From NCBI GenBank assembly GCA_003584005.1, contig QXHL01000013.1:1-64000 (forward strand): a stretch of DNA of 64,000 nucleotides, read 5' to 3'. This document shows, piece by piece, positions 1-64,000 of the stretch. The position numbers and the translations under genes are program-made. The stretch comes from Alicyclobacillaceae bacterium I2511. GTDB taxonomy: Bacteria; Bacillota; Bacilli; Alicyclobacillales; Alicyclobacillaceae. The notes beneath the pieces are model-generated. The model did not search any database and was not told where the DNA came from. It saw only the letters and a program-made list of their open reading frames with translations. Each line of letters begins with the position of its first letter. Position 1 is the stretch's first letter.

Positions 1-105
1 GTCGTTTCTTGTGTGGGGGCACTTTGGGCACTGGCACTGGAGAAAGTGGTTCCTAAGCGGGCCAACCGGGGGGATGTATCGTCCAATTCGATTAGGGCTG
101 ACTAA
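1..105 (+). CDS. C-terminal tail of a membrane protein (5' end outside window)
   Basis: An open frame enters at the window edge and stops with TAA at 103-105. The 34 visible residues start hydrophobic (VVSCVGALWALALEK) and end in a basic, polar tail, as in the last membrane helix and cytoplasmic end of an integral membrane protein. The EK...P pattern after the helix recalls DUF2182 metal-binding membrane proteins, but too little is present to assign a family. The next small ORF follows 45 bp downstream on the same strand. Confidence 0.45.
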   Translation, partial: VVSCVGALWALALEKVVPKRANRGDVSSNSIRAD

Positions 106-150
106 CCTTGGTTATTTGGTTTTGTGAATTGTCACATTTGGGGATGAAAG

Positions 151-324
151 ATGACTGAAACGGTCAGCTTTACGATGTACAATGTAGCCCGTACAGGGGT
201 GTTTGGGGACTTCACCCTGGGTGTTAAGGGGCAGGTGGATATCTGGGAACTCTGTCCGGATTGTGAAGGATTAAGCGTGGCGAGGGGACCTTCGGGACAC
301 AAGCTGGCGTGGGTGCAACAGTGA
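151..324 (+). CDS. Small hypothetical protein with CPDC motif (57 aa)
   Basis: ATG at 151 follows a GGGG-containing weak ribosome site. The 57-residue product has a beta-rich composition and one CPDCEG motif that could bind metal or form a disulfide, then a GPSGHKLAW segment near the end. It has no signal peptide or membrane helix. It lies between a membrane-protein tail and the Nramp-related gene, whose GTG start is 17 bp after this stop, so the three may be cotranscribed. DUF1326 proteins often sit beside DUF2182 genes and share a G...GH..W-like C-terminus. A truncated DUF1326 protein is therefore possible but unproven. Confidence 0.4.
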   Translation: MTETVSFTMYNVARTGVFGDFTLGVKGQVDIWELCPDCEGLSVARGPSGHKLAWVQQ

Positions 325-340
325 AAAGGGGTGTGGCGAA

Positions 341-1618
341 GTGGCAGACACAGCGGCGCGTGAGCGGCAACAGGAACTTTCCGGGCCTGGGCTGCGCAAA
401 CTCTGGATGATTCTGGCTGCCTTTGGACCGGGATTGATGGTCATGTTGGCCGATACAGATGCGGGCAGTGTGATTACCGCAGCACAGTCTGGAGCCCAGT
501 GGGGGTACCGCATGGTCTTGCCACAACTTGTCCTCATTCCCATCCTGTTTTTGGTCCAAGAAATGACGGTGCGTTTGGGCATTGTCACGGGTAAGGGACA
601 CGGGGAACTGATTCGCGAGCACTTCGGCTGGAAGTGGGCCTGGTTGTCTGTGGGTGCGCTGTTTGTGGCTGCAGTAGGGGCGCTGGTGACAGAGTTCTCC
701 GGGATTGCCGGGGTCAGCGAGTTGTTTGGGATTCCCCGTTGGCTGAGTGTGGGGGTGTCTGCCATATTGCTGGCGGGGATTGGTGTGTCGGGGAATTATA
801 AGAAGGTAGAACGGATTGGCATTGCTGTGGGGTTACTGGAGGTGTTTTTTATTCCAGCCGCCCTTTTAGCCCATCCCCATTTGCACAATTTGATGCAACA
901 AATGATGCTAGTTCCCTTGGGCAACAGGAACTTTCTGTTTCTTTTAGCCGCGAATGTAGGGGCAGTCATTATGCCGTGGATGGTTTTTTATCAGCAAGGA
1001 GCGGTGATTGACAAGCATTTGCGGCCCACTGATTTACCTGCGGCACGGCGAGACACGCTGTTTGGTTCCGTGTTGACGCAGGTTATTATGATTGCCATTG
1101 TGGTGGCTATTGCGGCCACATTGTATACAATTCATCCTGGTCAGCCGCTAGCCTCAATTGGATCTATTACAAGTGGCTTGGCCCCCTTTTTAGGCTGGGA
1201 TGTGGCAAGATGGGTGTTTGGGTTGGGCATGTTAGGGGCCAGTTTTGTGGCTGCACTGGTGGTTTCCGTGGCAGGGGCTTGGGGGGTAACGGAAGCCATC
1301 GGCTGCAATCACAGTCTTAATGCCAAGTTTTCAGATGCGAAGGTATTTTATATTCTTTATACCTTGGCCTATGTGGGGGGGGCCCTATTGGTGTTGGGGA
1401 ACCTTAACTTGGTGAAGTTGAATATTGATGTAGAAGTGATGAATGCCATGTTATTACCCATCGTACTGGGTTTTTTGTTGGCCCTTGAGGCTAAACTGCC
1501 CACTCGCTGGCGGATGGTGGGGCGGCGCAAATGGGTCACCTGGGGGGTATCTGCTTTGGTGATGTGCTTCGGAGTGTACATGGCGCTGGTGACACTGGCG
1601 GGGGCCAATCGGCTGTAG
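341..1618 (+). CDS. Nramp-related divalent metal transporter with non-canonical metal-site motifs
   Basis: 425 residues with about 11 hydrophobic helices, the length and layout of the SLC11/Nramp (LeuT-fold) family of proton-coupled metal importers. GTG start, with AAAGGGG ten bases upstream. The helix-1 signature, normally DPGN, reads DTDAGS here (about residues 33-38). The helix-6 signature, normally MPH, reads MPW (IMPWMVFYQQ, about residues 210-219). The Asn and His changes mean the coordination sphere is not that of Mn/Fe Nramps. Nramp-related magnesium transporters (NRMT) and other divergent clades carry such changes. Substrate is therefore unassigned; membrane location is certain. No terminator is evident before the ferredoxin gene 200 bp downstream. 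Confidence 0.85.
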   Translation: MADTAARERQQELSGPGLRKLWMILAAFGPGLMVMLADTDAGSVITAAQSGAQWGYRMVLPQLVLIPILFLVQEMTVRLGIVTGKGHGELIREHFGWKWAWLSVGALFVAAVGALVTEFSGIAGVSELFGIPRWLSVGVSAILLAGIGVSGNYKKVERIGIAVGLLEVFFIPAALLAHPHLHNLMQQMMLVPLGNRNFLFLLAANVGAVIMPWMVFYQQGAVIDKHLRPTDLPAARRDTLFGSVLTQVIMIAIVVAIAATLYTIHPGQPLASIGSITSGLAPFLGWDVARWVFGLGMLGASFVAALVVSVAGAWGVTEAIGCNHSLNAKFSDAKVFYILYTLAYVGGALLVLGNLNLVKLNIDVEVMNAMLLPIVLGFLLALEAKLPTRWRMVGRRKWVTWGVSALVMCFGVYMALVTLAGANRL

Positions 1619-1822
1619 AATGTCGTGCCACCAGTGCCACCAGCGGATCTTTGGTTTTTGGATTCCACAGGTATAGTCCAAAAGTGCTATTAATATATGG
1701 ACATAAGAGACTAGTGCATTTCGAGCCTGTCAATCCACTCTCTACGGCTTACCATAAACGTGCAGAGGTTGTGATCTGTTCACAGGCCTCTTTACAGGAA
1801 GCTTATTAAAGGATGTGTGGGT

Positions 1823-2062
1823 ATGGCATTTGTCATTACTTCTCCGTGTATTGATGAAAAAGCGGCAGATTGTGTTGAGGTGTGCCCAGTAAGTGCAATC
1901 GAAGATGCCGGTCAGATGTTCCTTATCAACCCGGATACTTGTATCGATTGTGGCGCATGCGAGCCCGTTTGCCCGGTCTCAGCAATTTTTCAGGATGATT
2001 TTGTACCCGAAGAGGAACAGGAATGGATTGCGAAGAATCGCGAGTTTTACGCAAATCGGTAA
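1823..2062 (+). CDS. 7Fe/8Fe-type ferredoxin
   Basis: 79-residue soluble electron carrier. The first cluster motif, C-x7-C-x3-CP (residues about 9-21), is the arrangement of a [3Fe-4S] cluster. The second, CIDCGACEPVCP, is C-x2-C-x2-C-x3-CP for [4Fe-4S]. This is the 7Fe ferredoxin pattern common in Bacillota and actinobacteria. ATG at 1823 is preferred over GTG at 1817 because AAAGGA lies 9 bases upstream of it. An acidic C-terminal segment (PEEEQEW) is typical. It ends just before a strong terminator, so it is probably a single-gene transcript or the end of the Nramp unit. The redox partner cannot be inferred from neighbours. Confidence 0.93.
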   Translation: MAFVITSPCIDEKAADCVEVCPVSAIEDAGQMFLINPDTCIDCGACEPVCPVSAIFQDDFVPEEEQEWIAKNREFYANR

Positions 2063-2083
2063 GCGCAACACCATTGCATCATT

Positions 2084-2118
2084 GAAAGCAGTCTCCTTCT
2101 AGGGGCTGCTTTCTTTTT
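2084..2118 (+). terminator. Rho-independent terminator after ferredoxin
   Basis: GAAAGCAG at 2084-2091 pairs perfectly with CTGCTTTC at 2106-2113. CTCC/GGGG pairing extends inside, and T5 follows. It lies 22 bp past the ferredoxin stop. Confidence 0.85.
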
Positions 2119-2223
2119 GTGTACCCGCTGCAGATTGGACTCATCACACACAGGTAGGGCAAACGGGTGTCTAGAGGGCTAAATGGCTAAATGGCTGCAG
2201 ACACATCTTACAGGGGGAAGATG

Positions 2224-2251
2224 TTGCACGCCTAAACTTTCCCGGTATAGT
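2224..2251 (+). promoter_or_regulatory. Putative sigma-A promoter of fetAB
   Basis: TTGCAC (2224-2229), a 16-base spacer and TATAGT (2246-2251). Transcription would begin near 2258, leaving a leader of about 130 nt before the ATG at 2387. Confidence 0.5.
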
Positions 2252-2307
2252 ATGAAGATGGACTTGGAGATTGGAGCACACCGAAATTGCCTGTGTGGGC
2301 GCAGCAG

Positions 2308-2351
2308 AACTCCTGTGTAGCTTGCGACAATATTCGCAGGAGCTATTTTTT
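2308..2351 (+). promoter_or_regulatory. Terminator-like hairpin in the fetAB leader (candidate attenuator)
   Basis: CTCCTG (2310-2315) pairs with CAGGAG (2337-2342). A competing inner stem TGCGA/TCGCA (2323-2327 with 2334-2338) shares bases with it, and T6 follows at 2346-2351. It lies between the promoter and the start codon, the position expected of a transcription attenuator or riboswitch expression platform. No known riboswitch consensus was recognised. A 22-codon frame ending inside the stem is present, but its ATG overlaps the promoter. Confidence 0.45.
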
Positions 2352-2386
2352 GCTTTCTGTGGGCCATCCGGAAGGGAAGTGCACGC

Positions 2387-3160
2387 ATGGAAACCCAGAT
2401 AAGCCCTGCTGATACGGAAGCAATTCGGTTTGAACACGTGTGCAAGGAATTTATTCAAGGGAGTCAGAAGGCCCCTGTTTCGGTGTTGAAGGACGTCTCC
2501 GGTGTTGTGCAAAAAGGAAGTGTTGTGACATTGGTGGGCCCCTCGGGGGCTGGAAAGAGCACTTTGCTGTCTCTGTGCAACCTATTGCTAACACCTGATG
2601 AGGGACGCATTTTCCTTGCAGGCACCGAGGTACGGGTGTGGCCCGTGCAGGAGTTGCGCCGTCACGCCGCGCTGGTATTTCAAAGCCCGGTGGTCTTTCC
2701 TGGCACCGTGTTAGAGAACCTGGAGTTTGGACTTAAACTACAGGGCAAGCGCCTAGACAACCCGGAGCACTGGTTACAGCAAGTAGGACTCCCGACAGAT
2801 ATTTTGGAACAACAGGCAGAAGATTTGTCAGGCGGCCAAAAGCAGCGTGTGGCTCTGGTTAGGGTGCTGGTTACCGAACCGAGAATCCTCTTGCTGGATG
2901 AGGTCACTTCTGCCCTCGACGTATCAGCGGCTCGAGAGGTCGAGGAGTGGTTGTTGACTTGGCAGCGCCAGACCCAAAACACAGTGCTGTGGGTCACGCA
3001 TCATTTGGAACAGGCGCGCAGAGTCGGAGACTGGACATGGTTATTCGTCGCTGGACGGGTGGTGGAACAGGCCCCCACTGATGTCCTTTTTACCCATCCA
3101 CAGATGGAACTGACACAGCGGTTTCTGCGCGGGGAATTGTCAGGGGGGGGAATTTCATGA
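2387..3160 (+). CDS. fetA: ABC transporter ATP-binding protein, FetA/YbbL-like
   Basis: 257-residue ABC ATPase. Walker A is GPSGAGKST (about 56-64), the Q-loop lies in LVFQSP, the signature is LSGGQKQR (about 147-154), Walker B is ILLLDEVTSALD, and the switch His is in VTHH. Start ATG 2387 has GGAAGGGAAG upstream. The next gene overlaps by 4 bp and encodes a UPF0014/FetB permease, the defining partner of FetA, so this is the energising subunit of a FetAB-like exporter. In Escherichia coli FetAB exports iron and aids oxidative-stress resistance; here the metal is inferred from homology only. Expression may be controlled by the hairpin in the leader. Confidence 0.85.
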   Translation: METQISPADTEAIRFEHVCKEFIQGSQKAPVSVLKDVSGVVQKGSVVTLVGPSGAGKSTLLSLCNLLLTPDEGRIFLAGTEVRVWPVQELRRHAALVFQSPVVFPGTVLENLEFGLKLQGKRLDNPEHWLQQVGLPTDILEQQAEDLSGGQKQRVALVRVLVTEPRILLLDEVTSALDVSAAREVEEWLLTWQRQTQNTVLWVTHHLEQARRVGDWTWLFVAGRVVEQAPTDVLFTHPQMELTQRFLRGELSGGGIS

Positions 3161-3909
3161 GTCTGCTGAGCTTATCCTTTACCCTCGGCTTTGTCCTCAT
3201 TGCTATGGTTTTGTCTCTGTGGCTCAAACTAGGGTTGGAACGGGATATGGTGATTGCCACTGTGCGGTCTGCCATTCAACTGATTGTGGTGGGATATATT
3301 CTCAAAGCAGTTTTTACCCTCAATAACCCAGTGTTCATTGTGTTGATGATAGTCCTCATGATTGGCGTAGCAACACAAAATGCCAGCAAACGCGGAAAAT
3401 CTCTGTATGGTGTGGTCTGGTGGCGCGTTTTACTGGCCCTATGCGTTTCCGAGGTTGTTACCCAGGGGTTGTTGCTGGCCATGGGAGTGGTGCCCTTTAC
3501 GCCGCGTTACGTCATCCCCATCAGCGGCATGATTGTGGGCAACTCGATGATAGCCAGTAGCCTCTTACTCAACCGCTTGCAGTCGGAAACTGCGGCACAT
3601 CGTGCACAAGTTTTGGCTACGCTGGCACTGGGAGGCACCCCCCGTCAGTCCATTTTACCTTATGTAAAACAGGCCATTCGGGCCAGTTTGATTCCTACCA
3701 TCGACAGCACAAAAACCACCGGGTTGGTGCAATTGCCTGGCATGATGACAGGACTGATTATTGCGGGGGCCAATCCGATTGAGGCTGTCCGTTACCAGTT
3801 GCTGATTCTATTTGTCCTCATGGCGGGTTGTGCTATTGCTTCCATCACACTGGGTTTTTCGGTTTATCCTACCCTGTTTAATCGAAATCAACAATTGATG
3901 CTACAGTAG
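3157..3909 (+). CDS. fetB: FetB/UPF0014 family ABC permease
   Basis: 250-residue integral membrane protein with 6-7 hydrophobic helices. The family-typical blocks are present: AIQLIVVGYIL near 45-55, the ISGMIVGNSM helix near residue 125, and QLPGMMTGLIIAGANPIEAVRYQ near residues 188-210, a coupling segment conserved in UPF0014. The start overlaps the ATPase stop (ATGA arrangement), indicating translational coupling and an obligate FetAB complex. The gene ends 22 bp before a convergent deacetylase gene; I see no strong terminator between them. Confidence 0.87.
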   Translation: MSLLSLSFTLGFVLIAMVLSLWLKLGLERDMVIATVRSAIQLIVVGYILKAVFTLNNPVFIVLMIVLMIGVATQNASKRGKSLYGVVWWRVLLALCVSEVVTQGLLLAMGVVPFTPRYVIPISGMIVGNSMIASSLLLNRLQSETAAHRAQVLATLALGGTPRQSILPYVKQAIRASLIPTIDSTKTTGLVQLPGMMTGLIIAGANPIEAVRYQLLILFVLMAGCAIASITLGFSVYPTLFNRNQQLMLQ

Positions 3910-3930
3910 GTCAGTGAACTGGAGTTACCC

Positions 3931-4674
3931 TTATTGAATCTGAGGCCCTTCATTTGAAGTCTTTTGCAGCCAACTTTTCAGCAGTTGAAACTCCCATCCT
4001 TGCTGTCGTACCGCCAGGGCTAACATCGGGATGAGTTGAATGACCTCATTGGGAGCCCCCCGTTGCGCGCCCCAGGTTTCGTCACTGTCGTGTAGGACAA
4101 GGATGGCTCCAGGGTGCCATTTGCGGCGAATGCGCGTCAGCAGTTCGGCCGCTGGTGTCACACGCCAGTCTCCCACCATCACAGACCATGTCACCAGCTG
4201 TGTGTCTTGCAATACGCCAGACCATTCTACTGCTAGGTTATGTGCTCCCCATGTGGGCCGATACAGAATTGGATGGGTGCCAAACCTGTGCGTCAGTGCT
4301 TGGCTGGCTGCTTTCACCTGTCGAATGGATGCCCTTGGCGGCAACACAGGGACAAACCAGTGACGGTAGCCATGGATGGCCACATCGTGTCCCTCAGCCA
4401 GCATTCGCTCCACAATCTCCGGGTGGTTTAATGCCTTTTCTGCAATCACGAAAAATGTCGCTGGGATGCCTGCAAATTTGAGAGCATCTAACAGCTGTGG
4501 CGTGTAGTGGGGGTCTGGGCCATCGTCAAAAGTTAAAGCCACGGCGTTTAACTGTGCACTGCCGCGGTACAACACCCCTTTATGAAACACGCGGGTGCGC
4601 ACACTGGGCCACACGGAGTAGGCCATTCCCCCTGCCACCACCACTAGGATAGCCGTCCACCAAGCCCATATCAT
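3931..4674 (-). CDS. Membrane-anchored polysaccharide deacetylase (NodB domain)
   Basis: 247 residues with an N-terminal hydrophobic anchor (residues 3-22) and an extracytoplasmic NodB carbohydrate-esterase-4 domain. All five motifs are visible: TFDDGP with the catalytic and metal-binding Asp pair, HGYRH as the metal His motif, RPTWG in place of RPPxG, the DW motif in VGDW, and LVLHD with the catalytic His. The family removes N- or O-acetyl groups from peptidoglycan, chitin oligomers or other surface polysaccharides. Its ATG overlaps the stop of the upstream glycolipid glucosyltransferase gene by 4 bp, so the two are translationally coupled and both act at the cell envelope. Confidence 0.9.
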   Translation of the reverse strand: MIWAWWTAILVVVAGGMAYSVWPSVRTRVFHKGVLYRGSAQLNAVALTFDDGPDPHYTPQLLDALKFAGIPATFFVIAEKALNHPEIVERMLAEGHDVAIHGYRHWFVPVLPPRASIRQVKAASQALTHRFGTHPILYRPTWGAHNLAVEWSGVLQDTQLVTWSVMVGDWRVTPAAELLTRIRRKWHPGAILVLHDSDETWGAQRGAPNEVIQLIPMLALAVRQQGWEFQLLKSWLQKTSNEGPQIQ

Positions 4675-5897
4675 CGAGGGTTCATCATGTCGCGCAGAGG
4701 GGTTCGATTGACCCGTCTCACCTTGACGGCACGGTTTACGCCAGGGCGTAAGCCGGTACGTGGATGGGGGCGCTCTGACATGGCCAGAATAGCGTGTGCA
4801 ATCTGAGCCGCTGCCTGAGGGGTACGATGAGCACGGGCGTTGGCCCGCATTTGTTCCAGCAGCTCAGGAGAATCGGTCAATTGGCCAATGACTACTTGGG
4901 CGGTTTTGACATTGTTGGCCAGACGGGCAAAGCCTGCTTGCAATGCAAAAGCAGAATTATGGTCTTCTTGACCCGGGATGGGACGGTACAACAGCATGGG
5001 CAACTCCATCGTCATGGCCTCGCTGACGGTGATACCTCCAGCCTTAGTGATGAGTAAGTCCGCCATGGTCATCCACTGTTCCACTTCGGTGACATAGCCC
5101 AGAATTTGTACAGTTTCTGAGCGCAGATGTTGGAATCTGCGCTGCCAGCGTTCGTTGTGACCACAGATGATGGCAAACTGAGCCTGCTGCTGGTGTTTAC
5201 GAAGGACGCGCTCCCACTCTCCCATGTCTCCAAACAGGCCTGCTCCGCCGCCCATCACAACAATGAGGGGCAGGTCTTGGCGCCAGTGATACTGTTCGCG
5301 GAGCTGTCTGCGTTTGGCCACCAAATCCCCCTCAATAGCCTCTACAAACCGCTGGCGCACCGGTATTCCAGTAACCTCCACTTGCTGGGGGAGCACACCA
5401 TGGGTTAACAGTTCCTGCTGTACTTCAGTTGTAGCCACAAAGTAGGTATCCGCGTGGGCTTGAATCCATTGGCCGTGCATAGTGTAGTCGGTGAGAATAC
5501 CCACACTGGGCACTGCAGTGGCACCAATCGCCCGTAACTCGGACAACACACCTGCAGGTGTGGGGAAGGTGCTGGCCACCACGTCCGGATTAAAAGTGCG
5601 CAGTGTCCGATACATCCTCGTCCAACCCAAGTGGTGAATTCGCCTTTGCAAGCTGGAAATAGGGGGAGCCTTGGAGATCGAATTATAAAACTTTCCATAT
5701 AGCGCAGGTGCTTTTTGCACGCCCTGAATTAAGCTGAATTTAGCAAAAGACCGGAGCGCTGGATTGAGCCATTCCACAAAATCAGCGACGGCCACAGTGG
5801 CTCCTTGCTGTTTCAAAGCTTCCGCAACGGCAATGGCAGCCTGGTTGTGACCATCGCCGAAGGAAGCAGTTAAGATCAAAACCTTGCTCACTCCCAT
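4671..5897 (-). CDS. Processive diacylglycerol glucosyltransferase-like protein (MGDG synthase family)
   Basis: 408 residues, GT28-fold. The N-terminal MGDG_synth domain opens ILTASFGDGHNQAA, with the Gly-rich loop and His expected for acceptor binding. The C-terminal UDP-sugar domain contains the GGG loop (VVMGGGAGLFGDMGEWE) and ITKAGGITVSEAM, then PIPGQEDHN, the nucleotide-sugar signature of UgtP and MurG relatives. The family makes mono- or diglucosyl-diacylglycerol for membranes and lipoteichoic-acid anchors. It acts as a peripheral membrane enzyme. The start ATG has AGGAGGACG close upstream. Which hexose it transfers cannot be read from sequence. It is the first gene of a two-gene operon with the deacetylase. 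Confidence 0.87.
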   Translation of the reverse strand: MGVSKVLILTASFGDGHNQAAIAVAEALKQQGATVAVADFVEWLNPALRSFAKFSLIQGVQKAPALYGKFYNSISKAPPISSLQRRIHHLGWTRMYRTLRTFNPDVVASTFPTPAGVLSELRAIGATAVPSVGILTDYTMHGQWIQAHADTYFVATTEVQQELLTHGVLPQQVEVTGIPVRQRFVEAIEGDLVAKRRQLREQYHWRQDLPLIVVMGGGAGLFGDMGEWERVLRKHQQQAQFAIICGHNERWQRRFQHLRSETVQILGYVTEVEQWMTMADLLITKAGGITVSEAMTMELPMLLYRPIPGQEDHNSAFALQAGFARLANNVKTAQVVIGQLTDSPELLEQMRANARAHRTPQAAAQIAHAILAMSERPHPRTGLRPGVNRAVKVRRVNRTPLRDMMNPR

Positions 5898-6079
5898 CGT
5901 CCTCCTGAGTGCCTCGTCCTGAATCTTTTGACGTTCTTAAACTCATTATATTGCATGTCCGTTCATTGTAACCCACTCGATTGATTTTACAACAAGGTTG
6001 AAATTGATGAAACTTTTTCGGCACTCGCCCCGTCTACTGGTATAGAGCGCAACATGTGGGGTTGGAAAGGGGAATTATC

Positions 6080-6511
6080 GTGCCTGCTGAATTTATTCCT
6101 CTGGGAAATTTGCAATCGACCCGTAATCGACTGCGCCACATTCTGAAGGATATCAGTGAGGTCTGTTTGGTGGAATCCAATGGACAAATTCAAATTTTTT
6201 TGATAAATCCTCAGCGAATTGCGCAAATCCCTGTCTCTGACCGCGCTGCCTTTGTTGCGGCCTATGACCGCGTGATGGCACAGGTCCTGCAGCACGCAGG
6301 CATCACAGAGTACATGGACACTGTATTTCAAGGAACCTGGCTTAGTCCTGAAGTAATTGAAGAAATTTATCAGACGGTTGAGCAACGCGTGTCCGAGTAT
6401 GAAATGCGTTTGGGGCACCGTTACCTGGATTTGTTGGAAGCGGCCTGGTTGCAGGTGTTAATCGCCAATGGGGGATTGTCAACGGTTCCGCCAGAATGCG
6501 GGGAGTATTAG
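6080..6511 (+). CDS. Conserved-looking hypothetical protein
   Basis: 143 residues from GTG at 6080, chosen because GGAAAGGGG lies 7 bases upstream; an earlier GTG at 6056 has no such site. The protein is soluble and acidic, with no signal peptide. It appears mixed alpha/beta at first (SEVCLVESNGQIQIFLINP) and then helical (VIEEIYQTVEQRVSEYEMRLGHRYLDLLEAAW). I do not recognise a family. It stands alone between the divergent glycolipid operon and the tRNA pair. Confidence 0.65.
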   Translation: MPAEFIPLGNLQSTRNRLRHILKDISEVCLVESNGQIQIFLINPQRIAQIPVSDRAAFVAAYDRVMAQVLQHAGITEYMDTVFQGTWLSPEVIEEIYQTVEQRVSEYEMRLGHRYLDLLEAAWLQVLIANGGLSTVPPECGEY

Positions 6512-6537
6512 ATTTTCCTGCACATGTCTTCCATGCC

Positions 6538-6566
6538 TTGCGTCCAATCGCCGTCCATGATAATCT
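6538..6566 (+). promoter_or_regulatory. Promoter of the tRNA-Phe/tRNA-Thr pair
   Basis: TTGCGT (6538-6543), exactly 17 bases, then TAATCT (6561-6566), 22 bp before the first tRNA base. Confidence 0.6.
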
Positions 6567-6587
6567 AATGAATGTTGACCACGAAAT

Positions 6588-6660
<73 letters not shown>

Positions 6661-6673
6661 CTGTTATTTAAGT

Positions 6674-6745
6674 GCCACCTTGGCTCAGGGGTAGAGCGGC
6701 TCACTCGTAATGAGCAGGTCCCCGGTTCGAATCCGGGAGGTGGCT
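6674..6745 (+). tRNA. tRNA-Thr (CGT), attachment site of the integrated element
   Basis: GCCACCT (6674-6680) pairs with AGGTGGC (6738-6744). The anticodon stem GCTCA/TGAGC encloses CTCGTAA, so the anticodon is CGT. The T loop is TTCGAAT. CCA is not encoded. The gene is intact, and its 3' half from the anticodon loop onward recurs at 21938-21988. Confidence 0.97.
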
Positions 6746-6754
6746 CCAGAAAAA
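6704..6754 (+). repeat. attL: 51-bp direct repeat, left copy
   Basis: It begins in the tRNA-Thr anticodon loop and runs through the T arm and 3' end to five A residues beyond the gene. It is identical to 21938-21988. Confidence 0.93.
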
Positions 6755-6816
6755 AGCCCGTCATGGCGCGGAATTTCGAGGATCGTAAGGTCCAAGAGAA
6801 TCCGCGCTATTTTATA

Positions 6817-6878
6817 TTGTGCGCCTTCAGTGCGCCTAACTGTTGGGGGTTATTTTTTGTGCGCCTGTTTGTGCGCCT
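6817..6878 (+). promoter_or_regulatory. Left-end integrase arm-type sites
   Basis: Copies of TTGTGCGCCT lie at 6817-6826, 6857-6866 and 6869-6878, with a variant AGTGCGCCT at 6829-6837. The same 10-mer occurs at the other end of the element and in front of int, as expected for arm sites bound by the integrase N-terminal domain. Confidence 0.7.
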
Positions 6879-7996
6879 GTGCCAAGGAGTGCAGACATGG
6901 CTTGAACAACTTGTTCTTGCATCTGTGGGACCACGTGCATGTACGTGCTTAAAGTGAGAGTGGGGTTACTGTGTCCTAAACGTTCCGATATTATCTTTGT
7001 ATGAATGTTGGCTGCCAGAAGTAGCGTTGCACTGGAATGTCTCAGGTCATAAATCCGGATCGATTCAGGCAAGCCCATGGCTTTTAAGACAGGTTTGAAA
7101 TATCGCTTTGCAATGTTGTGTTCTGCACTGTAACCTCCTATTTGATTGGGGAACACTAAATTGTGATCTTCCCACACATCCGCTTTTAAACGTTCTTCTG
7201 CTAGGCGTACTTTGTGCGCTTTCAATGCCGCGATAGTAAGCGGAGTAACAGGAACGCTCCGTCTTGACTTTGGCGTTTTCGGATCACCTATATAGAGTTT
7301 TGTTCTGCCTGTGGAAATGACTGTGTTGATATGGATTATTCCATTATCAAGGTCCACGTTGTCCCATGTGAGACCTAGGGCTTCACCAGGCCGAAAACCA
7401 GAGTCCAGCAAAAGAATAAAATAGGCATAGTATCGGTTTTCTTGAATACTAGTAATAAACTTGCTTGCTTCATCCGGGGATAGTGGGCGCATTTCATGTT
7501 TTTGTATTTTGGGAGGGGTCACTAAACTCGCAACGTTACGATTCAGAGCACCCCATTTGACTGCCTCGACTAATGCTGAATGTAAAATAGCGTGACATTT
7601 ACGGGCGATATGGGGTCCATTCTCAGATGTGATTTTGTTATATGCTTTTTGCACTTGGTCAGGCCTTAATTCGGATAGTTTGATATGACCTAGAAGTGGA
7701 ATTAGATAATGAGTGATTGCATATTCGTAGTCATCACGGGTGCGTTCACGAATTCGCTGACCTGCAACGTCATTTAACCAGCGTAGCAGATATTGAGATA
7801 TGTTCTCTTTAGAAGGAGCTAAGAACGTGCCTTGTGCCTTGTCAGATTGCTGTTCCGCTAGCCAACCATCTGCCTCTTTCTTCTTGGCAAAGGTTTTAGA
7901 TACCCAGTGGCGTTTGCCGTCTGCATCTTTTCCCACAAAAACTCTTGCCAAGTAATTCCCATTCTCGCGTTTTATGACTTGCCCTCGTCTTGGCAT
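6836..7996 (-). CDS. int: Tyrosine recombinase/phage-type integrase
   Basis: 386 residues from ATG at 7996, chosen over 8011 because GGAGG sits 8 bases upstream. Domain order: N-terminal arm-binding AP2-like domain (GNYLARVFVGKDADGKRHWVSKTF), SAM-like core-binding domain (about 55-160), then the catalytic domain. That domain has Arg in DSGFRPGEALGL, the Lys beta-hairpin, HxxR as LRHSS with its preceding tyrosine region IYDLRH, the second His in ERLGHSN, and the nucleophilic Tyr in STYMHV. This is the Tn916/L5-like integrase family. It reads towards the tRNA-Thr attachment site. Its stop lies within an arm-type repeat cluster, and another repeat overlaps its ribosome site, so integrase binding could repress its own synthesis. 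Confidence 0.95.
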   Translation of the reverse strand: MPRRGQVIKRENGNYLARVFVGKDADGKRHWVSKTFAKKKEADGWLAEQQSDKAQGTFLAPSKENISQYLLRWLNDVAGQRIRERTRDDYEYAITHYLIPLLGHIKLSELRPDQVQKAYNKITSENGPHIARKCHAILHSALVEAVKWGALNRNVASLVTPPKIQKHEMRPLSPDEASKFITSIQENRYYAYFILLLDSGFRPGEALGLTWDNVDLDNGIIHINTVISTGRTKLYIGDPKTPKSRRSVPVTPLTIAALKAHKVRLAEERLKADVWEDHNLVFPNQIGGYSAEHNIAKRYFKPVLKAMGLPESIRIYDLRHSSATLLLAANIHTKIISERLGHSNPTLTLSTYMHVVPQMQEQVVQAMSALLGTGAQTGAQKITPNS

Positions 7997-7997
7997 T

Positions 7998-8072
7998 TTG
8001 TGCGCCTCCATCTGCCTATCTAGTACAAACTCATTTTAACTCATAGCAGTTAGGCGCACAATAGGCGCACAG
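7998..8072. promoter_or_regulatory. Arm-type repeats overlapping the int start region
   Basis: TTGTGCGCCT at 7998-8007 overlaps the int ribosome site. Inverted copies AGGCGCACA lie at 8052-8060 and 8063-8071, in the region where the int promoter must be. This suggests autoregulation or accessory binding. Confidence 0.6.
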
Positions 8073-8145
8073 ACATTGTTTTCTCCTTGGTATTAAAGTG
8101 TTTTTTTATGATACGTTCATAGTTAATGAGCAGGTCATATCGTTT

Positions 8146-8697
8146 TTATTCTCTAGTGCCCCAGAATCCTATCTGATTTAAGTTACTTGTTTCAAGGAGG
8201 TCTGCATTGAACACACCCCCTTTAACTTCTAACTTTAGCTGTTGCTCCTCGTTCATTTGCACCGGGGCCAGCCCGTACACCATCGCCGCCGTGTGTCGTT
8301 TGGACGTTGCGTCCGGACCGCCCCGCATGAACACCAGAGACGCCGTGTTCCACTCATCGTCCAAACCCCATATGCCCGACTCCAGATGATTTTGCAGCCG
8401 TTGATACGCCACTTTGCCATCCCGTTGATAGATTAACACATTTTGCACCCGGTATGTCATTACCCCGGCCTCCAAGACCTCTGGGGCCTGGTTCGTAGGC
8501 GCGGTGTACAGGACAAATGTCCGAATTGGTCGCTGCAAGTTAAAAAACAGGTGTACGCCGTACAGAAAGAACCGAAACGGCGTAGGCTCCCTCGTCGATT
8601 GGAACTCAAAGTGTCCCAAGCTGTCGTCTGCCAGACGAACCACCAGGTCCAGCAGGTCTTCACGGATGTTCACCGTCTCGATGTTGGACGAAATCAC
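8146..8697 (-). pseudogene. Truncated Rpn-type PD-(D/E)XK nuclease/transposase fragment
   Basis: The frame encodes EDLLDLVVRLADDSLGHFEFQS followed by RFFLYGVHLFF and RPIRTFVLYTA. This is the catalytic block (D...ExQ) and following helix/strand of Rpn-family recombination-promoting nucleases. The usual N-terminal start of the domain is missing: the frame upstream is closed by TAG about 35 bp before the GTG at 8697. The C-terminal part ends early at 183 residues against roughly 280-320 in the family. It is most likely an inactive remnant, though a GTG-initiated product is possible. It is element cargo and convergent with nothing nearby. Confidence 0.6.
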
Positions 8698-8788
8698 ATC
8701 CTTGACTTCATTATACGAAGAAACGCTCTAGTCCGTCTATCTAAGCGTTTTGCCTAGAAACCAAATTGCACAGTTACTTACATGTACA

Positions 8789-9154
8789 TTACAGCCCCCT
8801 GCGAACCGTGCCGTCCCATATCCGCTTGATCTCTTGTTCCGTCCCGCAGACCGGGCAACACCGATGCGACGTAGGTGTGACCCACTCCACCCAAAACGGG
8901 TGCCCACGTCCGCAGATGTACCCGCGCAGCATTTGGCTGTCCTGGTGCATGATCCCCTCATAGCGAGCCACGAGCAGCGGTCGGGGTAGAGCCAGTAACT
9001 GTGCGATCCACGCCTTGACTGCGGTCACGACCAGTTGCGTCATAGGCCGCTCCTGCAGATCTGCGACACGCTGCAGGGCCTCCTCCTCCGCAGTCAGATA
9101 CACGGTCAACCGATGATCCCGTTTCTCTGCCTCTGGCCTTTTCGGACGTGCCAT
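8789..9154 (-). CDS. Ribbon-helix-helix-like protein with C-terminal zinc ribbon
   Basis: 121 residues from ATG at 9154, with GAAGGG 6 bases upstream; GTG 9172 and ATG 9160 are alternatives. The N-terminal region RDHRLTVYLTAEEEALQRVAD has the beta-strand plus helix layout of CopG/Arc DNA-binding proteins. The C-terminal region has CGRGH and CPVCG about 30 residues apart, consistent with a zinc ribbon. Such proteins are usually small regulators or antitoxins, but no toxin partner is adjacent apart from the decayed Rpn gene 90 bp downstream. Role uncertain. Confidence 0.6.
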   Translation of the reverse strand: MARPKRPEAEKRDHRLTVYLTAEEEALQRVADLQERPMTQLVVTAVKAWIAQLLALPRPLLVARYEGIMHQDSQMLRGYICGRGHPFWVEWVTPTSHRCCPVCGTEQEIKRIWDGTVRRGL

Positions 9155-9339
9155 GCCCATCCCTTCAATCACACCGTTATTTACAGGTACAGTTTATCTC
9201 TACCAAACAAATTGTACATGGTTATTTACACCTTACACACCTTGCGCGCTGTGACAACAGCGTTCATCCTGAAAATGGCCTCACTGGTTGCCAGCGGGAC
9301 CATTTTGTACCCAGCTATTCCCGGTAAAGAACATGCTCC

Positions 9340-9780
9340 GGTAAGTGCTCAGACCATGATACTGGCGCGGTTAGGTCATTCTCGCTCGTTTACTCTAGAT
9401 TCGATAGTTGTCGTGCGAGGGAGGGTCTCCCTAGTTCCAGACACAACTTTCATTGCATGCTGTTCCCTCTACACCGGAGGATTCTTCCGTGCTGCTTACC
9501 CAGATTCTTCACACGTTCCGTGGCCTTCGCCGTTACACACGCGGCTCGGCATCCTCTTGACCCTTGCGGGCTTCAAATTAACGATGCGGCAGGATTCACT
9601 TCATGTTGCGGCCTGCAATGTTGCTTCACCCTATTGGGCTTTTCACAGGGCTTCACCCTTAGGCTCTCCCCACCAGGTGCCTGCTAGCTACGAGGCGGTC
9701 TGGTCCCTACCTCGACCGGACTCTCACCGGTTAGTTGTGCCTAGCTTGGCTAGGCGCGCTGCGAATTATTTGACGCTCAC
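9340..9780 (-). mobile_element. Group II intron 5' ribozyme remnant (no reverse transcriptase)
   Basis: Read on the minus strand, the stretch begins GTGAGCGTC at 9780. It then carries blocks typical of bacterial group II intron domain I: GGTGAGAGTCCGG, GGCACCTGGTGGGGAGAG, CCTAAGGGTGAAGCCC, GGGTGAAGCAACATTGCAGG and AACATGAAGTGAATC. No intron-encoded reverse transcriptase follows, and I cannot find a domain V hairpin, so only the 5' RNA portion survives. The long plus-strand frame across this region is a by-product of structured RNA sequence and is not coding. Boundaries are approximate. Confidence 0.65.
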
Positions 9781-10350
9781 CTTTTAACCCATTCCTCATT
9801 GCCCAGTCAACATCGATTGAAATTTCGCTTGACGAACACACTGCCGAACAAAGTGTAACCTTAAGTCATGAGGTGCAAGCGCAGTGGTGGAAATTATCCT
9901 ATGCAAATGGAATGTTGTCGATCTCTTAACATTACAAGTGAATAAAACATAGATAAACTTGATGCCTCCCGCATCGCAAGCCGCTAATAATCCGCTGATT
10001 CAGGCGGTTTCTGAAACTTTGCAGCCAACCTCATCAGTTAAATAGGCTTTTTCGAGCCGGGAGCAATAAAGATCCCGATTTCCACATGGTTTCAACGTGC
10101 TCTCTATAAATCACTTTTCGGTGATGGTTCTACCCTTCAGGTAGCGATCCTCTGCATATTTGACCGAAAACCAAACAAACTGACAGAATTATTCGTAGTA
10201 ACTGTTCTTAAAGGATTTGTAGAATTCCTGACGAATAGTTCTAAAAGCCGATGTGCGCGTTGTTTCGGTACAGCGCTAGGCGGTAACGCCTAACTAAAAA
10301 CCGACAGCAGAAACTAACTGCTGAACTATATCTCTCAAACTGGTATCTGA
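9781..10350. other. Gene-poor stretch upstream of the ArgH-like remnant
   Basis: About 570 bp with stops in all frames. A short plus frame at 9783-9929 (FNPFLIAQSTSIEISLDEH...) has coding-like composition but no start. I searched for the ArgH signature GSSIMPQKRNP in the plus frames and did not find it, so the N-terminal part of the neighbouring ArgH-like gene is absent rather than frameshifted nearby. Confidence 0.5.
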
Positions 10351-10776
10351 AACGATACCCCTGCTAATCAAGCCGCAATGCGCGAAAGAGCAGAACAAGG
10401 TTACACTTCTGCTACCGAATTTGCTAATCAATTGGTAGTTCATACTGGAATGTCATTTCGGGCTGCTCATAAAACAGTCGGAGAAATGGTTCGGACGGCC
10501 ATCCAAAGAGGAGCAGTCCCTCTCCAAGAACAGTTTTCTGAATGGGAGATAAACAACAACTTTGAGATAGGGCTTTCCAATGTTGATCCTCAATCTATCG
10601 CTCGAAAGGCAGACTTCGGCGGCGGTCCCGGAGTACATTCATTTGAGCGTACCCTAGTTAAGCAGAAAAAAGTGTGGAATGAAAAACTCTCGTATGTGCA
10701 CGACCAATTATCCTTTTGGAAAACTGCAAAGAAAACACTTGATAGAAGGGTTAAAAGTCTCATCAACATTGATTGA
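10351..10776 (+). pseudogene. C-terminal fragment of an argininosuccinate-lyase-like protein
   Basis: After an in-frame TGA at 10348-10350 the frame reads NDTPANQAAMRERAEQGY, then TSATEFANQLV, MSFRAAHKTVGEMV and RKADFGGGPG. It matches the C-terminal domain of the ArgH branch of the fumarase/aspartase superfamily (ATDLAdyLV...FReAH..VG...GG). The catalytic N-terminal two thirds, including the SSIMPQKRNP signature, is missing and no ribosome site precedes the first ATG at 10378. It lies 24 bp upstream of the deacylase gene on the same strand, so it may mark the former first gene of that operon, for example an amino-acid-modifying or ligating ArgH-domain enzyme. Confidence 0.6.
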
Positions 10777-10800
10777 GCCATTGAAGCGAGGTGCGATGCA

Positions 10801-11736
10801 GTGAATAGAAGAGCCGTATATTTCTTTTGCGCAGATAAGTCTAAAGATCCTGTTGCTCACAACGTATTCCGTTCGGTTGTCAATTTGTTCAGCCCTAGTG
10901 TAACTGACTTATCCGTCGACAACTTTCCCGTCTTACATCATCAGAATAGTTCTGGAGAGTTCTACTTCGTAAATACTGCTAATGTTTTAAGCCATGATTA
11001 CGTACGGTACCTCCCTTATCTAAACTCCCTGTTTAATGACTTTGATTTTGCAGGAATTGTGAATTGGCACGAGGGTAAAAACTCACCTGACCCTATCTTT
11101 TGTGTCCATACCACAGGTGATGTAATATCTGGGATTTTTGGAGCAGCACATCCTCTTTACACGCGAAATTTACTAATCGCACTTGAACACGAACGCATAA
11201 ATTACGGATTGTACAATTTCAAAACTTTGTCGGAGGCAACTCACTGGTCTGGAGTACTTCACGGTACCTCACCAACCTTGATTACAAAATACACTGTGCC
11301 AATTGTCGATGTTGAAATTGGCAGTGCCGTAGAAAGTTGGGGTGACTCAACTGCAGCCAATGCGATCGCTTCCGCCATTGTTCGTGTATTTGAATGGGAC
11401 GACCCGAACGCGAAATCTGTTCTGTGTGTGGGTGGAGTGCATTTTGAACCTTCATTCTGTCACGCGGTATTAAATTCCTCAGAGGAATCTTCCATCATGG
11501 TTTCTCACATATTGGCTAACCAGTGGGTGGTCGCTGGCGGGTATGACCAGGACTTGGGGCTTGTAAAATTGGAATCCTGCTTTAATTCGATTCTTCATAA
11601 AGTTGACGCTATTGTGTTTCATGACAATCTGAAAGGTTCGTATAAGGAGAAACTACGTAGCTACGCTCTTCAAAATGGCATTCCAGTGTTCAAACATCAA
11701 TATCTACGAGATCCAAGCAAACTACCGATGAGGTAA
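10801..11736 (+). CDS. D-aminoacyl-tRNA deacylase of the DtdA/GEK1 (DTD2) type
   Basis: 311 residues from GTG 10801, with GAGG ten bases upstream. Family landmarks are present in order: NWHEGKNSPDPIFCVHTTGD (H-E-G...hTTG block), then FGAAHP, then SEATHWSGVLHGTSPTL equivalent to the E-x-THHGP motif, then VDVEIGSAVESWGD matching the xxEIGSTxxxW block, and VGGVHFEP. The second His of THHGP is replaced by Trp. DTD2 enzymes hydrolyse D-aminoacyl-tRNA and N-modified D-aminoacyl-tRNAs and are known mainly from archaea and plants, so this bacterial mobile copy is unusual. It precedes a formyltransferase and an EamA exporter in one tight operon, which suggests a specialised rather than housekeeping role. 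Confidence 0.72.
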   Translation: MNRRAVYFFCADKSKDPVAHNVFRSVVNLFSPSVTDLSVDNFPVLHHQNSSGEFYFVNTANVLSHDYVRYLPYLNSLFNDFDFAGIVNWHEGKNSPDPIFCVHTTGDVISGIFGAAHPLYTRNLLIALEHERINYGLYNFKTLSEATHWSGVLHGTSPTLITKYTVPIVDVEIGSAVESWGDSTAANAIASAIVRVFEWDDPNAKSVLCVGGVHFEPSFCHAVLNSSEESSIMVSHILANQWVVAGGYDQDLGLVKLESCFNSILHKVDAIVFHDNLKGSYKEKLRSYALQNGIPVFKHQYLRDPSKLPMR

Positions 11737-11751
11737 CCGAAGGTGATTAGT

Positions 11752-12582
11752 ATGTCAAAGAGAATTGCTATCTTGTGTTCTGACGACGCTCACCATAAGT
11801 ACTTAATCTCATATTTTCGTTCAAAGTTCAATGTTTTATCTGTAGTGATTGAACCCGGTAAAAAGCAAAGAGAACGCTCGTTAAAAAATAGGCGTTACAA
11901 AGATTACGCTTACAGTCAATATCATTATCTTCGCCGTTCTCTGTTGGGCCTAAATGCGTATCGAAGGGCCTACTTTCATAACCATTCGCCGGAGTTAGGC
12001 GAAGTAACCTATGTGGATTCAATAAATGATCCAAAGGTGGAAACAGTCCTATCCAATGCGAATCCAGATGTGACAGTCGTTATGGGGACTTCAATACTTA
12101 GCAAGAAAATTCTCAAAGTCGCCGGACCAAATATTATTAATGTTCATGGAGGTTACCTTCCTTACTATAGAGGGAATCACTGCTTTTTCTTTGCCGTCTA
12201 TGAACGGGCATTTGATCGAATTGGTTCGACAATTCATTTCGTGGACGAAGGAATTGACACTGGTCAAATCATTGAAATTGTTGAACCTTCAATTTATCCT
12301 GACGATAAACCTGAATCACTATACTGCCGTGCAGAATTAATTGCAATACATCGCTTGGCCGAACTCATAGAACAATTTAATCAAGGGGTTAACTTTCCAA
12401 GCTTTAGAACTATGGAACAGGGAACATTGTACAGAACACGCGACCGTAAACCGGTTCACGACATTCAATTTTGGTGGTGGAGAAAGACGGGAAAATTAAT
12501 GCTTCCTTATCGAAAGTCCTCCATTGAAGAACGGTTTTCAAGATTTCTACCTGAGATATCGGGGCGCATTGGAGGCAACTAG
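11752..12582 (+). CDS. Formyltransferase-fold enzyme (Fmt/PurN-like catalytic domain)
   Basis: 276 residues from ATG 11752, with AAGGTG 6 bases upstream. The core carries the formyl transferase active site: INVHGGYLPYYRGN supplies the Asn and His of the N-x-H motif, and GSTIHFVDEGIDTGQII supplies the catalytic Asp. The N-terminal Rossmann segment (RIAILCSDDAHHKYLISYF) would bind 10-formyl-tetrahydrofolate. There is no Fmt C-terminal tRNA-binding OB domain, and the last 60 residues are basic and Trp-rich. The acceptor is therefore unknown; amino sugars, amino acids or aminoacyl compounds are all possible. The start is 15 bp after the deacylase stop, and the exporter gene begins 2 bp after its own stop. 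Confidence 0.8.
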   Translation: MSKRIAILCSDDAHHKYLISYFRSKFNVLSVVIEPGKKQRERSLKNRRYKDYAYSQYHYLRRSLLGLNAYRRAYFHNHSPELGEVTYVDSINDPKVETVLSNANPDVTVVMGTSILSKKILKVAGPNIINVHGGYLPYYRGNHCFFFAVYERAFDRIGSTIHFVDEGIDTGQIIEIVEPSIYPDDKPESLYCRAELIAIHRLAELIEQFNQGVNFPSFRTMEQGTLYRTRDRKPVHDIQFWWWRKTGKLMLPYRKSSIEERFSRFLPEISGRIGGN

Positions 12583-12584
12583 GT

Positions 12585-13520
12585 ATGAAGCCTGAAGAGT
12601 ACAAACAGACGCAGCCAATAGTGTCAACCTCACATACAGTTAACTGGGAAGTCATTTTACATATGACGGTTCTCTACTTGGTTTGGGGCAGTACCTTTCT
12701 CGCAATTCGAGTCGCCGTTAGTGGGGGATTCCCACCATTCTTAATGGGAGCTATGCGGGTACTAGTTGCTGGCCTCGCTCTCATTCTATGGGCTGTTTAT
12801 CGGAAACAAAAGATTTCTATCTCAATGAGGGATTTGATAATACTTTTCTTGTCGGGAGTCCTTCTTTGGGTAACAGGGAATGGGTTGGTTCTTTGGGCAG
12901 AGCAACATGTCGCGTCCGGTTATTCTGCCCTATTATTTGGTTCCCTTCCGATTTGGGTGGCAGTGATTGATGCAATCGTGAGCAAAAAGAAGCTGAGTAT
13001 AGGGCTGATCTTATCACTCGCAATTGGATTTGCCGGTCTGGCCGTCCTAAGTGTTCCCGAATTAACAGGTGCCTCAAAAATACAGGGGCTCGCTGTGATT
13101 TTATTGCTGATTGCTCCTATTAGTTGGGCCGTGGGTACGATTATCCAGCGAAGACATTACGTTGCCGTGTCCTCCATAGTCAGTTCCGGATATCAGCAGA
13201 TATTTGGAGGTATCGGGTTCTTAATCGCCGCCCTTATCTTCCACGAACAATTTCTTATTTCCCCCAAAGAAACCGCGTGGCTTGCTTGGGGCTATTTGGT
13301 TGTTTTTGGTTCGTTGCTTGCGTATACTTCATTTGTCCAAGCTTTGAGATTACTCCCGTCCAACATCGTCATGACCTACGCTTACGTCAATCCTGTGATA
13401 GCCGTATTCCTTGGCTGGTTCTTTCTAAAAGAGAAGATTACACCGTGGACGGTTGCCGGAATGATATGTATTGTACTTAGTGTTGTGGGAGTTTTGCGAA
13501 ACAGTAACGGTGGGAGATAG
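12585..13520 (+). CDS. EamA/RhaT-family DMT transporter
   Basis: 311 residues with ten predicted membrane helices arranged as two EamA repeats (about 25-150 and 165-305). The first opens with YLVWGSTFLAIRVAVSGGFPP and contains the family-typical LVLWAEQHVASGYSALLFGSLPIWVA segment. DMT proteins export amino acids, nucleotides and small metabolites. ATG 12585 has GGAGG 9 bases upstream, inside the formyltransferase end, so translation is coupled. It would export the product of the two upstream enzymes, or an amino-acid derivative. It is the third gene of the cassette. Confidence 0.85.
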   Translation: MKPEEYKQTQPIVSTSHTVNWEVILHMTVLYLVWGSTFLAIRVAVSGGFPPFLMGAMRVLVAGLALILWAVYRKQKISISMRDLIILFLSGVLLWVTGNGLVLWAEQHVASGYSALLFGSLPIWVAVIDAIVSKKKLSIGLILSLAIGFAGLAVLSVPELTGASKIQGLAVILLLIAPISWAVGTIIQRRHYVAVSSIVSSGYQQIFGGIGFLIAALIFHEQFLISPKETAWLAWGYLVVFGSLLAYTSFVQALRLLPSNIVMTYAYVNPVIAVFLGWFFLKEKITPWTVAGMICIVLSVVGVLRNSNGGR

Positions 13521-13524
13521 CAAT

Positions 13525-13734
13525 TTGGAAGTAAAGAGTCATTTATCCGCCAGCTATTACACGTCCAGTTTAAAGAGTGCATATTACGATGAAAGTTGGC
13601 TCTCCCACAAATTAGTTGATCCCTCATCGGGTGGCAGTTTACCCTGGAATACTTCAACAGCACATGTTGATTCACGAAATTCCCCATTTTCAAGAGCTCG
13701 TACAGGTTTTGAGCGAGGTCCAGTGACGAATTAG
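13525..13734 (+). CDS. Possible small fourth gene of the deacylase cassette (TTG start)
   Basis: A 69-codon frame opens with TTG at 13525, 4 bp after the EamA stop, with GGGAG 7 bases upstream inside the EamA gene. The product is rich in Ser, Tyr and Asn (SHLSASYYTSSLKSAYYDES) and hydrophilic, with no domain I know. A coupled small protein or a peptide substrate is possible, but the TTG start and lack of homologs in memory make this weak. Confidence 0.25.
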   Translation: MEVKSHLSASYYTSSLKSAYYDESWLSHKLVDPSSGGSLPWNTSTAHVDSRNSPFSRARTGFERGPVTN

Positions 13735-13924
13735 CCAGCAGAAGGCCTTGTCCGTCGACTAGAATCGAGTTCGCTATTTTGGCCTGTACAGACCCAAATG
13801 AAAATAATAAGTAATTTATTATAATTTATTGACATTTTAGATTGTGTAAAAGAGTATTTGACCCATTTAATGGTTTTGTTTTGTAGTGAGGGGTTTATCA
13901 TCAACTAATTTGCGGGAGAGCCCG

Positions 13925-14352
13925 AAAGTTGGCACCAAATCCGAAGCAAAGTTGCCACTACATTTGAATTAAATCCGGCTCCGATTCCGGTTCAAAGTTG
14001 CCACTTCTTTTTCCCTCTTATGAACTCACCAGAGTGTAGGGCGAACTGGAAATTTACTCGGGTTCTACGTTGGATTTTTCCGGGGAAAGTCCCTGGATTT
14101 TTTGCATCGATTCTCCCGTTAACTTTGATTTTATACGCGTTGTGGACCAGCCTGTCCAGTATGGCCTCTGCGAGGGTTGGATCGGCCATTACCAAGTGCC
14201 TTCTTGCAATCTCCCTTTGAGACGACCCCTCGTGCAGATACGCGAGCAGAATCTCCTGCTTCTGAATCAACAGAACCATCTCCTCAACCTCCTCACCGTA
14301 GTGAGGGTACCATAGGTGGGGTACTTTTCGATTGTTCCGATGGGGTACTTTT
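13925..14352 (-). mobile_element. IS21-family internal-deletion remnant
   Basis: One end has repeats GGGGTACTTTT (two copies, 14318-14350). The other has repeats AGTTGGCACC/AAGTTGCCAC (three copies, 13928-14006). Multiple terminal repeats of this type bound IS21 elements. Between them only the istA start and the istB end remain. Exact termini are not determined. Confidence 0.65.
13992..14279 (-). pseudogene. istA-istB fusion remnant
   Basis: ATG 14279 begins an IstA-like N-terminus (LLIQKQEILLAYLHEGSSQ then REIAR), which is the helix-turn-helix start of IS21 transposases. After about 30 residues it jumps directly to an IstB-like C-terminus (DPTLAEAILDRLVHNAY). Some 1.9 kb of coding sequence, including the DDE and AAA+ domains, has been deleted, so it cannot transpose itself. 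It may still be mobilisable by a full IS21 relative if the ends are intact. Confidence 0.7.
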
Positions 14353-14548
14353 AGCTTATCAAACACATCAGGGAAGCCGAAAATGTGCTCCACACGTTCA
14401 CCTTCCTCAAATTGGCGATATATCTGGCGGCTGGAACCATACAAACTAACTCCTTGCGCAAAAATGCGAACAACAGCCCCACGGATTCGTTCGTGGGGCT
14501 GTTGAAATGTTACAGATACAGTCCTGACAAACAAAGTTGAAGACATGC

Positions 14549-14974
14549 TCATTCTTCGGGCAATTCTAGTCCAAAGAATTCCTCTATCATCAAGAGAACT
14601 TCCTCACACGCATCTTCGCTGATAGTAGCGACATGCTTGAGCAGATCCGCTTTAAGAGCAGGCTGAATCAACCTTGTACGCACAATCGATTTGGTTCTCA
14701 CGCCATCACGGTCTGGTGATAATGGGACATCCCCATACGCGATACAGCCAACCCTATGAGACAAAGGTGCAATACTGATGATTGGTGTCAGAGGGTCAGC
14801 ATTAGTTTGGTTGTTGGATACCACCAACACAACCCTAATTGGATGTATGACTCGCGACCCATCCCGGTCAGCATCCGGTATGCCTACGAGTTCGTCCGTG
14901 ATAGTCCATACTGATCCAAACGCAAACTCACGAGTGTCGTACATGCTACTTTGAATTAGATTTGTCAGCGACAC
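14549..14974 (-). CDS. MazF/PemK-like toxin of a Panacea toxin-antitoxin pair
   Basis: 141 residues from GTG 14974, with AGGAGG 6 bases upstream. The fold markers are those of the PemK/MazF RNase family: early FGSVWTITDE, VVLVVSNNQTN, SIAPLSHRV, YGDVPLSPDRDGV, then KSIVRTRLIQP with the conserved Ser-Arg pair, and a C-terminal helix. Such toxins cleave mRNA. The gene overlaps the 3' end of the upstream Panacea-domain gene by 29 bp, a typical antitoxin-first arrangement. It is cargo of the tRNA-Thr element, where it would stabilise the element against loss. Confidence 0.7.
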   Translation of the reverse strand: MSLTNLIQSSMYDTREFAFGSVWTITDELVGIPDADRDGSRVIHPIRVVLVVSNNQTNADPLTPIISIAPLSHRVGCIAYGDVPLSPDRDGVRTKSIVRTRLIQPALKADLLKHVATISEDACEEVLLMIEEFFGLELPEE

Positions 14975-15584
14975 CTAAGGCCCTCCTCCTAAGCGGTTCG
15001 GTATCTTGATACTCCGACACCAGAACCTCCCAATACTCTGGATTAGGAACCTTTGGAAGCCCCATTTTTGCAATACGACTTTGCGCGGCGGCACGTCCGG
15101 CACGTGTCCGTTTGAAGGTGCTCTTGGTATAATCCATATCCAATTCAACCCCTTCAAGAGACTCCCCGTGTTCCTCCTCCTCTAATAGCACCTTTAACAT
15201 CGGAGGAGTGGAATAGACGGTATCTATCATCGGTTGGTAAGGCTTACGGCGTAACAAATTCAATACAAAATCAGCTATTTCCATTTCTTCCGAAATTAAT
15301 TCAGGCGATGTGTTGCCTGCGGAATAAGTATATGTGGGTTTGCCGTAAGGATTGACAGACATTTTTCCATCGACAAATCTGAAGTCCATCAGTTCGTCCA
15401 ATTGGTCAATGATGGCCTCGGCGTAAGGGCCGTAATGCCATCGGATAAATTTTACCTCTGTCCCTGGGCGTCCAAGATGAAGTCTGTGGTAATATTCATA
15501 CATATATAAATACTTGACCACCTCTGTCCGGTTCAGCGTTCGATGTGAAAGAAAGTACAACAGAACTTCCCGGAGTTTCCCCAA
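14946..15584 (-). CDS. Panacea-domain (SocA-like, DUF4065) antitoxin
   Basis: 212 residues from TTG 15584, with GAGGGG 8 bases upstream. The N-terminal half contains RTEVVKYLYMYEYYHRLHLGRPG and WHYGPYAEAIIDQLDEL, the helical core and YGPY/F motif of Panacea (DUF4065) proteins. This domain pairs with many unrelated toxin folds to form PanAT toxin-antitoxin systems and neutralises by direct binding. The C-terminal part is basic (TRAGRAAAQSRIAKMG) and probably contacts the toxin. It overlaps the MazF-like gene downstream. Assignment rests on motif memory; the partner fits. Confidence 0.72.
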   Translation of the reverse strand: MGKLREVLLYFLSHRTLNRTEVVKYLYMYEYYHRLHLGRPGTEVKFIRWHYGPYAEAIIDQLDELMDFRFVDGKMSVNPYGKPTYTYSAGNTSPELISEEMEIADFVLNLLRRKPYQPMIDTVYSTPPMLKVLLEEEEHGESLEGVELDMDYTKSTFKRTRAGRAAAQSRIAKMGLPKVPNPEYWEVLVSEYQDTEPLRRRALGVADKSNSK

Positions 15585-16197
15585 CCGTTATCCCCTCATC
15601 CGATTAAACTAAAACAGGTCATAGCAGAACGGAACTCTACTTTGACCCACTGCTTTAAACTACCTAGATAAAATTATACCAAAATACTACACTTGCAAGG
15701 ACTTCACGTCAAATCGTTAGTAGATTCAGTGTCGAATAAATTCATATTAGGTCGATGGAAAAGGCAACCTTCGAGTTCAAGAGTCCTATCTATCCTTGCT
15801 TCCCCCCTCATATTTCAAACCCTTGGATTTTTTGTCCCGTATGCGTAAATACAATCAATGCCCTTAGTTTGGCATTCGCTCGTATGCTGACATCGGCGAT
15901 CAATCTGTACTGTCGGAGAAGGAGATCCCATTTGATGAAATTCACCTCTCTGCTCGGCAACATTGACTCTTCGATTCATAATCTTGCAATTGATTACGAA
16001 TTGTCTCGGTGGCATCATTCCCATGTCCCTATCCCTCCCCTTTCAATGTCTCACGTTTTCTCTCCAATATTCAGACATGGAAACGTGCGTTCATTCCAAT
16101 TCTATCATCTTCAACCCATTTATGTAAGTCTAGGGTCTACTCTATCCCGGCAACTCTGAATTTTTCCGTGCAGCGTCCAATTAGGATGGAGGGGCTA
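15585..16197. other. Non-coding stretch in the element
   Basis: AT-rich promoter-like region next to the antitoxin, then about 450 bp in which short frames on both strands lack ribosome sites or recognisable motifs. I see no gene. Confidence 0.5.
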
Positions 16198-16221
16198 TTT
16201 TCCTGACAAGTGTCAGGAAAA
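16198..16221. promoter_or_regulatory. Perfect 11-bp palindrome (operator or bidirectional terminator)
   Basis: TTTTCCTGACA (16198-16208), AG, then TGTCAGGAAAA (16211-16221). With T and A runs on the outer sides it could terminate transcription on both strands or be a repressor site. Confidence 0.5.
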
Positions 16222-16294
16222 GTCAAAACCCATACTTGGAGGATGAAGAAATCCAACGGGTCCAACTTTGAGCCTGTACTGTACCTCGTGGTCT

Positions 16295-16615
16295 AACATC
16301 GATTTTGCGGCCCATAGCGACCTCTGTAACGAGTTTTTGGTGGCAACCATAGCAAGTATAACCTTCGACCACCGTAAGAGGCCGCAAATGACACGCTAGG
16401 TCGTCTATCGGAAGCCTACGGGGTGCAGTAAACAACCTAACATCGAGTTTGCGTCCCCTAGCGTCCTCTGTAACGAGTCTTTGGAGGGTGGTATGGAAAA
16501 TCACCTTCGCTAATAGCGAGAGGCCGTAAATGGCACGCTAGGCCGTCTATCAGGAGCCTACCGGGTGCAGTAGACAACCCAACATCGGGTTTGCAGCCTC
16601 TTGCTGCCCCGTAGC
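16295..16615 (-). repeat. Tandem ~143-bp imperfect repeats (2.2 copies), possibly decayed coding
   Basis: Copies start at 16295, 16439 and 16581 (AACATCG...GCG), so the periods are 144 and 142 bp. On the minus strand the copies translate to related segments (RKLDVRLFTAPRRLPIDDLA and CKPDVGLSTAPGRLLIDGLA, each followed by CHLRPL). The 2-bp difference in period shifts frame between copies, so any former repeat protein is broken. Confidence 0.6.
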
Positions 16616-16918
16616 GGTGTTTGCTCACACTGACAGCACTATTTTTTCTACCTTTGTTCTTAAAGGACATCAGCTCTACCTGTGTGGCCACTCTCCGCTT
16701 TAAACTCGGAGAGTCGGACTTTAGACGAAGTTATTTCTCCAATATTTGCCGGTATCTCTAAGACACTGGCAACTTCTGCCAGTTTATCACCGTATTTGAG
16801 TCGCTCAGCAAAAACTCCTTATTATGGGGATTTTGTCGACTTTGTCGAGTGGTTTGTCGAGTAGTGTCACGCCCTTTTAAGCCAGTCGTGGCGCGGGTTT
16901 ATGGCACTCTGTCGAGTT

Positions 16919-17233
16919 GTCGAGTTGTCGACGGAGGAAAATCAATTACGGAGGGGCTGCAAGGGCTTGGGTAGGCTTGCTAGTTCGTCCGGAGGCGCAT
17001 TGTACCTTATGGCCTATAGGAAACGGTCTTAAGATCTGAAGTTTTCTGTGACAGGTGTGGACTACCCGATATTATTGCCAAAACGCTTTCCTTGTATAGC
17101 AGATTCGGCATGTTTGGGTAGTCCATAGTCTCTTAAAACGAATATGAAACACCAGGTTACGTTGTCTTAAGAGTGTGTCCATCCCTTGTGTCTGTTCCTG
17201 CGTACTTTCAAAGCTACAAAAGAACGTGGACAC
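16919..17233. repeat. Inverted duplication A, left arm (about 315 bp)
   Basis: It is nearly identical in reverse complement to 18219-18545. It runs from the GTCGAGTTGTCGAC iteron through GGGCTTGGGTAGGCTTGC to a CTACAAAAGAACG..GGACAC block. A shorter direct copy of part of the right arm lies at 18000-18070. Confidence 0.8.
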
Positions 17234-17375
17234 GCACAATACAGCCTGAATGATCAAGGCAAACCTTGTATTACACTCGTGGCTGGGCTACTGCCCCCAT
17301 AGTTGGGGTTACCCCCCATCGGCAACCTGACAAGGTCGACAAAAACTCCTTATTGTGGGGATTTTGTCGAGTTGT
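17226..17375. repeat. Inverted duplication B, left copy: 3' end of the DUF3987 gene
   Basis: It is almost identical in reverse complement to 18532-18687. It includes the last two dozen codons and stop of the DUF3987 gene (CITLVAGLLPP), the following GC-rich hairpin region and the TTTTGTCGAG iteron. The copy faces the opposite way and is joined to duplication A. Confidence 0.8.
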
Positions 17376-17402
17376 TGAGTTGTTGACGGAGGAAAATCAA
17401 TT

Positions 17403-17600
17403 ATGGGGAGTCTGACCTTTCAACAGACTGCCTCCGCTAACCCTCATTTTAAACGAGAGTATAAATTCAGGTACTCAACAAACTCAACAACTCAACAATT
17501 CTCAAAAATCGTGGCTGTGGCGCGGATTTATGGTGCTGTTGCTACTCAACAAATTGATCAACATCACTCAACAAAGTTCCATAATATGTATTTTTGTTGA
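17403..17600 (+). CDS. Small ORF following an iteron block, copy 1
   Basis: ATG 17403 has GGAGG ten bases upstream, within a TTGTTGACGGAGG block. The 65-residue frame begins MGSLTFQQTASANP. Its start region is shared with the ORF at 17710, and a third copy at 16945 has ACG in place of ATG. Much of the 3' half translates iteron repeats, so it may be a leader or fortuitous frame rather than a protein gene. Confidence 0.25.
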   Translation: MGSLTFQQTASANPHFKREYKFRYSTNSTTQQFSKIVAVARIYGAVATQQIDQHHSTKFHNMYFC

Positions 17601-17709
17601 GTGTGTTGAGTAGATTGTTGAGTGGTGTCACGCCCTTTAAAGCCAGTCGTGGCGCGGGTTTGTGGCACTTTGTTGAGTTGTTGAGTTGTTGACGGAGGGT
17701 AAATCAATT

Positions 17710-17901
17710 ATGGAGGGGCTGACCTTTCAACAGACTGCCTCCGCTAAACCCTCACTGGTGCATCAGATGCACCTCGAATTTAGGCGGACCAAAAAATCAA
17801 TAAAGCTAGACGATAGGAGAGTCATCCAAAAAAACCACCTGTCTGAGAGACACAAGTTTTTTGATTTATGCCCGGCCCTACTGGTTTTAAAGGACCCCTA
17901 A
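17710..17901 (+). CDS. Small ORF following an iteron block, copy 2
   Basis: ATG 17710 has GGAGG 11 bases upstream, behind a TTGTTGAGTTGTTGAC run. The 63-residue product begins MEGLTFQQTASAKP, matching the start of the ORF at 17403, then continues basic and hydrophilic. No domain recognised. Its repeated iteron plus ribosome-site plus start layout suggests these blocks once preceded functional genes. Confidence 0.3.
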   Translation: MEGLTFQQTASAKPSLVHQMHLEFRRTKKSIKLDDRRVIQKNHLSERHKFFDLCPALLVLKDP

Positions 17902-18218
17902 TATACACGCCAAATACACGCTATGTACATGCTATGTGCATGTTAAATACACGCAAAATACAGTCGAGGAGAGCTTTTTAGTGATGATATCAGGTGGCCC
18001 ACACCTGCTACAGAAAACTTCAGATCTTAAGACCGTTTATCCTGTTGTTTCCTATAGGCCATAAGGTACAATACACCTCTAAAGGCACACAGCACACGGG
18101 TATGATAAACAAGGATGTCCAAATATTGTAAAGCTCAGAGTTGAGCTTTACAAATTTTTTCATTGAGAAGAGAAAATTCTGATTCAAGGCTTGCCTTGAA
18201 CGTTCAGAATATTGTAGG

Positions 18219-18545
18219 TGTCCGCGTTCTTTTGTAGCTTTGAAAGTATGTAGGAACAAACACTAGGGATGGACACACTCTTAAGACAACGTGCCCTGGT
18301 GTTTCGTATTCGTTTTAAGAGACTATGGACTACCCAAACATGCCGAATCTGCTATACAGGGAAAGCGTTTTGGCAATAATATCAGGTAGTCCACACCTGT
18401 CACAGAAAACTTCAGATTTTAAGACCACTTATCTCGATGTTTCCCATAGGCCATAAGGTACAATGCGCCTCCGGACGAACTAGCAAGCCTACCCAAGCCC
18501 TTGCAGCCCCTCCATAATTGATTTACCCCCCGTCGACAACTCGAC
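18219..18545. repeat. Inverted duplication A, right arm
   Basis: It is the reverse complement of 16919-17233. It lies directly downstream of the DUF3987 gene in that gene's orientation, so it is probably the source copy. Confidence 0.8.
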
Positions 18546-18687
18546 AAAATCCCCACAATAAGGAGTTTTTGTCGACCTTGTCAGGTTGCCGATGGGGGGT
18601 AACCCCAACTATGGGGGCAGTAGCCCAGCCACGAGTGTAATACAAGGTTTGCCTTGATCATTCAGGCTGTATTGTGCGTGTCCACGC
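18532..18687. repeat. Inverted duplication B, right copy (native 3' end of the DUF3987 gene)
   Basis: It covers the gene's last codons and the downstream iteron. The copy at 17226-17375 is inverted. Confidence 0.8.
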
Positions 18688-20048
18688 TTCACTATGGCAT
18701 CGTTCAATTGCCTAGCTTCATTAGCGGTTTTAATCCCTGCAACACGATACATTTGCATATCTCTAGGTGTGGCTGATTGACCTTCCTGCATTTGCAACCA
18801 TTTAACAACCTGCCGGACTTGTTTGTCCTCTGCGGTCTCGCTCAAGTGCTCGTATACTTTTTTAGCGTGGGATTTGAAATAATCCACTAGGTCAGCCGCT
18901 GCTAAAATACTCTCTTCGTCAATTTCACCGTCATTTGCTAGCCCACTGACAACACGCAACATCTGGACGGTCAATGCCAAGCGCAACATATAGATTTCCA
19001 ACTTTGCCCATGGCCCCTCAAGGCGTTCCGGGAAGTTTGGGGCGTTAATCTCTGCAAAATGTTCGTCTTGCCAGGCATTGTATAGTGTCTTTGCCATCTT
19101 AGTCAGAGTCAAGATGATGGGTGTGCCATCAGGGTGCCCTTGCAAGCCATTCAATTTTTCACACACATTCTTCCAGCCTGCTTCTGCTGCTTTAGAAAAG
19201 TTCACGTCCGAACGTCTGCGTTTCATGGCTGCCGGGAAACCGAAAAGAACTCGGTGTATGAATCCGTCAGCCTCGCTCATTTCGTTGCGTAGCCCCATAA
19301 GCACATCAGGTTGTATCCCACCTACAATAGCGAGGTGAGGGTCAGGGATGTAATTATGGCGGGCCATGCGTATGATGTTAACGGGATTGAAGGACCATAT
19401 GCTCAGAAAATGTGCCTTATCCCCACCAGCCCCACCCTTGTATTGGTTCATAGACTTCAACCACCCGCTCAGTTCGTCCCAATAGGCGATTAGGTTGGGG
19501 TTTACCTCCATGTTTGCAAACAAGGCTTCAATTGTGGCATCTGATACGTAGGCAAACTTCATTTTTGGCTCTTCTGGCTCAGTGTGGCCTCTCTTATCGG
19601 CCTTCCACGTTGCAAAATCAATATCATATTTTTCCTTTTCAAGCTGATATGTTTCCCAGAGTTTCGTTTGCATATCAAAGACAGGTTTCATTGCTTTTGC
19701 CAGCGGCTCGGTTTTGCCACTACCAGGAGCACCCACAATAGCAAACCAGCCTTGCGCATATTGGCGAAACCCAGGTTTTGCTTCGATCATGCGCTTGTTT
19801 CCCAACAGCCCCCCTGTAACACCTAGTACAGCCAATGCAGCAAAGTCGCGGGGGCATGGGATACTGTCAGCCGTTTCCTCAACGAATCGCCGCACTTCTG
19901 GTGGAAACACAGCCAGCGGAAAGTCATCGACTGTAGTCTCGTGATAAGGGACGGCGATAAACTCATTGCCCTCTTGGGCGAAAACCGCTTTTAAATTCTG
20001 CTTTTCCTGCGCTTTTTTTAATTTCTCGGCACCCAGCAGCTTACCCAC
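18609..20048 (-). CDS. DUF3987-type replication ATPase/helicase-like protein
   Basis: 479 residues from GTG 20048, with AAGG 8 bases upstream; GTG 20057 is an alternative. Walker A is GAPGSGKTEP (about residues 108-117), preceded by CPRDFAALAVLGVTGGLLG. A Walker-B-like LIAYWDELSGWLKSMNQYKGG follows near 210-230. This is the DUF3987 architecture, found next to or fused with primase-polymerase domains in plasmids, phages and satellites, where it is thought to act as a replicative helicase or loader. It overlaps the primase gene by 8 bp. Its 3' end is duplicated in inverted orientation 1.3 kb away. Confidence 0.82.
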   Translation of the reverse strand: MGKLLGAEKLKKAQEKQNLKAVFAQEGNEFIAVPYHETTVDDFPLAVFPPEVRRFVEETADSIPCPRDFAALAVLGVTGGLLGNKRMIEAKPGFRQYAQGWFAIVGAPGSGKTEPLAKAMKPVFDMQTKLWETYQLEKEKYDIDFATWKADKRGHTEPEEPKMKFAYVSDATIEALFANMEVNPNLIAYWDELSGWLKSMNQYKGGAGGDKAHFLSIWSFNPVNIIRMARHNYIPDPHLAIVGGIQPDVLMGLRNEMSEADGFIHRVLFGFPAAMKRRRSDVNFSKAAEAGWKNVCEKLNGLQGHPDGTPIILTLTKMAKTLYNAWQDEHFAEINAPNFPERLEGPWAKLEIYMLRLALTVQMLRVVSGLANDGEIDEESILAAADLVDYFKSHAKKVYEHLSETAEDKQVRQVVKWLQMQEGQSATPRDMQMYRVAGIKTANEARQLNDAIVKRGHAQYSLNDQGKPCITLVAGLLPP

Positions 20049-20895
20049 GCCGCGCACCTTCTTTTTGTGCTTGCCGTATGGCTACGCTGTTAAATGTTTT
20101 GTGCAATTCTGCTAACAGCAAGGGTGGGTCATTGGTTAGATTCCAGGCTTCGACTAAAGCAAGAGCAATATAAGGGTCCATGTGCCGAAACGAAAGGAGA
20201 TAACCAGCCAGCCTTGCAGCCGCATTGTTGCGCCCACCCTCAGCCACGCCATTGGCAATCTGTAGTAAATCTTGCGAATGTGGCTCAGTCGAGTGCAGTG
20301 GAACCGTGCCAGCGGTTCGAAGTTTGCTCGAAACGAGTTTTAGAAGCCACTCGGGTGCATCTGCCAGTGGAGTAGTCCATGGGGCTTTTAACCACACATA
20401 GTTTTGCTCGGTAACGGAAGGTGGGGCCACTACATAGCCACCATCCCCTCGCCAATCAATCCCTGACAGCCCTGCAAGGTTAGCGCCAATACCGAAAGGA
20501 CGGCTCGGGTCATATTTGAAATACAGGTGCCATCCACCGCCGCCTGTCTGCACAGTCCAGGTTGGGTGCAATTGGCTATACTTACCTTGCAGTCCCTGCA
20601 CACTCTTAAGGCCGCCGTGCCTAGGGTCAATGTCCAGCACCCATATACCGGACACCGCGCCTGTGGCAATACCAATATTGCAGGAGCGTCCTGCAGCTAG
20701 ACGTTGAAACTCCGCTAGGTCCTGTGTGGCATCTTTGTACCCATGCCCCGTTAAGGGGGTTTTACCCCCTGCAACGAGAGGAAAAATTGCCATACCACAA
20801 GCTATCAATTGGGTTGCACCCTGTGTTATGATAACTGTGGTTGTTTTATCGCGTTCTTGCCCGGCCTGCTCAGCCGGGCTTTTTGTTGTCGTCAT
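20041..20895 (-). CDS. Bifunctional DNA primase/polymerase (prim-pol domain)
   Basis: 284 residues from ATG 20895, with AAGGCGG 9 bases upstream. Prim-pol signatures: IACGMAIFPLVAGGKTPLTGHGYKDATQD, then NIGIATGAVSGIWVLDIDPRHGG with the catalytic D-x-D, TVQTGGGGWHLYFKY with the H motif, and GIDWRGDGGYVVAPPS. The family synthesises primers and extends DNA on mobile replicons. The gene starts two bases after the excisionase stop and overlaps the DUF3987 gene, making a three-gene operon reading leftward. It supports autonomous replication of the excised element. Confidence 0.9.
   Translation of the reverse strand: MTTTKSPAEQAGQERDKTTTVIITQGATQLIACGMAIFPLVAGGKTPLTGHGYKDATQDLAEFQRLAAGRSCNIGIATGAVSGIWVLDIDPRHGGLKSVQGLQGKYSQLHPTWTVQTGGGGWHLYFKYDPSRPFGIGANLAGLSGIDWRGDGGYVVAPPSVTEQNYVWLKAPWTTPLADAPEWLLKLVSSKLRTAGTVPLHSTEPHSQDLLQIANGVAEGGRNNAAARLAGYLLSFRHMDPYIALALVEAWNLTNDPPLLLAELHKTFNSVAIRQAQKEGARRG
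20859..20884 (+). terminator. Terminator-like hairpin antisense to the prim-pol start
   Basis: GCCCGGC (20859-20865) and GCCGGGC (20873-20879), then T5, oriented for plus-strand transcription. It falls inside the first codons of the primase gene; no plus-strand gene is evident upstream of it. Confidence 0.4.
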
Positions 20896-20896
20896 A

Positions 20897-21097
20897 TCAA
20901 TCAACCGCCTTTTTCCAGCCGCCTGGCAGAGCTTTCCCGCCATTGGCGAGCCAACTTTCCAATGCCTCTGGTTTCACCCGTACTTGACGGCCCATGTGGA
21001 TGCAGGGTAAAATGCCTTCCCTAGCCATCTGATAGGCTCGATCCTCTGTGACATTTAACACTTCTGCTACTTCTGATAGCTTTAATAGTTTTTCCAA
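20897..21097 (-). CDS. xis: Excisionase-like helix-turn-helix protein
   Basis: 66 residues if started at TTG 21097 (GGGGG 9 bases upstream); GTG 21103 is an alternative. LKLSEVAEVLNVTEDRAYQMAREGILPCIHMGRQVRVKPEALESWL is the complete winged-helix (MerR/excisionase, HTH_17) pattern with helix, turn, recognition helix and wing. Such proteins bend attachment-site DNA and favour excision, or regulate the adjacent replication genes. It heads the leftward xis-primase-DUF3987 operon and is preceded by four perfect-period 10-bp repeats and a 16-bp palindrome, probable operator sites. Confidence 0.75.
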   Translation of the reverse strand: MEKLLKLSEVAEVLNVTEDRAYQMAREGILPCIHMGRQVRVKPEALESWLANGGKALPGGWKKAVD

Positions 21098-21120
21098 AGC
21101 CACATACCCCCGTAGTTTGA

Positions 21121-21160
21121 TCACTGTGGACCACTGTGGACCGCTGTGGATCACTGTGGA
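21121..21160. repeat. Four tandem 10-bp repeats (YCRCTGTGGA) upstream of xis
   Basis: Units TCACTGTGGA, CCACTGTGGA, CCGCTGTGGA and TCACTGTGGA follow without gaps, one per helical turn, ending 23 bp upstream of the proposed xis start. They would position several protein copies on one DNA face. Confidence 0.8.
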
Positions 21161-21173
21161 TCAGCGTGCTAGA

Positions 21174-21189
21174 GCGAAAATATTTTCGC
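21174..21189. promoter_or_regulatory. 16-bp perfect palindrome
   Basis: GCGAAAATATTTTCGC, next to the 10-bp repeats; a likely repressor site for the xis-replication operon. Confidence 0.5.
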
Positions 21190-21805
21190 GTTAGCAGTGA
21201 AATATCGAGTTACGTTGAGTTTGGCGGCGTTTAGTGTTGTTAGGTTGCGCTATATCACCATCTGCGACTATTCCTAACGCATAGTTGGTTTTGTCGTGAA
21301 TACCGACATCCGCTATACTTACATTAAGCGGAACACACAATGCTATCAGGCGATATATGAAAATGTAATCCTGTTGTGAATTGTGTGATCCATCTTGACA
21401 TCACTCCAATATTTAAATTTAGGGTTCTGTCTAGAACCCGTGAAAAGGGGCCAACCTGAAAGTAAACAGGTGCAATTGTGCATTTCCCGTGTAACGCTGG
21501 TATGGCGTACACAGTGCCCCGACTGTTGAATTGAATTGCCCGTGGCAAGCCATAATTTCCTATCGCCGCCAAGTGATAAGGGAAGTTATGGCTATTCGGG
21601 TTTTCGGACCTATAAACATATTACACATGCTATGTGTAATCTAGCAAGCCTCCACACACCTCAAAAAAAAGCATGGCGAGCATGATCATCCTACCATTCT
21701 CTCCAGAACGCCCCTAAAGTCTGCGTAGCTTCCAAATCCACATCTAGCGTGTGGGAGCTTTTATGTACCCCACATCTAGCGTGCCTAAAATGAGTTTTTG
21801 AGGCT
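21190..21805. other. Gene-free right flank of the element
   Basis: About 600 bp without a convincing ORF on either strand. It contains a short direct repeat CATCTAGCGTG (near 21740 and 21773) close to the right-end arm sites. Confidence 0.45.
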
Positions 21806-21809
21806 GTTT

Positions 21810-21830
21810 TTGTGCGCCTGTTGTGCGCCT
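21810..21830 (+). promoter_or_regulatory. Right-end integrase arm-type sites
   Basis: Two copies of TTGTGCGCCT (21810-21819 and 21821-21830), about 110 bp inside attR, matching the left-end sites. Confidence 0.7.
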
Positions 21831-21937
21831 AACTCGCCTGAACTCACAAAAACTTGCTGAGCCTAGAAGAGAGAAAACCCGCGCCACATAAGGTTTTTTT
21901 GAACCTCAAGGAAACTCAAAAAACGGGATTTAGTTCT

Positions 21938-21988
21938 CTCGTAATGAGCAGGTCCCCGGTTCGAATCCGGGAGGTGGCTCCAGAAAAA
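21938..21988 (+). repeat. attR: 51-bp direct repeat, right copy
   Basis: Identical to 6704-6754; it contains the 3' half of tRNA-Thr only. Confidence 0.93.
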
Positions 21989-21997
21989 CCTCGTAAC

Positions 21998-22046
21998 AAC
22001 GCAAATAAGAGGTCGCTCCGCCATGGAGCGACCTCTTATTTGCGTT
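21998..22046. terminator. Long perfect hairpin just outside attR
   Basis: A 22-bp perfect stem (21998-22019 with 22025-22046) around a 5-nt loop GCCAT. It would have lain directly after tRNA-Thr before integration. It may be the original tRNA-operon terminator, although no clear T-run follows. Confidence 0.5.
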
Positions 22047-22047
22047 A

Positions 22048-22083
22048 GGGTGCGAAAAAGGTGCGAGTGGATGTAGAAGGGTG
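22048..22083 (+). promoter_or_regulatory. GGTGCGA repeats, arm-type sites of a second element
   Basis: Three copies of GGTGCGA in about 36 bp, just outside attR and beside the decayed integrase. They differ from the TTGTGCGCCT sites and may belong to an older element's integrase. Confidence 0.45.
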
Positions 22084-22087
22084 CGAA

Positions 22088-22300
22088 TGAGGACACCCGA
22101 TCTAATGGATTTACGGGAATTAAGTCGAACCTAACTGCATCTTCCAAAGCGTGATGGACTACAGCGTGTAAACGGCGGACTGTAGATGAACTGAGTGGTC
22201 TTCTATCGGTCCGAGTAAGTAATTCATCATAGAGTCGTTGAATATCCAAAACGTGGAGTTCGGTGCAAAGGTCGCTGTCAGTATGGTTGACGGTTATGCA
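22088..22300 (-). pseudogene. int: Integrase core-binding-domain remnant
   Basis: The minus frame encodes VLDIQRLYDELLTRTD followed by SSSTVRRLHAVVHHALEDAV and VNPLDRV. This is the SAM-like core-binding domain of a tyrosine integrase, comparable to the equivalent region of the intact integrase but divergent. No catalytic domain follows, and the frame runs into attR. It marks a previous integration at the same tRNA gene. Confidence 0.65.
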
Positions 22301-22416
22301 CGCATCGACCGAGCAGGTGAAGGTCCCGTGCTCGTGCAAGTCAAGATGGATATCAAACTGCCCCGCCGCGAGATTAAAACTTCTGGAACGCACGAACCAG
22401 GGGAAGGGCAAATCCA

Positions 22417-22734
22417 GTGCCTGCTGAAGCTCGGAATCAAATATCGGAATATCTTGATCAGCGTTCTAGTTACTCAAAAGAAGAACTATTACTTTTGTCA
22501 AATCGAAGAATAAGAATTTCCGTGAGAACCGTTGAGCATATGTTGAAGCAATTAGGTGACGATTTACACCCGCACCGTTGTCGGCATACTATTGTCAGTG
22601 GATTGCTGGATCAAGGTGTTGATTTGGTGACAGTAGCCAAACTGGCAGGTCATGCTGATATTAACGTAACACGGTCATATGCCACACCAAGCATGGAAAA
22701 GATGGTTGATGCACTGGACAAGTTGTACACTTAA
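22417..22734 (+). pseudogene. C-terminal half of a XerC/D-like tyrosine recombinase
   Basis: The 105-residue frame reads SKEELLLLSNRRIRISVRTV, LHPHRCRHTIVSGLLDQGVD, LAGHADINVTRSYATPS and EKMVDALDKLYT. It contains the second Arg with its His (HRCRH), the second His (GH) and the nucleophilic Tyr of the catalytic domain. The first catalytic Arg, the Lys hairpin and the N-terminal domain are missing. It is on the opposite strand to the neighbouring integrase remnant, so the two fragments come from different genes or an inversion. Confidence 0.75.
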
Positions 22735-22808
22735 TGATGATTGCAATTTGGCTGATTGTAGGTACAATCATAAATACAAATGCAGAAGATGTCGGGGGTG
22801 TGCTTGGA

Positions 22809-23077
22809 ATGCCACCTGAATTTGATTGGGACGTTGGAAATGAAGAACACATAGCAATGCATGACGTGGAACGTATGAAGCCGAAGAAGCCATGACCGAT
22901 CCTGAGCGACTTGGATTTGATGTGCATGATAAAGGCAAAAAGGGCATTGTAGGACGTACAGAGGATGGGAGAATGCTATTTGTGGTCTACGCAATCCGAA
23001 ATGGGAAATACCGAGTGATTACAGCTAGAGATTTGACCGCCAACGAAAAGCATGCAATTCGAAGGAGGAACCGATGA
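22809..23077 (+). pseudogene. BrnT-like toxin gene with a frameshift
   Basis: From ATG 22809 the frame reads MPPEFDWDVGNEEHIAMHDVER, shown here in two parts: FDWDVGNEEHI and AMHDVER. It then goes out of frame. The next frame continues YEAEEAMTDPERLGFD, VGRTEDGRMLFVVY and YRVITARDLTANEKHAIRRR, the rest of a BrnT-type RNase toxin. A single-base loss near 22877 explains it (CGT-AT should read CGT-TAT). The remainder ends overlapping the antitoxin start. The toxin is therefore inactive unless programmed frameshifting occurs, while the antitoxin is intact. Confidence 0.75.
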
Positions 23078-23382
23078 TGAGTATGAATCCTGTTTCCAAT
23101 TCTGATGAAGTCCCGCAGAACATGACAGACAAGGAATCCGCTGAGTATTGGGACAAGCACGAACTGACAGAGGATTTTCTGCTACACGCCCGTCCGTTGG
23201 ACGACGACGAAATGCCACCAAAGAGAACGGAAGCCAAGACAATTACAATTCGAATGGATGTGGACACACTGGAACGTTTGCAGGAACTTGCAGAGAAAAA
23301 GCACAAAGGATATCAGACATTGCTAAAACAGTTTGTAATCGAACGATTGTACGAAGAAGAGAAGAGAATGCATACTTTTTAA
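23074..23382 (+). CDS. CopG/BrnA-like antitoxin
   Basis: 102 residues, with GGAGG 5 bases before ATG 23074 (a second ATG follows at once). An acidic N-terminal half (SAEYWDKHELTEDF) is the toxin-binding segment common in these antitoxins. TEAKTITIRMDVDTLERLQELAEKKHKGYQTLLKQFVIERL is the ribbon-helix-helix domain. The start overlaps the toxin stop (ATGATGA), so the pair was translationally coupled. The toxin partner is frameshifted, making this an orphan antitoxin that could still repress its own promoter. Confidence 0.8.
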   Translation: MMSMNPVSNSDEVPQNMTDKESAEYWDKHELTEDFLLHARPLDDDEMPPKRTEAKTITIRMDVDTLERLQELAEKKHKGYQTLLKQFVIERLYEEEKRMHTF

Positions 23383-23477
23383 AATTCATCTGTCCTGGAC
23401 AGGCCTAATTGACGAAAAGGTAAATTAGGTGGAAGCCCATGATTTTTTCTATAGAAATAGATTTAGGCAGTTTCATC

Positions 23478-23585
23478 CTACGTACCTTCTGATAATTGAA
23501 TAGCCTCTCGGCATTCATCGGGGCAGATGGGACAAGGATTTCCTTGAACCATCAATCTTCGCTTCCTCCTACTTTTGCAGGGCAT
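23478..23585 (-). CDS. Possible 35-aa Cys-rich peptide
   Basis: A short minus frame from ATG 23585: basic start (CKSRRKRRL), then NPCPICPDECREA with four closely spaced cysteines like a zinc knuckle. No ribosome site for this ATG; AGGAGG occurs inside the frame, before an internal TTG/ATG. Speculative. Confidence 0.2.
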   Translation of the reverse strand: MPCKSRRKRRLMVQGNPCPICPDECREAIQLSEGT

Positions 23586-23692
23586 TTTTTACATCTGTTA
23601 GATTTCAAACTGGAAAATACCTTTTCACAATAAGGCTAGGTTAGAGTTGAAAACACTTGACTTTTCAAAATCACTCCAATAATCACTGCGGA

Positions 23693-23953
23693 ATGGATTT
23701 TTCTCCCTTACTACCATGGCCCGGGGTGTGCATCAATGAAACTTTTTTTATTCCACACACTGCGTATCAAGATTTCGTCCTTCATCAACTTCAAACGTAT
23801 TACGGTTCTGGACTTGTCATCATTCATAAAGATTTTTTGCTGGTGACAAAACTTTGGCAGACCGATCTCTCCTACATCACGACTATGCTGCAGGATTCTT
23901 ACTCAGATCACGGACCATTACCGCAAGACCTTGCTTCCATGTTGCGTTCCTAA
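23693..23953 (+). CDS. Hypothetical protein
   Basis: 86-residue frame from ATG 23693 with coding-like composition (GVCINETFFIPHTAYQDFVL, LVIIHKDFLLVTKLW). It is followed directly by a 15-bp perfect inverted repeat. No ribosome site is obvious and no family is recognised. It may be a fragment of a larger mobile-element gene. Confidence 0.35.
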   Translation: MDFSPLLPWPGVCINETFFIPHTAYQDFVLHQLQTYYGSGLVIIHKDFLLVTKLWQTDLSYITTMLQDSYSDHGPLPQDLASMLRS

Positions 23954-23964
23954 TCTTATCTTTC

Positions 23965-24006
23965 TCATGACCCATTCAGAGAAAGGACTCACTGAATGGG
24001 TCATGA
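23965..24006. terminator. 15-bp perfect inverted repeat
   Basis: TCATGACCCATTCAG (23965-23979) and CTGAATGGGTCATGA (23992-24006), 12-nt loop, 9 bp after the preceding stop. It is T-poor, so it is either a terminator without a U-tract or a transposon remnant. Confidence 0.45.
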
Positions 24007-24306
24007 AGCGGACAACCTCTTAAAATGCTTGATCTGAAAGAAATTAGGTAAGACCCTGGCGAATGGGAGGGGATTGGCCCAAAATGAATTTGCCATCCTC
24101 ACTGCCCTCCAAAAATATAGAGTAACAAAGGCAGTCGGCCAGCAGGAACAGATGACGAAATCTTTACAGACTTGTTAGAACCCAATACCCAACGGTGATT
24201 CAGGGTTTTGAGTGGATGTACTGGACTTGAAAATACGGTATGATGATATGGGCTCGATTCAGGATCGTTGCAGAATTCAGGGATGTTTCAAGGGGTGTGT
24301 TCTTTC

Positions 24307-24804
24307 ATGCAGAATCGTGATGAGAAATTTGACATAAAAGCCGTCCAGGACTTTTATCCCGACGATTTTTCCTGGTGTTATGGTTGTGGCAGATTGAACG
24401 AAAAGGGACTCCAAATAAAGACCAGATGGGATGATACGGGGACTGTGACGGAATATCTCCCACGCCCGGAACATATGGCCATTCCAGGTTATGTTTATGG
24501 CGGTTTGGCCGTTTCGCTCATTGACTGTCATAGCACTGGAACGGCTTCGCTTGCACTACATCGTCGTGACGGACACGAGCTTGGCGACGGTGCGCCTGTG
24601 CCGCGCTGCGTGACAGCGTCTCTCAAAACGGACTTTTTGAAACCTACACCGCTTGGAAAACCCATTCTGATTCGCGGTGAAATTCGCGAAGTGGGAAAGC
24701 GGAAGGTGGTGGTTCATAGCGAACTGTTTGTTGAAGGTGTGTTGTGTGTGCGTGGGGAAGTGGTAGCCGTAATGGCACCCGAGACGATGATGGGAGGGGC
24801 GTGA
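24307..24804 (+). CDS. Hotdog-fold thioesterase (PaaI-like)
   Basis: 165 residues from ATG 24307, with GGGG 9 bases upstream; earlier starts lack a site. Layout: WCYGCGRLNEKGLQIK, a Cys pair near the start seen in one PaaI subgroup, then EHMAIPGYVYGGLAVSLIDCHSTGTASL containing the hotdog helix with the active-site G-G..S.-D region, then beta strands TASLKTDFLKPTPLG and VVVHSELFVEGVLCVRGEVVAV. The family hydrolyses acyl-CoA or acyl-carrier thioesters. No operon partner. Confidence 0.75.
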   Translation: MQNRDEKFDIKAVQDFYPDDFSWCYGCGRLNEKGLQIKTRWDDTGTVTEYLPRPEHMAIPGYVYGGLAVSLIDCHSTGTASLALHRRDGHELGDGAPVPRCVTASLKTDFLKPTPLGKPILIRGEIREVGKRKVVVHSELFVEGVLCVRGEVVAVMAPETMMGGA

Positions 24805-25422
24805 AATAACTCGGTTGCCAATCTCCGGTTGTTCAACCTGTAAGGTTAAGCACTAGTTTAATGCTTATTGTCTCTAAAACGGGAGTTCTGACCCCTTTTC
24901 CGGACAACCTCTAATAGCGAGACGTTTTCATTTCTGGTGGGGACCGTCAGGCCATGAATGTTTCGGTCGTTGGTAAAGATGTGCATCTTTTTTTAAGATT
25001 GGATGCTCCTCTCGCAGCTCACGTTTTTCTTGCAAAAGATCCTGTTAGACCTTTGCTTTCGCCGTGTGCACTATTTTTGCCTAAAGCCAGCGGTTGATAT
25101 GAGGGGCGTTTGCCTGGAGTATTTCGAAGCCCAATGCTGCGAGGATGTTCTACACTGGTTTCCTCGCGCTATAGCCGATTCCATCACTAAATATATGGTT
25201 CAGTCTGAAAATAAGCCGAAGTCGATTAAATTCGCTATAATACTCTCGTGAGACAATATTTAAAAAAGACGTATCTGTAAGCGCTTAATGTGTACCCCGT
25301 GGGGTAAAAAGCAGGGAGGGAATACACCGCGTTTATGGGATTTCAAGTAACTTTATTTTCTTTCTTATCAAACGAACTCGTGGTATCAAGGGTGAAAAAA
25401 ACAATAGTGAGAGGGAGGACTT
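24805..25422. other. Intergenic region upstream of citrate synthase
   Basis: About 600 bp. Apart from a cre-like site at 25276 I see no supported gene; an 82-codon frame near 25003-25251 has no ribosome site or motif. Confidence 0.5.
25276..25289. promoter_or_regulatory. cre-like catabolite-control site
   Basis: TGTAAGCGCTTAAT, one to two bases from the CcpA operator TGTAARCGYTTACA, 150 bp upstream of the citrate synthase start. CcpA control of citrate synthase is established in Bacillus. Confidence 0.45.
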
Positions 25423-25425
25423 ATG

Positions 25426-26766
25426 ATGTCATTGAAAGAAAAACTGGCTGGGAAAATTGCTCAAGAGAGGCCCCGTACGACTAAACTTTTAAAGGAGTTT
25501 GGCAATGTAAAGATTGACGATGTCACCATTTCGCAGACAATTGGCGGCATGAGGGGTATTAAGTCAATGGTAACAGACATTTCCTATCTTGATCCGGAAG
25601 AGGGAATCCGATTCCGTGGCTACACGATTCCTGAAGTTATGGATAAATTACCGAAGGTACCAGGCGCAGAGATGCCCTATGTAGAAGGACAGTTTTACCT
25701 GTTACTCACAGGTGAAATTCCGACATTGGAAGAAGTTCAGGAATTAGCGGAAGAACTTAAAGAGAAACGGGTCCTACCTGAGTATGTGAAAGACATACTC
25801 AGAGCAATGCCGAGAGACACGCATCCAATGACTATGTTTTCGGCGGGCATCCTTGCCATGCAAAGGGAATCGAAGTTTGCCAAGTATTACAACGAGGGGC
25901 ATTTTAACAAAAATACCGCATGGGAACCCATGTTTGAAGATGCACTGGATTTGTTAGCGAAATTGCCGTTGCTTGGGGCTTATATCTATAGAATGAAATA
26001 TAAAGGTGACACATTTATCCCGTCGAATCCGGACCTCGATTTAGGCGGTGACTTTGCCAACATGATGGGTATCGCAAAACCATATGATGATGTGGCAAGA
26101 ATGTACTTCATTCTCCATGCAGATCATGAAAGTGGTAATGTCTCCGCCCACACTGCACACCTTGTGGCTTCAGCTTTGTCGGATGTGTACTATGCTTACT
26201 CCGCTGCTATGGGTGGTCTGGCAGGCCCCTTACATGGTCTTGCCAATCAGGAAGTACTGAAGTGGATTCAAGAAATGATGAAAGACAAAAGCGGCGGTAA
26301 AGTGCCTACAAAAGACGAGCTGACAAAGTTTGTAAAAGAGACCCTATCAAGTGGTCAAGTCATTCCAGGCTACGGGCACGCTGTTTTGAGAAAAACGGAT
26401 CCACGCTACATGGCGCAAAGAGAATTTGCATTAACACATCTGACTTACGACCCAACCTTTGAGGTGGTATCCATGCTATTTGAAGTGGTTCCACCTGTTT
26501 TGTCCTCTATGGGTAAAGTAAAGAATCCGTGGCCGAACGTTGACGCTCAATCCGGTGTCATCCAGTGGCACTATGGGGTAGTCGAATATGATTTTTATAC
26601 AGTGCTATTTGGTATTGGGAGAGCACTCGGCGTATTTGCAAACCTCATATGGGATCGCGCGCTTGGTTATGCAATTGAAAGGCCAAAATCTGTAACTACA
26701 GAAATGCTTGAACAGTGGGCTACACATGAACCTCTCTATAAGCAAGCTGAAACAGTTAAGCAATAA
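25426..26766 (+). CDS. Citrate synthase, mitochondrial/eukaryotic-type length and motifs
   Basis: 446 residues from ATG 25426 (a second ATG lies at 25423; GGGAGG 7 bases upstream). Condenses acetyl-CoA with oxaloacetate. The catalytic residues are visible: His in GPLHGLANQE, His in VIPGYGHAVLRKTDPRY, and Asp in NPWPNVDAQSGV. The long N-terminal section (GMRGIKSMVTDISYLDPEEGIRFRGYTIPE) and overall size match the eukaryotic mitochondrial subgroup rather than the ~370-residue type II enzymes usual in Bacillota. It stands alone, without isocitrate or malate dehydrogenase neighbours. A cre-like site upstream suggests carbon control. Confidence 0.93.
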   Translation: MSLKEKLAGKIAQERPRTTKLLKEFGNVKIDDVTISQTIGGMRGIKSMVTDISYLDPEEGIRFRGYTIPEVMDKLPKVPGAEMPYVEGQFYLLLTGEIPTLEEVQELAEELKEKRVLPEYVKDILRAMPRDTHPMTMFSAGILAMQRESKFAKYYNEGHFNKNTAWEPMFEDALDLLAKLPLLGAYIYRMKYKGDTFIPSNPDLDLGGDFANMMGIAKPYDDVARMYFILHADHESGNVSAHTAHLVASALSDVYYAYSAAMGGLAGPLHGLANQEVLKWIQEMMKDKSGGKVPTKDELTKFVKETLSSGQVIPGYGHAVLRKTDPRYMAQREFALTHLTYDPTFEVVSMLFEVVPPVLSSMGKVKNPWPNVDAQSGVIQWHYGVVEYDFYTVLFGIGRALGVFANLIWDRALGYAIERPKSVTTEMLEQWATHEPLYKQAETVKQ

Positions 26767-27510
26767 CAGATTTGCTTAAACACCAATTGGTGTCCAGCAA
26801 ACAATGAAATACTCGAGGGATGGCCGTATTTTAGGTGTGTAATAGGTATACAATTGGGGCCACTTGCCAAGCTCCCAGGCCAGTGACCCTTATCACTTCT
26901 ACCTCCACTTCGTTAGTCTTGATTCTCGTTGTTTAAGAATATTTTCTTTCTCGTTCGCTCGTTGTTAGATAATCAATGGGAGAGTGAACATGTTCATCGT
27001 TGACCATGTTGTAGCCTGGAGATTCATTTTTGAGTAACTCGCTTCTCCTCACATCCCATCCTCTGCTGCCCCTACCTGCCCGAAGGATTGGGGAGACCTG
27101 CCTTAGTGAAAGAAGCACCGATTTTTTCGGTTCTTCTAATAAGGGTCCCCCAGTCGCTAAATCATTAAATATCAAGCGATGAAACGCAAATAAGGGTGTG
27201 AAAGTCGTCTATTGCTCGTTTTTCCACCGTGTTTGCACCGCTTTTACTGAAATAAGGGCCTGGCGGACGCTTATTGATGCGAAAAGTGGCTTGAAAAGGC
27301 ACATAAGCGTCCTGGGGTCCCTTATTTGAAACGGCCGATTTAGTTCCCAAGAGAATCCTAGCTGGGGAGTATCAATTGCAGAAGAAACCCCTATTATGGA
27401 ATGCGAATGTTCTACTGGAATGCGAATGTTTTACGATACCTAGTGTATCGACAGTATCAAAGTAGTGTCTATATTAGCCCTTTCTTATGACAACGATTGC
27501 ATCCCTATGG
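26767..27510. other. Intergenic region between citrate synthase and the MFS leader
   Basis: About 740 bp without a supported gene. Four AATAAGGG motifs (about 27140-27330, one inverted) belong to the dyad listed separately. Confidence 0.45.
27250..27327. repeat. 25-bp interrupted inverted repeat (mini-element or structured site)
   Basis: Arms 27250-27274 and 27303-27327 share AAATAAGGG and GGACGCTTAT as perfect complements, separated by a 6-bp unmatched block, with a 28-bp centre. Two more AATAAGGG motifs lie within 120 bp to the left. It could be a miniature transposon remnant or a regulatory dyad. Confidence 0.5.
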
Positions 27511-27539
27511 TTGCAACCCTAGGGAGGATGGAATATACT
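27511..27539 (+). promoter_or_regulatory. Sigma-A promoter of the MFS leader transcript
   Basis: TTGCAA (27511-27516), 17 bases, TATACT (27534-27539). The same pair of hexamers with the same spacing precedes the OppA-like gene at 36419. Confidence 0.7.
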
Positions 27540-27576
27540 GAGTCTGCTAAACTTTTGGGAAGAGGCGGTGAATTCG

Positions 27577-27672
27577 ATGCGAGTCTGTGTGACAGCACGT
27601 GTTACAGCACCCGTGCCTAACTTCAGTCTGTTATCCATTGACTTGTCCACGCCTCGCGGTCGGGAACGCTAG
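27577..27672 (+). CDS. 31-aa leader ORF upstream of the MFS transporter
   Basis: ATG 27577 has GAGGCGGTG about 7 bases upstream and lies about 30 nt after the predicted transcription start. The peptide begins MRVCVTARVTAPVP and ends in TPRGRER. It stops 19 bp before a strong terminator hairpin, and the MFS gene follows. Promoter, short ORF, terminator and efflux gene in this order is the layout of ribosome-mediated attenuation, as known for several antibiotic-efflux genes. Translation of the leader and the inducing signal are inferred. Confidence 0.45.
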   Translation: MRVCVTARVTAPVPNFSLLSIDLSTPRGRER

Positions 27673-27691
27673 CTGACAAAACGCGAATGCG

Positions 27692-27722
27692 CGCCACGGA
27701 CGAGTCGGTCCGTGGCGTCTTT
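27692..27722 (+). terminator. Terminator hairpin in the MFS leader
   Basis: CGCCACGGAC (27692-27701) and GTCCGTGGCG (27708-27717), 6-nt loop, followed by TCTTT. It lies between the leader ORF and the MFS start. Confidence 0.65.
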
Positions 27723-27850
27723 GTGTGCTCAGGCACTCGCGTAACGGCCCGGCCGTTTCCCCGGGGCACCTCGTTCTGCTGTCTTCGCTGCTGTCTTCGT
27801 TTCTGTCTCCGCTGCCGCGTCGCGAAATCAATCGCAAAGAGGAGACCTGC

Positions 27851-29119
27851 ATGAAATTCCGCGAGCTTCACCACAACATAAAAATTCGCATCTATGTTTT
27901 ATTCGCCTTTGGTACGGTGCAAGCCACCACTATGCCTTTTATGGCAATTTACTTTTCTAGACAATTTGGCCAGGTCCTCACGGGAACTCTGTTGGCGGCT
28001 ACTATGTTTGCCGGGATGTTGAGTGGCGCATGGGGCGGTTATGCTGCAGACCGCTTCGGTCGTCGTAAGTTGATGATTCTCTCTGAATTCATTTTTTTGC
28101 TTAGCTATATGGCGATGGCTGTTGCCAATAGTCCATGGTTCCAGTCAGCTGTGGTGACGTTTGCCGCCTTTCTCGTACAAAACCTTTGCTGGGGCGTGTA
28201 CGGTCCTGTGGATGACGCCATGATTCTGGACGTCACGGATGCCCACAATCGTCAGTACGTTTTTGCGCTCTTTTACTGGCTCATCAATCTGACGATGGCG
28301 GTGGGGACCAGCATTGGCGCTATTTTATTCAACTCCGCACGTTTTTTTCTTTTCACAGGCATGGTCGTTGTGCTCATTGGCACACTCTTGACCACGATTT
28401 TTTTCATTCGCGAGACACACCACCCGCATCCCTCATCGCCTGCGGTTCGTGAAGGGATTGTGCGTAAATACTGGCGAGTGTTTTCCGACCGACCGTTTGT
28501 CCTCATGCTGTTGGCCAGCACGTTAACGGGCACTGTAGAGATGCAACTCACCAACTATATTGGCGTGCATCTTTCGCTGGGCATGCTGTCACAGGATGTG
28601 CATCTGGGACACTTTGTGGCCCGATTGACTGGAATTAACATGGTGGGTTTTCTTCAGACAGAAAACACCCTCCTTGTGGTTCTCTTTGCGTCGATGGCCA
28701 TGGCGGTTGCACAGCGACTGTCCGATGGGGCAGTACTCGCTTTAGGCATCGGAATGAACGCCGCTGGCTATGCTGTCCTGTGTTTCGCCACATCGCCGTG
28801 GATGCTGGGTGCCGCCATGCTGGTAGCGACACTGGGCGAGGTGTTGCGCGTGCCTGTCACACAGGCCTATATGGGGGACCTCGCGCCAGCCCATTCGCGC
28901 AGTTCCTACCTCGCCGTGATGGCGATGTCGTTTGGGGTTTCACGCGTGTTGGCGTCTTTTGGAATCGTACTTGGGGCACATGTGTCGCCATGGACAATGA
29001 GTGTCGTTACGCTCGGACTGGGCTTCGCCGGTTACCTAGGCTACACACGTGTGATGACGGTGGCACATGCCCGCCGCAGAGCCGAGCGAAATGCGATGCA
29101 AACAGAGACGACTTGTTGA
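27851..29119 (+). CDS. MFS transporter (drug-efflux-like)
   Basis: 422 residues from ATG 27851 with AAAGAGGAG 7 bases upstream; a longer in-frame extension to 27725 crosses the terminator and lacks a site. Twelve predicted helices. The MFS loop 2-3 motif appears as WGGYAADRFGRRKLM. The second half contains EVLRVPVTQAYMGDLAPAHSRSSY, resembling the MdtG/YttB-like efflux subgroup. Substrate unknown. The leader ORF and terminator upstream suggest induction by a ribosome- or transcript-targeting compound. The last stop is about 27 bp from the Wadjet promoter. Confidence 0.85.
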   Translation: MKFRELHHNIKIRIYVLFAFGTVQATTMPFMAIYFSRQFGQVLTGTLLAATMFAGMLSGAWGGYAADRFGRRKLMILSEFIFLLSYMAMAVANSPWFQSAVVTFAAFLVQNLCWGVYGPVDDAMILDVTDAHNRQYVFALFYWLINLTMAVGTSIGAILFNSARFFLFTGMVVVLIGTLLTTIFFIRETHHPHPSSPAVREGIVRKYWRVFSDRPFVLMLLASTLTGTVEMQLTNYIGVHLSLGMLSQDVHLGHFVARLTGINMVGFLQTENTLLVVLFASMAMAVAQRLSDGAVLALGIGMNAAGYAVLCFATSPWMLGAAMLVATLGEVLRVPVTQAYMGDLAPAHSRSSYLAVMAMSFGVSRVLASFGIVLGAHVSPWTMSVVTLGLGFAGYLGYTRVMTVAHARRRAERNAMQTETTC

Positions 29120-29145
29120 GCCGCAAAGAGGATGGAAGGTTTTCT

Positions 29146-29174
29146 TTTACAGTCTGTCCCCAGTCCCGTACAAT
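29146..29174 (+). promoter_or_regulatory. Promoter of the Wadjet operon
   Basis: TTTACA (29146-29151), 17 bases, TACAAT (29169-29174). The predicted transcription start is about 20 nt before jetA. Confidence 0.65.
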
Positions 29175-29200
29175 AGAATTAAGGACGATTTTTCGACAGG

Positions 29201-30700
29201 ATGGAACGCATGGAAAACATGGAAAGCATTTTTGCCACGGTGCCGGAGAACCTGTTCTCCCTCCTGGCTTCACCCAATAAGCACATTTACTTTCAAGCCT
29301 TGATGGTCCTGCGGGATTGCTATCAGCGGGAATTAAACTTTTCCAGATCTCAATTGGTAGTTTACCTGATTAGTGGCATGGAACAGGAGCTATATCAACT
29401 ATCGTTTGAGGAAGACAATCCAGTGGAACTGGAGGACCTTGGCCATAGTGACATGGCCACCCTTTCGGGACGTGCCCATGCTTTGGTGCGAAAGTTGCTG
29501 GACACTGGCTGGCTGAACATGGCTTTGGAGTCGGGCGGTTTCGCCGAGGTGCTTATGGTTCCGGAGTATTCTAGTGCATTGCTGGATACTTTTCATGCCA
29601 TTGTGAACCCAGGCGACAAGCCTTATAGCAAATTCACTTATACGGTTTACTCTAGTCTGAAAACGGCGGACGCCGAGCGGGACGAGTTTATGTTGCAGGG
29701 CTTGCATGCTGCACAGGATGCCACAATGTCTTTGCGGGAAAGTCTGCGCTCGCTACTGCATAATATTTTTACCTTTTATCAAAAATTGCAGGACCGTCAG
29801 GAAATCCAAGAACTGTTGGCAGAACACTTCGACGAGTATCAGTCAGGGATTGCGCTGAAAACTTACCATCCCTTGAAGACCGTGGACAGTGTTTACCGCT
29901 TTCGACCGCGGATTCTTTCCATTCTACGAGCATGGCTGCAGGCGCCAGAGGTGGTGTTGCAGATGGCCCGATTGTTGCGGAGACCCCACCCGGATTGGGA
30001 CGACGGACAGTGTCGGGCAGAGGTTTTGCGAATGATACACTTCATCATCGACACTTTTGAGTCGCTGGATGGCTTGTTGGAAGAGATTGATCGACGGAAT
30101 ACCAGTTACAGTCGAGCGTCTGTGGAACGCCTCCAGTACCTGTTGAATTCAGACCGGGACGTCAAAGGAAAGCTGATTGAATTAATGAAGGCACTCCCGC
30201 CATTGCACAGTTCCCAACAGAACCTGCTTGCTCAGGAAATGGCAGACCTGCCAGCCTTTGAGGTACGTTTCTTGGATGCAGACAGTCTTTATAAGGAGCC
30301 TCACAAGCGCCATCGAGAACCTCCGCAGCGCTTGCGCCCTCGTCCTTCGACAGACGCCTTTGATGCGGAAGCGGGGGAATTGCTGGAGCGAATGAACAAC
30401 CTCTACAGCTCCGACGAGGTTGCGGAGTTTTTGCGTCGCCAGTTGGGCCCGGATGGACGGGTGTTTACGGGGAATATGGAGATTACAGAGATGGATGATT
30501 TTTTGCGGACGATGGTCGCCCTGATTCAGGCGGATGAACCGGAACTGCCCTTTGCAGTGGAGTGGCCCAACCAGCCAGAGTCCGCAAGCGGAATTGTCCC
30601 GGAGGACTTGTCTCAGAATTCGTTGTCTGATTTACCGCGAGATACTGTGTGTGTCAATGGCTATCTTCTGCCGTCTTTGACTTTTGTCCAAAAGGACTGA
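29201..30700 (+). CDS. jetA: Wadjet defence protein JetA (MksF/kleisin-like)
   Basis: 499 residues; start ATG 29201, with in-frame ATGs at 29210 and 29219 as alternatives. Helical N-terminal domain (ESIFATVPENLFSLLASPNK), long central helices with the heptad-like run SLRSLLHNIFTFYQKLQDRQ, and a C-terminal domain rich in acidic residues with NLYSSDEVAEFL and GNMEITEMDDFL. Length, position and composition fit the JetA family (DUF5716), the kleisin subunit that bridges the SMC-like JetC heads. It is the first gene of jetABCD. I recognise it mainly from operon context; DUF5716 rather than DUF3375 points to a type II-like Wadjet. Confidence 0.82.
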   Translation: MERMENMESIFATVPENLFSLLASPNKHIYFQALMVLRDCYQRELNFSRSQLVVYLISGMEQELYQLSFEEDNPVELEDLGHSDMATLSGRAHALVRKLLDTGWLNMALESGGFAEVLMVPEYSSALLDTFHAIVNPGDKPYSKFTYTVYSSLKTADAERDEFMLQGLHAAQDATMSLRESLRSLLHNIFTFYQKLQDRQEIQELLAEHFDEYQSGIALKTYHPLKTVDSVYRFRPRILSILRAWLQAPEVVLQMARLLRRPHPDWDDGQCRAEVLRMIHFIIDTFESLDGLLEEIDRRNTSYSRASVERLQYLLNSDRDVKGKLIELMKALPPLHSSQQNLLAQEMADLPAFEVRFLDADSLYKEPHKRHREPPQRLRPRPSTDAFDAEAGELLERMNNLYSSDEVAEFLRRQLGPDGRVFTGNMEITEMDDFLRTMVALIQADEPELPFAVEWPNQPESASGIVPEDLSQNSLSDLPRDTVCVNGYLLPSLTFVQKD

Positions 30701-30704
30701 TTGG

Positions 30705-31478
30705 ATGAACTGGGACCAAGCCTATAACGCCCTGTCTGAAGGGGAGAAAGAAGACTTTGCCCGCATTCTCAGCCAATTGTTTGAGCAAACCTATCTGCTG
30801 CGGGATACCTGGGATATGCGGGAACAACGTCTTGCGGGCAACCGGGATTACTGGTTTGTAGAGCGGGTGTTTCCCATTTTCGACCACTACCTCAGAGTGT
30901 CCGGGTTTGAACTTCAACAAGACGCACAGCATGGGGTGATGGGACTTTACAACCGTTTTGGTAAAAACAGGATACGATTGGACAAGTACACCACGTATCT
31001 ACTGTATGCACTGAGAATCGTCTACGATGAGCAAATGGAGCAAGCTGCAATGCGCAAAGAAGTGATTGTATCCCTGCGGGAATCGCTGACAAAACTGAAT
31101 ATCCTCGGTTTGTTGGATCGACGGCTGACGGCCACTAACCTGATGCCGGCCCTCAAACAGTTGCGTAGACGACAGGTGTTGGGCCTGGTGGAGGGGGACG
31201 GGCACAATCCGGACAGCCGTTGGATGATTTATCCCACCATCACGTTATTGGTCACCGATGTACACATCAATGCACTATATGACCAGTACAAGGAGGGCAC
31301 AATGCAAGGTTCGGATGGATTGGAAGGCTGGGAGGAAACCGAGGAAGGCCAAGAGGGCCTGGCAGAAGTCGAGGGTCAGGAGGAGCAAGCAGATCTGGCA
31401 GAAGTCGAGAGCGACGAGGTCTGCACTGTTCCGGAAAATGTTCAGTCTATCCAGCGCACAGACGGAAAGCAGGTGTGA
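30705..31478 (+). CDS. jetB: Wadjet protein JetB (MksE/KITE-like)
   Basis: 257 residues from ATG 30705 with AAAGGA 9 bases upstream. Winged-helix KITE-type subunit: an N-terminal helix block (ARILSQLFEQTYLLRD), GLYNRFGKNRIRLDKYTTYLLYALRIVYDEQ, a signature region of DUF6063/DUF4194 JetB proteins, and a second winged helix (LRESLTKLNILGLLDRR...ALKQLRRRQVLGLVEGD). The last 55 residues are an unusual Glu/Gly/Ala-rich acidic tail with repeated GLAEVEG-like and DLAEVES-like units, coded by repetitive DNA at 31318-31412. The stop overlaps jetC. It would bind JetA and regulate the JetC heads. Confidence 0.82.
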   Translation: MNWDQAYNALSEGEKEDFARILSQLFEQTYLLRDTWDMREQRLAGNRDYWFVERVFPIFDHYLRVSGFELQQDAQHGVMGLYNRFGKNRIRLDKYTTYLLYALRIVYDEQMEQAAMRKEVIVSLRESLTKLNILGLLDRRLTATNLMPALKQLRRRQVLGLVEGDGHNPDSRWMIYPTITLLVTDVHINALYDQYKEGTMQGSDGLEGWEETEEGQEGLAEVEGQEEQADLAEVESDEVCTVPENVQSIQRTDGKQV

Positions 31479-34400
31479 CGGTGAAACAGCTAACCCGGAT
31501 GCTTTTGGTCAACTGGCACTACATTGATCATCAAATCCTTGACTTTGCGCCTATCAGCTTTCTCACCGGTAAAAACGGGGCTGGCAAGTCCACCATTCTG
31601 GATGCGCTACAACTGGTGATTTTGGGGGATACGTCCGGCCATTTTTTCAACAAGGCGGCCAACGACAACTCGCGGCGCAGCCTGCGGGGTTATTTGCGGG
31701 GTGAGGTGGCGGAAGTAGAGGAGCGGGGTTTGGTGTATCTGCGCTCCGGCCAGTTTTCGTCGTACATTGTCGCTGAGTTTACAGACACCGTGAAGAAACA
31801 AGCCTTCTGCTTTGGCGTGGTATTTGACAGTTCTCCCGAGGGGGACCATCAGCACCGCTTTTTTCAACTGAATGAGCCTTTGCCACAGTTTCATTTCATC
31901 CGAGACGATGTGCCTCTGGATATTCAGGGGCTACGGCAGTGGGGGTTGCAAAAGAAAAACCGTTTGGAGATGTTTGAGAGTAACAGGCGTTACCAGGAGG
32001 TTTTCTTGGCCAAAATGGGGGCTCTCAACGAAAAGTTTTTCCGTCTCTTTCGCAAGGCTGTCCCCTTCTCACCCATTATGGATGTGGCTGGGTTCATTTC
32101 GGAGTTTGTAGTGGACGTCAAGTCCCAAGTGGACATTGACGATATGCGAGCCAATATTCGTCACTACCGTTTGATGGAGCAGGAATTAAAGCGGGTGCAA
32201 GCGCGGGTGGAGAGTCTGGAACAGATCTCCGCAAAATATGTGGAACTGCAAACCGTTCTTTCGCGTCTACAGGTGTACCGCTATCTCTTGGACCGGGCCG
32301 ATTTGCACCGCTTAGAAAACAAACGTAATGACTTGCGTCGCCAGTTGGACTCCTGCGTCCTGCAACTGGAGCAAACGCGCCAAGCCCTGTCAAAGGAGGA
32401 AGTCCTGGCGAACAGCTTGCGGGAGCAACGGGACGTTTTGCTGGCTGAAAAGGTGGGCTCTAACGCATATGTGCGTCTGCAGCAGTTGGAGGCCGAAAAA
32501 AAACTGGTGGAGACCCAATTTGCTGGCCTTCGTCAGGGAGGTGTGCGCATAGACAGGCTGTGGGTGGATCATAAAACCCGCTGGGCTGCTGTGGCAGAGG
32601 GTCTCAAGGAAGTTTGCGATGGGATTGAATCGTCCAGTGTGGAGGAAGGACTGGGGATGGCAGAGAAAGTTGTGGGGGGCTTGGTGCAATCGGCGGGGAC
32701 CCGTTTGGGTCAGGCCCTCAAGTTGCTGCAGGCTGGCTTGGCTTCGTTGCCAAAGCCAGCCTTGTGGCGACAACGAAGCCTGTTGGATGAAGGCATACCC
32801 ACAGAATTGGACCTGCCACAAGTGGCTGCGGCCTTTTCAGCTTTGGGTGGGGCGGCCGCTCATTTGCGGGACGTACATCAGGAAGTCAAAGCCGCCCTGA
32901 CGGATTGGGAACAAAAGCAAATGGACTTACAGCGATCCATTGCTGAATTGGAGCAGGGCATCAAGCAGTACAATCCGATGGTGTTGTCACTGCAAAGGTC
33001 GTTACGGGCAGAATTGGCCCAGACGCTGCAGCCCCAAGTGGAGATTTTCGCGGATTTGCTGGAGGTCCGCAATCCTGAGTGGCAGGCAGCCATTGAGGGC
33101 TACCTACATACCCAACGTTTTCATTTGTTGCTGTCCCCAGAACTATTCTCCACAGCATTGCGCATCTACAACCAGGTAAAGAGGAGAGACCACCTGTTTG
33201 ATGTCGGTCTGGTGGATATTGCTAAAATTTTAGAACAAAAGCTGGAACGATGGCCAGGGTCTCTGGCTGAAGAGGTCGAAACACAGGACCCACACGCTCG
33301 TGCCTATGCTGATTATCTTTTAGGTCGGGTGATGAAGTGCGAGTCGGTGGAGGACCTGCGTAACTACCGCACTGCTGTGACCCGAGAGGGGATGCTATAC
33401 CAGAATTTCGTCGCCAGACAAATGAATCCCAAGCGTTGGGAAACCCTGTATCTTGGCAAGCGGGCCATTGCCATGCAACTGGCACAGCAACGTCAGCGCA
33501 AGCTGGAGGTGAATGCCTTGTTGATGACTTGGCAACCACTGCAGCAGAGATTATCCGGTTTTGCGATGCAAGACGCTCCCGGCAGCCGGGATCTAGAAGA
33601 CCTGCGGGAGTTTCAGGATAGCCTTTTTGGTCTCAAGCATTTGCGGGAAACGTATCGGCAGGTGGTGGACGAACTGGGCCACCTGGATTTGTCCTACCTG
33701 CTCACCCTGGATGAACGAATTCAGACTTGTGAAGCCGATTTGCATCAGGTTGCGGAGGACATTCGTCAGCACCAGCAAGCAGTGGGGGGATTAGAGCGGG
33801 AGGGCCAAGACCTGGAGGAACGAGCTCTACCCGTGGCAGAAGCCGACTTGATGCAGGCAAACGAGCGCCTGAAAGCCGGAGTTGAGCCTACTTTTGCGGA
33901 GAAAATTGGAGAGCCCCGCTATCAGCAAGAACTCAAACGTCTGGGTAGCATTGGTACCTTGATAGCCAACTTCACACGCCAGAAGGCTGCAGAAGCGACT
34001 CGTGTAGAACAGTATCAGCGAGCGTTGGTGCAGGCGCGGGAAGCCTACAACCGCCAGTTTCAGGCCGGGTTTGACATCCAGCGGTTTGACAACCAATCGT
34101 ACAATCAGGAACTGCAGGGGCTGCGAGACTCTCAGATGGCCGAGTATGAAGGCAAAATTAAGGCGGCTAAGGAGCGTGCCCAGGTGCAGTTCCAGGAGGA
34201 CTTCATCAGCAAGCTGCGCAACAACATTGAAACGGTGGAACTGCAAATTAAGGAACTCAACCAGGCCATTCACAGTGTTTCCTTCGGGAAAGACCGCTAT
34301 CGGTTTCAAGTGCGCCCCAACTCCGTATATCAGCTCTTTTACCAGATGATAACGGACGACATGCTGCTGGAGGGATTTGGGTTATTCTCACGAGTCTTCC

Positions 34401-34936
34401 AGGAACGCTATGCTAGTACCATTGAGGAATTGTTCCGCAATATCGTGGACGTGGATGAGGATAACCCGGCGATGCATAGTGAATTGGAACAAAACCTGCA
34501 CAAGTTCACCGATTATCGTACCTACCTGGATTTTGACTTGCTGGTTCGCGATGAAGAGGGCCGAGAATCCAGATTGTCCAAAGTGATTGCGAAAAAGTCT
34601 GGTGGCGAAACTCAGACCCCCTTTTATATCTCAGTGCTCGCATCCTTTGCACAGGTCTACCGGGTCAACACGCCTGGTTTGGATAACACCCTGCGCCTGT
34701 TGGTGTTTGATGAGGCCTACAGCAAAATGGACCACCAGCGCATTCGGGAGAGCATCCGAATTGTCCGGGACCTGGGATTGCAAGTTCTTCTGTCCGCCCC
34801 GACAGAGAAGATTGCCGACATTACCCCCCTAGTGGACCGCACCCTAGTGGTTACTCGAATTCAGAGTGAGACCCGAGTCTCTATTTTTGATCCCAATCGG
34901 CAGGCCACAGAAATGGGGAAGGGAAGGCGATTTTGA
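31475..34936 (+). CDS. jetC: Wadjet SMC-like ATPase JetC (MksB-like)
   Basis: 1153 residues; GTG 31475, with GTG 31481 equally possible. Walker A GKNGAGKST lies near residue 33, in the SMC-type context ISFLTGKNGAGKSTILDALQ. Two long coiled coils (about 235-430 and 690-960) flank a hinge-like globular part. The C-terminal head has the signature KSGGETQTPFYISVLASFAQ and Walker B RLLVFDEAYSKMD, then LQVLLSAPTEKI. This is the MukB/MksB-like motor that extrudes DNA loops and detects small circular plasmids in Wadjet. Overlaps of 4 bp with jetB and jetD show a tightly coupled operon. Confidence 0.93.
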   Translation: MTVKQLTRMLLVNWHYIDHQILDFAPISFLTGKNGAGKSTILDALQLVILGDTSGHFFNKAANDNSRRSLRGYLRGEVAEVEERGLVYLRSGQFSSYIVAEFTDTVKKQAFCFGVVFDSSPEGDHQHRFFQLNEPLPQFHFIRDDVPLDIQGLRQWGLQKKNRLEMFESNRRYQEVFLAKMGALNEKFFRLFRKAVPFSPIMDVAGFISEFVVDVKSQVDIDDMRANIRHYRLMEQELKRVQARVESLEQISAKYVELQTVLSRLQVYRYLLDRADLHRLENKRNDLRRQLDSCVLQLEQTRQALSKEEVLANSLREQRDVLLAEKVGSNAYVRLQQLEAEKKLVETQFAGLRQGGVRIDRLWVDHKTRWAAVAEGLKEVCDGIESSSVEEGLGMAEKVVGGLVQSAGTRLGQALKLLQAGLASLPKPALWRQRSLLDEGIPTELDLPQVAAAFSALGGAAAHLRDVHQEVKAALTDWEQKQMDLQRSIAELEQGIKQYNPMVLSLQRSLRAELAQTLQPQVEIFADLLEVRNPEWQAAIEGYLHTQRFHLLLSPELFSTALRIYNQVKRRDHLFDVGLVDIAKILEQKLERWPGSLAEEVETQDPHARAYADYLLGRVMKCESVEDLRNYRTAVTREGMLYQNFVARQMNPKRWETLYLGKRAIAMQLAQQRQRKLEVNALLMTWQPLQQRLSGFAMQDAPGSRDLEDLREFQDSLFGLKHLRETYRQVVDELGHLDLSYLLTLDERIQTCEADLHQVAEDIRQHQQAVGGLEREGQDLEERALPVAEADLMQANERLKAGVEPTFAEKIGEPRYQQELKRLGSIGTLIANFTRQKAAEATRVEQYQRALVQAREAYNRQFQAGFDIQRFDNQSYNQELQGLRDSQMAEYEGKIKAAKERAQVQFQEDFISKLRNNIETVELQIKELNQAIHSVSFGKDRYRFQVRPNSVYQLFYQMITDDMLLEGFGLFSRVFQERYASTIEELFRNIVDVDEDNPAMHSELEQNLHKFTDYRTYLDFDLLVRDEEGRESRLSKVIAKKSGGETQTPFYISVLASFAQVYRVNTPGLDNTLRLLVFDEAYSKMDHQRIRESIRIVRDLGLQVLLSAPTEKIADITPLVDRTLVVTRIQSETRVSIFDPNRQATEMGKGRRF

Positions 34937-36351
34937 AGTTGTCTACATCGGCGGAAGCCCAATCCGTGTTGCACCAACTGTTGGACAAATATGAAGCAAG
35001 CTCAGCCTTTGTGCGGGGGCAGACGACGGCCCGTCGGGTGCAAGTGAATATCACAGAAGCGGTCGTTCCTGGGTATCGAAGCGGTTGGCTCGATCCGGAC
35101 GCCCGTCGTATCTTTCACAGGGTTTTGCAGGACTGTTCTGACCGGGGCCTTATAGAACTTCAGTGGGTGCGGTTTGAACAAGGCAATCTCTTAAATCGGG
35201 TTTTTTTGCAGTGGGATGGGGTGGATGCCGCATACACTTTGCTGGATAGGCCACGCCGTGTGGATGTATTGGAGGATTTGTTACAAGAACTGGCGGATTT
35301 TGAAACACGGGTTTTGGGACTGCATCCAAAAGCTGAATTGGCTGGTGTAGACAGGACCGATGTAGAGGTGGGGGGCCTTCCACTGTGGGTGGGGTGGTGG
35401 CTGGACGACATCCGCCAGCACATCCACGACAAGGGTAAAATTCCGAGCAGTTTAATTCCCTTGGAATCCGACCAACGGGAATCCCTGCTGGCGGCGGTTT
35501 ACGGGTTATTGCATCATGGTGAGGACGCGTTAGGCAAACGCTTGTTTTCCCGCCGCTACTTGGGTGGCAGTAAGGTATTTGAGCAGCAGGTAGCAGGAAA
35601 ATTCATCGGCCTATTGCGCCGTTACTGGCTGCCTGAGTATGCTCAGAAGCAGCACCGCAATCCGTCCGCACTGCGGGAATTTCTTGTCGAGGATGACCTT
35701 TTGCTGGCCGAAGTGGGGATTGAGGTGAGCCATGAAGATGTGACATTTTGCGGTCCTTTGGTGGCGAAATTGCCAGAAGGCCAAATTTTGGATTGCCGAT
35801 CTTTCCGGTACGGCTTAGCCTTGGACACAGCTGCCGTGGATGCAATGACTGTCGTGGACCTGCCGGTGCGGCAGATTCTGTCGATTGAAAACAAGGCGAA
35901 CTATCGCCACTATGTCCAGTGTGAGCGTCAACCGGATGAATTGGTGGTTTACCTCGCAGGCTTTGCCAGCCCGGCCATGCGGCGATTTTTGCGCAAGTTG
36001 CGCGCCTTTCTCGCTACCGAGACGGGATGTGGGGGGAGTGGTTTTGTACTGGGAGGTCTTGATTCGAATTACTCTAAATTGACCCAGTTGAAACACTGGG
36101 GGGATTTGGATTATGGGGGCATTCTTATTCTGCAGGGGCTTCGCGACACCGCCTGGCCAGAAGCTGTGCCATGGCGGATGGAGCCAGAGCGTTTAGAAGA
36201 GTATGCACAGTATTTGGAACCCTTCACAGAAGATTATCGCCACAAACTAGCGCAACTTTTGGAACAAGACGAATATGGGTGGGCTCGCCCCCTAGTGCAA
36301 GGTTTGCTGCACACTGGCGGGACCTTGGAACAGGAAGCCTTCCTGGTCTGA
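34933..36351 (+). CDS. jetD: Wadjet nuclease JetD (DUF3322-DUF2220, Toprim-like)
   Basis: 472 residues from TTG 34933, with GAAGG 6 bases upstream inside jetC. The N-terminal DUF3322-like half contains RAYFHR-type helices (ARRIFHRVLQDC). The C-terminal DUF2220 half holds the Toprim catalytic acids: Glu in LSIENKANYRHYVQ and Asp-x-Asp in WGDLDYGGILIL. JetD is the topoisomerase-VI-like nuclease that cuts the plasmid after JetABC has extruded it. All catalytic motifs are intact, so the system should be active. It is the last gene; the next promoter lies 70 bp downstream. Confidence 0.93.
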   Translation: MKLSTSAEAQSVLHQLLDKYEASSAFVRGQTTARRVQVNITEAVVPGYRSGWLDPDARRIFHRVLQDCSDRGLIELQWVRFEQGNLLNRVFLQWDGVDAAYTLLDRPRRVDVLEDLLQELADFETRVLGLHPKAELAGVDRTDVEVGGLPLWVGWWLDDIRQHIHDKGKIPSSLIPLESDQRESLLAAVYGLLHHGEDALGKRLFSRRYLGGSKVFEQQVAGKFIGLLRRYWLPEYAQKQHRNPSALREFLVEDDLLLAEVGIEVSHEDVTFCGPLVAKLPEGQILDCRSFRYGLALDTAAVDAMTVVDLPVRQILSIENKANYRHYVQCERQPDELVVYLAGFASPAMRRFLRKLRAFLATETGCGGSGFVLGGLDSNYSKLTQLKHWGDLDYGGILILQGLRDTAWPEAVPWRMEPERLEEYAQYLEPFTEDYRHKLAQLLEQDEYGWARPLVQGLLHTGGTLEQEAFLV

Positions 36352-36418
36352 TTTTGTGGGGGATAAGGTCGTCTTTTGTAGATCTGCTTACTGTCGAGTG
36401 AACTACATTACAGAATTA

Positions 36419-36447
36419 TTGCAATTCCCAAATGCATAGAATATACT
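36419..36447 (+). promoter_or_regulatory. Promoter of the OppA-like gene
   Basis: TTGCAA (36419-36424), 17 bases, TATACT (36442-36447); 90 bp upstream of the ATG. Confidence 0.7.
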
Positions 36448-36536
36448 TCATAAAGTGGTTGATTTCTAAAGTGAAATGATACATATGGGGCTTTGGCACT
36501 GATTGAAAATTGTGAAAACAAAGGGGGAGTTTCTGT

Positions 36537-38234
36537 ATGCGCAGAAAGAAAGGAACCATGACGGTGGCTTCAGCGGCCGTATTGAGTTTGGTTCTTGTGG
36601 GTTGTGGAGCCAATTCACCAGCGCCGAGCAACACCCAAAATACTACCGGAACTGGTACGGCCAGTGCGAATAAACCTGTGCCAGGGGGGAGCGTTACCCT
36701 TGATTTTGTCCAGAATATTCGCGATTTAGACCCCGCCATCGCTTACGACACACAATCGGATGAAGTCGTTAGTCAGTTGTATGACCAACTGGTGACTTGG
36801 CAGGGCAACACTGACAATATTGTGCCGATGGCCGCAAAAGACTGGACAGTTTCTGCGGATGGCCTGACATACACCTTCCATCTGCACCAAGACATGAAGT
36901 TTTGGAATGGAGATCCGGTGACCGCTCAGTCTTTTATTGATGAATTTCAGCGCGTCCTAAATCCCAACCTAGGCTCTGGTGGGTCCGGATTTTATACCAA
37001 TATTCAAGGGGGCCAAGCCTACTTGAATAAAAAGGCAACCAGTATTTCCGGGCTGTCTGCGCCCAGCCCTTACACCCTGGTCATTAAGTTAACAAAACCA
37101 GAAAAATTCTTTTTAGATACGCTGGCAATGCCTTTCATCTCAGCGGTGGACCAAAAGTTTATTGACAAGGTGGGAAACAAGGCGTTTGATGCCACACAGG
37201 CCATGGGCAGTGGGCCATTTGAGTTGACATCGAGTGACATCACACCCAATCAGATTATACTGACGAAAAACCCCAACTATTGGCGTACAGACTCGTATGG
37301 CAATCATCTGCCCTACTTGAATAAGGTCACCATTAATATTAGCAACAATGACCAGTTGGATACCCTCCACTTTGAACAGGGACAGACCGCCTGGATTGGT
37401 TGGAACTTTGGCGGCGACGGTATTCCGGCGTCCAGTTATCCACAGTTTATGGCCAATCCCAAGTATGCAGCGCTGACACAGTCTCTGATTATGAACTCTG
37501 TGCAGTATGTGGGGTTAAATACCACGCAGGGGCCCACGAAGAATCCCTTGGTTCGTCAGGCGATTGAGTATGCAATTAATAAACCGGATATCTTGAGACT
37601 CAACAATGGCCGCGGGCAAATTGCCAATCAACCGTTGCCGCCAGGGATTCAGGGCTATGTGCAAAACCTGCCGGCAGATGCCACGTACAGCTATAACCCA
37701 CAAAAGGCGATAGCCCTACTAAAACAAGCGGGGTATCCGACGGGATTTACGATTGACATGTATTCCGCCAACGATGGCGCCCAATTGACGCTGGACCAAG
37801 GGATACAGTCCCAGTTGGCAAAGGTGGGAATTAAGGTAAACATCAAGGCCAGTTCGTGGGGAACCTTTCTCAACGTCGCTGAAGCAGGCAAGGCACCGAT
37901 GGACTGGTTGGCGTGGATACAGGACTTCCCAGATGCCTCTGATTTTCTAAACACGTTGTTTAACTCGAGCCAAATTCCTGTGAATAACAATCAAAACTAT
38001 AACAATGCCAATGTGGACAGCTGGTTGAACACGGCTGAGTACAGTATGGACGCACAGCAGCGGAATCAACTGTATGGAAATGTCACAGACCAGATTATGA
38101 AAGATGCCGTCTGGGTGCCCATTTGGTATGACAAGTTCACGGCCGCAACACAGCCTTGGGTGCACGGGTTCTATATTCCAGCGGTGGGAGAAGACCCCAT
38201 TGAATGGGTGTGGATTAACAAGAGTCATCAGTAA
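36537..38234 (+). CDS. Oligopeptide-type ABC substrate-binding lipoprotein
   Basis: 565 residues. Lipoprotein signal: basic start RRKKG, hydrophobic stretch, lipobox LVGC with Cys near residue 22, then a Ser/Thr/Asn-rich linker. The mature part is SBP_bac_5: PGGSVTLDFVQNIRDLDPAIAYDTQS, then AKDWTVSADGLTYTFHLHQDMKFWNGDPVTAQSF, and ITLTKNPNYW-like IILTKNPNYWRT. This family captures peptides, sugars or nickel at the outer membrane face for ABC import. No permease or ATPase genes adjoin it, and it ends at a strong terminator, so it is an orphan receptor served by components elsewhere. GGGGGAG ribosome site. Confidence 0.92.
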   Translation: MRRKKGTMTVASAAVLSLVLVGCGANSPAPSNTQNTTGTGTASANKPVPGGSVTLDFVQNIRDLDPAIAYDTQSDEVVSQLYDQLVTWQGNTDNIVPMAAKDWTVSADGLTYTFHLHQDMKFWNGDPVTAQSFIDEFQRVLNPNLGSGGSGFYTNIQGGQAYLNKKATSISGLSAPSPYTLVIKLTKPEKFFLDTLAMPFISAVDQKFIDKVGNKAFDATQAMGSGPFELTSSDITPNQIILTKNPNYWRTDSYGNHLPYLNKVTINISNNDQLDTLHFEQGQTAWIGWNFGGDGIPASSYPQFMANPKYAALTQSLIMNSVQYVGLNTTQGPTKNPLVRQAIEYAINKPDILRLNNGRGQIANQPLPPGIQGYVQNLPADATYSYNPQKAIALLKQAGYPTGFTIDMYSANDGAQLTLDQGIQSQLAKVGIKVNIKASSWGTFLNVAEAGKAPMDWLAWIQDFPDASDFLNTLFNSSQIPVNNNQNYNNANVDSWLNTAEYSMDAQQRNQLYGNVTDQIMKDAVWVPIWYDKFTAATQPWVHGFYIPAVGEDPIEWVWINKSHQ

Positions 38235-38281
38235 GACTATGAAAACTTGCCTGTAAAGGGGCCTTCTATTAGGGACCGTCT

Positions 38282-38314
38282 ATGAGGGGCTGGAAATCCA
38301 AGCCCCTCATTTTA
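38282..38314 (+). terminator. Terminator after the OppA-like gene
   Basis: ATGAGGGGCT (38282-38291) and AGCCCCTCAT (38301-38310), 9-nt loop, TTTTAT. Confidence 0.88.
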
Positions 38315-38417
38315 TATAAGAAAACTCGGTCCCTGAGAGATAGGCTGCCGCTTAATACACACGATTTCCCTTATACATTCCATGTATTCCCACAAATTCA
38401 AAGCTTCAATATTTAGT

Positions 38418-39131
38418 TTAATTCTGACCGCCGGTACTTGCCATTTCCTTTTTTAGTTTTTCCAGCTCTTCGTCAGCCGCAGAGGATTTTCTGATTTGAT
38501 CCAGTTCACGTGTCACGTTGTCTCGACTGTCCAGAGTATCATCGAGCACACCCTCGTCCATCAGCGCATCCATTGCAGAAGCGCGGGCCACCGTTTCATC
38601 TGTCTTGTCCTGGGCTCGTTTTAAAGTGTCCCCTACACCACTCAGTTGCTTATTAATGCCAGTCATTGATTCGCTGACTTTCACTTGTGCCTGTGCGGCC
38701 TGATAGGTGGCTTTGGTGACTTCTTTTTGCGTTTTAAAAGTATTGATACGGTCCTGAAATCTCTTTTCCGTTTGTTTGAGTTTTTCCACTTGCTCGGTAA
38801 TACGGGTCAGGCCCTCCTGCATCTGTACAATGTGATCAAGCGCGGTCTGTTTGCGTGTCAGTGCTTCTTTTGCGAGGTCTTCACGACCGCTGCGCAGTGC
38901 AGCACGGGCAGCATCCTCATACTGTTGAACGTCCTTTTGTACTTGTCCAATTTCATTCTCAAGGTGTTTTTGTTCAGTGACAACGTCCGCTAGGTGGCGC
39001 TTTACTTCTTGCAGACCCGTCAACATTTTTTCATAACTCAGGTCCAGCATCTCATTAGGGTCCTCCACACTGTTTAAAAACTTGTTGACCCTTGCTTCCA
39101 TAATATCTGCTGCACGCTTAAACAGTCCCAT
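38418..39131 (-). CDS. pspA: PspA/IM30 family membrane-stress protein
   Basis: 237 residues from ATG 39131, with GAGGAGGAAC 6 bases upstream; a longer frame to 39197 has no site. MGLFKRAADIMEARVNKFL is the PspA amphipathic first helix that binds stressed membranes. The rest is an uninterrupted coiled coil of alternating Glu, Lys and Gln (for example HLADVVTEQKHLENEIGQVQ) followed by the LDSRDNVTRELDQIRK tail. PspA oligomerises on the membrane and limits proton leakage. It is the last gene of a minus-strand cluster with two YbjQ-like proteins and a hypothetical protein, suggesting a shared envelope-stress role. Confidence 0.92.
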   Translation of the reverse strand: MGLFKRAADIMEARVNKFLNSVEDPNEMLDLSYEKMLTGLQEVKRHLADVVTEQKHLENEIGQVQKDVQQYEDAARAALRSGREDLAKEALTRKQTALDHIVQMQEGLTRITEQVEKLKQTEKRFQDRINTFKTQKEVTKATYQAAQAQVKVSESMTGINKQLSGVGDTLKRAQDKTDETVARASAMDALMDEGVLDDTLDSRDNVTRELDQIRKSSAADEELEKLKKEMASTGGQN

Positions 39132-39223
39132 GAAAAGTTCCTCCTCTAAAGTGCGTTGTGGGGGTTTTTCGAACTCCCCCGTTCCTGTAGGGTCCACACG
39201 TTCACGTTACACGGCACAGCCCA

Positions 39224-40039
39224 TCAGTCGTTTAGGGACAAAATGAGTTGCGGCGTTTGAATGGTATGGTCTGCACTAATGGCTGTAATGGCCGTACCTA
39301 CGGCAAAAAACTCAATCACATGGGAGGCCCACCCATAGGAACCTTCCTTTATTTTCACTTCCACAATTCCTTCCGCTTGTTCCTCGTGTGCCTCTTGTTG
39401 CATGCGCTCCATGGCCAATTCGCGAGCATCGTAGAGTGCTTGCGTAAAGTTCAGTTGTTCCTGATTCTGGCCAATTTGACTGACAGATTTCAACAGGCCC
39501 TGGTGTGCAACATGGTACACACAGGTTCCCATCACCAAAGATAGCGGACGGTAGCCAGATTTCAGCAGAGTCCAGAAGGCTTGCCCGGACAGATCACTGG
39601 TGAACGGCATGTTACGGTGTGTGCGAAAGCCTTTGCTGGCATTGCGAGTAACCACCGCAGTTCCAATCGCGATAAACTCTGCTAGGTCGTTCCCCCACTC
39701 GTAGCGCTTGATGTCCAAACGAACGCCCACAACTCCGTCGGCACCCAGCTCGTTGGCTTCTTCCTCCATCCGGCTCATCGCCAATTCGCGGGCATGGTAC
39801 ATCGCTTGGGTGAGGGTTTCCAGTTCCATGTTTTGTCCAAATTGGCCTATCTGCACCCCAATGTGGTACACGGAGCTGCCCATCACCATGCCAATAGGTT
39901 CAAACCCCGCTTCACGGACCAACAAGTACTCATTGACAGACAAATCGGAGGTGAAAATCCCTTTTGGGTTTCCTTGACTACGCAAGCCCTGCAGGCGTTC
40001 TAGTGCATGCTGTGGCAAATCTTGGTTTTGATTCGGCAT
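39224..40039 (-). CDS. Duplicated YbjQ/DUF74-like protein, paralog 1
   Basis: 271 residues from ATG 40039, with AAGGAGG 7 bases upstream. Two copies of one domain, about residues 25-135 and 145-260. Each copy starts TSDLS, continues with G-(F/Y)-x-P and VMG-x-x-VYH, has a helix T-x-A-x-Y-x-ARELAM-x-RM-x-x-EA, and ends with W...EF-x-A-x-GTA. This is the YbjQ (DUF74) beta-alpha fold, which forms oligomeric rings; biochemical role unknown. The next gene upstream encodes a paralog with the same two-domain build. No signal peptide, so cytoplasmic. Confidence 0.75.
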   Translation of the reverse strand: MPNQNQDLPQHALERLQGLRSQGNPKGIFTSDLSVNEYLLVREAGFEPIGMVMGSSVYHIGVQIGQFGQNMELETLTQAMYHARELAMSRMEEEANELGADGVVGVRLDIKRYEWGNDLAEFIAIGTAVVTRNASKGFRTHRNMPFTSDLSGQAFWTLLKSGYRPLSLVMGTCVYHVAHQGLLKSVSQIGQNQEQLNFTQALYDARELAMERMQQEAHEEQAEGIVEVKIKEGSYGWASHVIEFFAVGTAITAISADHTIQTPQLILSLND

Positions 40040-40090
40040 AAACATTCCTCCTTATCAATTCAAGGCCTACGCCAGTCTCGTGTGCGGATT

Positions 40091-41032
40091 TCAGGCGAGT
40101 TCCTCAGGTTCTGTGCTGTTTGGTGTGGAGTCATTCATCAGAATTCCCATCCTGATGGTTGGCTGTGGGGAATTTTTAGCCACAGATACAATGGTTCCGA
40201 TGGCCACAAATTCGAGGATATGATCCGTTTGTTCGCCAGCCCCGTGGTCTGCTTCCATTTCGTAAACTTTCATGAAGGTTTCATGTGCAAGGACCCCTGT
40301 GCCCCCCACATCTCGAATTTGCCGCTCCAGATTCCGCATTGCCAAGTGACGCACTTCATAGGTGGACTCGCTGAAGTGAACCATCTCTTGGTTGTACCAG
40401 CTTCCTTCTTGCCATGCATCTTGGCGCGTTGAGCACTGATAATACGCGGACACGCCAAGCCCGACAGAAATTGGAACGGTTCCGGACTGCATGAGTTTGA
40501 CAAAGTCCACTGCAGATACTGTGCACAGGAGCGGTTCTTTGGGGACAGGAAGTCCGTCCAGAAGCACGGCGGTGCCAAATGCGACAAACTCCGTCTGGTG
40601 GCTGTGGAGGTCAGGTAAGCGGGTATCCAAAGATATCCCAACCACCGCATGGGCACCCAGTAACTGGGCCTCTTCTTGCAATCGGTTAAGGGCCAATTTT
40701 CGTCCTTCTAACAGGGCTGCTTCCAAGTCAGGCATTCGTCTCGACGCCCAGGTTCCGCGGTAGTTGGTTGCAGAATAGCCAATGTGATAGACGGAGCTAC
40801 CCATCACCATGCCCACAGGTTTCAGACCGTACTGTTGAAGCAATAACCATTCGTTCACAGATAAATCACTTGTCCATGGCTGACCTTGGGCTTTCTGAGA
40901 TTCAATCCTATTCCGTACATACGGCGGAATCTGACCCCGTTCCAGGGCTGCAATCGTTTTTTCAGCCCGTTGTTGCTGTTCCCGCAGGTCTTCGCGGGTC
41001 GGCATTTGATGGTTTCTACCAAAAAACCGCAC
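40091..41032 (-). CDS. Duplicated YbjQ/DUF74-like protein, paralog 2
   Basis: 313 residues from GTG 41032, with GGGGTGGGG just upstream; GTG 41047 is an alternative. After a basic helical leader (MPTREDLREQQQRAEKTIAA) come two YbjQ-like domains. The first keeps TSDLSVNEWLLLQQYGLKPV and VMGSSVYHIG, LEGRKLALNRLQEEAQLLGAHAVVG and TEFVAFGTAV. The second has diverged (GLGVSAYYQCS, EVRHLAMRNLERQIRDVGGTGV, LEFVAIGTIV). It sits 52 bp upstream of paralog 1 on the same strand. Together the two genes carry four copies of the domain and probably form a mixed complex. Confidence 0.72.
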   Translation of the reverse strand: MRFFGRNHQMPTREDLREQQQRAEKTIAALERGQIPPYVRNRIESQKAQGQPWTSDLSVNEWLLLQQYGLKPVGMVMGSSVYHIGYSATNYRGTWASRRMPDLEAALLEGRKLALNRLQEEAQLLGAHAVVGISLDTRLPDLHSHQTEFVAFGTAVLLDGLPVPKEPLLCTVSAVDFVKLMQSGTVPISVGLGVSAYYQCSTRQDAWQEGSWYNQEMVHFSESTYEVRHLAMRNLERQIRDVGGTGVLAHETFMKVYEMEADHGAGEQTDHILEFVAIGTIVSVAKNSPQPTIRMGILMNDSTPNSTEPEELA

Positions 41033-41081
41033 CGTTCCCCACCCCACTTTTCATGACACACAACAAGCGATTCATTCCACA

Positions 41082-41471
41082 TTAATCACCAAGTAAAAAC
41101 TTCTCTAAGGATTCCCTCGCTTCGGCGCGTTGTTCCGCATAAGCCTGCAAGGCTGTCGACAATTCATCCAACCATTCTGAAAGTGAAAACTGTTCCGTCT
41201 TCAAACGGACGTTGCGAACCAGTTTGCCTTTCTCAGCGTGAACCCCATTTTTACCTTGGGACACCGTATATTCAGCGTCTTCAAATTTCACAGAAACAGA
41301 CTGTACGCGTTTATTTTTTGAAAACAGTGGCAGACTGCGGTGCACGATGGTGATGTTTGGAAGTGCCTGTTCCAGCCGCACAGCCAAAGCTTCGATTAAT
41401 GCAATTTCATCTGTAATGCCTTCGCGCCACTGTGCGGCGGATAAATCAAACAGAAACCCGTCCGTTGGCAC
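41082..41471 (-). CDS. Hypothetical protein heading the YbjQ/PspA cluster
   Basis: 129 residues from GTG 41471 with GGGTGGG just upstream; longer frames to 41546 lack a site. N-terminal alpha/beta region (TDEIALIEALAVRLEQALPN), central beta strands with ENA-like charged turns (VQSVSVKFEDAEYTVSQGKN), and a C-terminal amphipathic helix (LSEWLDELSTALQAYAEQRA). Family not recognised. First gene of the minus-strand cluster 41471 to 38418. Confidence 0.65.
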   Translation of the reverse strand: MPTDGFLFDLSAAQWREGITDEIALIEALAVRLEQALPNITIVHRSLPLFSKNKRVQSVSVKFEDAEYTVSQGKNGVHAEKGKLVRNVRLKTEQFSLSEWLDELSTALQAYAEQRAEARESLEKFLLGD

Positions 41472-41706
41472 TGAACCCACCCTTTTTTGTAAAACGCTTG
41501 AAGTCGGAACACCTCGACACCTCGACTTCTCATACATATAGACCAACTAGCCCCGATATTCGTTTCCCCAATCCGGCCCATTCCAAACATTTACACGGAA
41601 AGATTTATACCTGTATTGCGTTACCTACAAAAGGTAAGTATTATAGAGGCTGTATTCTAATTTAGTGGATGTTTCTGTGGATTCGGTGTAATTCGTTTGG
41701 ATGTGA

Positions 41707-41720
41707 AGAAAGCGTTTAAG
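41707..41720. promoter_or_regulatory. cre-like site upstream of acsA
   Basis: AGAAAGCGTTTAAG keeps the AAAGCGTTTA core of CcpA operators, 45 bp before the acsA start. acsA is under CcpA control in Bacillus subtilis. Confidence 0.35.
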
Positions 41721-41764
41721 TAGGACGGAGTCACCCAAATTTTCTCCGAGAGAGGAGTTCAACA

Positions 41765-43720
41765 ATGTCCGCTGAGCCAAACCGCCTTGACGCTTTACTA
41801 AGTGAAACTCGTACGTTCAGTCCATCAGAAGAATTTCGTGCAAACGCCAATTTTTCTGACCCTGCAATTTATCAACAAGCGGACGCAAACCCAGAAGCCT
41901 ATTGGGGGAATCAAGCAAAAAATCTGACCTGGTTCAAACCCTTTACACAGGTTCTGGACTGGCATCCACCCTATGCAAAATGGTTCGGCGATGGAACGCT
42001 GAATGTGACTTACAACTGCGTGGATAGGCACCGTGAAACCTGGCGCAAGAACAAGGCCGCCATTATTTGGGAAGGTGAACCGGGGGATGCCAAGGTCTAT
42101 ACCTATGAAATGCTTGGCCACGAGGTGGACAAAGCGGCACACATGTTGCAAAAACTGGGAGTTAAAAAGGGTGACCGGGTGACGGTTTACTTGCCGATGA
42201 TTCCGGAGTTGCCGATTACACTTTTGGCTTGTGCGAAGATTGGCGCCATTCATTCTGTAGTGTTTGCCGGATTTTCTCCCAAATCTCTACATGAACGCAT
42301 TGTCGACGCAGATTCTCGTTTGCTCATCACTGCGGATGCTGGTTGGCGTCGAGGCCAGGTTGTTCCACTCAAGATAAACGCAGACCAGGCCGTGGAAGAC
42401 TCCCCAATTGAAAAGGTATTGGTTGTGGAGCGCGTCGGCAAGGATTTTAGCAGTGAGATGGTGGCCGGGCGCGATGTGTTTTGGCATGAACTTATTAAAG
42501 AATCTCCATCCACACCGTTTGCAGCGGCAGAAATGAATGCCGAGGATATACTGTTTTTGCTGTATACCTCAGGGACAACCGGCAAACCGAAAGGAATCGT
42601 GCATACCACGGGAGGATATCTCGTCGGCGCAAATACGTCTATGCGCAGTGTGTTCGATATCAAAGATGAAGATGTCTATTGGTGTAGCGCAGACATCGGC
42701 TGGGTAACCGGGCACACGTATACGGTCTACGGGCCACTGTCCACCGGGGCCACAGTGCTGATGTTTGAGGGCACACCAGACTGGCCTCGTCGAGACCGAT
42801 ACTGGGAACTGATTGAAAAATACGGGGTCACCATTTTCTATACGGCGCCAACGTCTATTCGCACGTTTATGAAGTGGGGGCTGGACTATCCAAACAGCCG
42901 AGACCTTAGTTCTTTGCGGCTGCTCGGAACGGTGGGGGAACCCATCAATCCGGAAGCGTGGATGTGGTATCACCAACACATTGGCCATGAGCAATGTCCG
43001 ATTGTGGACACATGGTGGCAGACCGAAACGGGTTGCGCCATGATTGCGCCCTTGCCTGGACTAATTGAGACTAAACCGGGATCTGCGACAAAGGCTGTAC
43101 CTGGTGTCTCGGCAACTGTGGTGGACGAGACAGGAACCCCAGTTGGCGAAGGAAACGGCGGGTATTTGGTCATTACAAAACCATGGCCGTCCATGTTGCG
43201 CACCATCTGGGGAGACGATGCACGCTATAAAAGCACTTACTGGGGTCGCTTCAAGGATACGTATATGCCGGGGGATGGGGCCCATCTAGATGAGCATGGC
43301 TACCTCTGGATTCTTGGCCGGATTGATGACGTGATTAACGTGTCCGGTCACCGTATTGGCAGTATGGAAGTGGAGAGTGCCTTAGTGGATCACTCAGCTG
43401 TTGCTGAAGCGGCGGTGATTGGACGTTCCCACGAGATTAAGGGTCAGGCCATCACTGCTTTTGTCACGGTCAAGGAAGGGATAGAAACCTCGGTAGAGTT
43501 AGCCAATGTGTTAAAACAACACGTGGTAGATAAAATTGGGTCGATTGCAAGACCAGAGGAAATTTTGTTTACGGCAGAATTGCCGAAAACCCGCAGTGCG
43601 AAAATTATGCGTCGTTTGCTTCGGGATATTGCTGAAGGGCGTGTGCTTGGCGACACAACCACACTTGCAGACCCCAGTGTCATTGAGTCTCTGAAGTTGC
43701 AGTATAAAGACAGTGAGTGA
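41765..43720 (+). CDS. acsA: Acetyl-CoA synthetase
   Basis: 651 residues, full length for AMP-forming acetyl-CoA synthetase. Motifs: N-terminal ACAS_N region with WFKPFTQVLDW, A3 loop LLYTSGTTGKPKGIVHTTGG, A5 WWQTETG, A7/A8 YWGRFKDTYMPGDGAHLDEHGYLWILGR-ID, and A10 PKTRSAKIMRR with the catalytic Lys that is regulated by acetylation. GAGAGGAG ribosome site before ATG 41765. Converts acetate, ATP and CoA to acetyl-CoA. The acetate transporter gene follows 120 bp downstream, giving an acetate assimilation pair. The 3' end carries a short tandem repeat overlapping the stop. Confidence 0.97.
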   Translation: MSAEPNRLDALLSETRTFSPSEEFRANANFSDPAIYQQADANPEAYWGNQAKNLTWFKPFTQVLDWHPPYAKWFGDGTLNVTYNCVDRHRETWRKNKAAIIWEGEPGDAKVYTYEMLGHEVDKAAHMLQKLGVKKGDRVTVYLPMIPELPITLLACAKIGAIHSVVFAGFSPKSLHERIVDADSRLLITADAGWRRGQVVPLKINADQAVEDSPIEKVLVVERVGKDFSSEMVAGRDVFWHELIKESPSTPFAAAEMNAEDILFLLYTSGTTGKPKGIVHTTGGYLVGANTSMRSVFDIKDEDVYWCSADIGWVTGHTYTVYGPLSTGATVLMFEGTPDWPRRDRYWELIEKYGVTIFYTAPTSIRTFMKWGLDYPNSRDLSSLRLLGTVGEPINPEAWMWYHQHIGHEQCPIVDTWWQTETGCAMIAPLPGLIETKPGSATKAVPGVSATVVDETGTPVGEGNGGYLVITKPWPSMLRTIWGDDARYKSTYWGRFKDTYMPGDGAHLDEHGYLWILGRIDDVINVSGHRIGSMEVESALVDHSAVAEAAVIGRSHEIKGQAITAFVTVKEGIETSVELANVLKQHVVDKIGSIARPEEILFTAELPKTRSAKIMRRLLRDIAEGRVLGDTTTLADPSVIESLKLQYKDSE

Positions 43721-43762
43721 TTTAAGGATGGTGAGTAATTAAGGATAGTGGGTAATATTTTA
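43713..43762 (+). repeat. Degenerate 17-18-bp tandem repeat across the acsA stop
   Basis: Units begin GTGAGTGATTTAAGGATG (43713), GTGAGTAATTAAGGATA (43731) and GTGGGTAATATTTTA (43748). The first unit contains the acsA stop codon. Confidence 0.6.
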
Positions 43763-43839
43763 TAGAAATTATTTTATTTAGGTTTTCCTTCCCGATTTTT
43801 CACGGGATCCAAAATCAGAACCGTCTAGGAGGCATGACG

Positions 43840-44424
43840 ATGTCCAATCAAGCAAAAATTGCTGATCCGGGTCCGTTAGGCTTGGCTGGATTTGGGGTTA
43901 CCACCTGCATTTTGAGCCTCATCAATGCAGGGGTGGCTTCCCCGGAAGGTCTTGGAGTCGTTCTTGGTTTGGCTATGGCTTACGGGGGCGGTGCACAATT
44001 GTTAGCGGGAATGTGGGAATTCCGCAAAGGGAACACCTTTGGGGCAACGGCCTTCACCTCATATGGTGCGTTTTGGATTGCTTTTTACCTCATTATTCAC
44101 GAGGCACCTAAAACGGGGGTCGGTCTTTTCCTATTCTTTTTTGGAGTCCTGACCTTCTATTTATGGATTGCTTCATTTTATCTCAATAAGGCCCTTTTTT
44201 ACGTATTCTTAACCTTAACAATTACCTTTTTTCTGCTCGCACTGAATTCATTTCAGGTTCTTGGTTCCTCTGCACCGGGCGGATGGCTGGGGCTGATTTG
44301 CGGACTTTTAGCCCTGTACACTTCTGCGGCCGGGGTCATCAACAATGTGGCTGGGCACACGGTGTTGCCGATTGGTAAGCCGATGAAACAGCCGTTTGTA
44401 GAAACGAGTGGGGTTTCGGCATAG
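43840..44424 (+). CDS. Acetate uptake transporter, GPR1/FUN34/YaaH (SatP) family
   Basis: 194 residues from ATG 43840, with TAGGAGG 8 bases upstream; ATG 43834 is too close to the site. Six helices. The family signature NPxPLGL is present as DPGPLGLAGFGVTT at the first helix. AYGGGAQLLAGMWEFRKGNTFGATAFTSYGAFWI is the conserved second/third helix region. Family members are acetate/succinate:proton symporters or channels. Location directly after acsA and before a terminator supports acetate uptake. Confidence 0.92.
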   Translation: MSNQAKIADPGPLGLAGFGVTTCILSLINAGVASPEGLGVVLGLAMAYGGGAQLLAGMWEFRKGNTFGATAFTSYGAFWIAFYLIIHEAPKTGVGLFLFFFGVLTFYLWIASFYLNKALFYVFLTLTITFFLLALNSFQVLGSSAPGGWLGLICGLLALYTSAAGVINNVAGHTVLPIGKPMKQPFVETSGVSA

Positions 44425-44442
44425 GTCCGGACACCTCTTAAA

Positions 44443-44482
44443 GGCCCCTCGCGGGGAATCATTCTCCGCGAGGGGCCTTTTT
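44443..44482 (+). terminator. Terminator after the acetate transporter
   Basis: GGCCCCTCGCGG (44443-44454) and CCGCGAGGGGCC (44466-44477), followed by T5. Confidence 0.93.
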
Positions 44483-44584
44483 CTGTATGGCGAAGAACCA
44501 TTCTGGAAATTCTCGGCTTAGCTGCGTTCCTCGCTTGGCAATCAGCGAAATGGATAATGCATTGAGGAGTATTTTGCCAAGTGA

Positions 44585-45862
44585 CTAGATTTTCAGGGGT
44601 TCACTTTTGGCGATGTAATGTGGGCTTCGTCGTGAGGGACGACCAATCCACAGCAGCATAGCCACACCTAAAAAGCGAAGTCCTGTCGAGAGGAACATGG
44701 TAGGTGCCATGTGTAGTGGGTGAAGCAGCCAGACGCCAATCTGGGGGGCGATGAAACCGATGAAGCCAATGAAAATATTGAAATGTGCAATATAGGACGT
44801 GCGTTCCGACGCCGGAATGATGTCTAAAAGGTAATTGAATTGAAGCATCGTATAACCCGCGACAAACGCTCCCGAGATGAAGTTTACCAGGACGAGATAG
44901 GGGAGGTTGACAGAAAGAACAGTGAGCGCCGGTGCTAAGGCGACGCCAGCCCCGCTCACCGCGAGCATTCGTAAGGTACCGTGCTTTTCGGACCCTCTAC
45001 CCCAGCGTTGAAAGGTGAAAACCTGTGTCAATTGACTGGCCACGTTAAATGCACTAATCCAGATTGCGGTGGCTCCAGCGTTGCGAATCTGATATAGGTT
45101 GAACAGTGGCCACGCCATTTGCCAACCAAAATTGAAAACAGCGGCAGCCATCAAAAATCGCCAATAGGCTGGATGATGAAAGCATTGTATCAAAGTGTGC
45201 AGGCCGAAAGTGGTCGTGTGGAAATGGCTCGGGTGGACATTCACGTGTTCAATGTGTCTAGAGAGGTAGTAGATTTCGAAGCCGGAAGCCAACAAGGAGA
45301 GCCAGAACAACCCCATATAGGGGAGTGAACTGGTGGCAGGAAATAGTTGGATGAAAATGCCTGGAATGAGCGTGGCGGCCAACGCGACGAGAGTGCCCCA
45401 GCGATTTCTCACGCCAAAAAAGGAGGCCCTCCGTTCGCCTGGAATCAATTCGCCAATGAGGGATTGCCAGGATAAGTTGCTGAGTGACCCAGGAAAATTC
45501 ATTAAAGCAATCAGTAACACGGCGGTGATGGCGGTCCCGGCACTTGGCACCAGTAAAGGGGTTACCGCCAACAGGCCATAAAAGATTCTCGCAATTCCTG
45601 TGGAACTGACGCAAAACCGCAACTTGCTGTGCACTCGCGTGAGCCATGCAGCGCCGATAAACGTCGCAAAGATGCTCATCAGCGCAGTCAATGAATTCAA
45701 CAGGGTGACATCCTCTGATGTGCCATGCAGGGGTTTCAAAATGAATAGAGGAGCAAAATTGGCAAGAATGGTAATGCCGACGGTTGCGGCCACACCGTTA
45801 CGGATGCTTCGTTGTTCGTTACACTCAATTTCTTCATGAGTATACTCTTCATGGGTGTACAT
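44585..45862 (-). CDS. MFS transporter
   Basis: 425 residues from ATG 45862 (AGGG 10 bases upstream; GTG 45880 possible). Twelve helices. The N-terminal tail repeats YTHEE twice. The loop after helix 4 contains NLSWQSLIGELIPGERRASFFGVRNRW, seen in a subgroup of MFS proteins related to YqgE-like or MFS_1 drug transporters. The second half has FNYLLDIIPASERTSYIAHFN. The canonical MFS loop 2-3 motif is weak (WLTRVHSKLR), so substrate is not predicted. Single-gene unit, convergent with the acetate transporter. Confidence 0.8.
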   Translation of the reverse strand: MYTHEEYTHEEIECNEQRSIRNGVAATVGITILANFAPLFILKPLHGTSEDVTLLNSLTALMSIFATFIGAAWLTRVHSKLRFCVSSTGIARIFYGLLAVTPLLVPSAGTAITAVLLIALMNFPGSLSNLSWQSLIGELIPGERRASFFGVRNRWGTLVALAATLIPGIFIQLFPATSSLPYMGLFWLSLLASGFEIYYLSRHIEHVNVHPSHFHTTTFGLHTLIQCFHHPAYWRFLMAAAVFNFGWQMAWPLFNLYQIRNAGATAIWISAFNVASQLTQVFTFQRWGRGSEKHGTLRMLAVSGAGVALAPALTVLSVNLPYLVLVNFISGAFVAGYTMLQFNYLLDIIPASERTSYIAHFNIFIGFIGFIAPQIGVWLLHPLHMAPTMFLSTGLRFLGVAMLLWIGRPSRRSPHYIAKSEPLKI

Positions 45863-46145
45863 GAATGTGTTAACCCTCACAGTGTTCTCTATTCGGAATT
45901 TTGGTGCGGATTTTGGGCTAGTCTCCTGGCACTACTGGGTCTGCCGGACCTTTTTCCGGACACGCAGGATAGATAAATTTTGCGATTCTGGTAAGATTAG
46001 AATAGCATGTTTAGAAACCTCCATTAATTCTCGCAAATTATTGGATAGGGCACCCATAGTTTATCACAATGGCTGAAATTAGTTTTCCCTCGAATTAAAA
46101 ATGGGATTTAGTAGAGCTTTTTTCGAAGGGAAAGGGGAATTCAGT

Positions 46146-47303
46146 ATGCGCCTGGTGATTGCACCGGATTCATTCAAAGGGAGTCTGACGGCCGTCGAGG
46201 TTGCACAAACTGTGGCCGCAGCGGCGGCCAGGGAGTGGCCAGAATTGGAGTGTAAATTGTTGCCGATGGCTGACGGTGGGGAGGGAACCGTGGCGACCTT
46301 GGTGAGTGCTACGGGTGGGGTACAAATTCCTGTGCGTGTGACAGGACCTAGGGGGGGATGGGTGGACACGTTTTACGGCGTTCTTGGCGATGGTGTCACC
46401 GCCGCCTTGGAGGTGGCCACAGTGGCTGGGTTGCCAATGGTTCCGCTGGCTGCTCGTAACCCAATGCAGACCACGACACAGGGGCTTGGCGAGGTGATGC
46501 AACACGCGCTGTCCGCAGGCTATCGGAAGTTTGTCGTGGGATTGGGTGGAAGTGCCACCAACGATGGTGGAATCGGCCTTTTGCAGGCGTTAGGGGCTTG
46601 CTTCAACGCTGTCGATGGACAGGCTGTGCCCACAAACGGGTGGGGAATGACCCAAGTGGCTGCCGTGAATTTATCAGGGTTGGATGTCCGCTTGCGGGAG
46701 TGTGAAATCCGAATTGCCGTGGATGTGGACAATCCCCTCTGTGGGCCGCTCGGCGCAAGTGTAGTGTTTGGGCCACAGAAAGGGGCAACACCAGCCCAAG
46801 TGGCTCTGCTGGACGCCGGAATGAACCGATATGCAAACTTAGTAGAACGGGAGCTGCACCTTTCTTTACAAACAACCCCGGGGGCTGGGGCCGCCGGGGG
46901 GTTGGGTTTTGCATTTATGGCCTTAGGGGCAATCATGATTCCTGGTGCGCAATTGATTGGCGAAACTGTGGGATTGGAAGCAGAGGTGACAGAAGCGGAC
47001 TGGGTTCTAACTGGTGAGGGGCAAAGTGATGCCCAGACTCTACACGGCAAGCTCCCCTTTTACGTAGCCCGTGTGGCACATAGGCACCATGTCCCAACAA
47101 TTTTGCTATCGGCCAGTTTGGGCAAAGACTCCCAGGCACTGTATGACGTGTTTGCCAGTATTCACGCCATCACGCCTCGTCCGATGACTTTAGAGGAGGC
47201 CATGGCCCAAGCCCATGAACTGCTGTTTGAAGCGGCTCGCAATCTTATTCGGGTGCTTAAGGGATTGCGTAGCACCACCTGTGGAACACATCTAGTGAAA
47301 TAA
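46146..47303 (+). CDS. glxK: Glycerate kinase (GlxK/GarK family)
   Basis: 385 residues from ATG 46146, with GGGGAA 6 bases upstream; a longer frame to 46101 has no site. RLVIAPDSFKGSLTAVEVA is the family N-terminus. LLPMADGGEGTVATLV, VGLGGSATNDGGIGLLQALG (nucleotide/substrate loop), NPLCGPLGASVVFGPQKGA and PGAGAAGGLGFAFMALGA are diagnostic. It phosphorylates D-glycerate, feeding glyoxylate-derived or sugar-acid carbon into glycolysis. The final 15 residues (GLRSTTCGTHLVK) extend slightly beyond usual. Monocistronic. Confidence 0.95.
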   Translation: MRLVIAPDSFKGSLTAVEVAQTVAAAAAREWPELECKLLPMADGGEGTVATLVSATGGVQIPVRVTGPRGGWVDTFYGVLGDGVTAALEVATVAGLPMVPLAARNPMQTTTQGLGEVMQHALSAGYRKFVVGLGGSATNDGGIGLLQALGACFNAVDGQAVPTNGWGMTQVAAVNLSGLDVRLRECEIRIAVDVDNPLCGPLGASVVFGPQKGATPAQVALLDAGMNRYANLVERELHLSLQTTPGAGAAGGLGFAFMALGAIMIPGAQLIGETVGLEAEVTEADWVLTGEGQSDAQTLHGKLPFYVARVAHRHHVPTILLSASLGKDSQALYDVFASIHAITPRPMTLEEAMAQAHELLFEAARNLIRVLKGLRSTTCGTHLVK

Positions 47304-47470
47304 GTTCTGCGCCATTCGCCCCGCCTCCGCGAATGGCGATGGACAGCCCCGCGTGCTGTCTTGCCTGTACAGAATCCTAACAGCTTTGTTTCGAATTTTG
47401 ATTGAAAAATAAAGCGGGTGTTGCTCAGTAAGCAGATTGTTGTCCAGTACGAAGACCTTGAACTAATGAC

Positions 47471-47947
47471 TTAGGGCTGTGTCTGTTTGCCTAGAGTCAC
47501 GCCCTGCTGCCACAAGGCGGGGGGCAGAATTGCCTGAAGGGTACGAGCGGCATATTTCAGTCCCCGCTGACGCCGCCGATTCCAGACCTTGGCTGCGGCC
47601 ACAAGCGCCTGTTCTGCAGGCATCTGTGGGGGTACGTCCGCGAGGGCAGCGGTGGCTTGCGCATCCAGGGACCGGAGGACAACCAAGGATTGGACAACCC
47701 ACTGCAAGGTATCGTTTGGATTTAATCCTGGGTCTACCAGCAGCCGTCGCAGGTGACCGGCAGCCAGGTTGCGGTAGTAACTGGTTTTCTGATTTTGCGT
47801 CTCCAGCAGGGTCCGCACGGATGAATTCGCTTTAATGGGTAGAGAATTCATTTCGGCGGTGAAACTGCAAAACATCTGTTCCGCGTAAATGCTTTGCCCT
47901 AGGTATTGCAGGGTACGCCACAGGGTGGCGTGAATCATAGGATGCAT
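47471..47947 (-). CDS. Hypothetical protein
   Basis: 158 residues from ATG 47947 with GGAGG 8 bases upstream. All-helical, Gln- and Ala-rich, basic near the end (AAKVWNRRRQRGLKYAARTL). No signal peptide, membrane segment or known motif. It lies 32 bp downstream of the HAD phosphatase gene on the same strand and is probably cotranscribed with it. Confidence 0.6.
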   Translation of the reverse strand: MHPMIHATLWRTLQYLGQSIYAEQMFCSFTAEMNSLPIKANSSVRTLLETQNQKTSYYRNLAAGHLRRLLVDPGLNPNDTLQWVVQSLVVLRSLDAQATAALADVPPQMPAEQALVAAAKVWNRRRQRGLKYAARTLQAILPPALWQQGVTLGKQTQP

Positions 47948-47979
47948 GGCTCTGCCTCCGCAAATCGTTCTTCCACAAC

Positions 47980-48840
47980 TTATGGGCGGTCTCTCGTTTT
48001 GGTGCTTCGAATTGTGGCAATGGACTGCAAAAGCGGTGCCAATGCTCGCGGATGAGAGACTTCAACCAGGGAATCCTCCCATGGCCCAGTGGTTCTGTCA
48101 GGAATTTGGTAACGGTCAATGTATATCGCCTTCATACCCATTGCTAAGGCCGGTAAAATTTCGTTGCGAAAATTGTCGCCGATGCTAACCATTTGATGGT
48201 TGGGAAGATTAAATAAATCTCGTAGCTCTGCCAGGTGTTGACGGGCTTGAAACTCTTTGTGGGCGAGAAAAATAGCTTTGTCAAAAGCGTCTGCAAGTCC
48301 GAGTTTAGACAAAATGTCCCGGCTGTCCGGTTCCGGGCTGTTGGTCATCAATACGAAGTGGCAGCCCTGTTGTTTCAAGGCGGTGATGGCCTCTAGTAGG
48401 CCGGGCAGGCCCTGCATGGGGAAGTCATCAGACTGCATGTGGGTTCGGGTGGCGGCAAAGGCGGCCTGAACCTGTTCTTGTGACAGACCATAGTGGCGGG
48501 CGGCCACGCGATAAATCACCCAAGGGTCTCCCACGTGAATCCAATTGGACGTCGGGTTTTCTACAACTGTCTGACCCGCCCAGTCCACCACCGTTTGCCC
48601 CTGACGGATGAGTCCACTCTCTAAGTGATAACTGGACCCTAACTTCAGCGAGTGTTGTCCGGTGAAGGCCTGGTTCAGGTCCGCTAAAAATTTCTGGGTT
48701 TTGTCTGGTGACACCCGTTTTGCGAGTTCATCCCGGTACACATCAAATTGGCCGGTTTCTTCGTACACCGTACCATCGAGATCAAATATATATAAATTGC
48801 AGTCCTGCAGACGGGCTGCAGTTTGATGAATCATGTCCAT
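47980..48840 (-). CDS. HAD-superfamily hydrolase
   Basis: 286 residues from ATG 48840, placed just after GGAGGGGAAAAGG; a longer frame to 48957 runs through a hairpin and has no site. Motif I FDLDGTVYEE (nucleophile Asp and acid/base Asp), a helical cap (about 40-150), motif II LMTNSPEP, motif III Lys near AHKEFQAR, and motif IV SIGDNFRNEILPALAMGMKAIYID. Likely a phosphatase of the pyrimidine-nucleotidase/phosphoglycolate type; substrate cannot be read. Cotranscribed with the following hypothetical gene. Confidence 0.85.
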   Translation of the reverse strand: MDMIHQTAARLQDCNLYIFDLDGTVYEETGQFDVYRDELAKRVSPDKTQKFLADLNQAFTGQHSLKLGSSYHLESGLIRQGQTVVDWAGQTVVENPTSNWIHVGDPWVIYRVAARHYGLSQEQVQAAFAATRTHMQSDDFPMQGLPGLLEAITALKQQGCHFVLMTNSPEPDSRDILSKLGLADAFDKAIFLAHKEFQARQHLAELRDLFNLPNHQMVSIGDNFRNEILPALAMGMKAIYIDRYQIPDRTTGPWEDSLVEVSHPRALAPLLQSIATIRSTKTRDRP

Positions 48841-48906
48841 CCTTTTCCCCTCCATCATGGCATTGGTTAACCCACACGGCTCCCACTTAGGCATAACACG
48901 CAAACG

Positions 48907-48934
48907 GCGCCTCCGCAATAGCTTGCGGAGGCGC
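48907..48934 (-). terminator. Strong GC-rich hairpin after the SPW-repeat gene
   Basis: GCGCCTCCGCAA (48907-48918) and TTGCGGAGGCGC (48923-48934), perfect 12-bp stem, loop of 4. It lies downstream of the minus-strand SPW gene, between it and the HAD gene start. T-poor. Confidence 0.65.
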
Positions 48935-48986
48935 GCTACAAGTTCTGACCCCATCACTTTTGGATGGAAAGCAGGAATTTCACAGA

Positions 48987-49358
48987 TTATGAGACTTTCA
49001 TTCCCCTACCTGAACCACCGGAACTTGTGATGGTCCCCATGGTCCACAAATTGAGTACGACGGTAATTAACCCAAGGAGAACGCTGTTCCATGCGTTGGA
49101 CGTGTTGCTACTAATGGACATCAACCAAGGCTGCAATACAAACCAAGCGCCCATCAGGAGGGATACCCAGTTCATCCAGTTAGACCAGTTTGCAGTGGAA
49201 TCTTCGCGAGTGGCGGCCCAACCGGAGACAAGGAGCTGAATCACACCTGCAATCACACTGGTCCAGGTGGCACCAGCATGTCCGGAGAAGCCGAAGACCC
49301 ACGGCGAAATAATAAACCAAATGCCAATGATAGCAACCAGCCAATTCCGCCATTTCAT
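48987..49358 (-). CDS. SPW-repeat membrane protein
   Basis: 123 residues, four membrane helices. Two SPW repeats: WLVAIIGIWFIISPWVFGFS (Ser-Pro-Trp) and WVSLLMGAWFVLQPWLMSIS (Gln-Pro-Trp), each followed by a helix (TSVIAGVIQLLVSG and NSVLLGLITVVLNL). Function of the family is unknown. ATG has GGAGGTG 8 bases upstream. The C-terminal tail is Ser/Gly-rich. Single gene. Confidence 0.85.
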   Translation of the reverse strand: MKWRNWLVAIIGIWFIISPWVFGFSGHAGATWTSVIAGVIQLLVSGWAATREDSTANWSNWMNWVSLLMGAWFVLQPWLMSISSNTSNAWNSVLLGLITVVLNLWTMGTITSSGGSGRGMKVS

Positions 49359-49608
49359 CGCCAGACACCTCCAATGAAGTTTTGTAGATTAAAAGCAGCT
49401 TTGTGAATTAAAATTCCTGCTTTCACATATGAAGTTACTACCTATGCATAAAATATTCAACACACAATTTGGCCAAATTTATCTATGGACTGATGATTGC
49501 AGCAGTGGCACTTTCTAATCCTACGCCACACGTAAACAGGCGCATCCGCACGTTGTTGCCTGTGTTTGTGAAATGCTGTAGCTATGACGGGGGTTGCACA
49601 GGGGTTGC

Positions 49609-51303
49609 TCACACCGTGCCATGCCAATGTTCCGGGGGACTCCAAGCCATGCCAAGATCGTGTAGGGCCCGTTGCAGGGAGGGTTTTGCTTCCGGAAAAT
49701 GATGGATAAAGGAGTTGTGCCGAATGAGGGTTTGAATGACCGCCGGACCTAGGCCACAGAGAATGACCCGGATGCCTTGCAAACGGATGCCGTCCATCAA
49801 TTGTAAAAACGAGGATGTTGCATCAGGGGACAGGGTGGGGACGCCAGATAGGTCAATAAGGACGATTTCGGTCTCTGGCCCTGCCAGTGCAAAGAGCGCT
49901 CGGTTTTGAATCTCCTGGGTTCGGGCAGAGTCCAAAATTCCCCGCAAGGGTAGCAGGGACACAGTATTGGAGAGACGAATGATGGGGGCTGTCAAGTCAT
50001 TCACCAGGGTGTGGCAGGTGGCGATGGATTGGGATTGGATCTCTGTATAGCTTGCAACAAATTGTTGTATTACGGTGTCTAGTTGGGAAGTTAGGCGACG
50101 CTGCAAAGTGTAGGTTGCTTCGTTGGAATGTGCGGCTGCTTGGGCATAGTGGTAAAGGTAGTCCAGCGCTGTTTTGCGCATAGCGGTCAGCCAATTAAGG
50201 GCTGCAGAAATAGGCCACTGTCTTGTGGCCCACTGCTTGCCCCAGGCTGTCGCTTGTTCTGCCGCATTACCCAGACGGCCGTGGAGTACTTGTATCAATA
50301 GGTGTTCGGAGTCTGCTAGCCAACGTGCTTTAAAATCCAGGGAATCGGTGGCCAACTCAAAAACCTCTGAATGTTGGGTTTGCAGGGTCTGGAGCAGGGA
50401 GGACAAGTTTTCGACAATAAACTGCGGAAAAGTCTGACCACTGTGGTGAACTGTTTGCAAATTTGGAATGTCTGCTTCTTTGACGGGTACAGACAAGGGG
50501 AAAGTGATATGAACGGTGGTCCCTTGCTGGGGTTGTGATTGCACGTCCACGGTGGCTCCAGCCTGAAAAAGGGTGGAAAAGGCCTGTGTCAGTCCCAAGC
50601 CGCTGGAATCCTGTTTGCTGGTGTAAAACGGGGTGCCCAGCAGTTGGATTTGTTCCTCAGACATGCCCCGGCCGCTGTCTTGAACCAACAGATGGATGGC
50701 TTGGCCGTGTCGGTAGTGGCGGATGTGCAGGGCCTCCGGATTGCCCACGGCCTCCGGATTGTCCACGGCCTCCGGATTGTCCACGGCCTCCGGATTGTCC
50801 ACGGCCTCCGGATTGTCCACGGCCTCCGGATTGCCCATGGCCCCCGGATTGTCCATGGCCTCGAAAGCGTTTTGCAGCAGGTTGAACAGTGCCTTTTTGA
50901 TGGCACTTCGCTGGGCTAAAACGGGAACGTCCCGATTGAGTAGGTCTGTATGTACCCGAATCCGGTAGTTTTCCTTGGCAAATAGGGACAGGGTGTCCTC
51001 CAGCATCGGGCACAGATAGACCTCTTCTGCGGGTTCGTCGTTTAAGTCTGGCCGAGATACCTCCAATAGGCTTTGTATGATGGCCACAGCCTTGTCCAAC
51101 TCGGGAAAAACGTAGTTCCAGTAACGGTGGGGATATTGTTCCTGCAATAGTTGCAGGAACCCCTTGACAGTTGTCAAGGGATTACGAATCTCGTGGGCGA
51201 TTCCGGCAGAAATCTGGCCAATGGTTGCGATTCGTTCCCGTGTATGTTGCTGTGAATTGTTTTCAGTCTGGCCTTCGCCCTCGTGGGATGGTTGGGAGTC
51301 CAA
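49609..51303 (-). CDS. Sensor histidine kinase fused to a STAS domain, with an internal 6-aa tandem repeat
   Basis: 564 residues from TTG 51303 (AGGGGG about 10 bases upstream). Order: short polar N-terminus without sensor or membrane segments; HisKA with phospho-acceptor His in GIAHEIRNPLTTVKGFLQLL; HATPase_c with N box KKALFNLLQNAFEAM, G1 VQDSGRGM, F box GTPFYTSK and G2 SGLGLTQA; a middle helical region resembling RsbR-type linkers; and a C-terminal STAS domain (IVLIDLSGVPTLSPDATSSFLQL, IRVILCGLGPAVIQTL). Seven copies of an NPEAVD-type hexapeptide lie between N box and G1, at the ATP-lid side of the fold. It probably links a phosphorelay to a stressosome-like partner switch. Confidence 0.88.
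   Translation of the reverse strand: MDSQPSHEGEGQTENNSQQHTRERIATIGQISAGIAHEIRNPLTTVKGFLQLLQEQYPHRYWNYVFPELDKAVAIIQSLLEVSRPDLNDEPAEEVYLCPMLEDTLSLFAKENYRIRVHTDLLNRDVPVLAQRSAIKKALFNLLQNAFEAMDNPGAMGNPEAVDNPEAVDNPEAVDNPEAVDNPEAVGNPEALHIRHYRHGQAIHLLVQDSGRGMSEEQIQLLGTPFYTSKQDSSGLGLTQAFSTLFQAGATVDVQSQPQQGTTVHITFPLSVPVKEADIPNLQTVHHSGQTFPQFIVENLSSLLQTLQTQHSEVFELATDSLDFKARWLADSEHLLIQVLHGRLGNAAEQATAWGKQWATRQWPISAALNWLTAMRKTALDYLYHYAQAAAHSNEATYTLQRRLTSQLDTVIQQFVASYTEIQSQSIATCHTLVNDLTAPIIRLSNTVSLLPLRGILDSARTQEIQNRALFALAGPETEIVLIDLSGVPTLSPDATSSFLQLMDGIRLQGIRVILCGLGPAVIQTLIRHNSFIHHFPEAKPSLQRALHDLGMAWSPPEHWHGTV
50731..50856 (-). repeat. 18-bp coding minisatellite, seven units
   Basis: Seven tandem 18-bp units based on GGCCTCCGGATTGTCCAC (plus strand), the middle ones identical. 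In the kinase they encode the hexapeptide NPEAVD or close variants. Near-identity implies recent expansion or gene conversion. Confidence 0.95.
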
Positions 51304-51421
51304 CGACTCAATACCCCCTATTTCGACATATCTTCTTCATTCTATCTTGGGGCCAAGAGTTGTACAATGGCAATAGTGTGTATGAAAGGATGAAGCCAGT
51401 GTCCAGTGCAGTGATTTTCTA

Positions 51422-51970
51422 TTGAAGGGTACTCTGCGTTCGATGTGGAGTTGGCTTTGGCCAATTGTGGTAGGGGTATTGATTGCCAAGGCCTTAACCA
51501 CCTGGGTGTTTGGTTTTGCCTACGTGCCCTCGAGTTCCATGTATCCCACCATACCTAACCCATGCCGTATTCTGGTGGACCATGTGGCGACCGAAGTACA
51601 GAAGCCGCATGAGGGTGAGGTAGTTCTGTTCCATTGGCCTGATGACCCTTCACAAATTTTCGTGAAGCGCGTCATTGGCCTGCCGGGGGACACCGTTTAT
51701 ATTCACGGTGGCCATGTATATGTGAACAACAAAGAACTTTCGGAGCCCTATTTACAGGAAAAGAATAACGCTTATTGGCAACCGTACATTCATGGGACGT
51801 GGGGTCCATATCACGTACCTGCTGGACACTATTTTATGCTCGGGGACAATCGACCGGTATCTGATGACAGTCGGGACTGGACGCACAAATATGTGCCCCT
51901 AGATTACATTGTGGGACGCGCCGATATGGTGGTCTGGCCACTATCCAAGTTCAGCGTGATTCAACAATGA
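51422..51970 (+). CDS. Signal peptidase I
   Basis: 182 residues from TTG 51422; ATG 51443 is possible with GAAGG 13 bases upstream. One N-terminal membrane helix (WLWPIVVGVLIAKALTTWVF), then the catalytic Ser box PSSSMYPT, the Lys box FVKRVIGLPGD with box D, and box E MLGDNRPVSDDSRDW. It cleaves Sec/Tat signal peptides at the outer face of the membrane. Small Gram-positive type (one membrane helix). Divergent from the histidine kinase gene. The 3' end is followed by 23-bp tandem repeats that copy the last coding bases. Confidence 0.95.
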   Translation: MKGTLRSMWSWLWPIVVGVLIAKALTTWVFGFAYVPSSSMYPTIPNPCRILVDHVATEVQKPHEGEVVLFHWPDDPSQIFVKRVIGLPGDTVYIHGGHVYVNNKELSEPYLQEKNNAYWQPYIHGTWGPYHVPAGHYFMLGDNRPVSDDSRDWTHKYVPLDYIVGRADMVVWPLSKFSVIQQ

Positions 51971-52035
51971 GTTGCAGCATAATTCAACAATCTGCTGAAG
52001 CATGATTCAACAATCTGCTGCAGCATAATTTCAAA
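51959..52035 (+). repeat. 23-bp tandem repeats at the signal-peptidase gene end
   Basis: ATTCAACAAT recurs at 51959, 51982 and 52005, with a degenerate fourth copy near 52028. The first copy contains the end of the coding sequence. Spacers GCAGCATA and GAAGCATG also repeat. Confidence 0.75.
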
Positions 52036-52083
52036 TCGAGCTACAGTGTGTCTGTGTCTGTGTCAGGGGGAGAGAGTAAGCAA

Positions 52084-52121
52084 GGGCCTGGCCTTCCGGG
52101 GAGCTCGGGGAGTCCAGGCCC
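52084..52121 (+). terminator. Hairpin between signal peptidase and dioxygenase genes
   Basis: GGGCCTGG (52084-52091) pairs with CCAGGCCC (52114-52121), with inner CTTCC/GGGGAG pairing. There is only a weak T stretch after it. Confidence 0.5.
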
Positions 52122-52173
52122 CCGTTTGATGAAACGGTTTTGTGGGGTGCAAGACAGGAAGGGAGACAGCGAA

Positions 52174-52986
52174 ATGAATCCGTTTGCATTTGCCTGTTTC
52201 ACACCGCATGGGTCAGAGGTGATTGCGGATTTGTCACAGCCGGATGTGGGGCTGATGGCGAGAACCAGGGAAAGCATGGAAAGGCTTGGCAGGGACATGT
52301 CTGCCGCCCAACCGGAGGTGATTGTCGTTCTCACCCCCCATGGCCTGCGTGTGGCGGGACAGTTTGTGGTTGCAGACAGCGAGGTGATGGTGGGAGAGGT
52401 AGAAGACCACGGGGGCGTAGTGAGGATGGTGCGCCGTGTGGACAGATCCCTCGCAAAAACCATTGCGGAGGCGGCCAAAAACCAGGGGCTTCCGATTGCC
52501 TTGGCGAACTTTGGCACATCTGCCGGTCCATTGTCCATTTTGCCACTGGATTGGGGGACGATTGTGCCCTTGTATTTTATGCCAGAAACGCCTGTCGTAG
52601 TTGTTTCCCCCAGCCGAGAGTTAGATTTTGCGCAACATTTGGCCATGGGATCTGTCTTGGCAGAGGCTGTGGTGGCCACACACAAACGGGTTGGTCTGAT
52701 TGCCAGTTGTGACTGGGCCCATACCCACACTGCAAAGGGTCCCTACGGCTATCACCGGGCAGCAAAAGAGTTGGATATGCAAGTGCTTTCACTGGTTCAG
52801 GCCAATAACCTGGAGGCGATGGCAGAGTTCCCATTGGACTGGGTGGAACAAGCAAAGCCGGATGGAATTTGGCAGGCACTCATCCTGGCAGGGGCCATTC
52901 CCCACCGCGATCGGAAAATTGAACTTGTGTCCTATGAGTTGCCGACATATTTTGGGTTGCTTTGCGCAGGTGTTCGGGGGGCTTAG
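52174..52986 (+). CDS. LigB-type extradiol dioxygenase/MEMO-like protein
   Basis: 270 residues from ATG 52174 with GGAAGGGAG upstream; a longer frame to 52048 runs through repeats and a hairpin. Layout of the class III extradiol dioxygenase subunit B fold: FACFTPHGSEV near the N-terminus (first metal His), VIVVLTPHGLRV (second His motif), VVVVSPSREL, and GLIASCDWAHTHTAKGPYGYH with Asp and His residues at the metal site, then a C-terminal helix pair. Family members cleave catechols, or are MEMO proteins that associate with AMMECR1. No aromatic degradation genes adjoin, so substrate is open. Confidence 0.75.
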   Translation: MNPFAFACFTPHGSEVIADLSQPDVGLMARTRESMERLGRDMSAAQPEVIVVLTPHGLRVAGQFVVADSEVMVGEVEDHGGVVRMVRRVDRSLAKTIAEAAKNQGLPIALANFGTSAGPLSILPLDWGTIVPLYFMPETPVVVVSPSRELDFAQHLAMGSVLAEAVVATHKRVGLIASCDWAHTHTAKGPYGYHRAAKELDMQVLSLVQANNLEAMAEFPLDWVEQAKPDGIWQALILAGAIPHRDRKIELVSYELPTYFGLLCAGVRGA

Positions 52987-53026
52987 CTACACACAAACTA
53001 GAAAACGTTCCCCCGACACGGCGCTT

Positions 53027-53527
53027 TTAGCCTCGGTTCCACAGCCGAGACCGGCGTGGTTGTTTGTTGCGTTGTAAGGTTTGCATGGCTTGCACCAGTT
53101 GTTGATCCCGCTGTTTCACGTACCTTTCTTCCTGCAAGTCTGCCAGTTCTTTGGCGGCGGTCACCACAGTCAGCAGGGTTTGCATGTCTTCCCGCAGACT
53201 TTGCAGTTCTTGCAAAAGGTGTTGTTGCAGCACAGACTGGTGTGTCAAGGCTGTTTGCAGCATGACTGCAAGGGACTCCATGGGTTGTGCGGGGGCGGTC
53301 GCCTCGGCACTGGTTTCGCGACTGGCGGCTACCTCTGTTAGAGATTGCAGGGGCATGTTCCGCACGGGTCGATAAGAATCCAGCAAGTTTAGGTCTGCCA
53401 TTTCAATCCGGTAGTGGGCACCGCGCGGGTCTTCAATCCGCGTGGCCCGCAATTTTCCCCGCTGAATCCACCGACGTACTGTACTGGGGTGCACCTGAAA
53501 ATGGTCCGCAACTTGTTGAACGTCCAT
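53027..53527 (-). CDS. HTH (MerR/excisionase-type) protein with coiled coil
   Basis: 166 residues from ATG 53527, with GGAGGGGG 8 bases upstream. MDVQQVADHFQVHPSTVRRWIQRGKLRATRI...HYRIEMADL is a complete helix-turn-helix plus wing of the HTH_17 type. The C-terminal half is a coiled coil (SVLQQHLLQELQSLREDMQT ... LADLQEERYVKQRDQQLVQA) ending in a basic tail NKQPRRSRLWNRG. This RacA-like layout (DNA binding plus coiled coil) suggests a nucleoid-associated or chromosome-anchoring protein, or a regulator. Single gene. Confidence 0.75.
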   Translation of the reverse strand: MDVQQVADHFQVHPSTVRRWIQRGKLRATRIEDPRGAHYRIEMADLNLLDSYRPVRNMPLQSLTEVAASRETSAEATAPAQPMESLAVMLQTALTHQSVLQQHLLQELQSLREDMQTLLTVVTAAKELADLQEERYVKQRDQQLVQAMQTLQRNKQPRRSRLWNRG

Positions 53528-53784
53528 CTGCAATTCCCCCTCCTGCTGGATGTGAGTACTTCTTTGCTGTGAATCCTCTTTGATGGGAGTGCTTCTTTGC
53601 TAAATCCACTTTATTGTAGAGGACTGTGGGCGCCCATGCTGTCGAAGCGTGGTCATGGGGAATACTAAAATTGTGGGTCTTTCGCAGGGCATTTTCCTGG
53701 GGACAGCATTGTGATACCATCGACAATATTACGTTAACTTCTCTCTCCCCGTTAGCGTGGGAGATGCAAGATTGGAGCGACTTC

Positions 53785-54810
53785 ATGGTGGCCATATGGG
53801 GATGGATGGTGCTCGGAATTGGATTTCTAATAGTTACAGTGACAGTGTACGGCTGGTGGAGTTATCAACGCTTCGCCAGGCGCATGCCTAAGCCTCCACA
53901 TCAAGCGGCCCCCTTTCAACCACAACCAGAAACCTGGCCAAACGACCGGATTACCGTGACATGGATTGGTCATTCCACGATGTATATCAACTTTTACGGT
54001 GTACGACTTTTGACCGATCCCGTTTTTTCCGAAAAGGTAGGGGTCTCTGTGCTCAGACTGTGGCGGGTGGGATCGCCGCGCTATACGGCCCCCGCTCTGA
54101 CCCCCACACAACTGGTGGGTGAAGTGGACATTCTATTGTTGTCCCATGCCCACTTAGACCACCTGGATTTGCCGTCCCTGCGTAAACTGATGGGGGATAA
54201 GGTGCAGGTGGTGACCGCTAAGGGCACGTCGTGGGTGCTGCGGAAGTTGCATTTTGGCTCTGTTGCGGAATTGTCCACAGGGCAGTCTTTGGTGACGCGC
54301 GAGGGGGTCAAAGTGACCGCACTACCAGTACGTCATTGGGGCGCCCGCTATCCTTGGAATCGGCGATATGGCTGGAATGGGTACATTTTGGAATATAGGG
54401 GTCATCGCCTACTGTTTGCCGGGGATACGGCGCTGACGGATAGCTTTCGGGATTTGGAGAACAGCAGCGAGGTGCCGCTGGAATTGGCGATGATGCCGAT
54501 TGGCGCTTATTCCCCAGATGTGTTTCAAGTGAATCACTGTACTCCGGAACAGGCGTGGTCCATGTTTTTGGATAGTGGGGCTCGTTGGTTGGCGCCCATG
54601 CACTGGCACACCTTTGTGTTGTCAAAAGAGCCAGTGACAGAGCCCCTACAGCGTCTCCTAGCGGCAGCAGGGCCACAGCAGGACCGTGTCGTGCTGCGGT
54701 GGCAGGGGCAGGTTTTCACTGTTCCAGTGGCGTTGAATGAGGGAGAAGTAAGCGGGGAAGTTATGGCAGAGGCATCGATACAACGAGAACACGGGCAGGT
54801 GCGCAGCTGA
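53785..54810 (+). CDS. Membrane-anchored metallo-beta-lactamase-fold hydrolase (UlaG/NAPE-PLD-like)
   Basis: 341 residues from ATG 53785, with GGAG 7 bases upstream; longer frames to 53626 lack a site. N-terminal membrane helix (MVLGIGFLIVTVTVYGWWSY), then the MBL domain: WIGHSTMYINFYGVRLLTDPVF, LLSHAHLDHLD (HxHxDH), VTALPVRHWGARY, LLFAGDTALT (metal Asp), HCTPEQAWSMF and a final PMHWHTF His. This set matches UlaG/NAPE-PLD-type phosphodiesterases and lactonases. Probably acts on a lipid or small phosphodiester at the membrane. Stands alone. Confidence 0.85.
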   Translation: MVAIWGWMVLGIGFLIVTVTVYGWWSYQRFARRMPKPPHQAAPFQPQPETWPNDRITVTWIGHSTMYINFYGVRLLTDPVFSEKVGVSVLRLWRVGSPRYTAPALTPTQLVGEVDILLLSHAHLDHLDLPSLRKLMGDKVQVVTAKGTSWVLRKLHFGSVAELSTGQSLVTREGVKVTALPVRHWGARYPWNRRYGWNGYILEYRGHRLLFAGDTALTDSFRDLENSSEVPLELAMMPIGAYSPDVFQVNHCTPEQAWSMFLDSGARWLAPMHWHTFVLSKEPVTEPLQRLLAAAGPQQDRVVLRWQGQVFTVPVALNEGEVSGEVMAEASIQREHGQVRS

Positions 54811-54969
54811 GAGCCTATTTGTTGAAATAAAGCAAATGCATGTTTATTCAAATCAAACAAATAAACGCAAAGTTTATAATTATTTATGCAAATTGAATGC
54901 ATTAATATACATAAGATCCATTTTGCTGAAAGGGTTTCCAAGCCACATATGGGGACCTATGGGAATTTT

Positions 54970-55071
54970 ATGGAGAAAAGGGCCAGACGTCATGTAAGCG
55001 TCACAAATACCCCATGTGGTTATCCCAATTGCCCCTGCCCAAAGGATAACGATTTCATTTATAATAATTGA
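54970..55071 (+). CDS. Possible 33-aa Cys-containing peptide
   Basis: ATG 54970 has GGGA 5 bases upstream. MEKRARRHVSVTNTP then CGYPNCPCPKDNDF. Three Cys in C-x4-C-x-C. It sits in a 360-bp gap before the first APC permease. No family known; weak. Confidence 0.2.
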   Translation: MEKRARRHVSVTNTPCGYPNCPCPKDNDFIYNN

Positions 55072-55173
55072 GGTAATGCGGTTGGATTGAAATTATCGAC
55101 AGTTTTCAAGAAACAAGTAATTTTCAGACAAGCCCTTGGTTGCGAGGGGGCATCAACGAGAGGGGTTCACAGC

Positions 55174-56805
55174 ATGGAGCACTTGAATCGCAGATTGGGA
55201 ACCTTTGCACTTACACTGACGGGTGTTGGTTCCATCATTGGTTCTGGGTGGCTGTTTGGAGCCTGGAAGGCTGCCAAGGTGGCAGGTCCGGCTGCCATTT
55301 GGGCATGGGTCATTGGCATGGTGGCCATCATGCTCATTGGGTTGACGTACGCTGAATTGGGGGCCACCTTTCAGGTCTCCGGGGGTGCGGTACGGTATGG
55401 TCAGTACTCGCACGGGTCGCTGGTTGGATTTTTGGCTGGCTGGGCTAACTGGATTGCGATTGTCTCGGTAATTCCGATTGAGGCAGAGGCCTCCATTCAA
55501 TACATGACCTCTTGGCCGTGGCACTGGGTGCCCACCTGGATTCACACCATGTATGACGGCAAAACTTTGAATTTGCTAGGTCTTTCTTTTGGCGCCGTAC
55601 TCGTCATTCTCTATTTTTTAGTAAACTATTGGACAGTCGAGTTGTTTTCTCGATTTAATTCCACCATTACCACATTCAAGCTGATTATTCCCGCCTTAAC
55701 GGCCATTGGCTTGATTGTGGCTGGGTTTCATGGGCAAAACTTTAGCCATTACGGCGGTTTTGCACCCAATGGTTGGTCGGCTGTGCTGACGGCCATTGCC
55801 ACTTCTGGGGTGATTTTCGCGTTTAACGGTTTTCAGAGTCCGGTCAACCTGGCCGGGGAAGCCCGCAATCCTAACCGGTCCATTCCGATTGCTGTAATAT
55901 CTTCAATTTTGATTTCTGGGGTCATTTATCTGTTTCTGCAGGTGGCCTTTATTGGCTCCTTGCGTCCGGAAATGTTGGCCCATGGTTGGAGCGGAATTAA
56001 TCTGAAGTCTCCTTTTGCAGACCTTGCGGTGGCTTGGAGTCTAAATTGGCTGGCCTTAGTGCTGTTTGCAGATGCGTTTGTATCGCCCTCTGGGACAGGG
56101 ATGACCTATACGGCCACCACATCTCGGATGGTTTTAGGGATGACGGAGAACGGTTGGTTTCCAAAGTATTTTGGCACGACACATCCCTTTTACCGGGTTC
56201 CGCGTCGAGCCATGTGGTTGAACCTGGGCATCAGTTTTGTATTTTTGCTGCTGTTTCGCGGCTGGGGGGAGTTGGCCGGGGTTATTTCAGTGGCCACCCT
56301 GGTATCCTATGTGACTAGTCCGGTGGCGGTAGTGTCTTTACGTCGGACTGCAGTAAACTTACCTCGTCCCTTGAAGGTGGCGGGACTGAAAGGCATTGCT
56401 CCGGTGGCCTTTATGATGGCCTCGCTCATCATGTACTGGGCTCGCTGGCCGTTGACGGGTGAAGTGTTGTTTGTCATGATTATTGGTCTGCCCATCTTTT
56501 TGTACTATCAGGCGAAAGAGGGCTGGCAAGGTTTTGGAAATCACTTCAAGGCCGGGATTTGGCTGGTGGTGTACATGTTTTACATGTTGCTGGAGTCGTG
56601 GCTGGGCAGCAGTAAGTTTGGGGGCATCAATGTGATTCCTTATGGTTGGGACATGCTGGTGGTGGCCGCCTCTTCCTTGGTATTTTACTACTGGGGTTTG
56701 AAAAGTGGCTGGCGCACTGAGCAGGTGGCCAAGCTGGAAGAGGAACTACTGGCCTATAAGGCTACAGAAGCTGCCCGGGGAGAAGTAGCCCCTGGTAGGG
56801 AGTAA
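55174..56805 (+). CDS. APC-family amino acid permease, YveA-like, paralog 1
   Basis: 543 residues from ATG 55174, with GAGAGGGG 8 bases upstream; a longer frame to 55087 is unlikely. About 13-14 helices. The first carries LTLTGVGSIIGSGWLFGAWKAAK, the unwound G-S-G-I-I-G-S-G substrate loop of APC transporters. ANLAGEARNPNRSIPIAV-like VNLAGEARNPNRSIPIAV follows helix 6-7, and FADAFVSPSGTGMTYTATTSR the later helices. Length and these motifs match aspartate/glutamate:proton symporters of the YveA type. A paralog lies 2.5 kb downstream. Followed by a strong terminator. Confidence 0.88.
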   Translation: MEHLNRRLGTFALTLTGVGSIIGSGWLFGAWKAAKVAGPAAIWAWVIGMVAIMLIGLTYAELGATFQVSGGAVRYGQYSHGSLVGFLAGWANWIAIVSVIPIEAEASIQYMTSWPWHWVPTWIHTMYDGKTLNLLGLSFGAVLVILYFLVNYWTVELFSRFNSTITTFKLIIPALTAIGLIVAGFHGQNFSHYGGFAPNGWSAVLTAIATSGVIFAFNGFQSPVNLAGEARNPNRSIPIAVISSILISGVIYLFLQVAFIGSLRPEMLAHGWSGINLKSPFADLAVAWSLNWLALVLFADAFVSPSGTGMTYTATTSRMVLGMTENGWFPKYFGTTHPFYRVPRRAMWLNLGISFVFLLLFRGWGELAGVISVATLVSYVTSPVAVVSLRRTAVNLPRPLKVAGLKGIAPVAFMMASLIMYWARWPLTGEVLFVMIIGLPIFLYYQAKEGWQGFGNHFKAGIWLVVYMFYMLLESWLGSSKFGGINVIPYGWDMLVVAASSLVFYYWGLKSGWRTEQVAKLEEELLAYKATEAARGEVAPGRE

Positions 56806-56819
56806 GGACAATTTGTATA

Positions 56820-56858
56820 GGGCCGGCATGCCCCAAAATGGGGCTGTCGGTCCTTTTT
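56820..56858 (+). terminator. Terminator after APC permease 1
   Basis: GGGCCGGCATGCCCC (56820-56834), AAAAT, GGGGCTGTCGGTCC (56840-56853), T5. Two mismatches in the stem. Confidence 0.9.
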
Positions 56859-56897
56859 CATTGGGTTGTGGTACACTCCAGTCATTAAGCGGGGGAC

Positions 56898-57353
56898 ATG
56901 CGCATACACACTGGGGTCGACGGTGCGCAGAACGGAGGGATCTATCTGACTGGAACAGCGACGGTCTTTATTTGGGTTTTGTATTTGTTGCTTTATTTCT
57001 TAGTTTGTGGGGCCTATTTTTCTATATACAGGAAGGCGGGCACTGCATACGCGTGGCTGGCTTTCATCCCGGTGGCTAACCTATGGCCTCTGATGTGGAC
57101 GCTACAACACAGTGCTTGGCATGTTCTGTGGATGTTTATTCCTTTTGTCAATGTGATTGTGGCTCTGATTTGGCAGGTGCAGTTGTTTCGTGCGTTTGGC
57201 ATGAGTTCCTGGTGGGTGTTGCTAATCTTTATTCCAGTACTTGATTTGGTATACATTGGAGTCATCCTGTATATGGGCTATGGGGACAAGGTTCGCTACG
57301 TGTTGCCTGGAGGGCCGTTAGTGAAGCAACAGCGGAATGACTGGTTTTCCTAA
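56898..57353 (+). CDS. DUF5684-like membrane protein
   Basis: 151 residues with four helices. YRKAGTAYAWLAFIPVANLWPLMW, WMFIPFVNVIVALIWQVQLFRAFGMSSWWVLLIFIPVLDLVYIGVIL and GYGDKVRYV are the family pattern: repeated IP-x-x-N/D motifs and a C-terminal basic Tyr segment. Function unknown. The ATG at 56898 has GGGGG only two bases upstream, so the true start may be slightly downstream. Confidence 0.75.
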   Translation: MRIHTGVDGAQNGGIYLTGTATVFIWVLYLLLYFLVCGAYFSIYRKAGTAYAWLAFIPVANLWPLMWTLQHSAWHVLWMFIPFVNVIVALIWQVQLFRAFGMSSWWVLLIFIPVLDLVYIGVILYMGYGDKVRYVLPGGPLVKQQRNDWFS

Positions 57354-57400
57354 AATATAATGTCAAAGCAGCGATTTGTTTAGGATTGACTGAAGTATGG

Positions 57401-57440
57401 AATGTGCGTCTGACATGTGAAATGAGCATCTGACATGTGA
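57401..57440 (+). repeat. 20-bp tandem duplication before the quinone oxidoreductase gene
   Basis: AATGTGCGTCTGACATGTGA (57401-57420) and AATGAGCATCTGACATGTGA (57421-57440), two mismatches, ending 15 bp before the next start. Confidence 0.85.
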
Positions 57441-57455
57441 AGGGAGAAGTAAATC

Positions 57456-58442
57456 ATGCAAGCGGTACAGTTGCACGGTTTTGGCGGTCCAGAAGTGCTG
57501 CACATTGGGGAGGTCCCCGACTTGCAGCCAGGTGTTGGGGAATTAAAAGTGAGGGTGATGGCCACAGCTCTGAATCGAGCGGACCTGTTGCAGCGTAAAG
57601 GGGGGTATCCGCCACCGCCGGGGGCCTCGGAAATTCTCGGTCTGGAAATGGCGGGGGTGGTGATGGAAATTGGGGACGGGGTGGAAAAGTGGCGTCTGGG
57701 TGAGCGAGTGTGTGCCCTGTTGCCCGGTGGGGGGTATGCACAGGAGGTCATTCTTCCTGCTGGAATGGCCATGCGGTTGCCGGATAATCTGTCTTTTGTC
57801 CAAGGGGCAGCCCTTCCTGAGGTTTTTCTAACGGCCTACCTCAATGCTTTTGAATTGGGTGGGTTGCACTCGGGGGACACGGTTTTGGTGCACGCCGGTG
57901 CTAGTGGTGTGGGGACAGCCGCCATACAGCTGATTCGGGAGGCGGGTGGGACTGTTTTGGTGACGGCTGGAAGTGCTGTGAAACTGGAGCGGTGCCGCCA
58001 ATTAGGCGCGATTGCTGGCTGGAACTACAATGAAGGCTCATTTGTAGATTGGGTGAAAGTGCAGACAGAAGGCCGTGGTGTGAACATGATTTTAGATTTT
58101 ATCGGCGCCCCTTATTTTAATCAAAATTTGCACGCGTTGGCGGTTGATGGAAGACTTATTATTATTGGTACCCTGGGGGGCAGCAAGGTGCCGGAAGTGG
58201 ATTTGGGTCGTTTGCTGTTCAGACGTTTGCAGGTGATTGGAACCGCTTTACGATCCCGTAGTGTGGAAACCAAACTGGATTTGGTGAGAAAGTTTTCAGC
58301 TTTTGCTTTGCCACGCTTTTCCGATGGCCGTCTGCAGGCGGTTGTGGACCGCGTTTTCGATTGGCGTGATGTGGCGGAGGCCCACCGCTACATGGAACAA
58401 AACCAGAATGTCGGTAAGATTGTTCTACAGATTTCAAGATAG
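57456..58442 (+). CDS. NAD(P)H:quinone oxidoreductase, PIG3-type (MDR superfamily)
   Basis: 328 residues. Zinc-independent medium-chain dehydrogenase: MQAVQLHGFGGPEVLHIGEVP, ALNRADLLQRKGGYPPPPGASEILGLEMAGVV (diagnostic PIG3/TP53I3 stretch), and nucleotide loop VLVHAGASGVGTAAIQL, then DFIGAPYFNQNLHAL. It reduces quinones or alkenals with NADPH. AAGGGAGAAG ribosome site. The upstream 20-bp duplication lies in its leader, and a second one follows its stop, so the gene is bracketed by tandem repeats. Confidence 0.92.
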   Translation: MQAVQLHGFGGPEVLHIGEVPDLQPGVGELKVRVMATALNRADLLQRKGGYPPPPGASEILGLEMAGVVMEIGDGVEKWRLGERVCALLPGGGYAQEVILPAGMAMRLPDNLSFVQGAALPEVFLTAYLNAFELGGLHSGDTVLVHAGASGVGTAAIQLIREAGGTVLVTAGSAVKLERCRQLGAIAGWNYNEGSFVDWVKVQTEGRGVNMILDFIGAPYFNQNLHALAVDGRLIIIGTLGGSKVPEVDLGRLLFRRLQVIGTALRSRSVETKLDLVRKFSAFALPRFSDGRLQAVVDRVFDWRDVAEAHRYMEQNQNVGKIVLQISR

Positions 58443-58455
58443 GAGGCCGTAACAG

Positions 58456-58495
58456 CATCCGAGAAATGAACACATCATCCGAGGGATGGACACAC
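58456..58495 (+). repeat. 20-bp tandem duplication after the quinone oxidoreductase gene
   Basis: CATCCGAGAAATGAACACAT (58456-58475) and CATCCGAGGGATGGACACAC (58476-58495), four mismatches. Confidence 0.8.
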
Positions 58496-58714
58496 ATTCG
58501 ACCAAAACTTGTCAGACCAGAAAAGTAGAGAGGGTTTGTTTGTAATCACTTGAATATTTCAAATAAGCGGATATAGCCCATCAATTGAATGTTCACCAGA
58601 CTGACACATTAAGTGCGTTTCTGGAAAATCCGACTATTGTCGACAAAAGTCGTCCCTGCTAACATGGACACGTAGCATATTTCAGAATACAGCTAGACAA
58701 AAGGGGAAACTTGA

Positions 58715-60340
58715 ATGAAGGGACAAGGCGGATTTAAGAAGCAGTTAAGTCTGGTGGACCTCACGTTTCTGGGACTAGGTTCAATTATTGGATCAGGTTG
58801 GTTGTTTGCCGCCATGCATGTGGCCACCTCGGCTGGACCGGCGGGCTGGATTTCCTGGCTTATTGGTGCGGTGGCAGTCATTTTACTGGGGTTGGTGTAC
58901 GCGGAATTGGGGGGAGCCATTCCACGGGCGGGTGGGACGGTGCGTTACCCGGTGTACTCCCATGGCCCGCTAATTGGGTATCTCATGGGGTTTGCCTCAC
59001 TAATTGCTTTTTCTAGTGTGGCGGGTATTGAAGTGGAGGCAGCGCGTCAGTATATGACCGCCTGGTGGCCGGCCTTAACGGGTGCAAATGGGAACTCTCC
59101 AACTGTTTTAGGATGGTTTATACAACTGGTATTTTTGATTGCGTTTTTTCTCATCAATTACTATGGGGTCAAGTTGTTTGGTAAGACAAACACGATTTTA
59201 ACTACGATTAAGTTTATTGTTCCAACTATTACCATCATCGCCTTGCTGACACAAATCAAGGGGGTTAACTTTACGGTTCAAGGATTTGCCCCTTTCGGAT
59301 TTTCGGGGATTGAATCAGCTGTGTCTACGGCGGGAATTGTGTTTGCCTTTTTAGGGTTCCAACAAGCTGTAGGATTTGCGAGTGAGGCAAAAAATCCCCA
59401 ACGCAATGTCCCCTTAGCCATTATTTTGGCTGTGGTGCTGTCGGCCGTGGTGTATGAGTTGCTGCAAATTGTTTTTGTGGGGGCCATTCCCACCCACATG
59501 CTCAACGGCGGTTGGGCGGGTGTCAAAGGTGAGTTTGTGCTGCCGTTTAAGGATATTGCCGTCGTTTTGGGATTTGGTTGGTTGGCCTTCATTATTCTCT
59601 TAGACGCTATCATTTCACCCAGTGGGACAGCAAACATTTACTTGTCTGCAACCAGTCGGGTCATTTTTGGCTGGGCCCGCAATGGGACCTTTTTTAAAGT
59701 ATTTCAGCGTATTGACGACAACAGTGGGGTGCCCCGTGCAGCTCTTTGGTTGGCTTTTTTGATGTCGGCTTTTTGGACGTTGCCCTTTCCCTCCTGGGGA
59801 CAACTGGTGAGTGTGGTCTCTGCCGCAACAGTAATTACTTACATTGTTGGTCCAATTTCGGCCCGGGCCTTTCGCCACAACGCTCCCAATTTGGAACGTC
59901 CGTTTTTCTTAAAGGGAATGGGCGTGATTGGTCCTTTGGCGTTCATTATTGCATCGCTCATCATCTATTGGACGGGCTGGAAGACAGATTCCTGGTTGAT
60001 GGGATCACAGTTGCTGATGTTTGTTTTGTACCTAGTCTTTCGCAAAGCGGCCCCTACAAACCGCGTCAGTTTCGCACAGCAATTGCATTCAACGTGGTGG
60101 TTGGTGGCCTATTATATCGTCATGATGGGCATCTCTTACCTGGGTACATTTGACGGTGGGAAGGCTTTAATTCGCGGTCCCTGGGACCAAATTCTCGTGG
60201 CGGTGGTCTCATTAGCGGTTTACTATTGGGGTGTCAAAGCAGCTTTACCCGAGGCGGACTTTGACACGGATGTGGCGGAAATACAAGACACTGCGACGCA
60301 ACCACACCAGGTGGGGGCCCGAGTCCCTGTTACGAAGTAA
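58715..60340 (+). CDS. APC-family amino acid permease, YveA-like, paralog 2
   Basis: 541 residues, same fold as the permease at 55174. LTFLGLGSIIGSGWLFAAMHVAT, LVYAELGGAIPRAGGTVRYPVYSHG, VGFASEAKNPQRNVPLAI and LDAIISPSGTANIYLSATSRVIFG are the paralogous motifs. ATG 58715 has AAAGGGGAAA upstream. The last 25 residues are acidic and polar. Likely a dicarboxylic amino-acid:proton symporter; the two copies differ enough for different substrates. Its 3' end overlaps the end of the convergent ECF gene by 11 bp. Confidence 0.88.
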   Translation: MKGQGGFKKQLSLVDLTFLGLGSIIGSGWLFAAMHVATSAGPAGWISWLIGAVAVILLGLVYAELGGAIPRAGGTVRYPVYSHGPLIGYLMGFASLIAFSSVAGIEVEAARQYMTAWWPALTGANGNSPTVLGWFIQLVFLIAFFLINYYGVKLFGKTNTILTTIKFIVPTITIIALLTQIKGVNFTVQGFAPFGFSGIESAVSTAGIVFAFLGFQQAVGFASEAKNPQRNVPLAIILAVVLSAVVYELLQIVFVGAIPTHMLNGGWAGVKGEFVLPFKDIAVVLGFGWLAFIILLDAIISPSGTANIYLSATSRVIFGWARNGTFFKVFQRIDDNSGVPRAALWLAFLMSAFWTLPFPSWGQLVSVVSAATVITYIVGPISARAFRHNAPNLERPFFLKGMGVIGPLAFIIASLIIYWTGWKTDSWLMGSQLLMFVLYLVFRKAAPTNRVSFAQQLHSTWWLVAYYIVMMGISYLGTFDGGKALIRGPWDQILVAVVSLAVYYWGVKAALPEADFDTDVAEIQDTATQPHQVGARVPVTK

Positions 60341-62057
60341 GCCACCGCAACCCTGCCAGCAAAATAAATATCCCCAAGCTGACAGAGAGTAATAGGTAGT
60401 CTTGTCTGTTCATTTGTAGCTTGACTGAGTCCGTTCGGGGTTGGCCGGGTTCCCGGTAACCCCGGGCGGCCATGGCCAACGTCAGGTCTTCCCCTAGTTG
60501 TAACACAGATAACAGCATAGGTATGAGTACGCTGCGAGCGTCTTTGAGGGGAATATGTCCAGGTTTTGCGCCGGACTTGCCCCGGGCCCTGGCAATCATA
60601 GAAAAACGCTCCAACTCAGATAGGAGTACAGGGATAAACCGTAAAACGAGCCCCGTTCCAAGGCTGACGGCGTCCGGCCAGCGCTGTTTTGGAAAGATCC
60701 GAGTGAGGGTCTGTCGCAAGGCCCGTTGGAGGGAAGCGGGCGCCTGGCTGGTGGAAAATACTACGCCGAGACTCAGCACCTCTAACACCCTAGACATCGA
60801 CAACAAGGTCACCCCGGTAGCGGCCGTAGAGAACCACAACTTTCCGAGATGAAATCCCCCCCTAGCGGCAGGGGCAAAGCGCAGGCCTGCTAACACCCCA
60901 GTCAACAGCGTTAACACGGCGAACGGCCGAACCATGGCCCACCAACGTCGCCAGGGCAAGTGGCTGATGCCCTGAAAGATGAGACAAAAAAGTGCGCTGA
61001 CGGCTAACCCTAACCACGAGGACTGCAACAGCATGCCAATAGACAGCAGGGTCACCAGTACCCAGAGTGCTCTCGGATCAAATCGACTGAAACCGGCCGA
61101 GAGGGTCCGGTTTGTCTCAGCTAACTTTTCGGACCTGTCCACATGGGGGGCAATGGGTGTGGCCCTGTGGGTGGAAACATTAGTGTTGGGCGAAGTTGCG
61201 GGGATGTCGGGGCACAGCTGGCGCAGGGATTGTTGTGTCAACGACGTGGCCAGTGCAACAGGTTCTAGGCAGCCATTTGGGAGGATAAAGCCTGCCTTTG
61301 TAAGGGCTTGGTGAAGGACGAGGGGGGTGGGCAAACCGATGCCAGTGGTTGTCAGCAAGTCAGGCTTGCGGCATAATTCTGGCCCCGGTCCGCTATGCAC
61401 CACCCGTCCATTGGCTAAAACGACGACATAGTCTGCCAGGGGTAAGAAAGATTCCAGGTCATGTGTGGCAATGACAAGCCCCCCTGCCAGTTGGGACTTC
61501 CAGCGGGTAAGGGAGTGCAGCAGTTGCTGGAGTCCCTTAGGGTCTAGGCCAGCACTGGGTTCGTCTAGGAGTAGCCAATCGGGGTGTGTTGCCAGCGTGG
61601 TGGCCAAAGCCACCCGCCTTTTTTGGCCGCCGCTAAGTGTGTGCGGGGAAGCAGACAAAATTTTTTCAGACAGACCTACCTCGTTTAAGGCCTGCTGACT
61701 GTGTTGTGCCACTGTTGCTTTGGGCAAGTGAAAGGAACGCAAAGAGTAGGCAAATTCTTCAGCTACTGTGTGTGCAAATAATTGCTTGTCTGGGTATTGA
61801 AAAACGAGTCCTAGACGTTTTTGTAATTCCGGATGAATTTTTTTCTGCCGCCACAGGGGGACCCCGTCTACAAAAATTTCTCCTGCCGTCGGTTGCATCA
61901 ATCCTGCCAAGAGCAGTAACAGCGTAGATTTGCCGGCACCTGGCAGGCCTAACAGCAAGGTGAGCTGGTGTGTCGGTAAATCCAAGTCAACGTGGTTTAG
62001 TGCCTGGTGGGGCTGGGTACCCATCAGGTGGGATACCTTTTGGACGGTCAAACTCAC
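60330..62057 (-). CDS. ECF transporter EcfA-EcfT fusion (ATPase plus transmembrane coupling subunit)
   Basis: 575 residues in one frame. N-terminal ABC ATPase (1-240): Walker A GLPGAGKST, Q-loop VFQYPDKQLFAHTVAEE (the ECF-type Q-loop), signature LSGGQKRR, Walker B WLLLDEPSAGLDP, His in ATHDLES. A linker of about 80 residues rich in Thr/Pro follows. The C-terminal EcfT domain (about 325-575) has 4-5 helices and the two coupling motifs with A-R-G: SMIARARGKSG and LAMAARGYREPG. ATPase and EcfT are normally separate proteins. Overlaps the EcfA1 gene by 4 bp. With BioY it forms a biotin importer, or serves several S components. Confidence 0.93.
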   Translation of the reverse strand: MSLTVQKVSHLMGTQPHQALNHVDLDLPTHQLTLLLGLPGAGKSTLLLLLAGLMQPTAGEIFVDGVPLWRQKKIHPELQKRLGLVFQYPDKQLFAHTVAEEFAYSLRSFHLPKATVAQHSQQALNEVGLSEKILSASPHTLSGGQKRRVALATTLATHPDWLLLDEPSAGLDPKGLQQLLHSLTRWKSQLAGGLVIATHDLESFLPLADYVVVLANGRVVHSGPGPELCRKPDLLTTTGIGLPTPLVLHQALTKAGFILPNGCLEPVALATSLTQQSLRQLCPDIPATSPNTNVSTHRATPIAPHVDRSEKLAETNRTLSAGFSRFDPRALWVLVTLLSIGMLLQSSWLGLAVSALFCLIFQGISHLPWRRWWAMVRPFAVLTLLTGVLAGLRFAPAARGGFHLGKLWFSTAATGVTLLSMSRVLEVLSLGVVFSTSQAPASLQRALRQTLTRIFPKQRWPDAVSLGTGLVLRFIPVLLSELERFSMIARARGKSGAKPGHIPLKDARSVLIPMLLSVLQLGEDLTLAMAARGYREPGQPRTDSVKLQMNRQDYLLLSVSLGIFILLAGLRWLTS

Positions 62058-62992
62058 AGTTGGCTCAACTCCCTTGTCAGTGCTGCAGGTGTGAGGGGCC
62101 AGTTTTGCCAGCGTATTCCTCTGTTTGCCAGGGCTTTCGTCACTTCCAGGGTGTAGGGCAAAGGAAAGCCTAGGTTCTCGCAGACAGAGGAGGTTTTTTT
62201 TGTTTCGCTAGATTCCCCCCCGCCATGGCCTGGTTGGGCTGAGTTCACAACCAGGGTGGGGTGAAAGAATTCTTCTGGGGTCCCGTCAAAGGCCACCCGC
62301 CCCTGATTCAGCGCAATCACCCGCTGGGCCTGTGCTGCTTCTTCCATCCACTGGGTAATCCATACGAGGGTCATGCCGGACTGGTGCTGTTGTTGGACCA
62401 CCTGTAAGATCTGTTGGCGAGTGGCCGGGGGCAACATGGAGGTGGCCTCGTCAAGAATTAACACCTGGGGAGACATGGCCAGGGCTCCGGCAATGCACAA
62501 CAGCTGTTTTTGGCCACCAGACAATTCTCCTACTTGCGCATGGGTCAGTTTAGACAGTCCACAGGCGGTCAGTGCCCGCTCGGCCCGGTAGGCCATTTCT
62601 AAACGGGGAACGGCCAGATTTTCCATGCCAAAACACACGTCGGCAAGCACAGTTTGCTCCACAATCTGCGCATCCGGGTTTTGGAAAATTACGGCCACCC
62701 CCCCACCGCGTCCGTTTACTCCGGGCAGGGGGGTCCACTGTGGCCGGATGGCACTGCCTGAGGAAACTTCGCACAATCCAGCCATGACTTGACCTAGGGT
62801 GCTTTTGCCGCTGCCATTGGGGCCTACGAGGGCCACATATTCTCCCCTATGGATCTGCAAAGAAACAGCGTCCAACACAAGGGTTACTGCATCCTCTTGG
62901 GCAAAGGCTACGCGGACATCCTGGAGGACAATCAGCGGTGGTTGCTGGGGTTGCAGTTCGTGAAACGAGTTTGTGGGTAGCGGGTCCGGCAT
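62054..62992 (-). CDS. ecfA1: ECF transporter ATPase EcfA1
   Basis: 312 residues. Walker A GPNGSGKST, Q-loop VIFQNPDAQIVEQTVLADVCFGMEN (ECF type), signature LSGGQKQLLCIAG, Walker B VLILDEATSMLPP with the ECF-typical ATSMLPP form, and a switch residue that is Gln (WITQWME) where His is usual. A long C-terminal extension (about 75 residues) follows. The His-to-Gln change means one ATP site may be impaired. First gene of the leftward EcfA1-EcfAT operon, divergent from bioY across a BirA box. Confidence 0.9.
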   Translation of the reverse strand: MPDPLPTNSFHELQPQQPPLIVLQDVRVAFAQEDAVTLVLDAVSLQIHRGEYVALVGPNGSGKSTLGQVMAGLCEVSSGSAIRPQWTPLPGVNGRGGGVAVIFQNPDAQIVEQTVLADVCFGMENLAVPRLEMAYRAERALTACGLSKLTHAQVGELSGGQKQLLCIAGALAMSPQVLILDEATSMLPPATRQQILQVVQQQHQSGMTLVWITQWMEEAAQAQRVIALNQGRVAFDGTPEEFFHPTLVVNSAQPGHGGGESSETKKTSSVCENLGFPLPYTLEVTKALANRGIRWQNWPLTPAALTRELSQL

Positions 62993-63055
62993 GGACGGCA
63001 GGAACTCCTTCCTTGCATTTTTTCAGATAGGTGTGTTACGTTCGCAACAAAACGA

Positions 63056-63087
63056 TTGTTAACTTGATTATACCATATGGTTAACAA
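63056..63087. promoter_or_regulatory. BirA operator between ecfA1 and bioY
   Basis: TTGTTAAC (63056-63063), 16 bases, GTTAACAA (63080-63087): a perfect dyad matching the Gram-positive BirA box. Placed in the divergent promoter region, it should let biotinyl-AMP-bound BirA repress both directions. Confidence 0.9.
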
Positions 63088-63106
63088 CCCGTCAGGAGGC
63101 TGTCTT

Positions 63107-63691
63107 GTGACCGTTAAAGGAATTGTTTTCAGCGCCCTGTTTGCCGCACTCATGGTTGTCTTAGGGTATTTTCAAATTAGCCTGCCGTTTACTCCAGTAC
63201 CGATTATTTTAGGGAATTTAGCGGTGATGTTGGCAGGGGCTCTGCTCGGTCCAGTGTACGGATTTTTTAGTGTGGCCCTAGTGGTACTGCTGTCTGTGTT
63301 GGGTCTGCCGCTGATTCAAGGGCACAGCGGGCTGGGTCTGCTGCTGGGGGCTAGCGGTGGATTTGTCTGGGGTTGGCCCATAGCTGCCCTGTTGACAGGT
63401 TGGGCGGTGAGCCGTGTCAAGGGTTACAGTCTGCTGTCTTGGTTAGCTATTTTTGTGTCAATCGAGGTTTTTGGAGCTTTATTTGACTATTTGCCTGCAA
63501 TTCCACAGTTGATGGCGGTGGCGCATCTGTCTTTTGCTAAGGCCATGGTTGAGGGTTGTTATCCATTTTTGCTCGGAGATACCCTCAAAGCTTTGGTCGC
63601 TTCACTGGTGGTGTGGCCTGTACGCAGGGTGTTTCCGCCTGCTCGACTGACTGGGCGTCAAGGGCCACCTGTCGTTCACTTGGATGCGTAA
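63107..63691 (+). CDS. bioY: Biotin ECF transporter S component BioY
   Basis: 194 residues from GTG 63107, with AGGAGG 7 bases upstream; an ATG at 63077 lies inside the BirA box and has no site. Six helices. The BioY signature stretch is FTPVPIILGNLAVMLAGALLGPVYG, then GLPLIQGHSGLGLLLGASGGFVWGWPIAA, and PFLLGDTLKALVAS near the C-terminus, including the Asp and Lys that bind biotin. It is the substrate-binding subunit of a biotin uptake transporter; the ATPases and EcfT are encoded divergently. Regulated by the adjacent BirA box. Confidence 0.95.
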   Translation: MTVKGIVFSALFAALMVVLGYFQISLPFTPVPIILGNLAVMLAGALLGPVYGFFSVALVVLLSVLGLPLIQGHSGLGLLLGASGGFVWGWPIAALLTGWAVSRVKGYSLLSWLAIFVSIEVFGALFDYLPAIPQLMAVAHLSFAKAMVEGCYPFLLGDTLKALVASLVVWPVRRVFPPARLTGRQGPPVVHLDA

Positions 63692-63738
63692 TAGAGGTAC
63701 AATTCCTTTGTAACTTTTAACAGAGGAGACGAGAGCAA

Positions 63739-64000
63739 ATGCAACAGGCTGTGACCCTACAATATCAGGGACGTACTTTACGAGGAATGGCACACTTTCC
63801 TGGGGACGGGGAGCCACTTCCCGAACATCCAGTTCCGGCAGCAGTTTTGTTTCATGGATTTACAGGAAACAAGCTAGAACCCCATCGTTTGTTTCTCAAA
63901 ATCAGTCGTACTTTGGCAGATATGGGGTGGGCCGTGTTTCGCTTTGATTTTTCTGGCAGTGGTGAGAGCGACGGCAATTTTGAAGAGATGACCTTGTCCG
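63739..64000 (+). CDS. Alpha/beta hydrolase, N-terminal part (continues past window)
   Basis: ATG 63739 with GAGGAG 10 bases upstream; 87 residues visible. LRGMAHFPGD, AAVLFHGFTGNKLEPHRLF (oxyanion-hole HGF motif), then LADMGWAVFRFDFSGSGESDGNFEEMT (strand 4 and the DF-x-G-x-G-x-S loop) are typical of serine alpha/beta hydrolases, esterase/acylaminoacyl peptidase type. The nucleophile Ser lies beyond the window edge. Confidence 0.88.
   Translation, partial: MQQAVTLQYQGRTLRGMAHFPGDGEPLPEHPVPAAVLFHGFTGNKLEPHRLFLKISRTLADMGWAVFRFDFSGSGESDGNFEEMTLS

Follow-up and report, generated by a model that had tools for sequence, protein, structure and literature searches.

The window, by which we mean the whole 64,000-nucleotide stretch of DNA that was analysed, contains a cassette of four tightly packed, intact plus-strand frames, namely an ArgH fragment, a DTD2-like gene, a formyltransferase gene and an EamA-family gene. 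The features of the cassette and its surroundings are as follows:

6674–6748: tRNA-Thr(CGT) gene (ARAGORN)
6704–6754, plus strand: left attachment repeat, formed by the 3' half of tRNA-Thr(CGT), 51/51 identical to 21938–21988 (E 6e-24)
6836–8011, minus strand: tyrosine recombinase (integrase) adjoining the tRNA (PF00589, 1e-22; PF14659; phrog_1, 2e-76)
9784–10350, plus strand: unique non-coding stretch (42.5% GC) that separates a group II intron piece from the ArgH fragment
10351–10776, plus strand: truncated ArgH-like lyase, last ~140 codons (141) (PF14698, ASL_C2, 4e-11)
10801–11736, plus strand: DTD2-like protein of the THWSG subfamily (PF04414, tRNA_deacylase, 99 bits, E 3e-28)
11752–12582, plus strand: stand-alone N-formyltransferase, 276 aa (PF00551, Formyl_trans_N, E 1e-17)
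12585–13520, plus strand: EamA-family (YedA-like) exporter with two EamA repeats (PF00892 in two stretches, 1.5e-37)
13598–13922, strand not applicable: 325-bp MITE-like repeat outside the cassette, with 23-nt inverted ends that are 96% complementary
21938–21988, plus strand: right attachment repeat, identified by its identity to the left repeat

The four closely spaced frames described in the initial annotation are present and intact, and in a profile search each of them (4/4) passed its curated Pfam cut-off. The gaps along the cassette are 24, 6 and 2 nt; the formyltransferase frame opens at 11743, and if translation starts at ATG 11752, which is the likelier start and has AAGGTGA ahead of it, the second gap becomes 15 nt. 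The DTD2-like gene starts with GTG, with AGGTG at 10789, and the EamA protein matched NF008432 (6e-52) at a score under that model's cut-off. A 69-codon, TTG-initiated open reading frame (13525–13734) that had been put forward as a further member is not a gene: it matched no family and is considered spurious because it overlaps the MITE-like repeat, within which 137 of its 210 nt fall. This repeat has several further long copies in the same genome and also recurs in relatives. A target-site duplication around it looked suggestive in the window, but was rejected, as the flanking sequences are found at other copies too and the duplication is missing from one of them. No promoter stood out upstream of the cassette, an Rfam search near it revealed no riboswitch, and a library of anti-phage defence systems gave no match to the cassette or its neighbours.

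The cassette is carried on an element of 15.3 kb that integrates at tRNA-Thr. A perfect 51-bp copy of the tRNA-Thr 3' end bounds it on either side, and the integrase lies at one end. The mobile setting proposed earlier is thus borne out by the direct repeats, the tRNA and the integrase.

An in-frame stop (10348–10350) lies directly upstream of the ArgH fragment. In a tblastn search, the fragment matched residues 355–490 of the ArgH of a Blastocatellia cluster (E 1e-20), to which it is identical at 49/140 positions (35%), compared with 26/112 for the genome's own ArgH; the suspected ArgH-like remnant is therefore real, part of the cassette and closer to the Blastocatellia-cluster ArgH than to that of the host. 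Intron-like repeat matches stop near 9781–9785, and tblastn of the cluster proteins against 9784–10350 revealed no remnant of other operon genes, nor were upstream ArgH remnants found in another frame. With a fused ATP-grasp/ArgH query, the whole genome yielded only a canonical-looking ArgH on contig C188 and a weak lyase match on contig C157, and no fused relative elsewhere. Because the GHMP kinase, the PLP enzyme, the ATP-grasp ligase and most of ArgH are absent from the window, the remaining trio is unable to make the product itself. What the window carries is thus a 3'-terminal piece of an operon of the kind that the relatives described below have complete.

The DTD2-like protein belongs to the DTD2/DtdA/GEK1 homology group, as had been proposed. 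Its PF04414 match (99 bits in the window, 99.9 bits in a genome search) lies well above the cut-off of 33.6, and alignment of its predicted fold with VIA-align matched both archaeal structures of the family, 2gfq (Z 30.2, rmsd 2.4 over 266 residues) and 1yqe (Z 28.0 over 270 residues), with the next-best structure at 12.5. The fold model has a pLDDT of 75.7 and is weak at residues 148–162 and 213–227. Weaker similarity extends to N-acetylmuramoyl-L-alanine amidases (4rn7, Z 11.8); amidase and nucleosidase matches at this level (Z 11–12) were set aside as a functional clue, since they are too common to argue function. The NCBIfam D-aminoacyl-tRNA deacylase equivalog was not reached (best model NF003072, 60 bits against a cut-off of 272). 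Residues H90, G106, E145, T147, H148, E172, G174, S175, G211, G212 and H214 are common to this protein and archaeal DTD2, whereas the second histidine of THHGP, R89 and N107 are changed, and the protein may recognise chirality and tRNA differently or no longer do so. The initial annotation took the altered THHGP motif as a hint of a changed substrate; THWSG is indeed present (residues 147–151), but it is no one-off change, being invariant in a rare bacterial subfamily (14/14 loci), while three archaeal sequences have THHGP. The window protein keeps all subfamily-invariant residues at 39–52% identity to its relatives. In a tree, the 14 bacterial rows fall on one side with 100/100 support and long branches, opposite no more than three archaeal rows, of which two are partial.

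The gene neighbourhoods of the relatives are informative. All ten Burkholderia/Paraburkholderia loci (10/10) have the DTD2-like gene last in one conserved six-gene operon, in the order GHMP kinase, SbnA-type PLP enzyme, ATP-grasp/ArgH fusion, formyltransferase, LysE exporter and DTD2-like, and the NRPS cluster of Blastocatellia shares this core, arranged as in the window. Formyltransferase and DTD2-like genes share a cluster in 12 of the 14 bacterial loci, across three unrelated groups (the window, Blastocatellia and Burkholderia/Paraburkholderia). Linkage of the two with an exporter is thus seen in other bacteria, and with the homology above, both results on which the earlier proposal was staked, a DtdA profile match and conserved linkage, were found. 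The exporter differs by locus: the window has EamA, Burkholderia a LysE-family protein and the Blastocatellia cluster an ABC protein. The formyltransferase is 56% identical to the Blastocatellia-cluster protein, and N-x-H-G-G and D-T-G are kept in all five aligned formyltransferases; its PF00551 domain and N-x-H ... D catalytic residues mark 11752–12582 as a predicted 10-formyl-THF N-formyltransferase.

Kinase, SbnA-like enzyme and ArgH-like lyase occur together in the Blastocatellia locus and the ten Burkholderia/Paraburkholderia loci; of this set, the window has the ArgH fragment only. The PLP enzyme scores best with the SbnA family TIGR03945 (2,3-diaminopropionate synthase; 238 bits in Blastocatellia, under the cut-off of 350) and is also closest to SbnA structures, the companion lyase resembles ArgH, and the kinase belongs to the GHMP class. 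Threonine-kinase models did not match this kinase, for which family logic would suggest threonine as the substrate. In Acetoanaerobium, the DTD2-like gene follows a diaminopropionate ammonia-lyase gene (TIGR03528, 573 bits, cut-off 532) by 56 nt, with no formyltransferase or ATP-grasp gene alongside. This replicon was the only one in the plasmid collection with a relative of the DTD2-like protein (an archaeal query added Natronorubrum); phages and IMG/VR had none, and a literature search for the operon found no publication. Every informative context points to 2,3-diamino acids, and the gene content suggests that the operon product in complete relatives is an unusual diamino acid.

Collectively, these results suggest that the locus is probably a DTD2-like protection cassette. 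Our best explanation, to which we give slightly less than an even chance, is that the window holds the truncated end of a 2,3-diamino-acid operon (2,3-diaminobutyrate type) whose surviving genes are its self-protection half, with the DTD2-like protein clearing tRNA. The operon end would have been acquired horizontally on the tRNA-Thr-integrating element. If the genes are expressed, the formyltransferase would mask the free amine of the compound, the EamA protein would pump it out, and, where the diamino acid is mischarged onto tRNA, the DTD2-like protein would most likely hydrolyse the ester that joins the diamino acid, either as such or formylated, to the tRNA. Homology, fold, truncation, linkage and the boundaries of the element are shown by the analysis; substrate, protective role and expression of the genes are inferred. 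Of the alternatives offered initially, the remnant is better described as an acquired resistance module than as a trio that makes and exports a product, since the synthesis genes are absent. The self-protection reading is favoured by the loss of synthesis genes in the window while three protective-type frames stay open, by the conserved core residues, by the formyltransferase linkage, by the PLP/ArgH/GHMP pathway signals, by the Acetoanaerobium context and by the precedent of CtdA, a deacylase that guards bacteria against canavanine (PMC10018355). Against it, the retained gene set could merely reflect where the deletion fell, the position of the Burkholderia DTD2-like gene within a biosynthetic operon is also consistent with a biosynthetic role, no upstream promoter stands out, the GHMP kinase matches no threonine-kinase model, and substrate-side residues are changed.

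The main rival to tRNA clearing is a biosynthetic amidase or deformylase: formylation would protect an intermediate, and the DTD2-like enzyme would later deformylate it or cleave a peptide bond made by the ATP-grasp ligase. This role agrees with the gene's place among the synthesis genes of all complete clusters, with the amidase fold match and with the departure of substrate-side motifs from DTD2. Yet the adjacent nucleosidase matches are at least as good as that to the amidases, the Acetoanaerobium copy has neither formyltransferase nor ATP-grasp gene beside it, and the window retains the DTD2-like gene without synthesis genes; we consider this role rather unlikely. An ordinary D-aminoacyl-tRNA deacylase transferred into bacteria would account for the PF04414 score and the shared fold, and archaeal and plant DTD2 handles D- and aldehyde-modified D-aminoacyl-tRNA (PMC10942605). 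However, THHGP is replaced, the DtdA equivalog is far from reached, the branch from the (few, mostly partial) archaeal rows is long, and linkage to a diamino-acid operon is unlike general chiral proofreading, which makes this reading improbable.

The cassette might also be a decaying, non-functional passenger of the element, given truncation inside ArgH, an intron piece on one side and a repeat element on the other, and no standout promoter. Three full-length frames in a row, with ribosome-binding sites, argue otherwise, as does the retention of every subfamily invariant at such divergence, which neutral sequence would not keep for long, and decay is thus unlikely. 

Beyond the window, a broader proposal, possible but doubtful, is that the bacterial DTD2 branch is a dedicated (N-formyl-)2,3-diaminoacyl-tRNA deacylase providing self-immunity for an undescribed antimetabolite pathway, its resistance half travelling alone on integrative elements. 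If true, the DTD2 fold would gain a new substrate class, the gene linkage would be a handle for finding a new antimetabolite, and tRNA deacylation would be a form of producer self-resistance that mobile elements can spread.

DTD2 has been described in archaea and land plants, and H150 of AtDTD2 is the site of a catalytic mutant (PMC10942605). The bacterial subfamily resembles DTD2/DtdA/GEK1 in profile, whole-length fold and core (H90, E145, T147-H148, E172-I/L-G-S, GG-x-H). It differs in having THWSG with a longer loop for THHGP, NWH or TWH for SRH, TGD for TGN, its own invariants in the C-terminal half and a bacterial host, and it is fixed in an uncharacterised diamino-acid operon.

A kinase together with SbnA-like and ArgH-like enzymes has been proposed to supply 2,3-diaminobutyrate in the friulimicin and pacidamycin clusters. 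Complete relatives have all three (GHMP kinase, SbnA/CysK-like PLP enzyme, ArgH-like lyase) and add a formyltransferase, an exporter, the DTD2-like protein and an ATP-grasp ligase, which in Burkholderia is fused to ArgH, whereas only a piece of ArgH is left in the window. Cysteine synthase and argininosuccinate lyase genes are reported for a Dab-containing lipopeptide cluster (PMC12471526). CtdA, a stand-alone canavanyl-tRNA(Arg) deacylase that protects bacteria from canavanine, is similar in concept as a stand-alone deacylase against a non-protein amino acid, but it is a B3/4-domain protein of unrelated fold, linked to canavanine and guanidine with no synthesis operon (PMC10018355). The gvg operon for 4-formylaminooxyvinylglycine, in the parts of its description considered here, includes no DTD2-like protein, GHMP kinase or ArgH, but shares the logic of a small N-formylated amino-acid product (PMC8067088).

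The frames claimed for this region by the initial annotation are present in the window as described: an ArgH C-terminal fragment followed by DTD2-like, formyltransferase, and EamA exporter genes, each of the last three with a ribosome-binding site at the expected distance by direct reading of the sequence:

10801, plus strand, GTG start of the DTD2-like gene, AGGTG ahead
11752, plus strand, ATG start of the formyltransferase gene, AAGGTGA ahead
12585, plus strand, ATG start of the EamA gene, GGAGG ahead

Position 11752 is probably the true formyltransferase start, and the start of the Blastocatellia relative coincides with it in alignment. By profile search, the DTD2-like frame (10801-11736) matches PF04414 (DTD2/DtdA/GEK1) at 99 bits (cut-off 33.6) and is the sole such match of the I2511 genome; homology to this family is thus established. 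The formyltransferase and EamA frames also passed their Pfam cut-offs. The 69-codon ORF after EamA (13525-13734), once proposed as a fourth member, was discarded as a gene because it lies mostly within a multi-copy repeat with inverted ends. This MITE-like repeat (13598-13922, 23-nt inverted ends) occurs several times in the I2511 genome and, at lower copy number, in two relatives.

The name "mobile cassette" is fair, since the surrounding segment bears all the marks of an integrative element, which spans 15.3 kb (6704-21988) and is integrated at tRNA-Thr(CGT):

6704-6754 and 21938-21988, attachment repeats, a perfect 51-bp direct repeat of the tRNA-Thr(CGT) 3' end
6836-8011, integrase
14549-15584, PemK/MazF-like toxin adjoining a SocA/Panacea-domain protein
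18609-20943, replication genes, a primase-polymerase (Prim-Pol) with a DUF3987 protein

The element also holds the 5' part of a group II intron (9561-9783; RF02003, 90 bits, Rfam match 9601-9733, minus strand), and many of the family's genomes carry this sequence again; a long ORF overlapping it on the opposite strand (9035-9787, plus strand) is probably spurious. Two families of imperfect direct repeats (105 nt at 80% and 51 nt at 88%), spaced about 143 nt apart, lie at 16293-16604.

Conserved gene sets link the DTD2-like gene to the same partners elsewhere. Across ten Burkholderia/Paraburkholderia genomes it is the last of six genes (GHMP kinase, SbnA/CysK-like enzyme, ATP-grasp/ArgH fusion, formyltransferase, LysE exporter, and DTD2-like). 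A convergent AraC-type regulator comes next; the fusion matched NF002563 at 1049 bits in one of these loci (L004). In Blastocatellia AA13, an NRPS (three adenylation domains) and an ABC transporter are followed by a kinase, PLP enzyme, ATP-grasp with an L-amino-acid-ligase C-terminal domain, ArgH, DTD2-like, formyltransferase, and then a CmlA-type hydroxylase. Besides the hydroxylase and the diamino-acid/DTD2/formyltransferase core, this NRPS cluster (L002/L026) includes a B12-binding radical SAM protein; it matched no described cluster in this analysis. The AA13 locus is the window's best relative (52% identity for the DTD2-like protein and 56% for the formyltransferase), and both share the order ArgH, DTD2-like, formyltransferase. 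The locus of G374, a further genome of the window's phylum with a DTD2-like gene, has no telling neighbour.

The operon in the window is truncated. The ArgH fragment starts at a stop codon (10348-10350), aligns to the C-terminal ~140 residues of the cluster ArgH, and is 35% identical to it versus 23% to the I2511 genome's own ArgH. Searches with the cluster proteins found no kinase, PLP enzyme, ATP-grasp, or remaining ArgH upstream of the fragment, and no fused ATP-grasp/ArgH relative elsewhere in the I2511 genome. The GC content of the cassette (40-46%) is lower than the window's 50%. PF04414 is patchy in bacteria, as expected for horizontally moved genes: within I2511's own family 1 of 41 genomes has it (I2511 itself), and within its phylum 2 of 398 (I2511 included); it also occurs in 1 of 297 and 1 of 398 genomes of the phyla of the Blastocatellia and Paraburkholderia loci (each the genome of the locus itself), and in 6 of 146 Paraburkholderia and 4 of 65 Burkholderia genomes.

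The set of GHMP kinase, SbnA-like enzyme, and ArgH-like lyase is proposed to turn threonine, via phosphothreonine and an aspartate adduct, into 2,3-diaminobutyrate and fumarate. Judged by this enzyme set, the complete operon probably makes a 2,3-diaminobutyrate-type product; the ATP-grasp ligase may couple this product to a second amino acid, and the formyltransferase would then cap an amine. The companion PLP enzyme is a putative SbnA-type enzyme by its best-scoring profile (below cut-off) and by matches to SbnA structures, and none of the models searched confirmed the GHMP kinase as a threonine kinase. Genes for cysteine synthase and argininosuccinate lyase are reported from a biosynthetic cluster whose lipopeptide product contains 2,3-diaminobutyrate (PMC12471526).

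The three genes that survive at full length encode a relative of tRNA hydrolases, an enzyme that caps amines, and an exporter, so that a resistance remnant is the simplest account. A 2,3-diamino acid is similar to serine or threonine and, on chemical grounds, would be expected to leave the tRNA by cyclisation less readily than longer diamino acids do, so a dedicated deacylase against them would make sense; we give this function slightly less than an even chance. The main rival makes the DTD2-like protein a biosynthetic amidase or deformylase. In Acetoanaerobium noterae (L006 8718-10930), however, a THWSG DTD2-like gene lies 56 nt downstream of diaminopropionate ammonia-lyase, a diamino-acid catabolic gene, without a formyltransferase, a context that links the protein with the diamino acid and not with formylation. 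The replicon concerned (2.6 Mb) is labelled a plasmid but is chromosome-sized.

The AlphaFold2 model of the DTD2-like protein (mean pLDDT 75.7) matched the archaeal DTD2 structures 2gfq over 266 residues (Z 30.2) and 1yqe over 270 (Z 28.0); the next-best family reached 12.5. The model is silent on active-site geometry because pLDDT falls below 50 in the motif loop (148-162) and in 213-227. In alignment, THWSG occupies in 14/14 bacterial sequences the place of THHGP in three archaeal ones. The bacterial proteins keep the DTD2 core, as H90, G106, E145, T147, H148, E172, G174, S175, G211, G212, and H214, among others, are common to both groups, whereas W89 and D107 are R and N in archaea. Since the loop after the motif is longer in bacteria, WSG can be read as a substitution of HGP or as an insertion, according to how the sequences are aligned. 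The bacterial proteins form a subfamily of their own, and a long branch (100/100) sets them apart in a tree with thin archaeal sampling and no plants. The DTD2-like protein lacks the THHGP motif and falls short of the equivalog scores, so in the strict sense it is no DTD2 but a novel variant within this known family.
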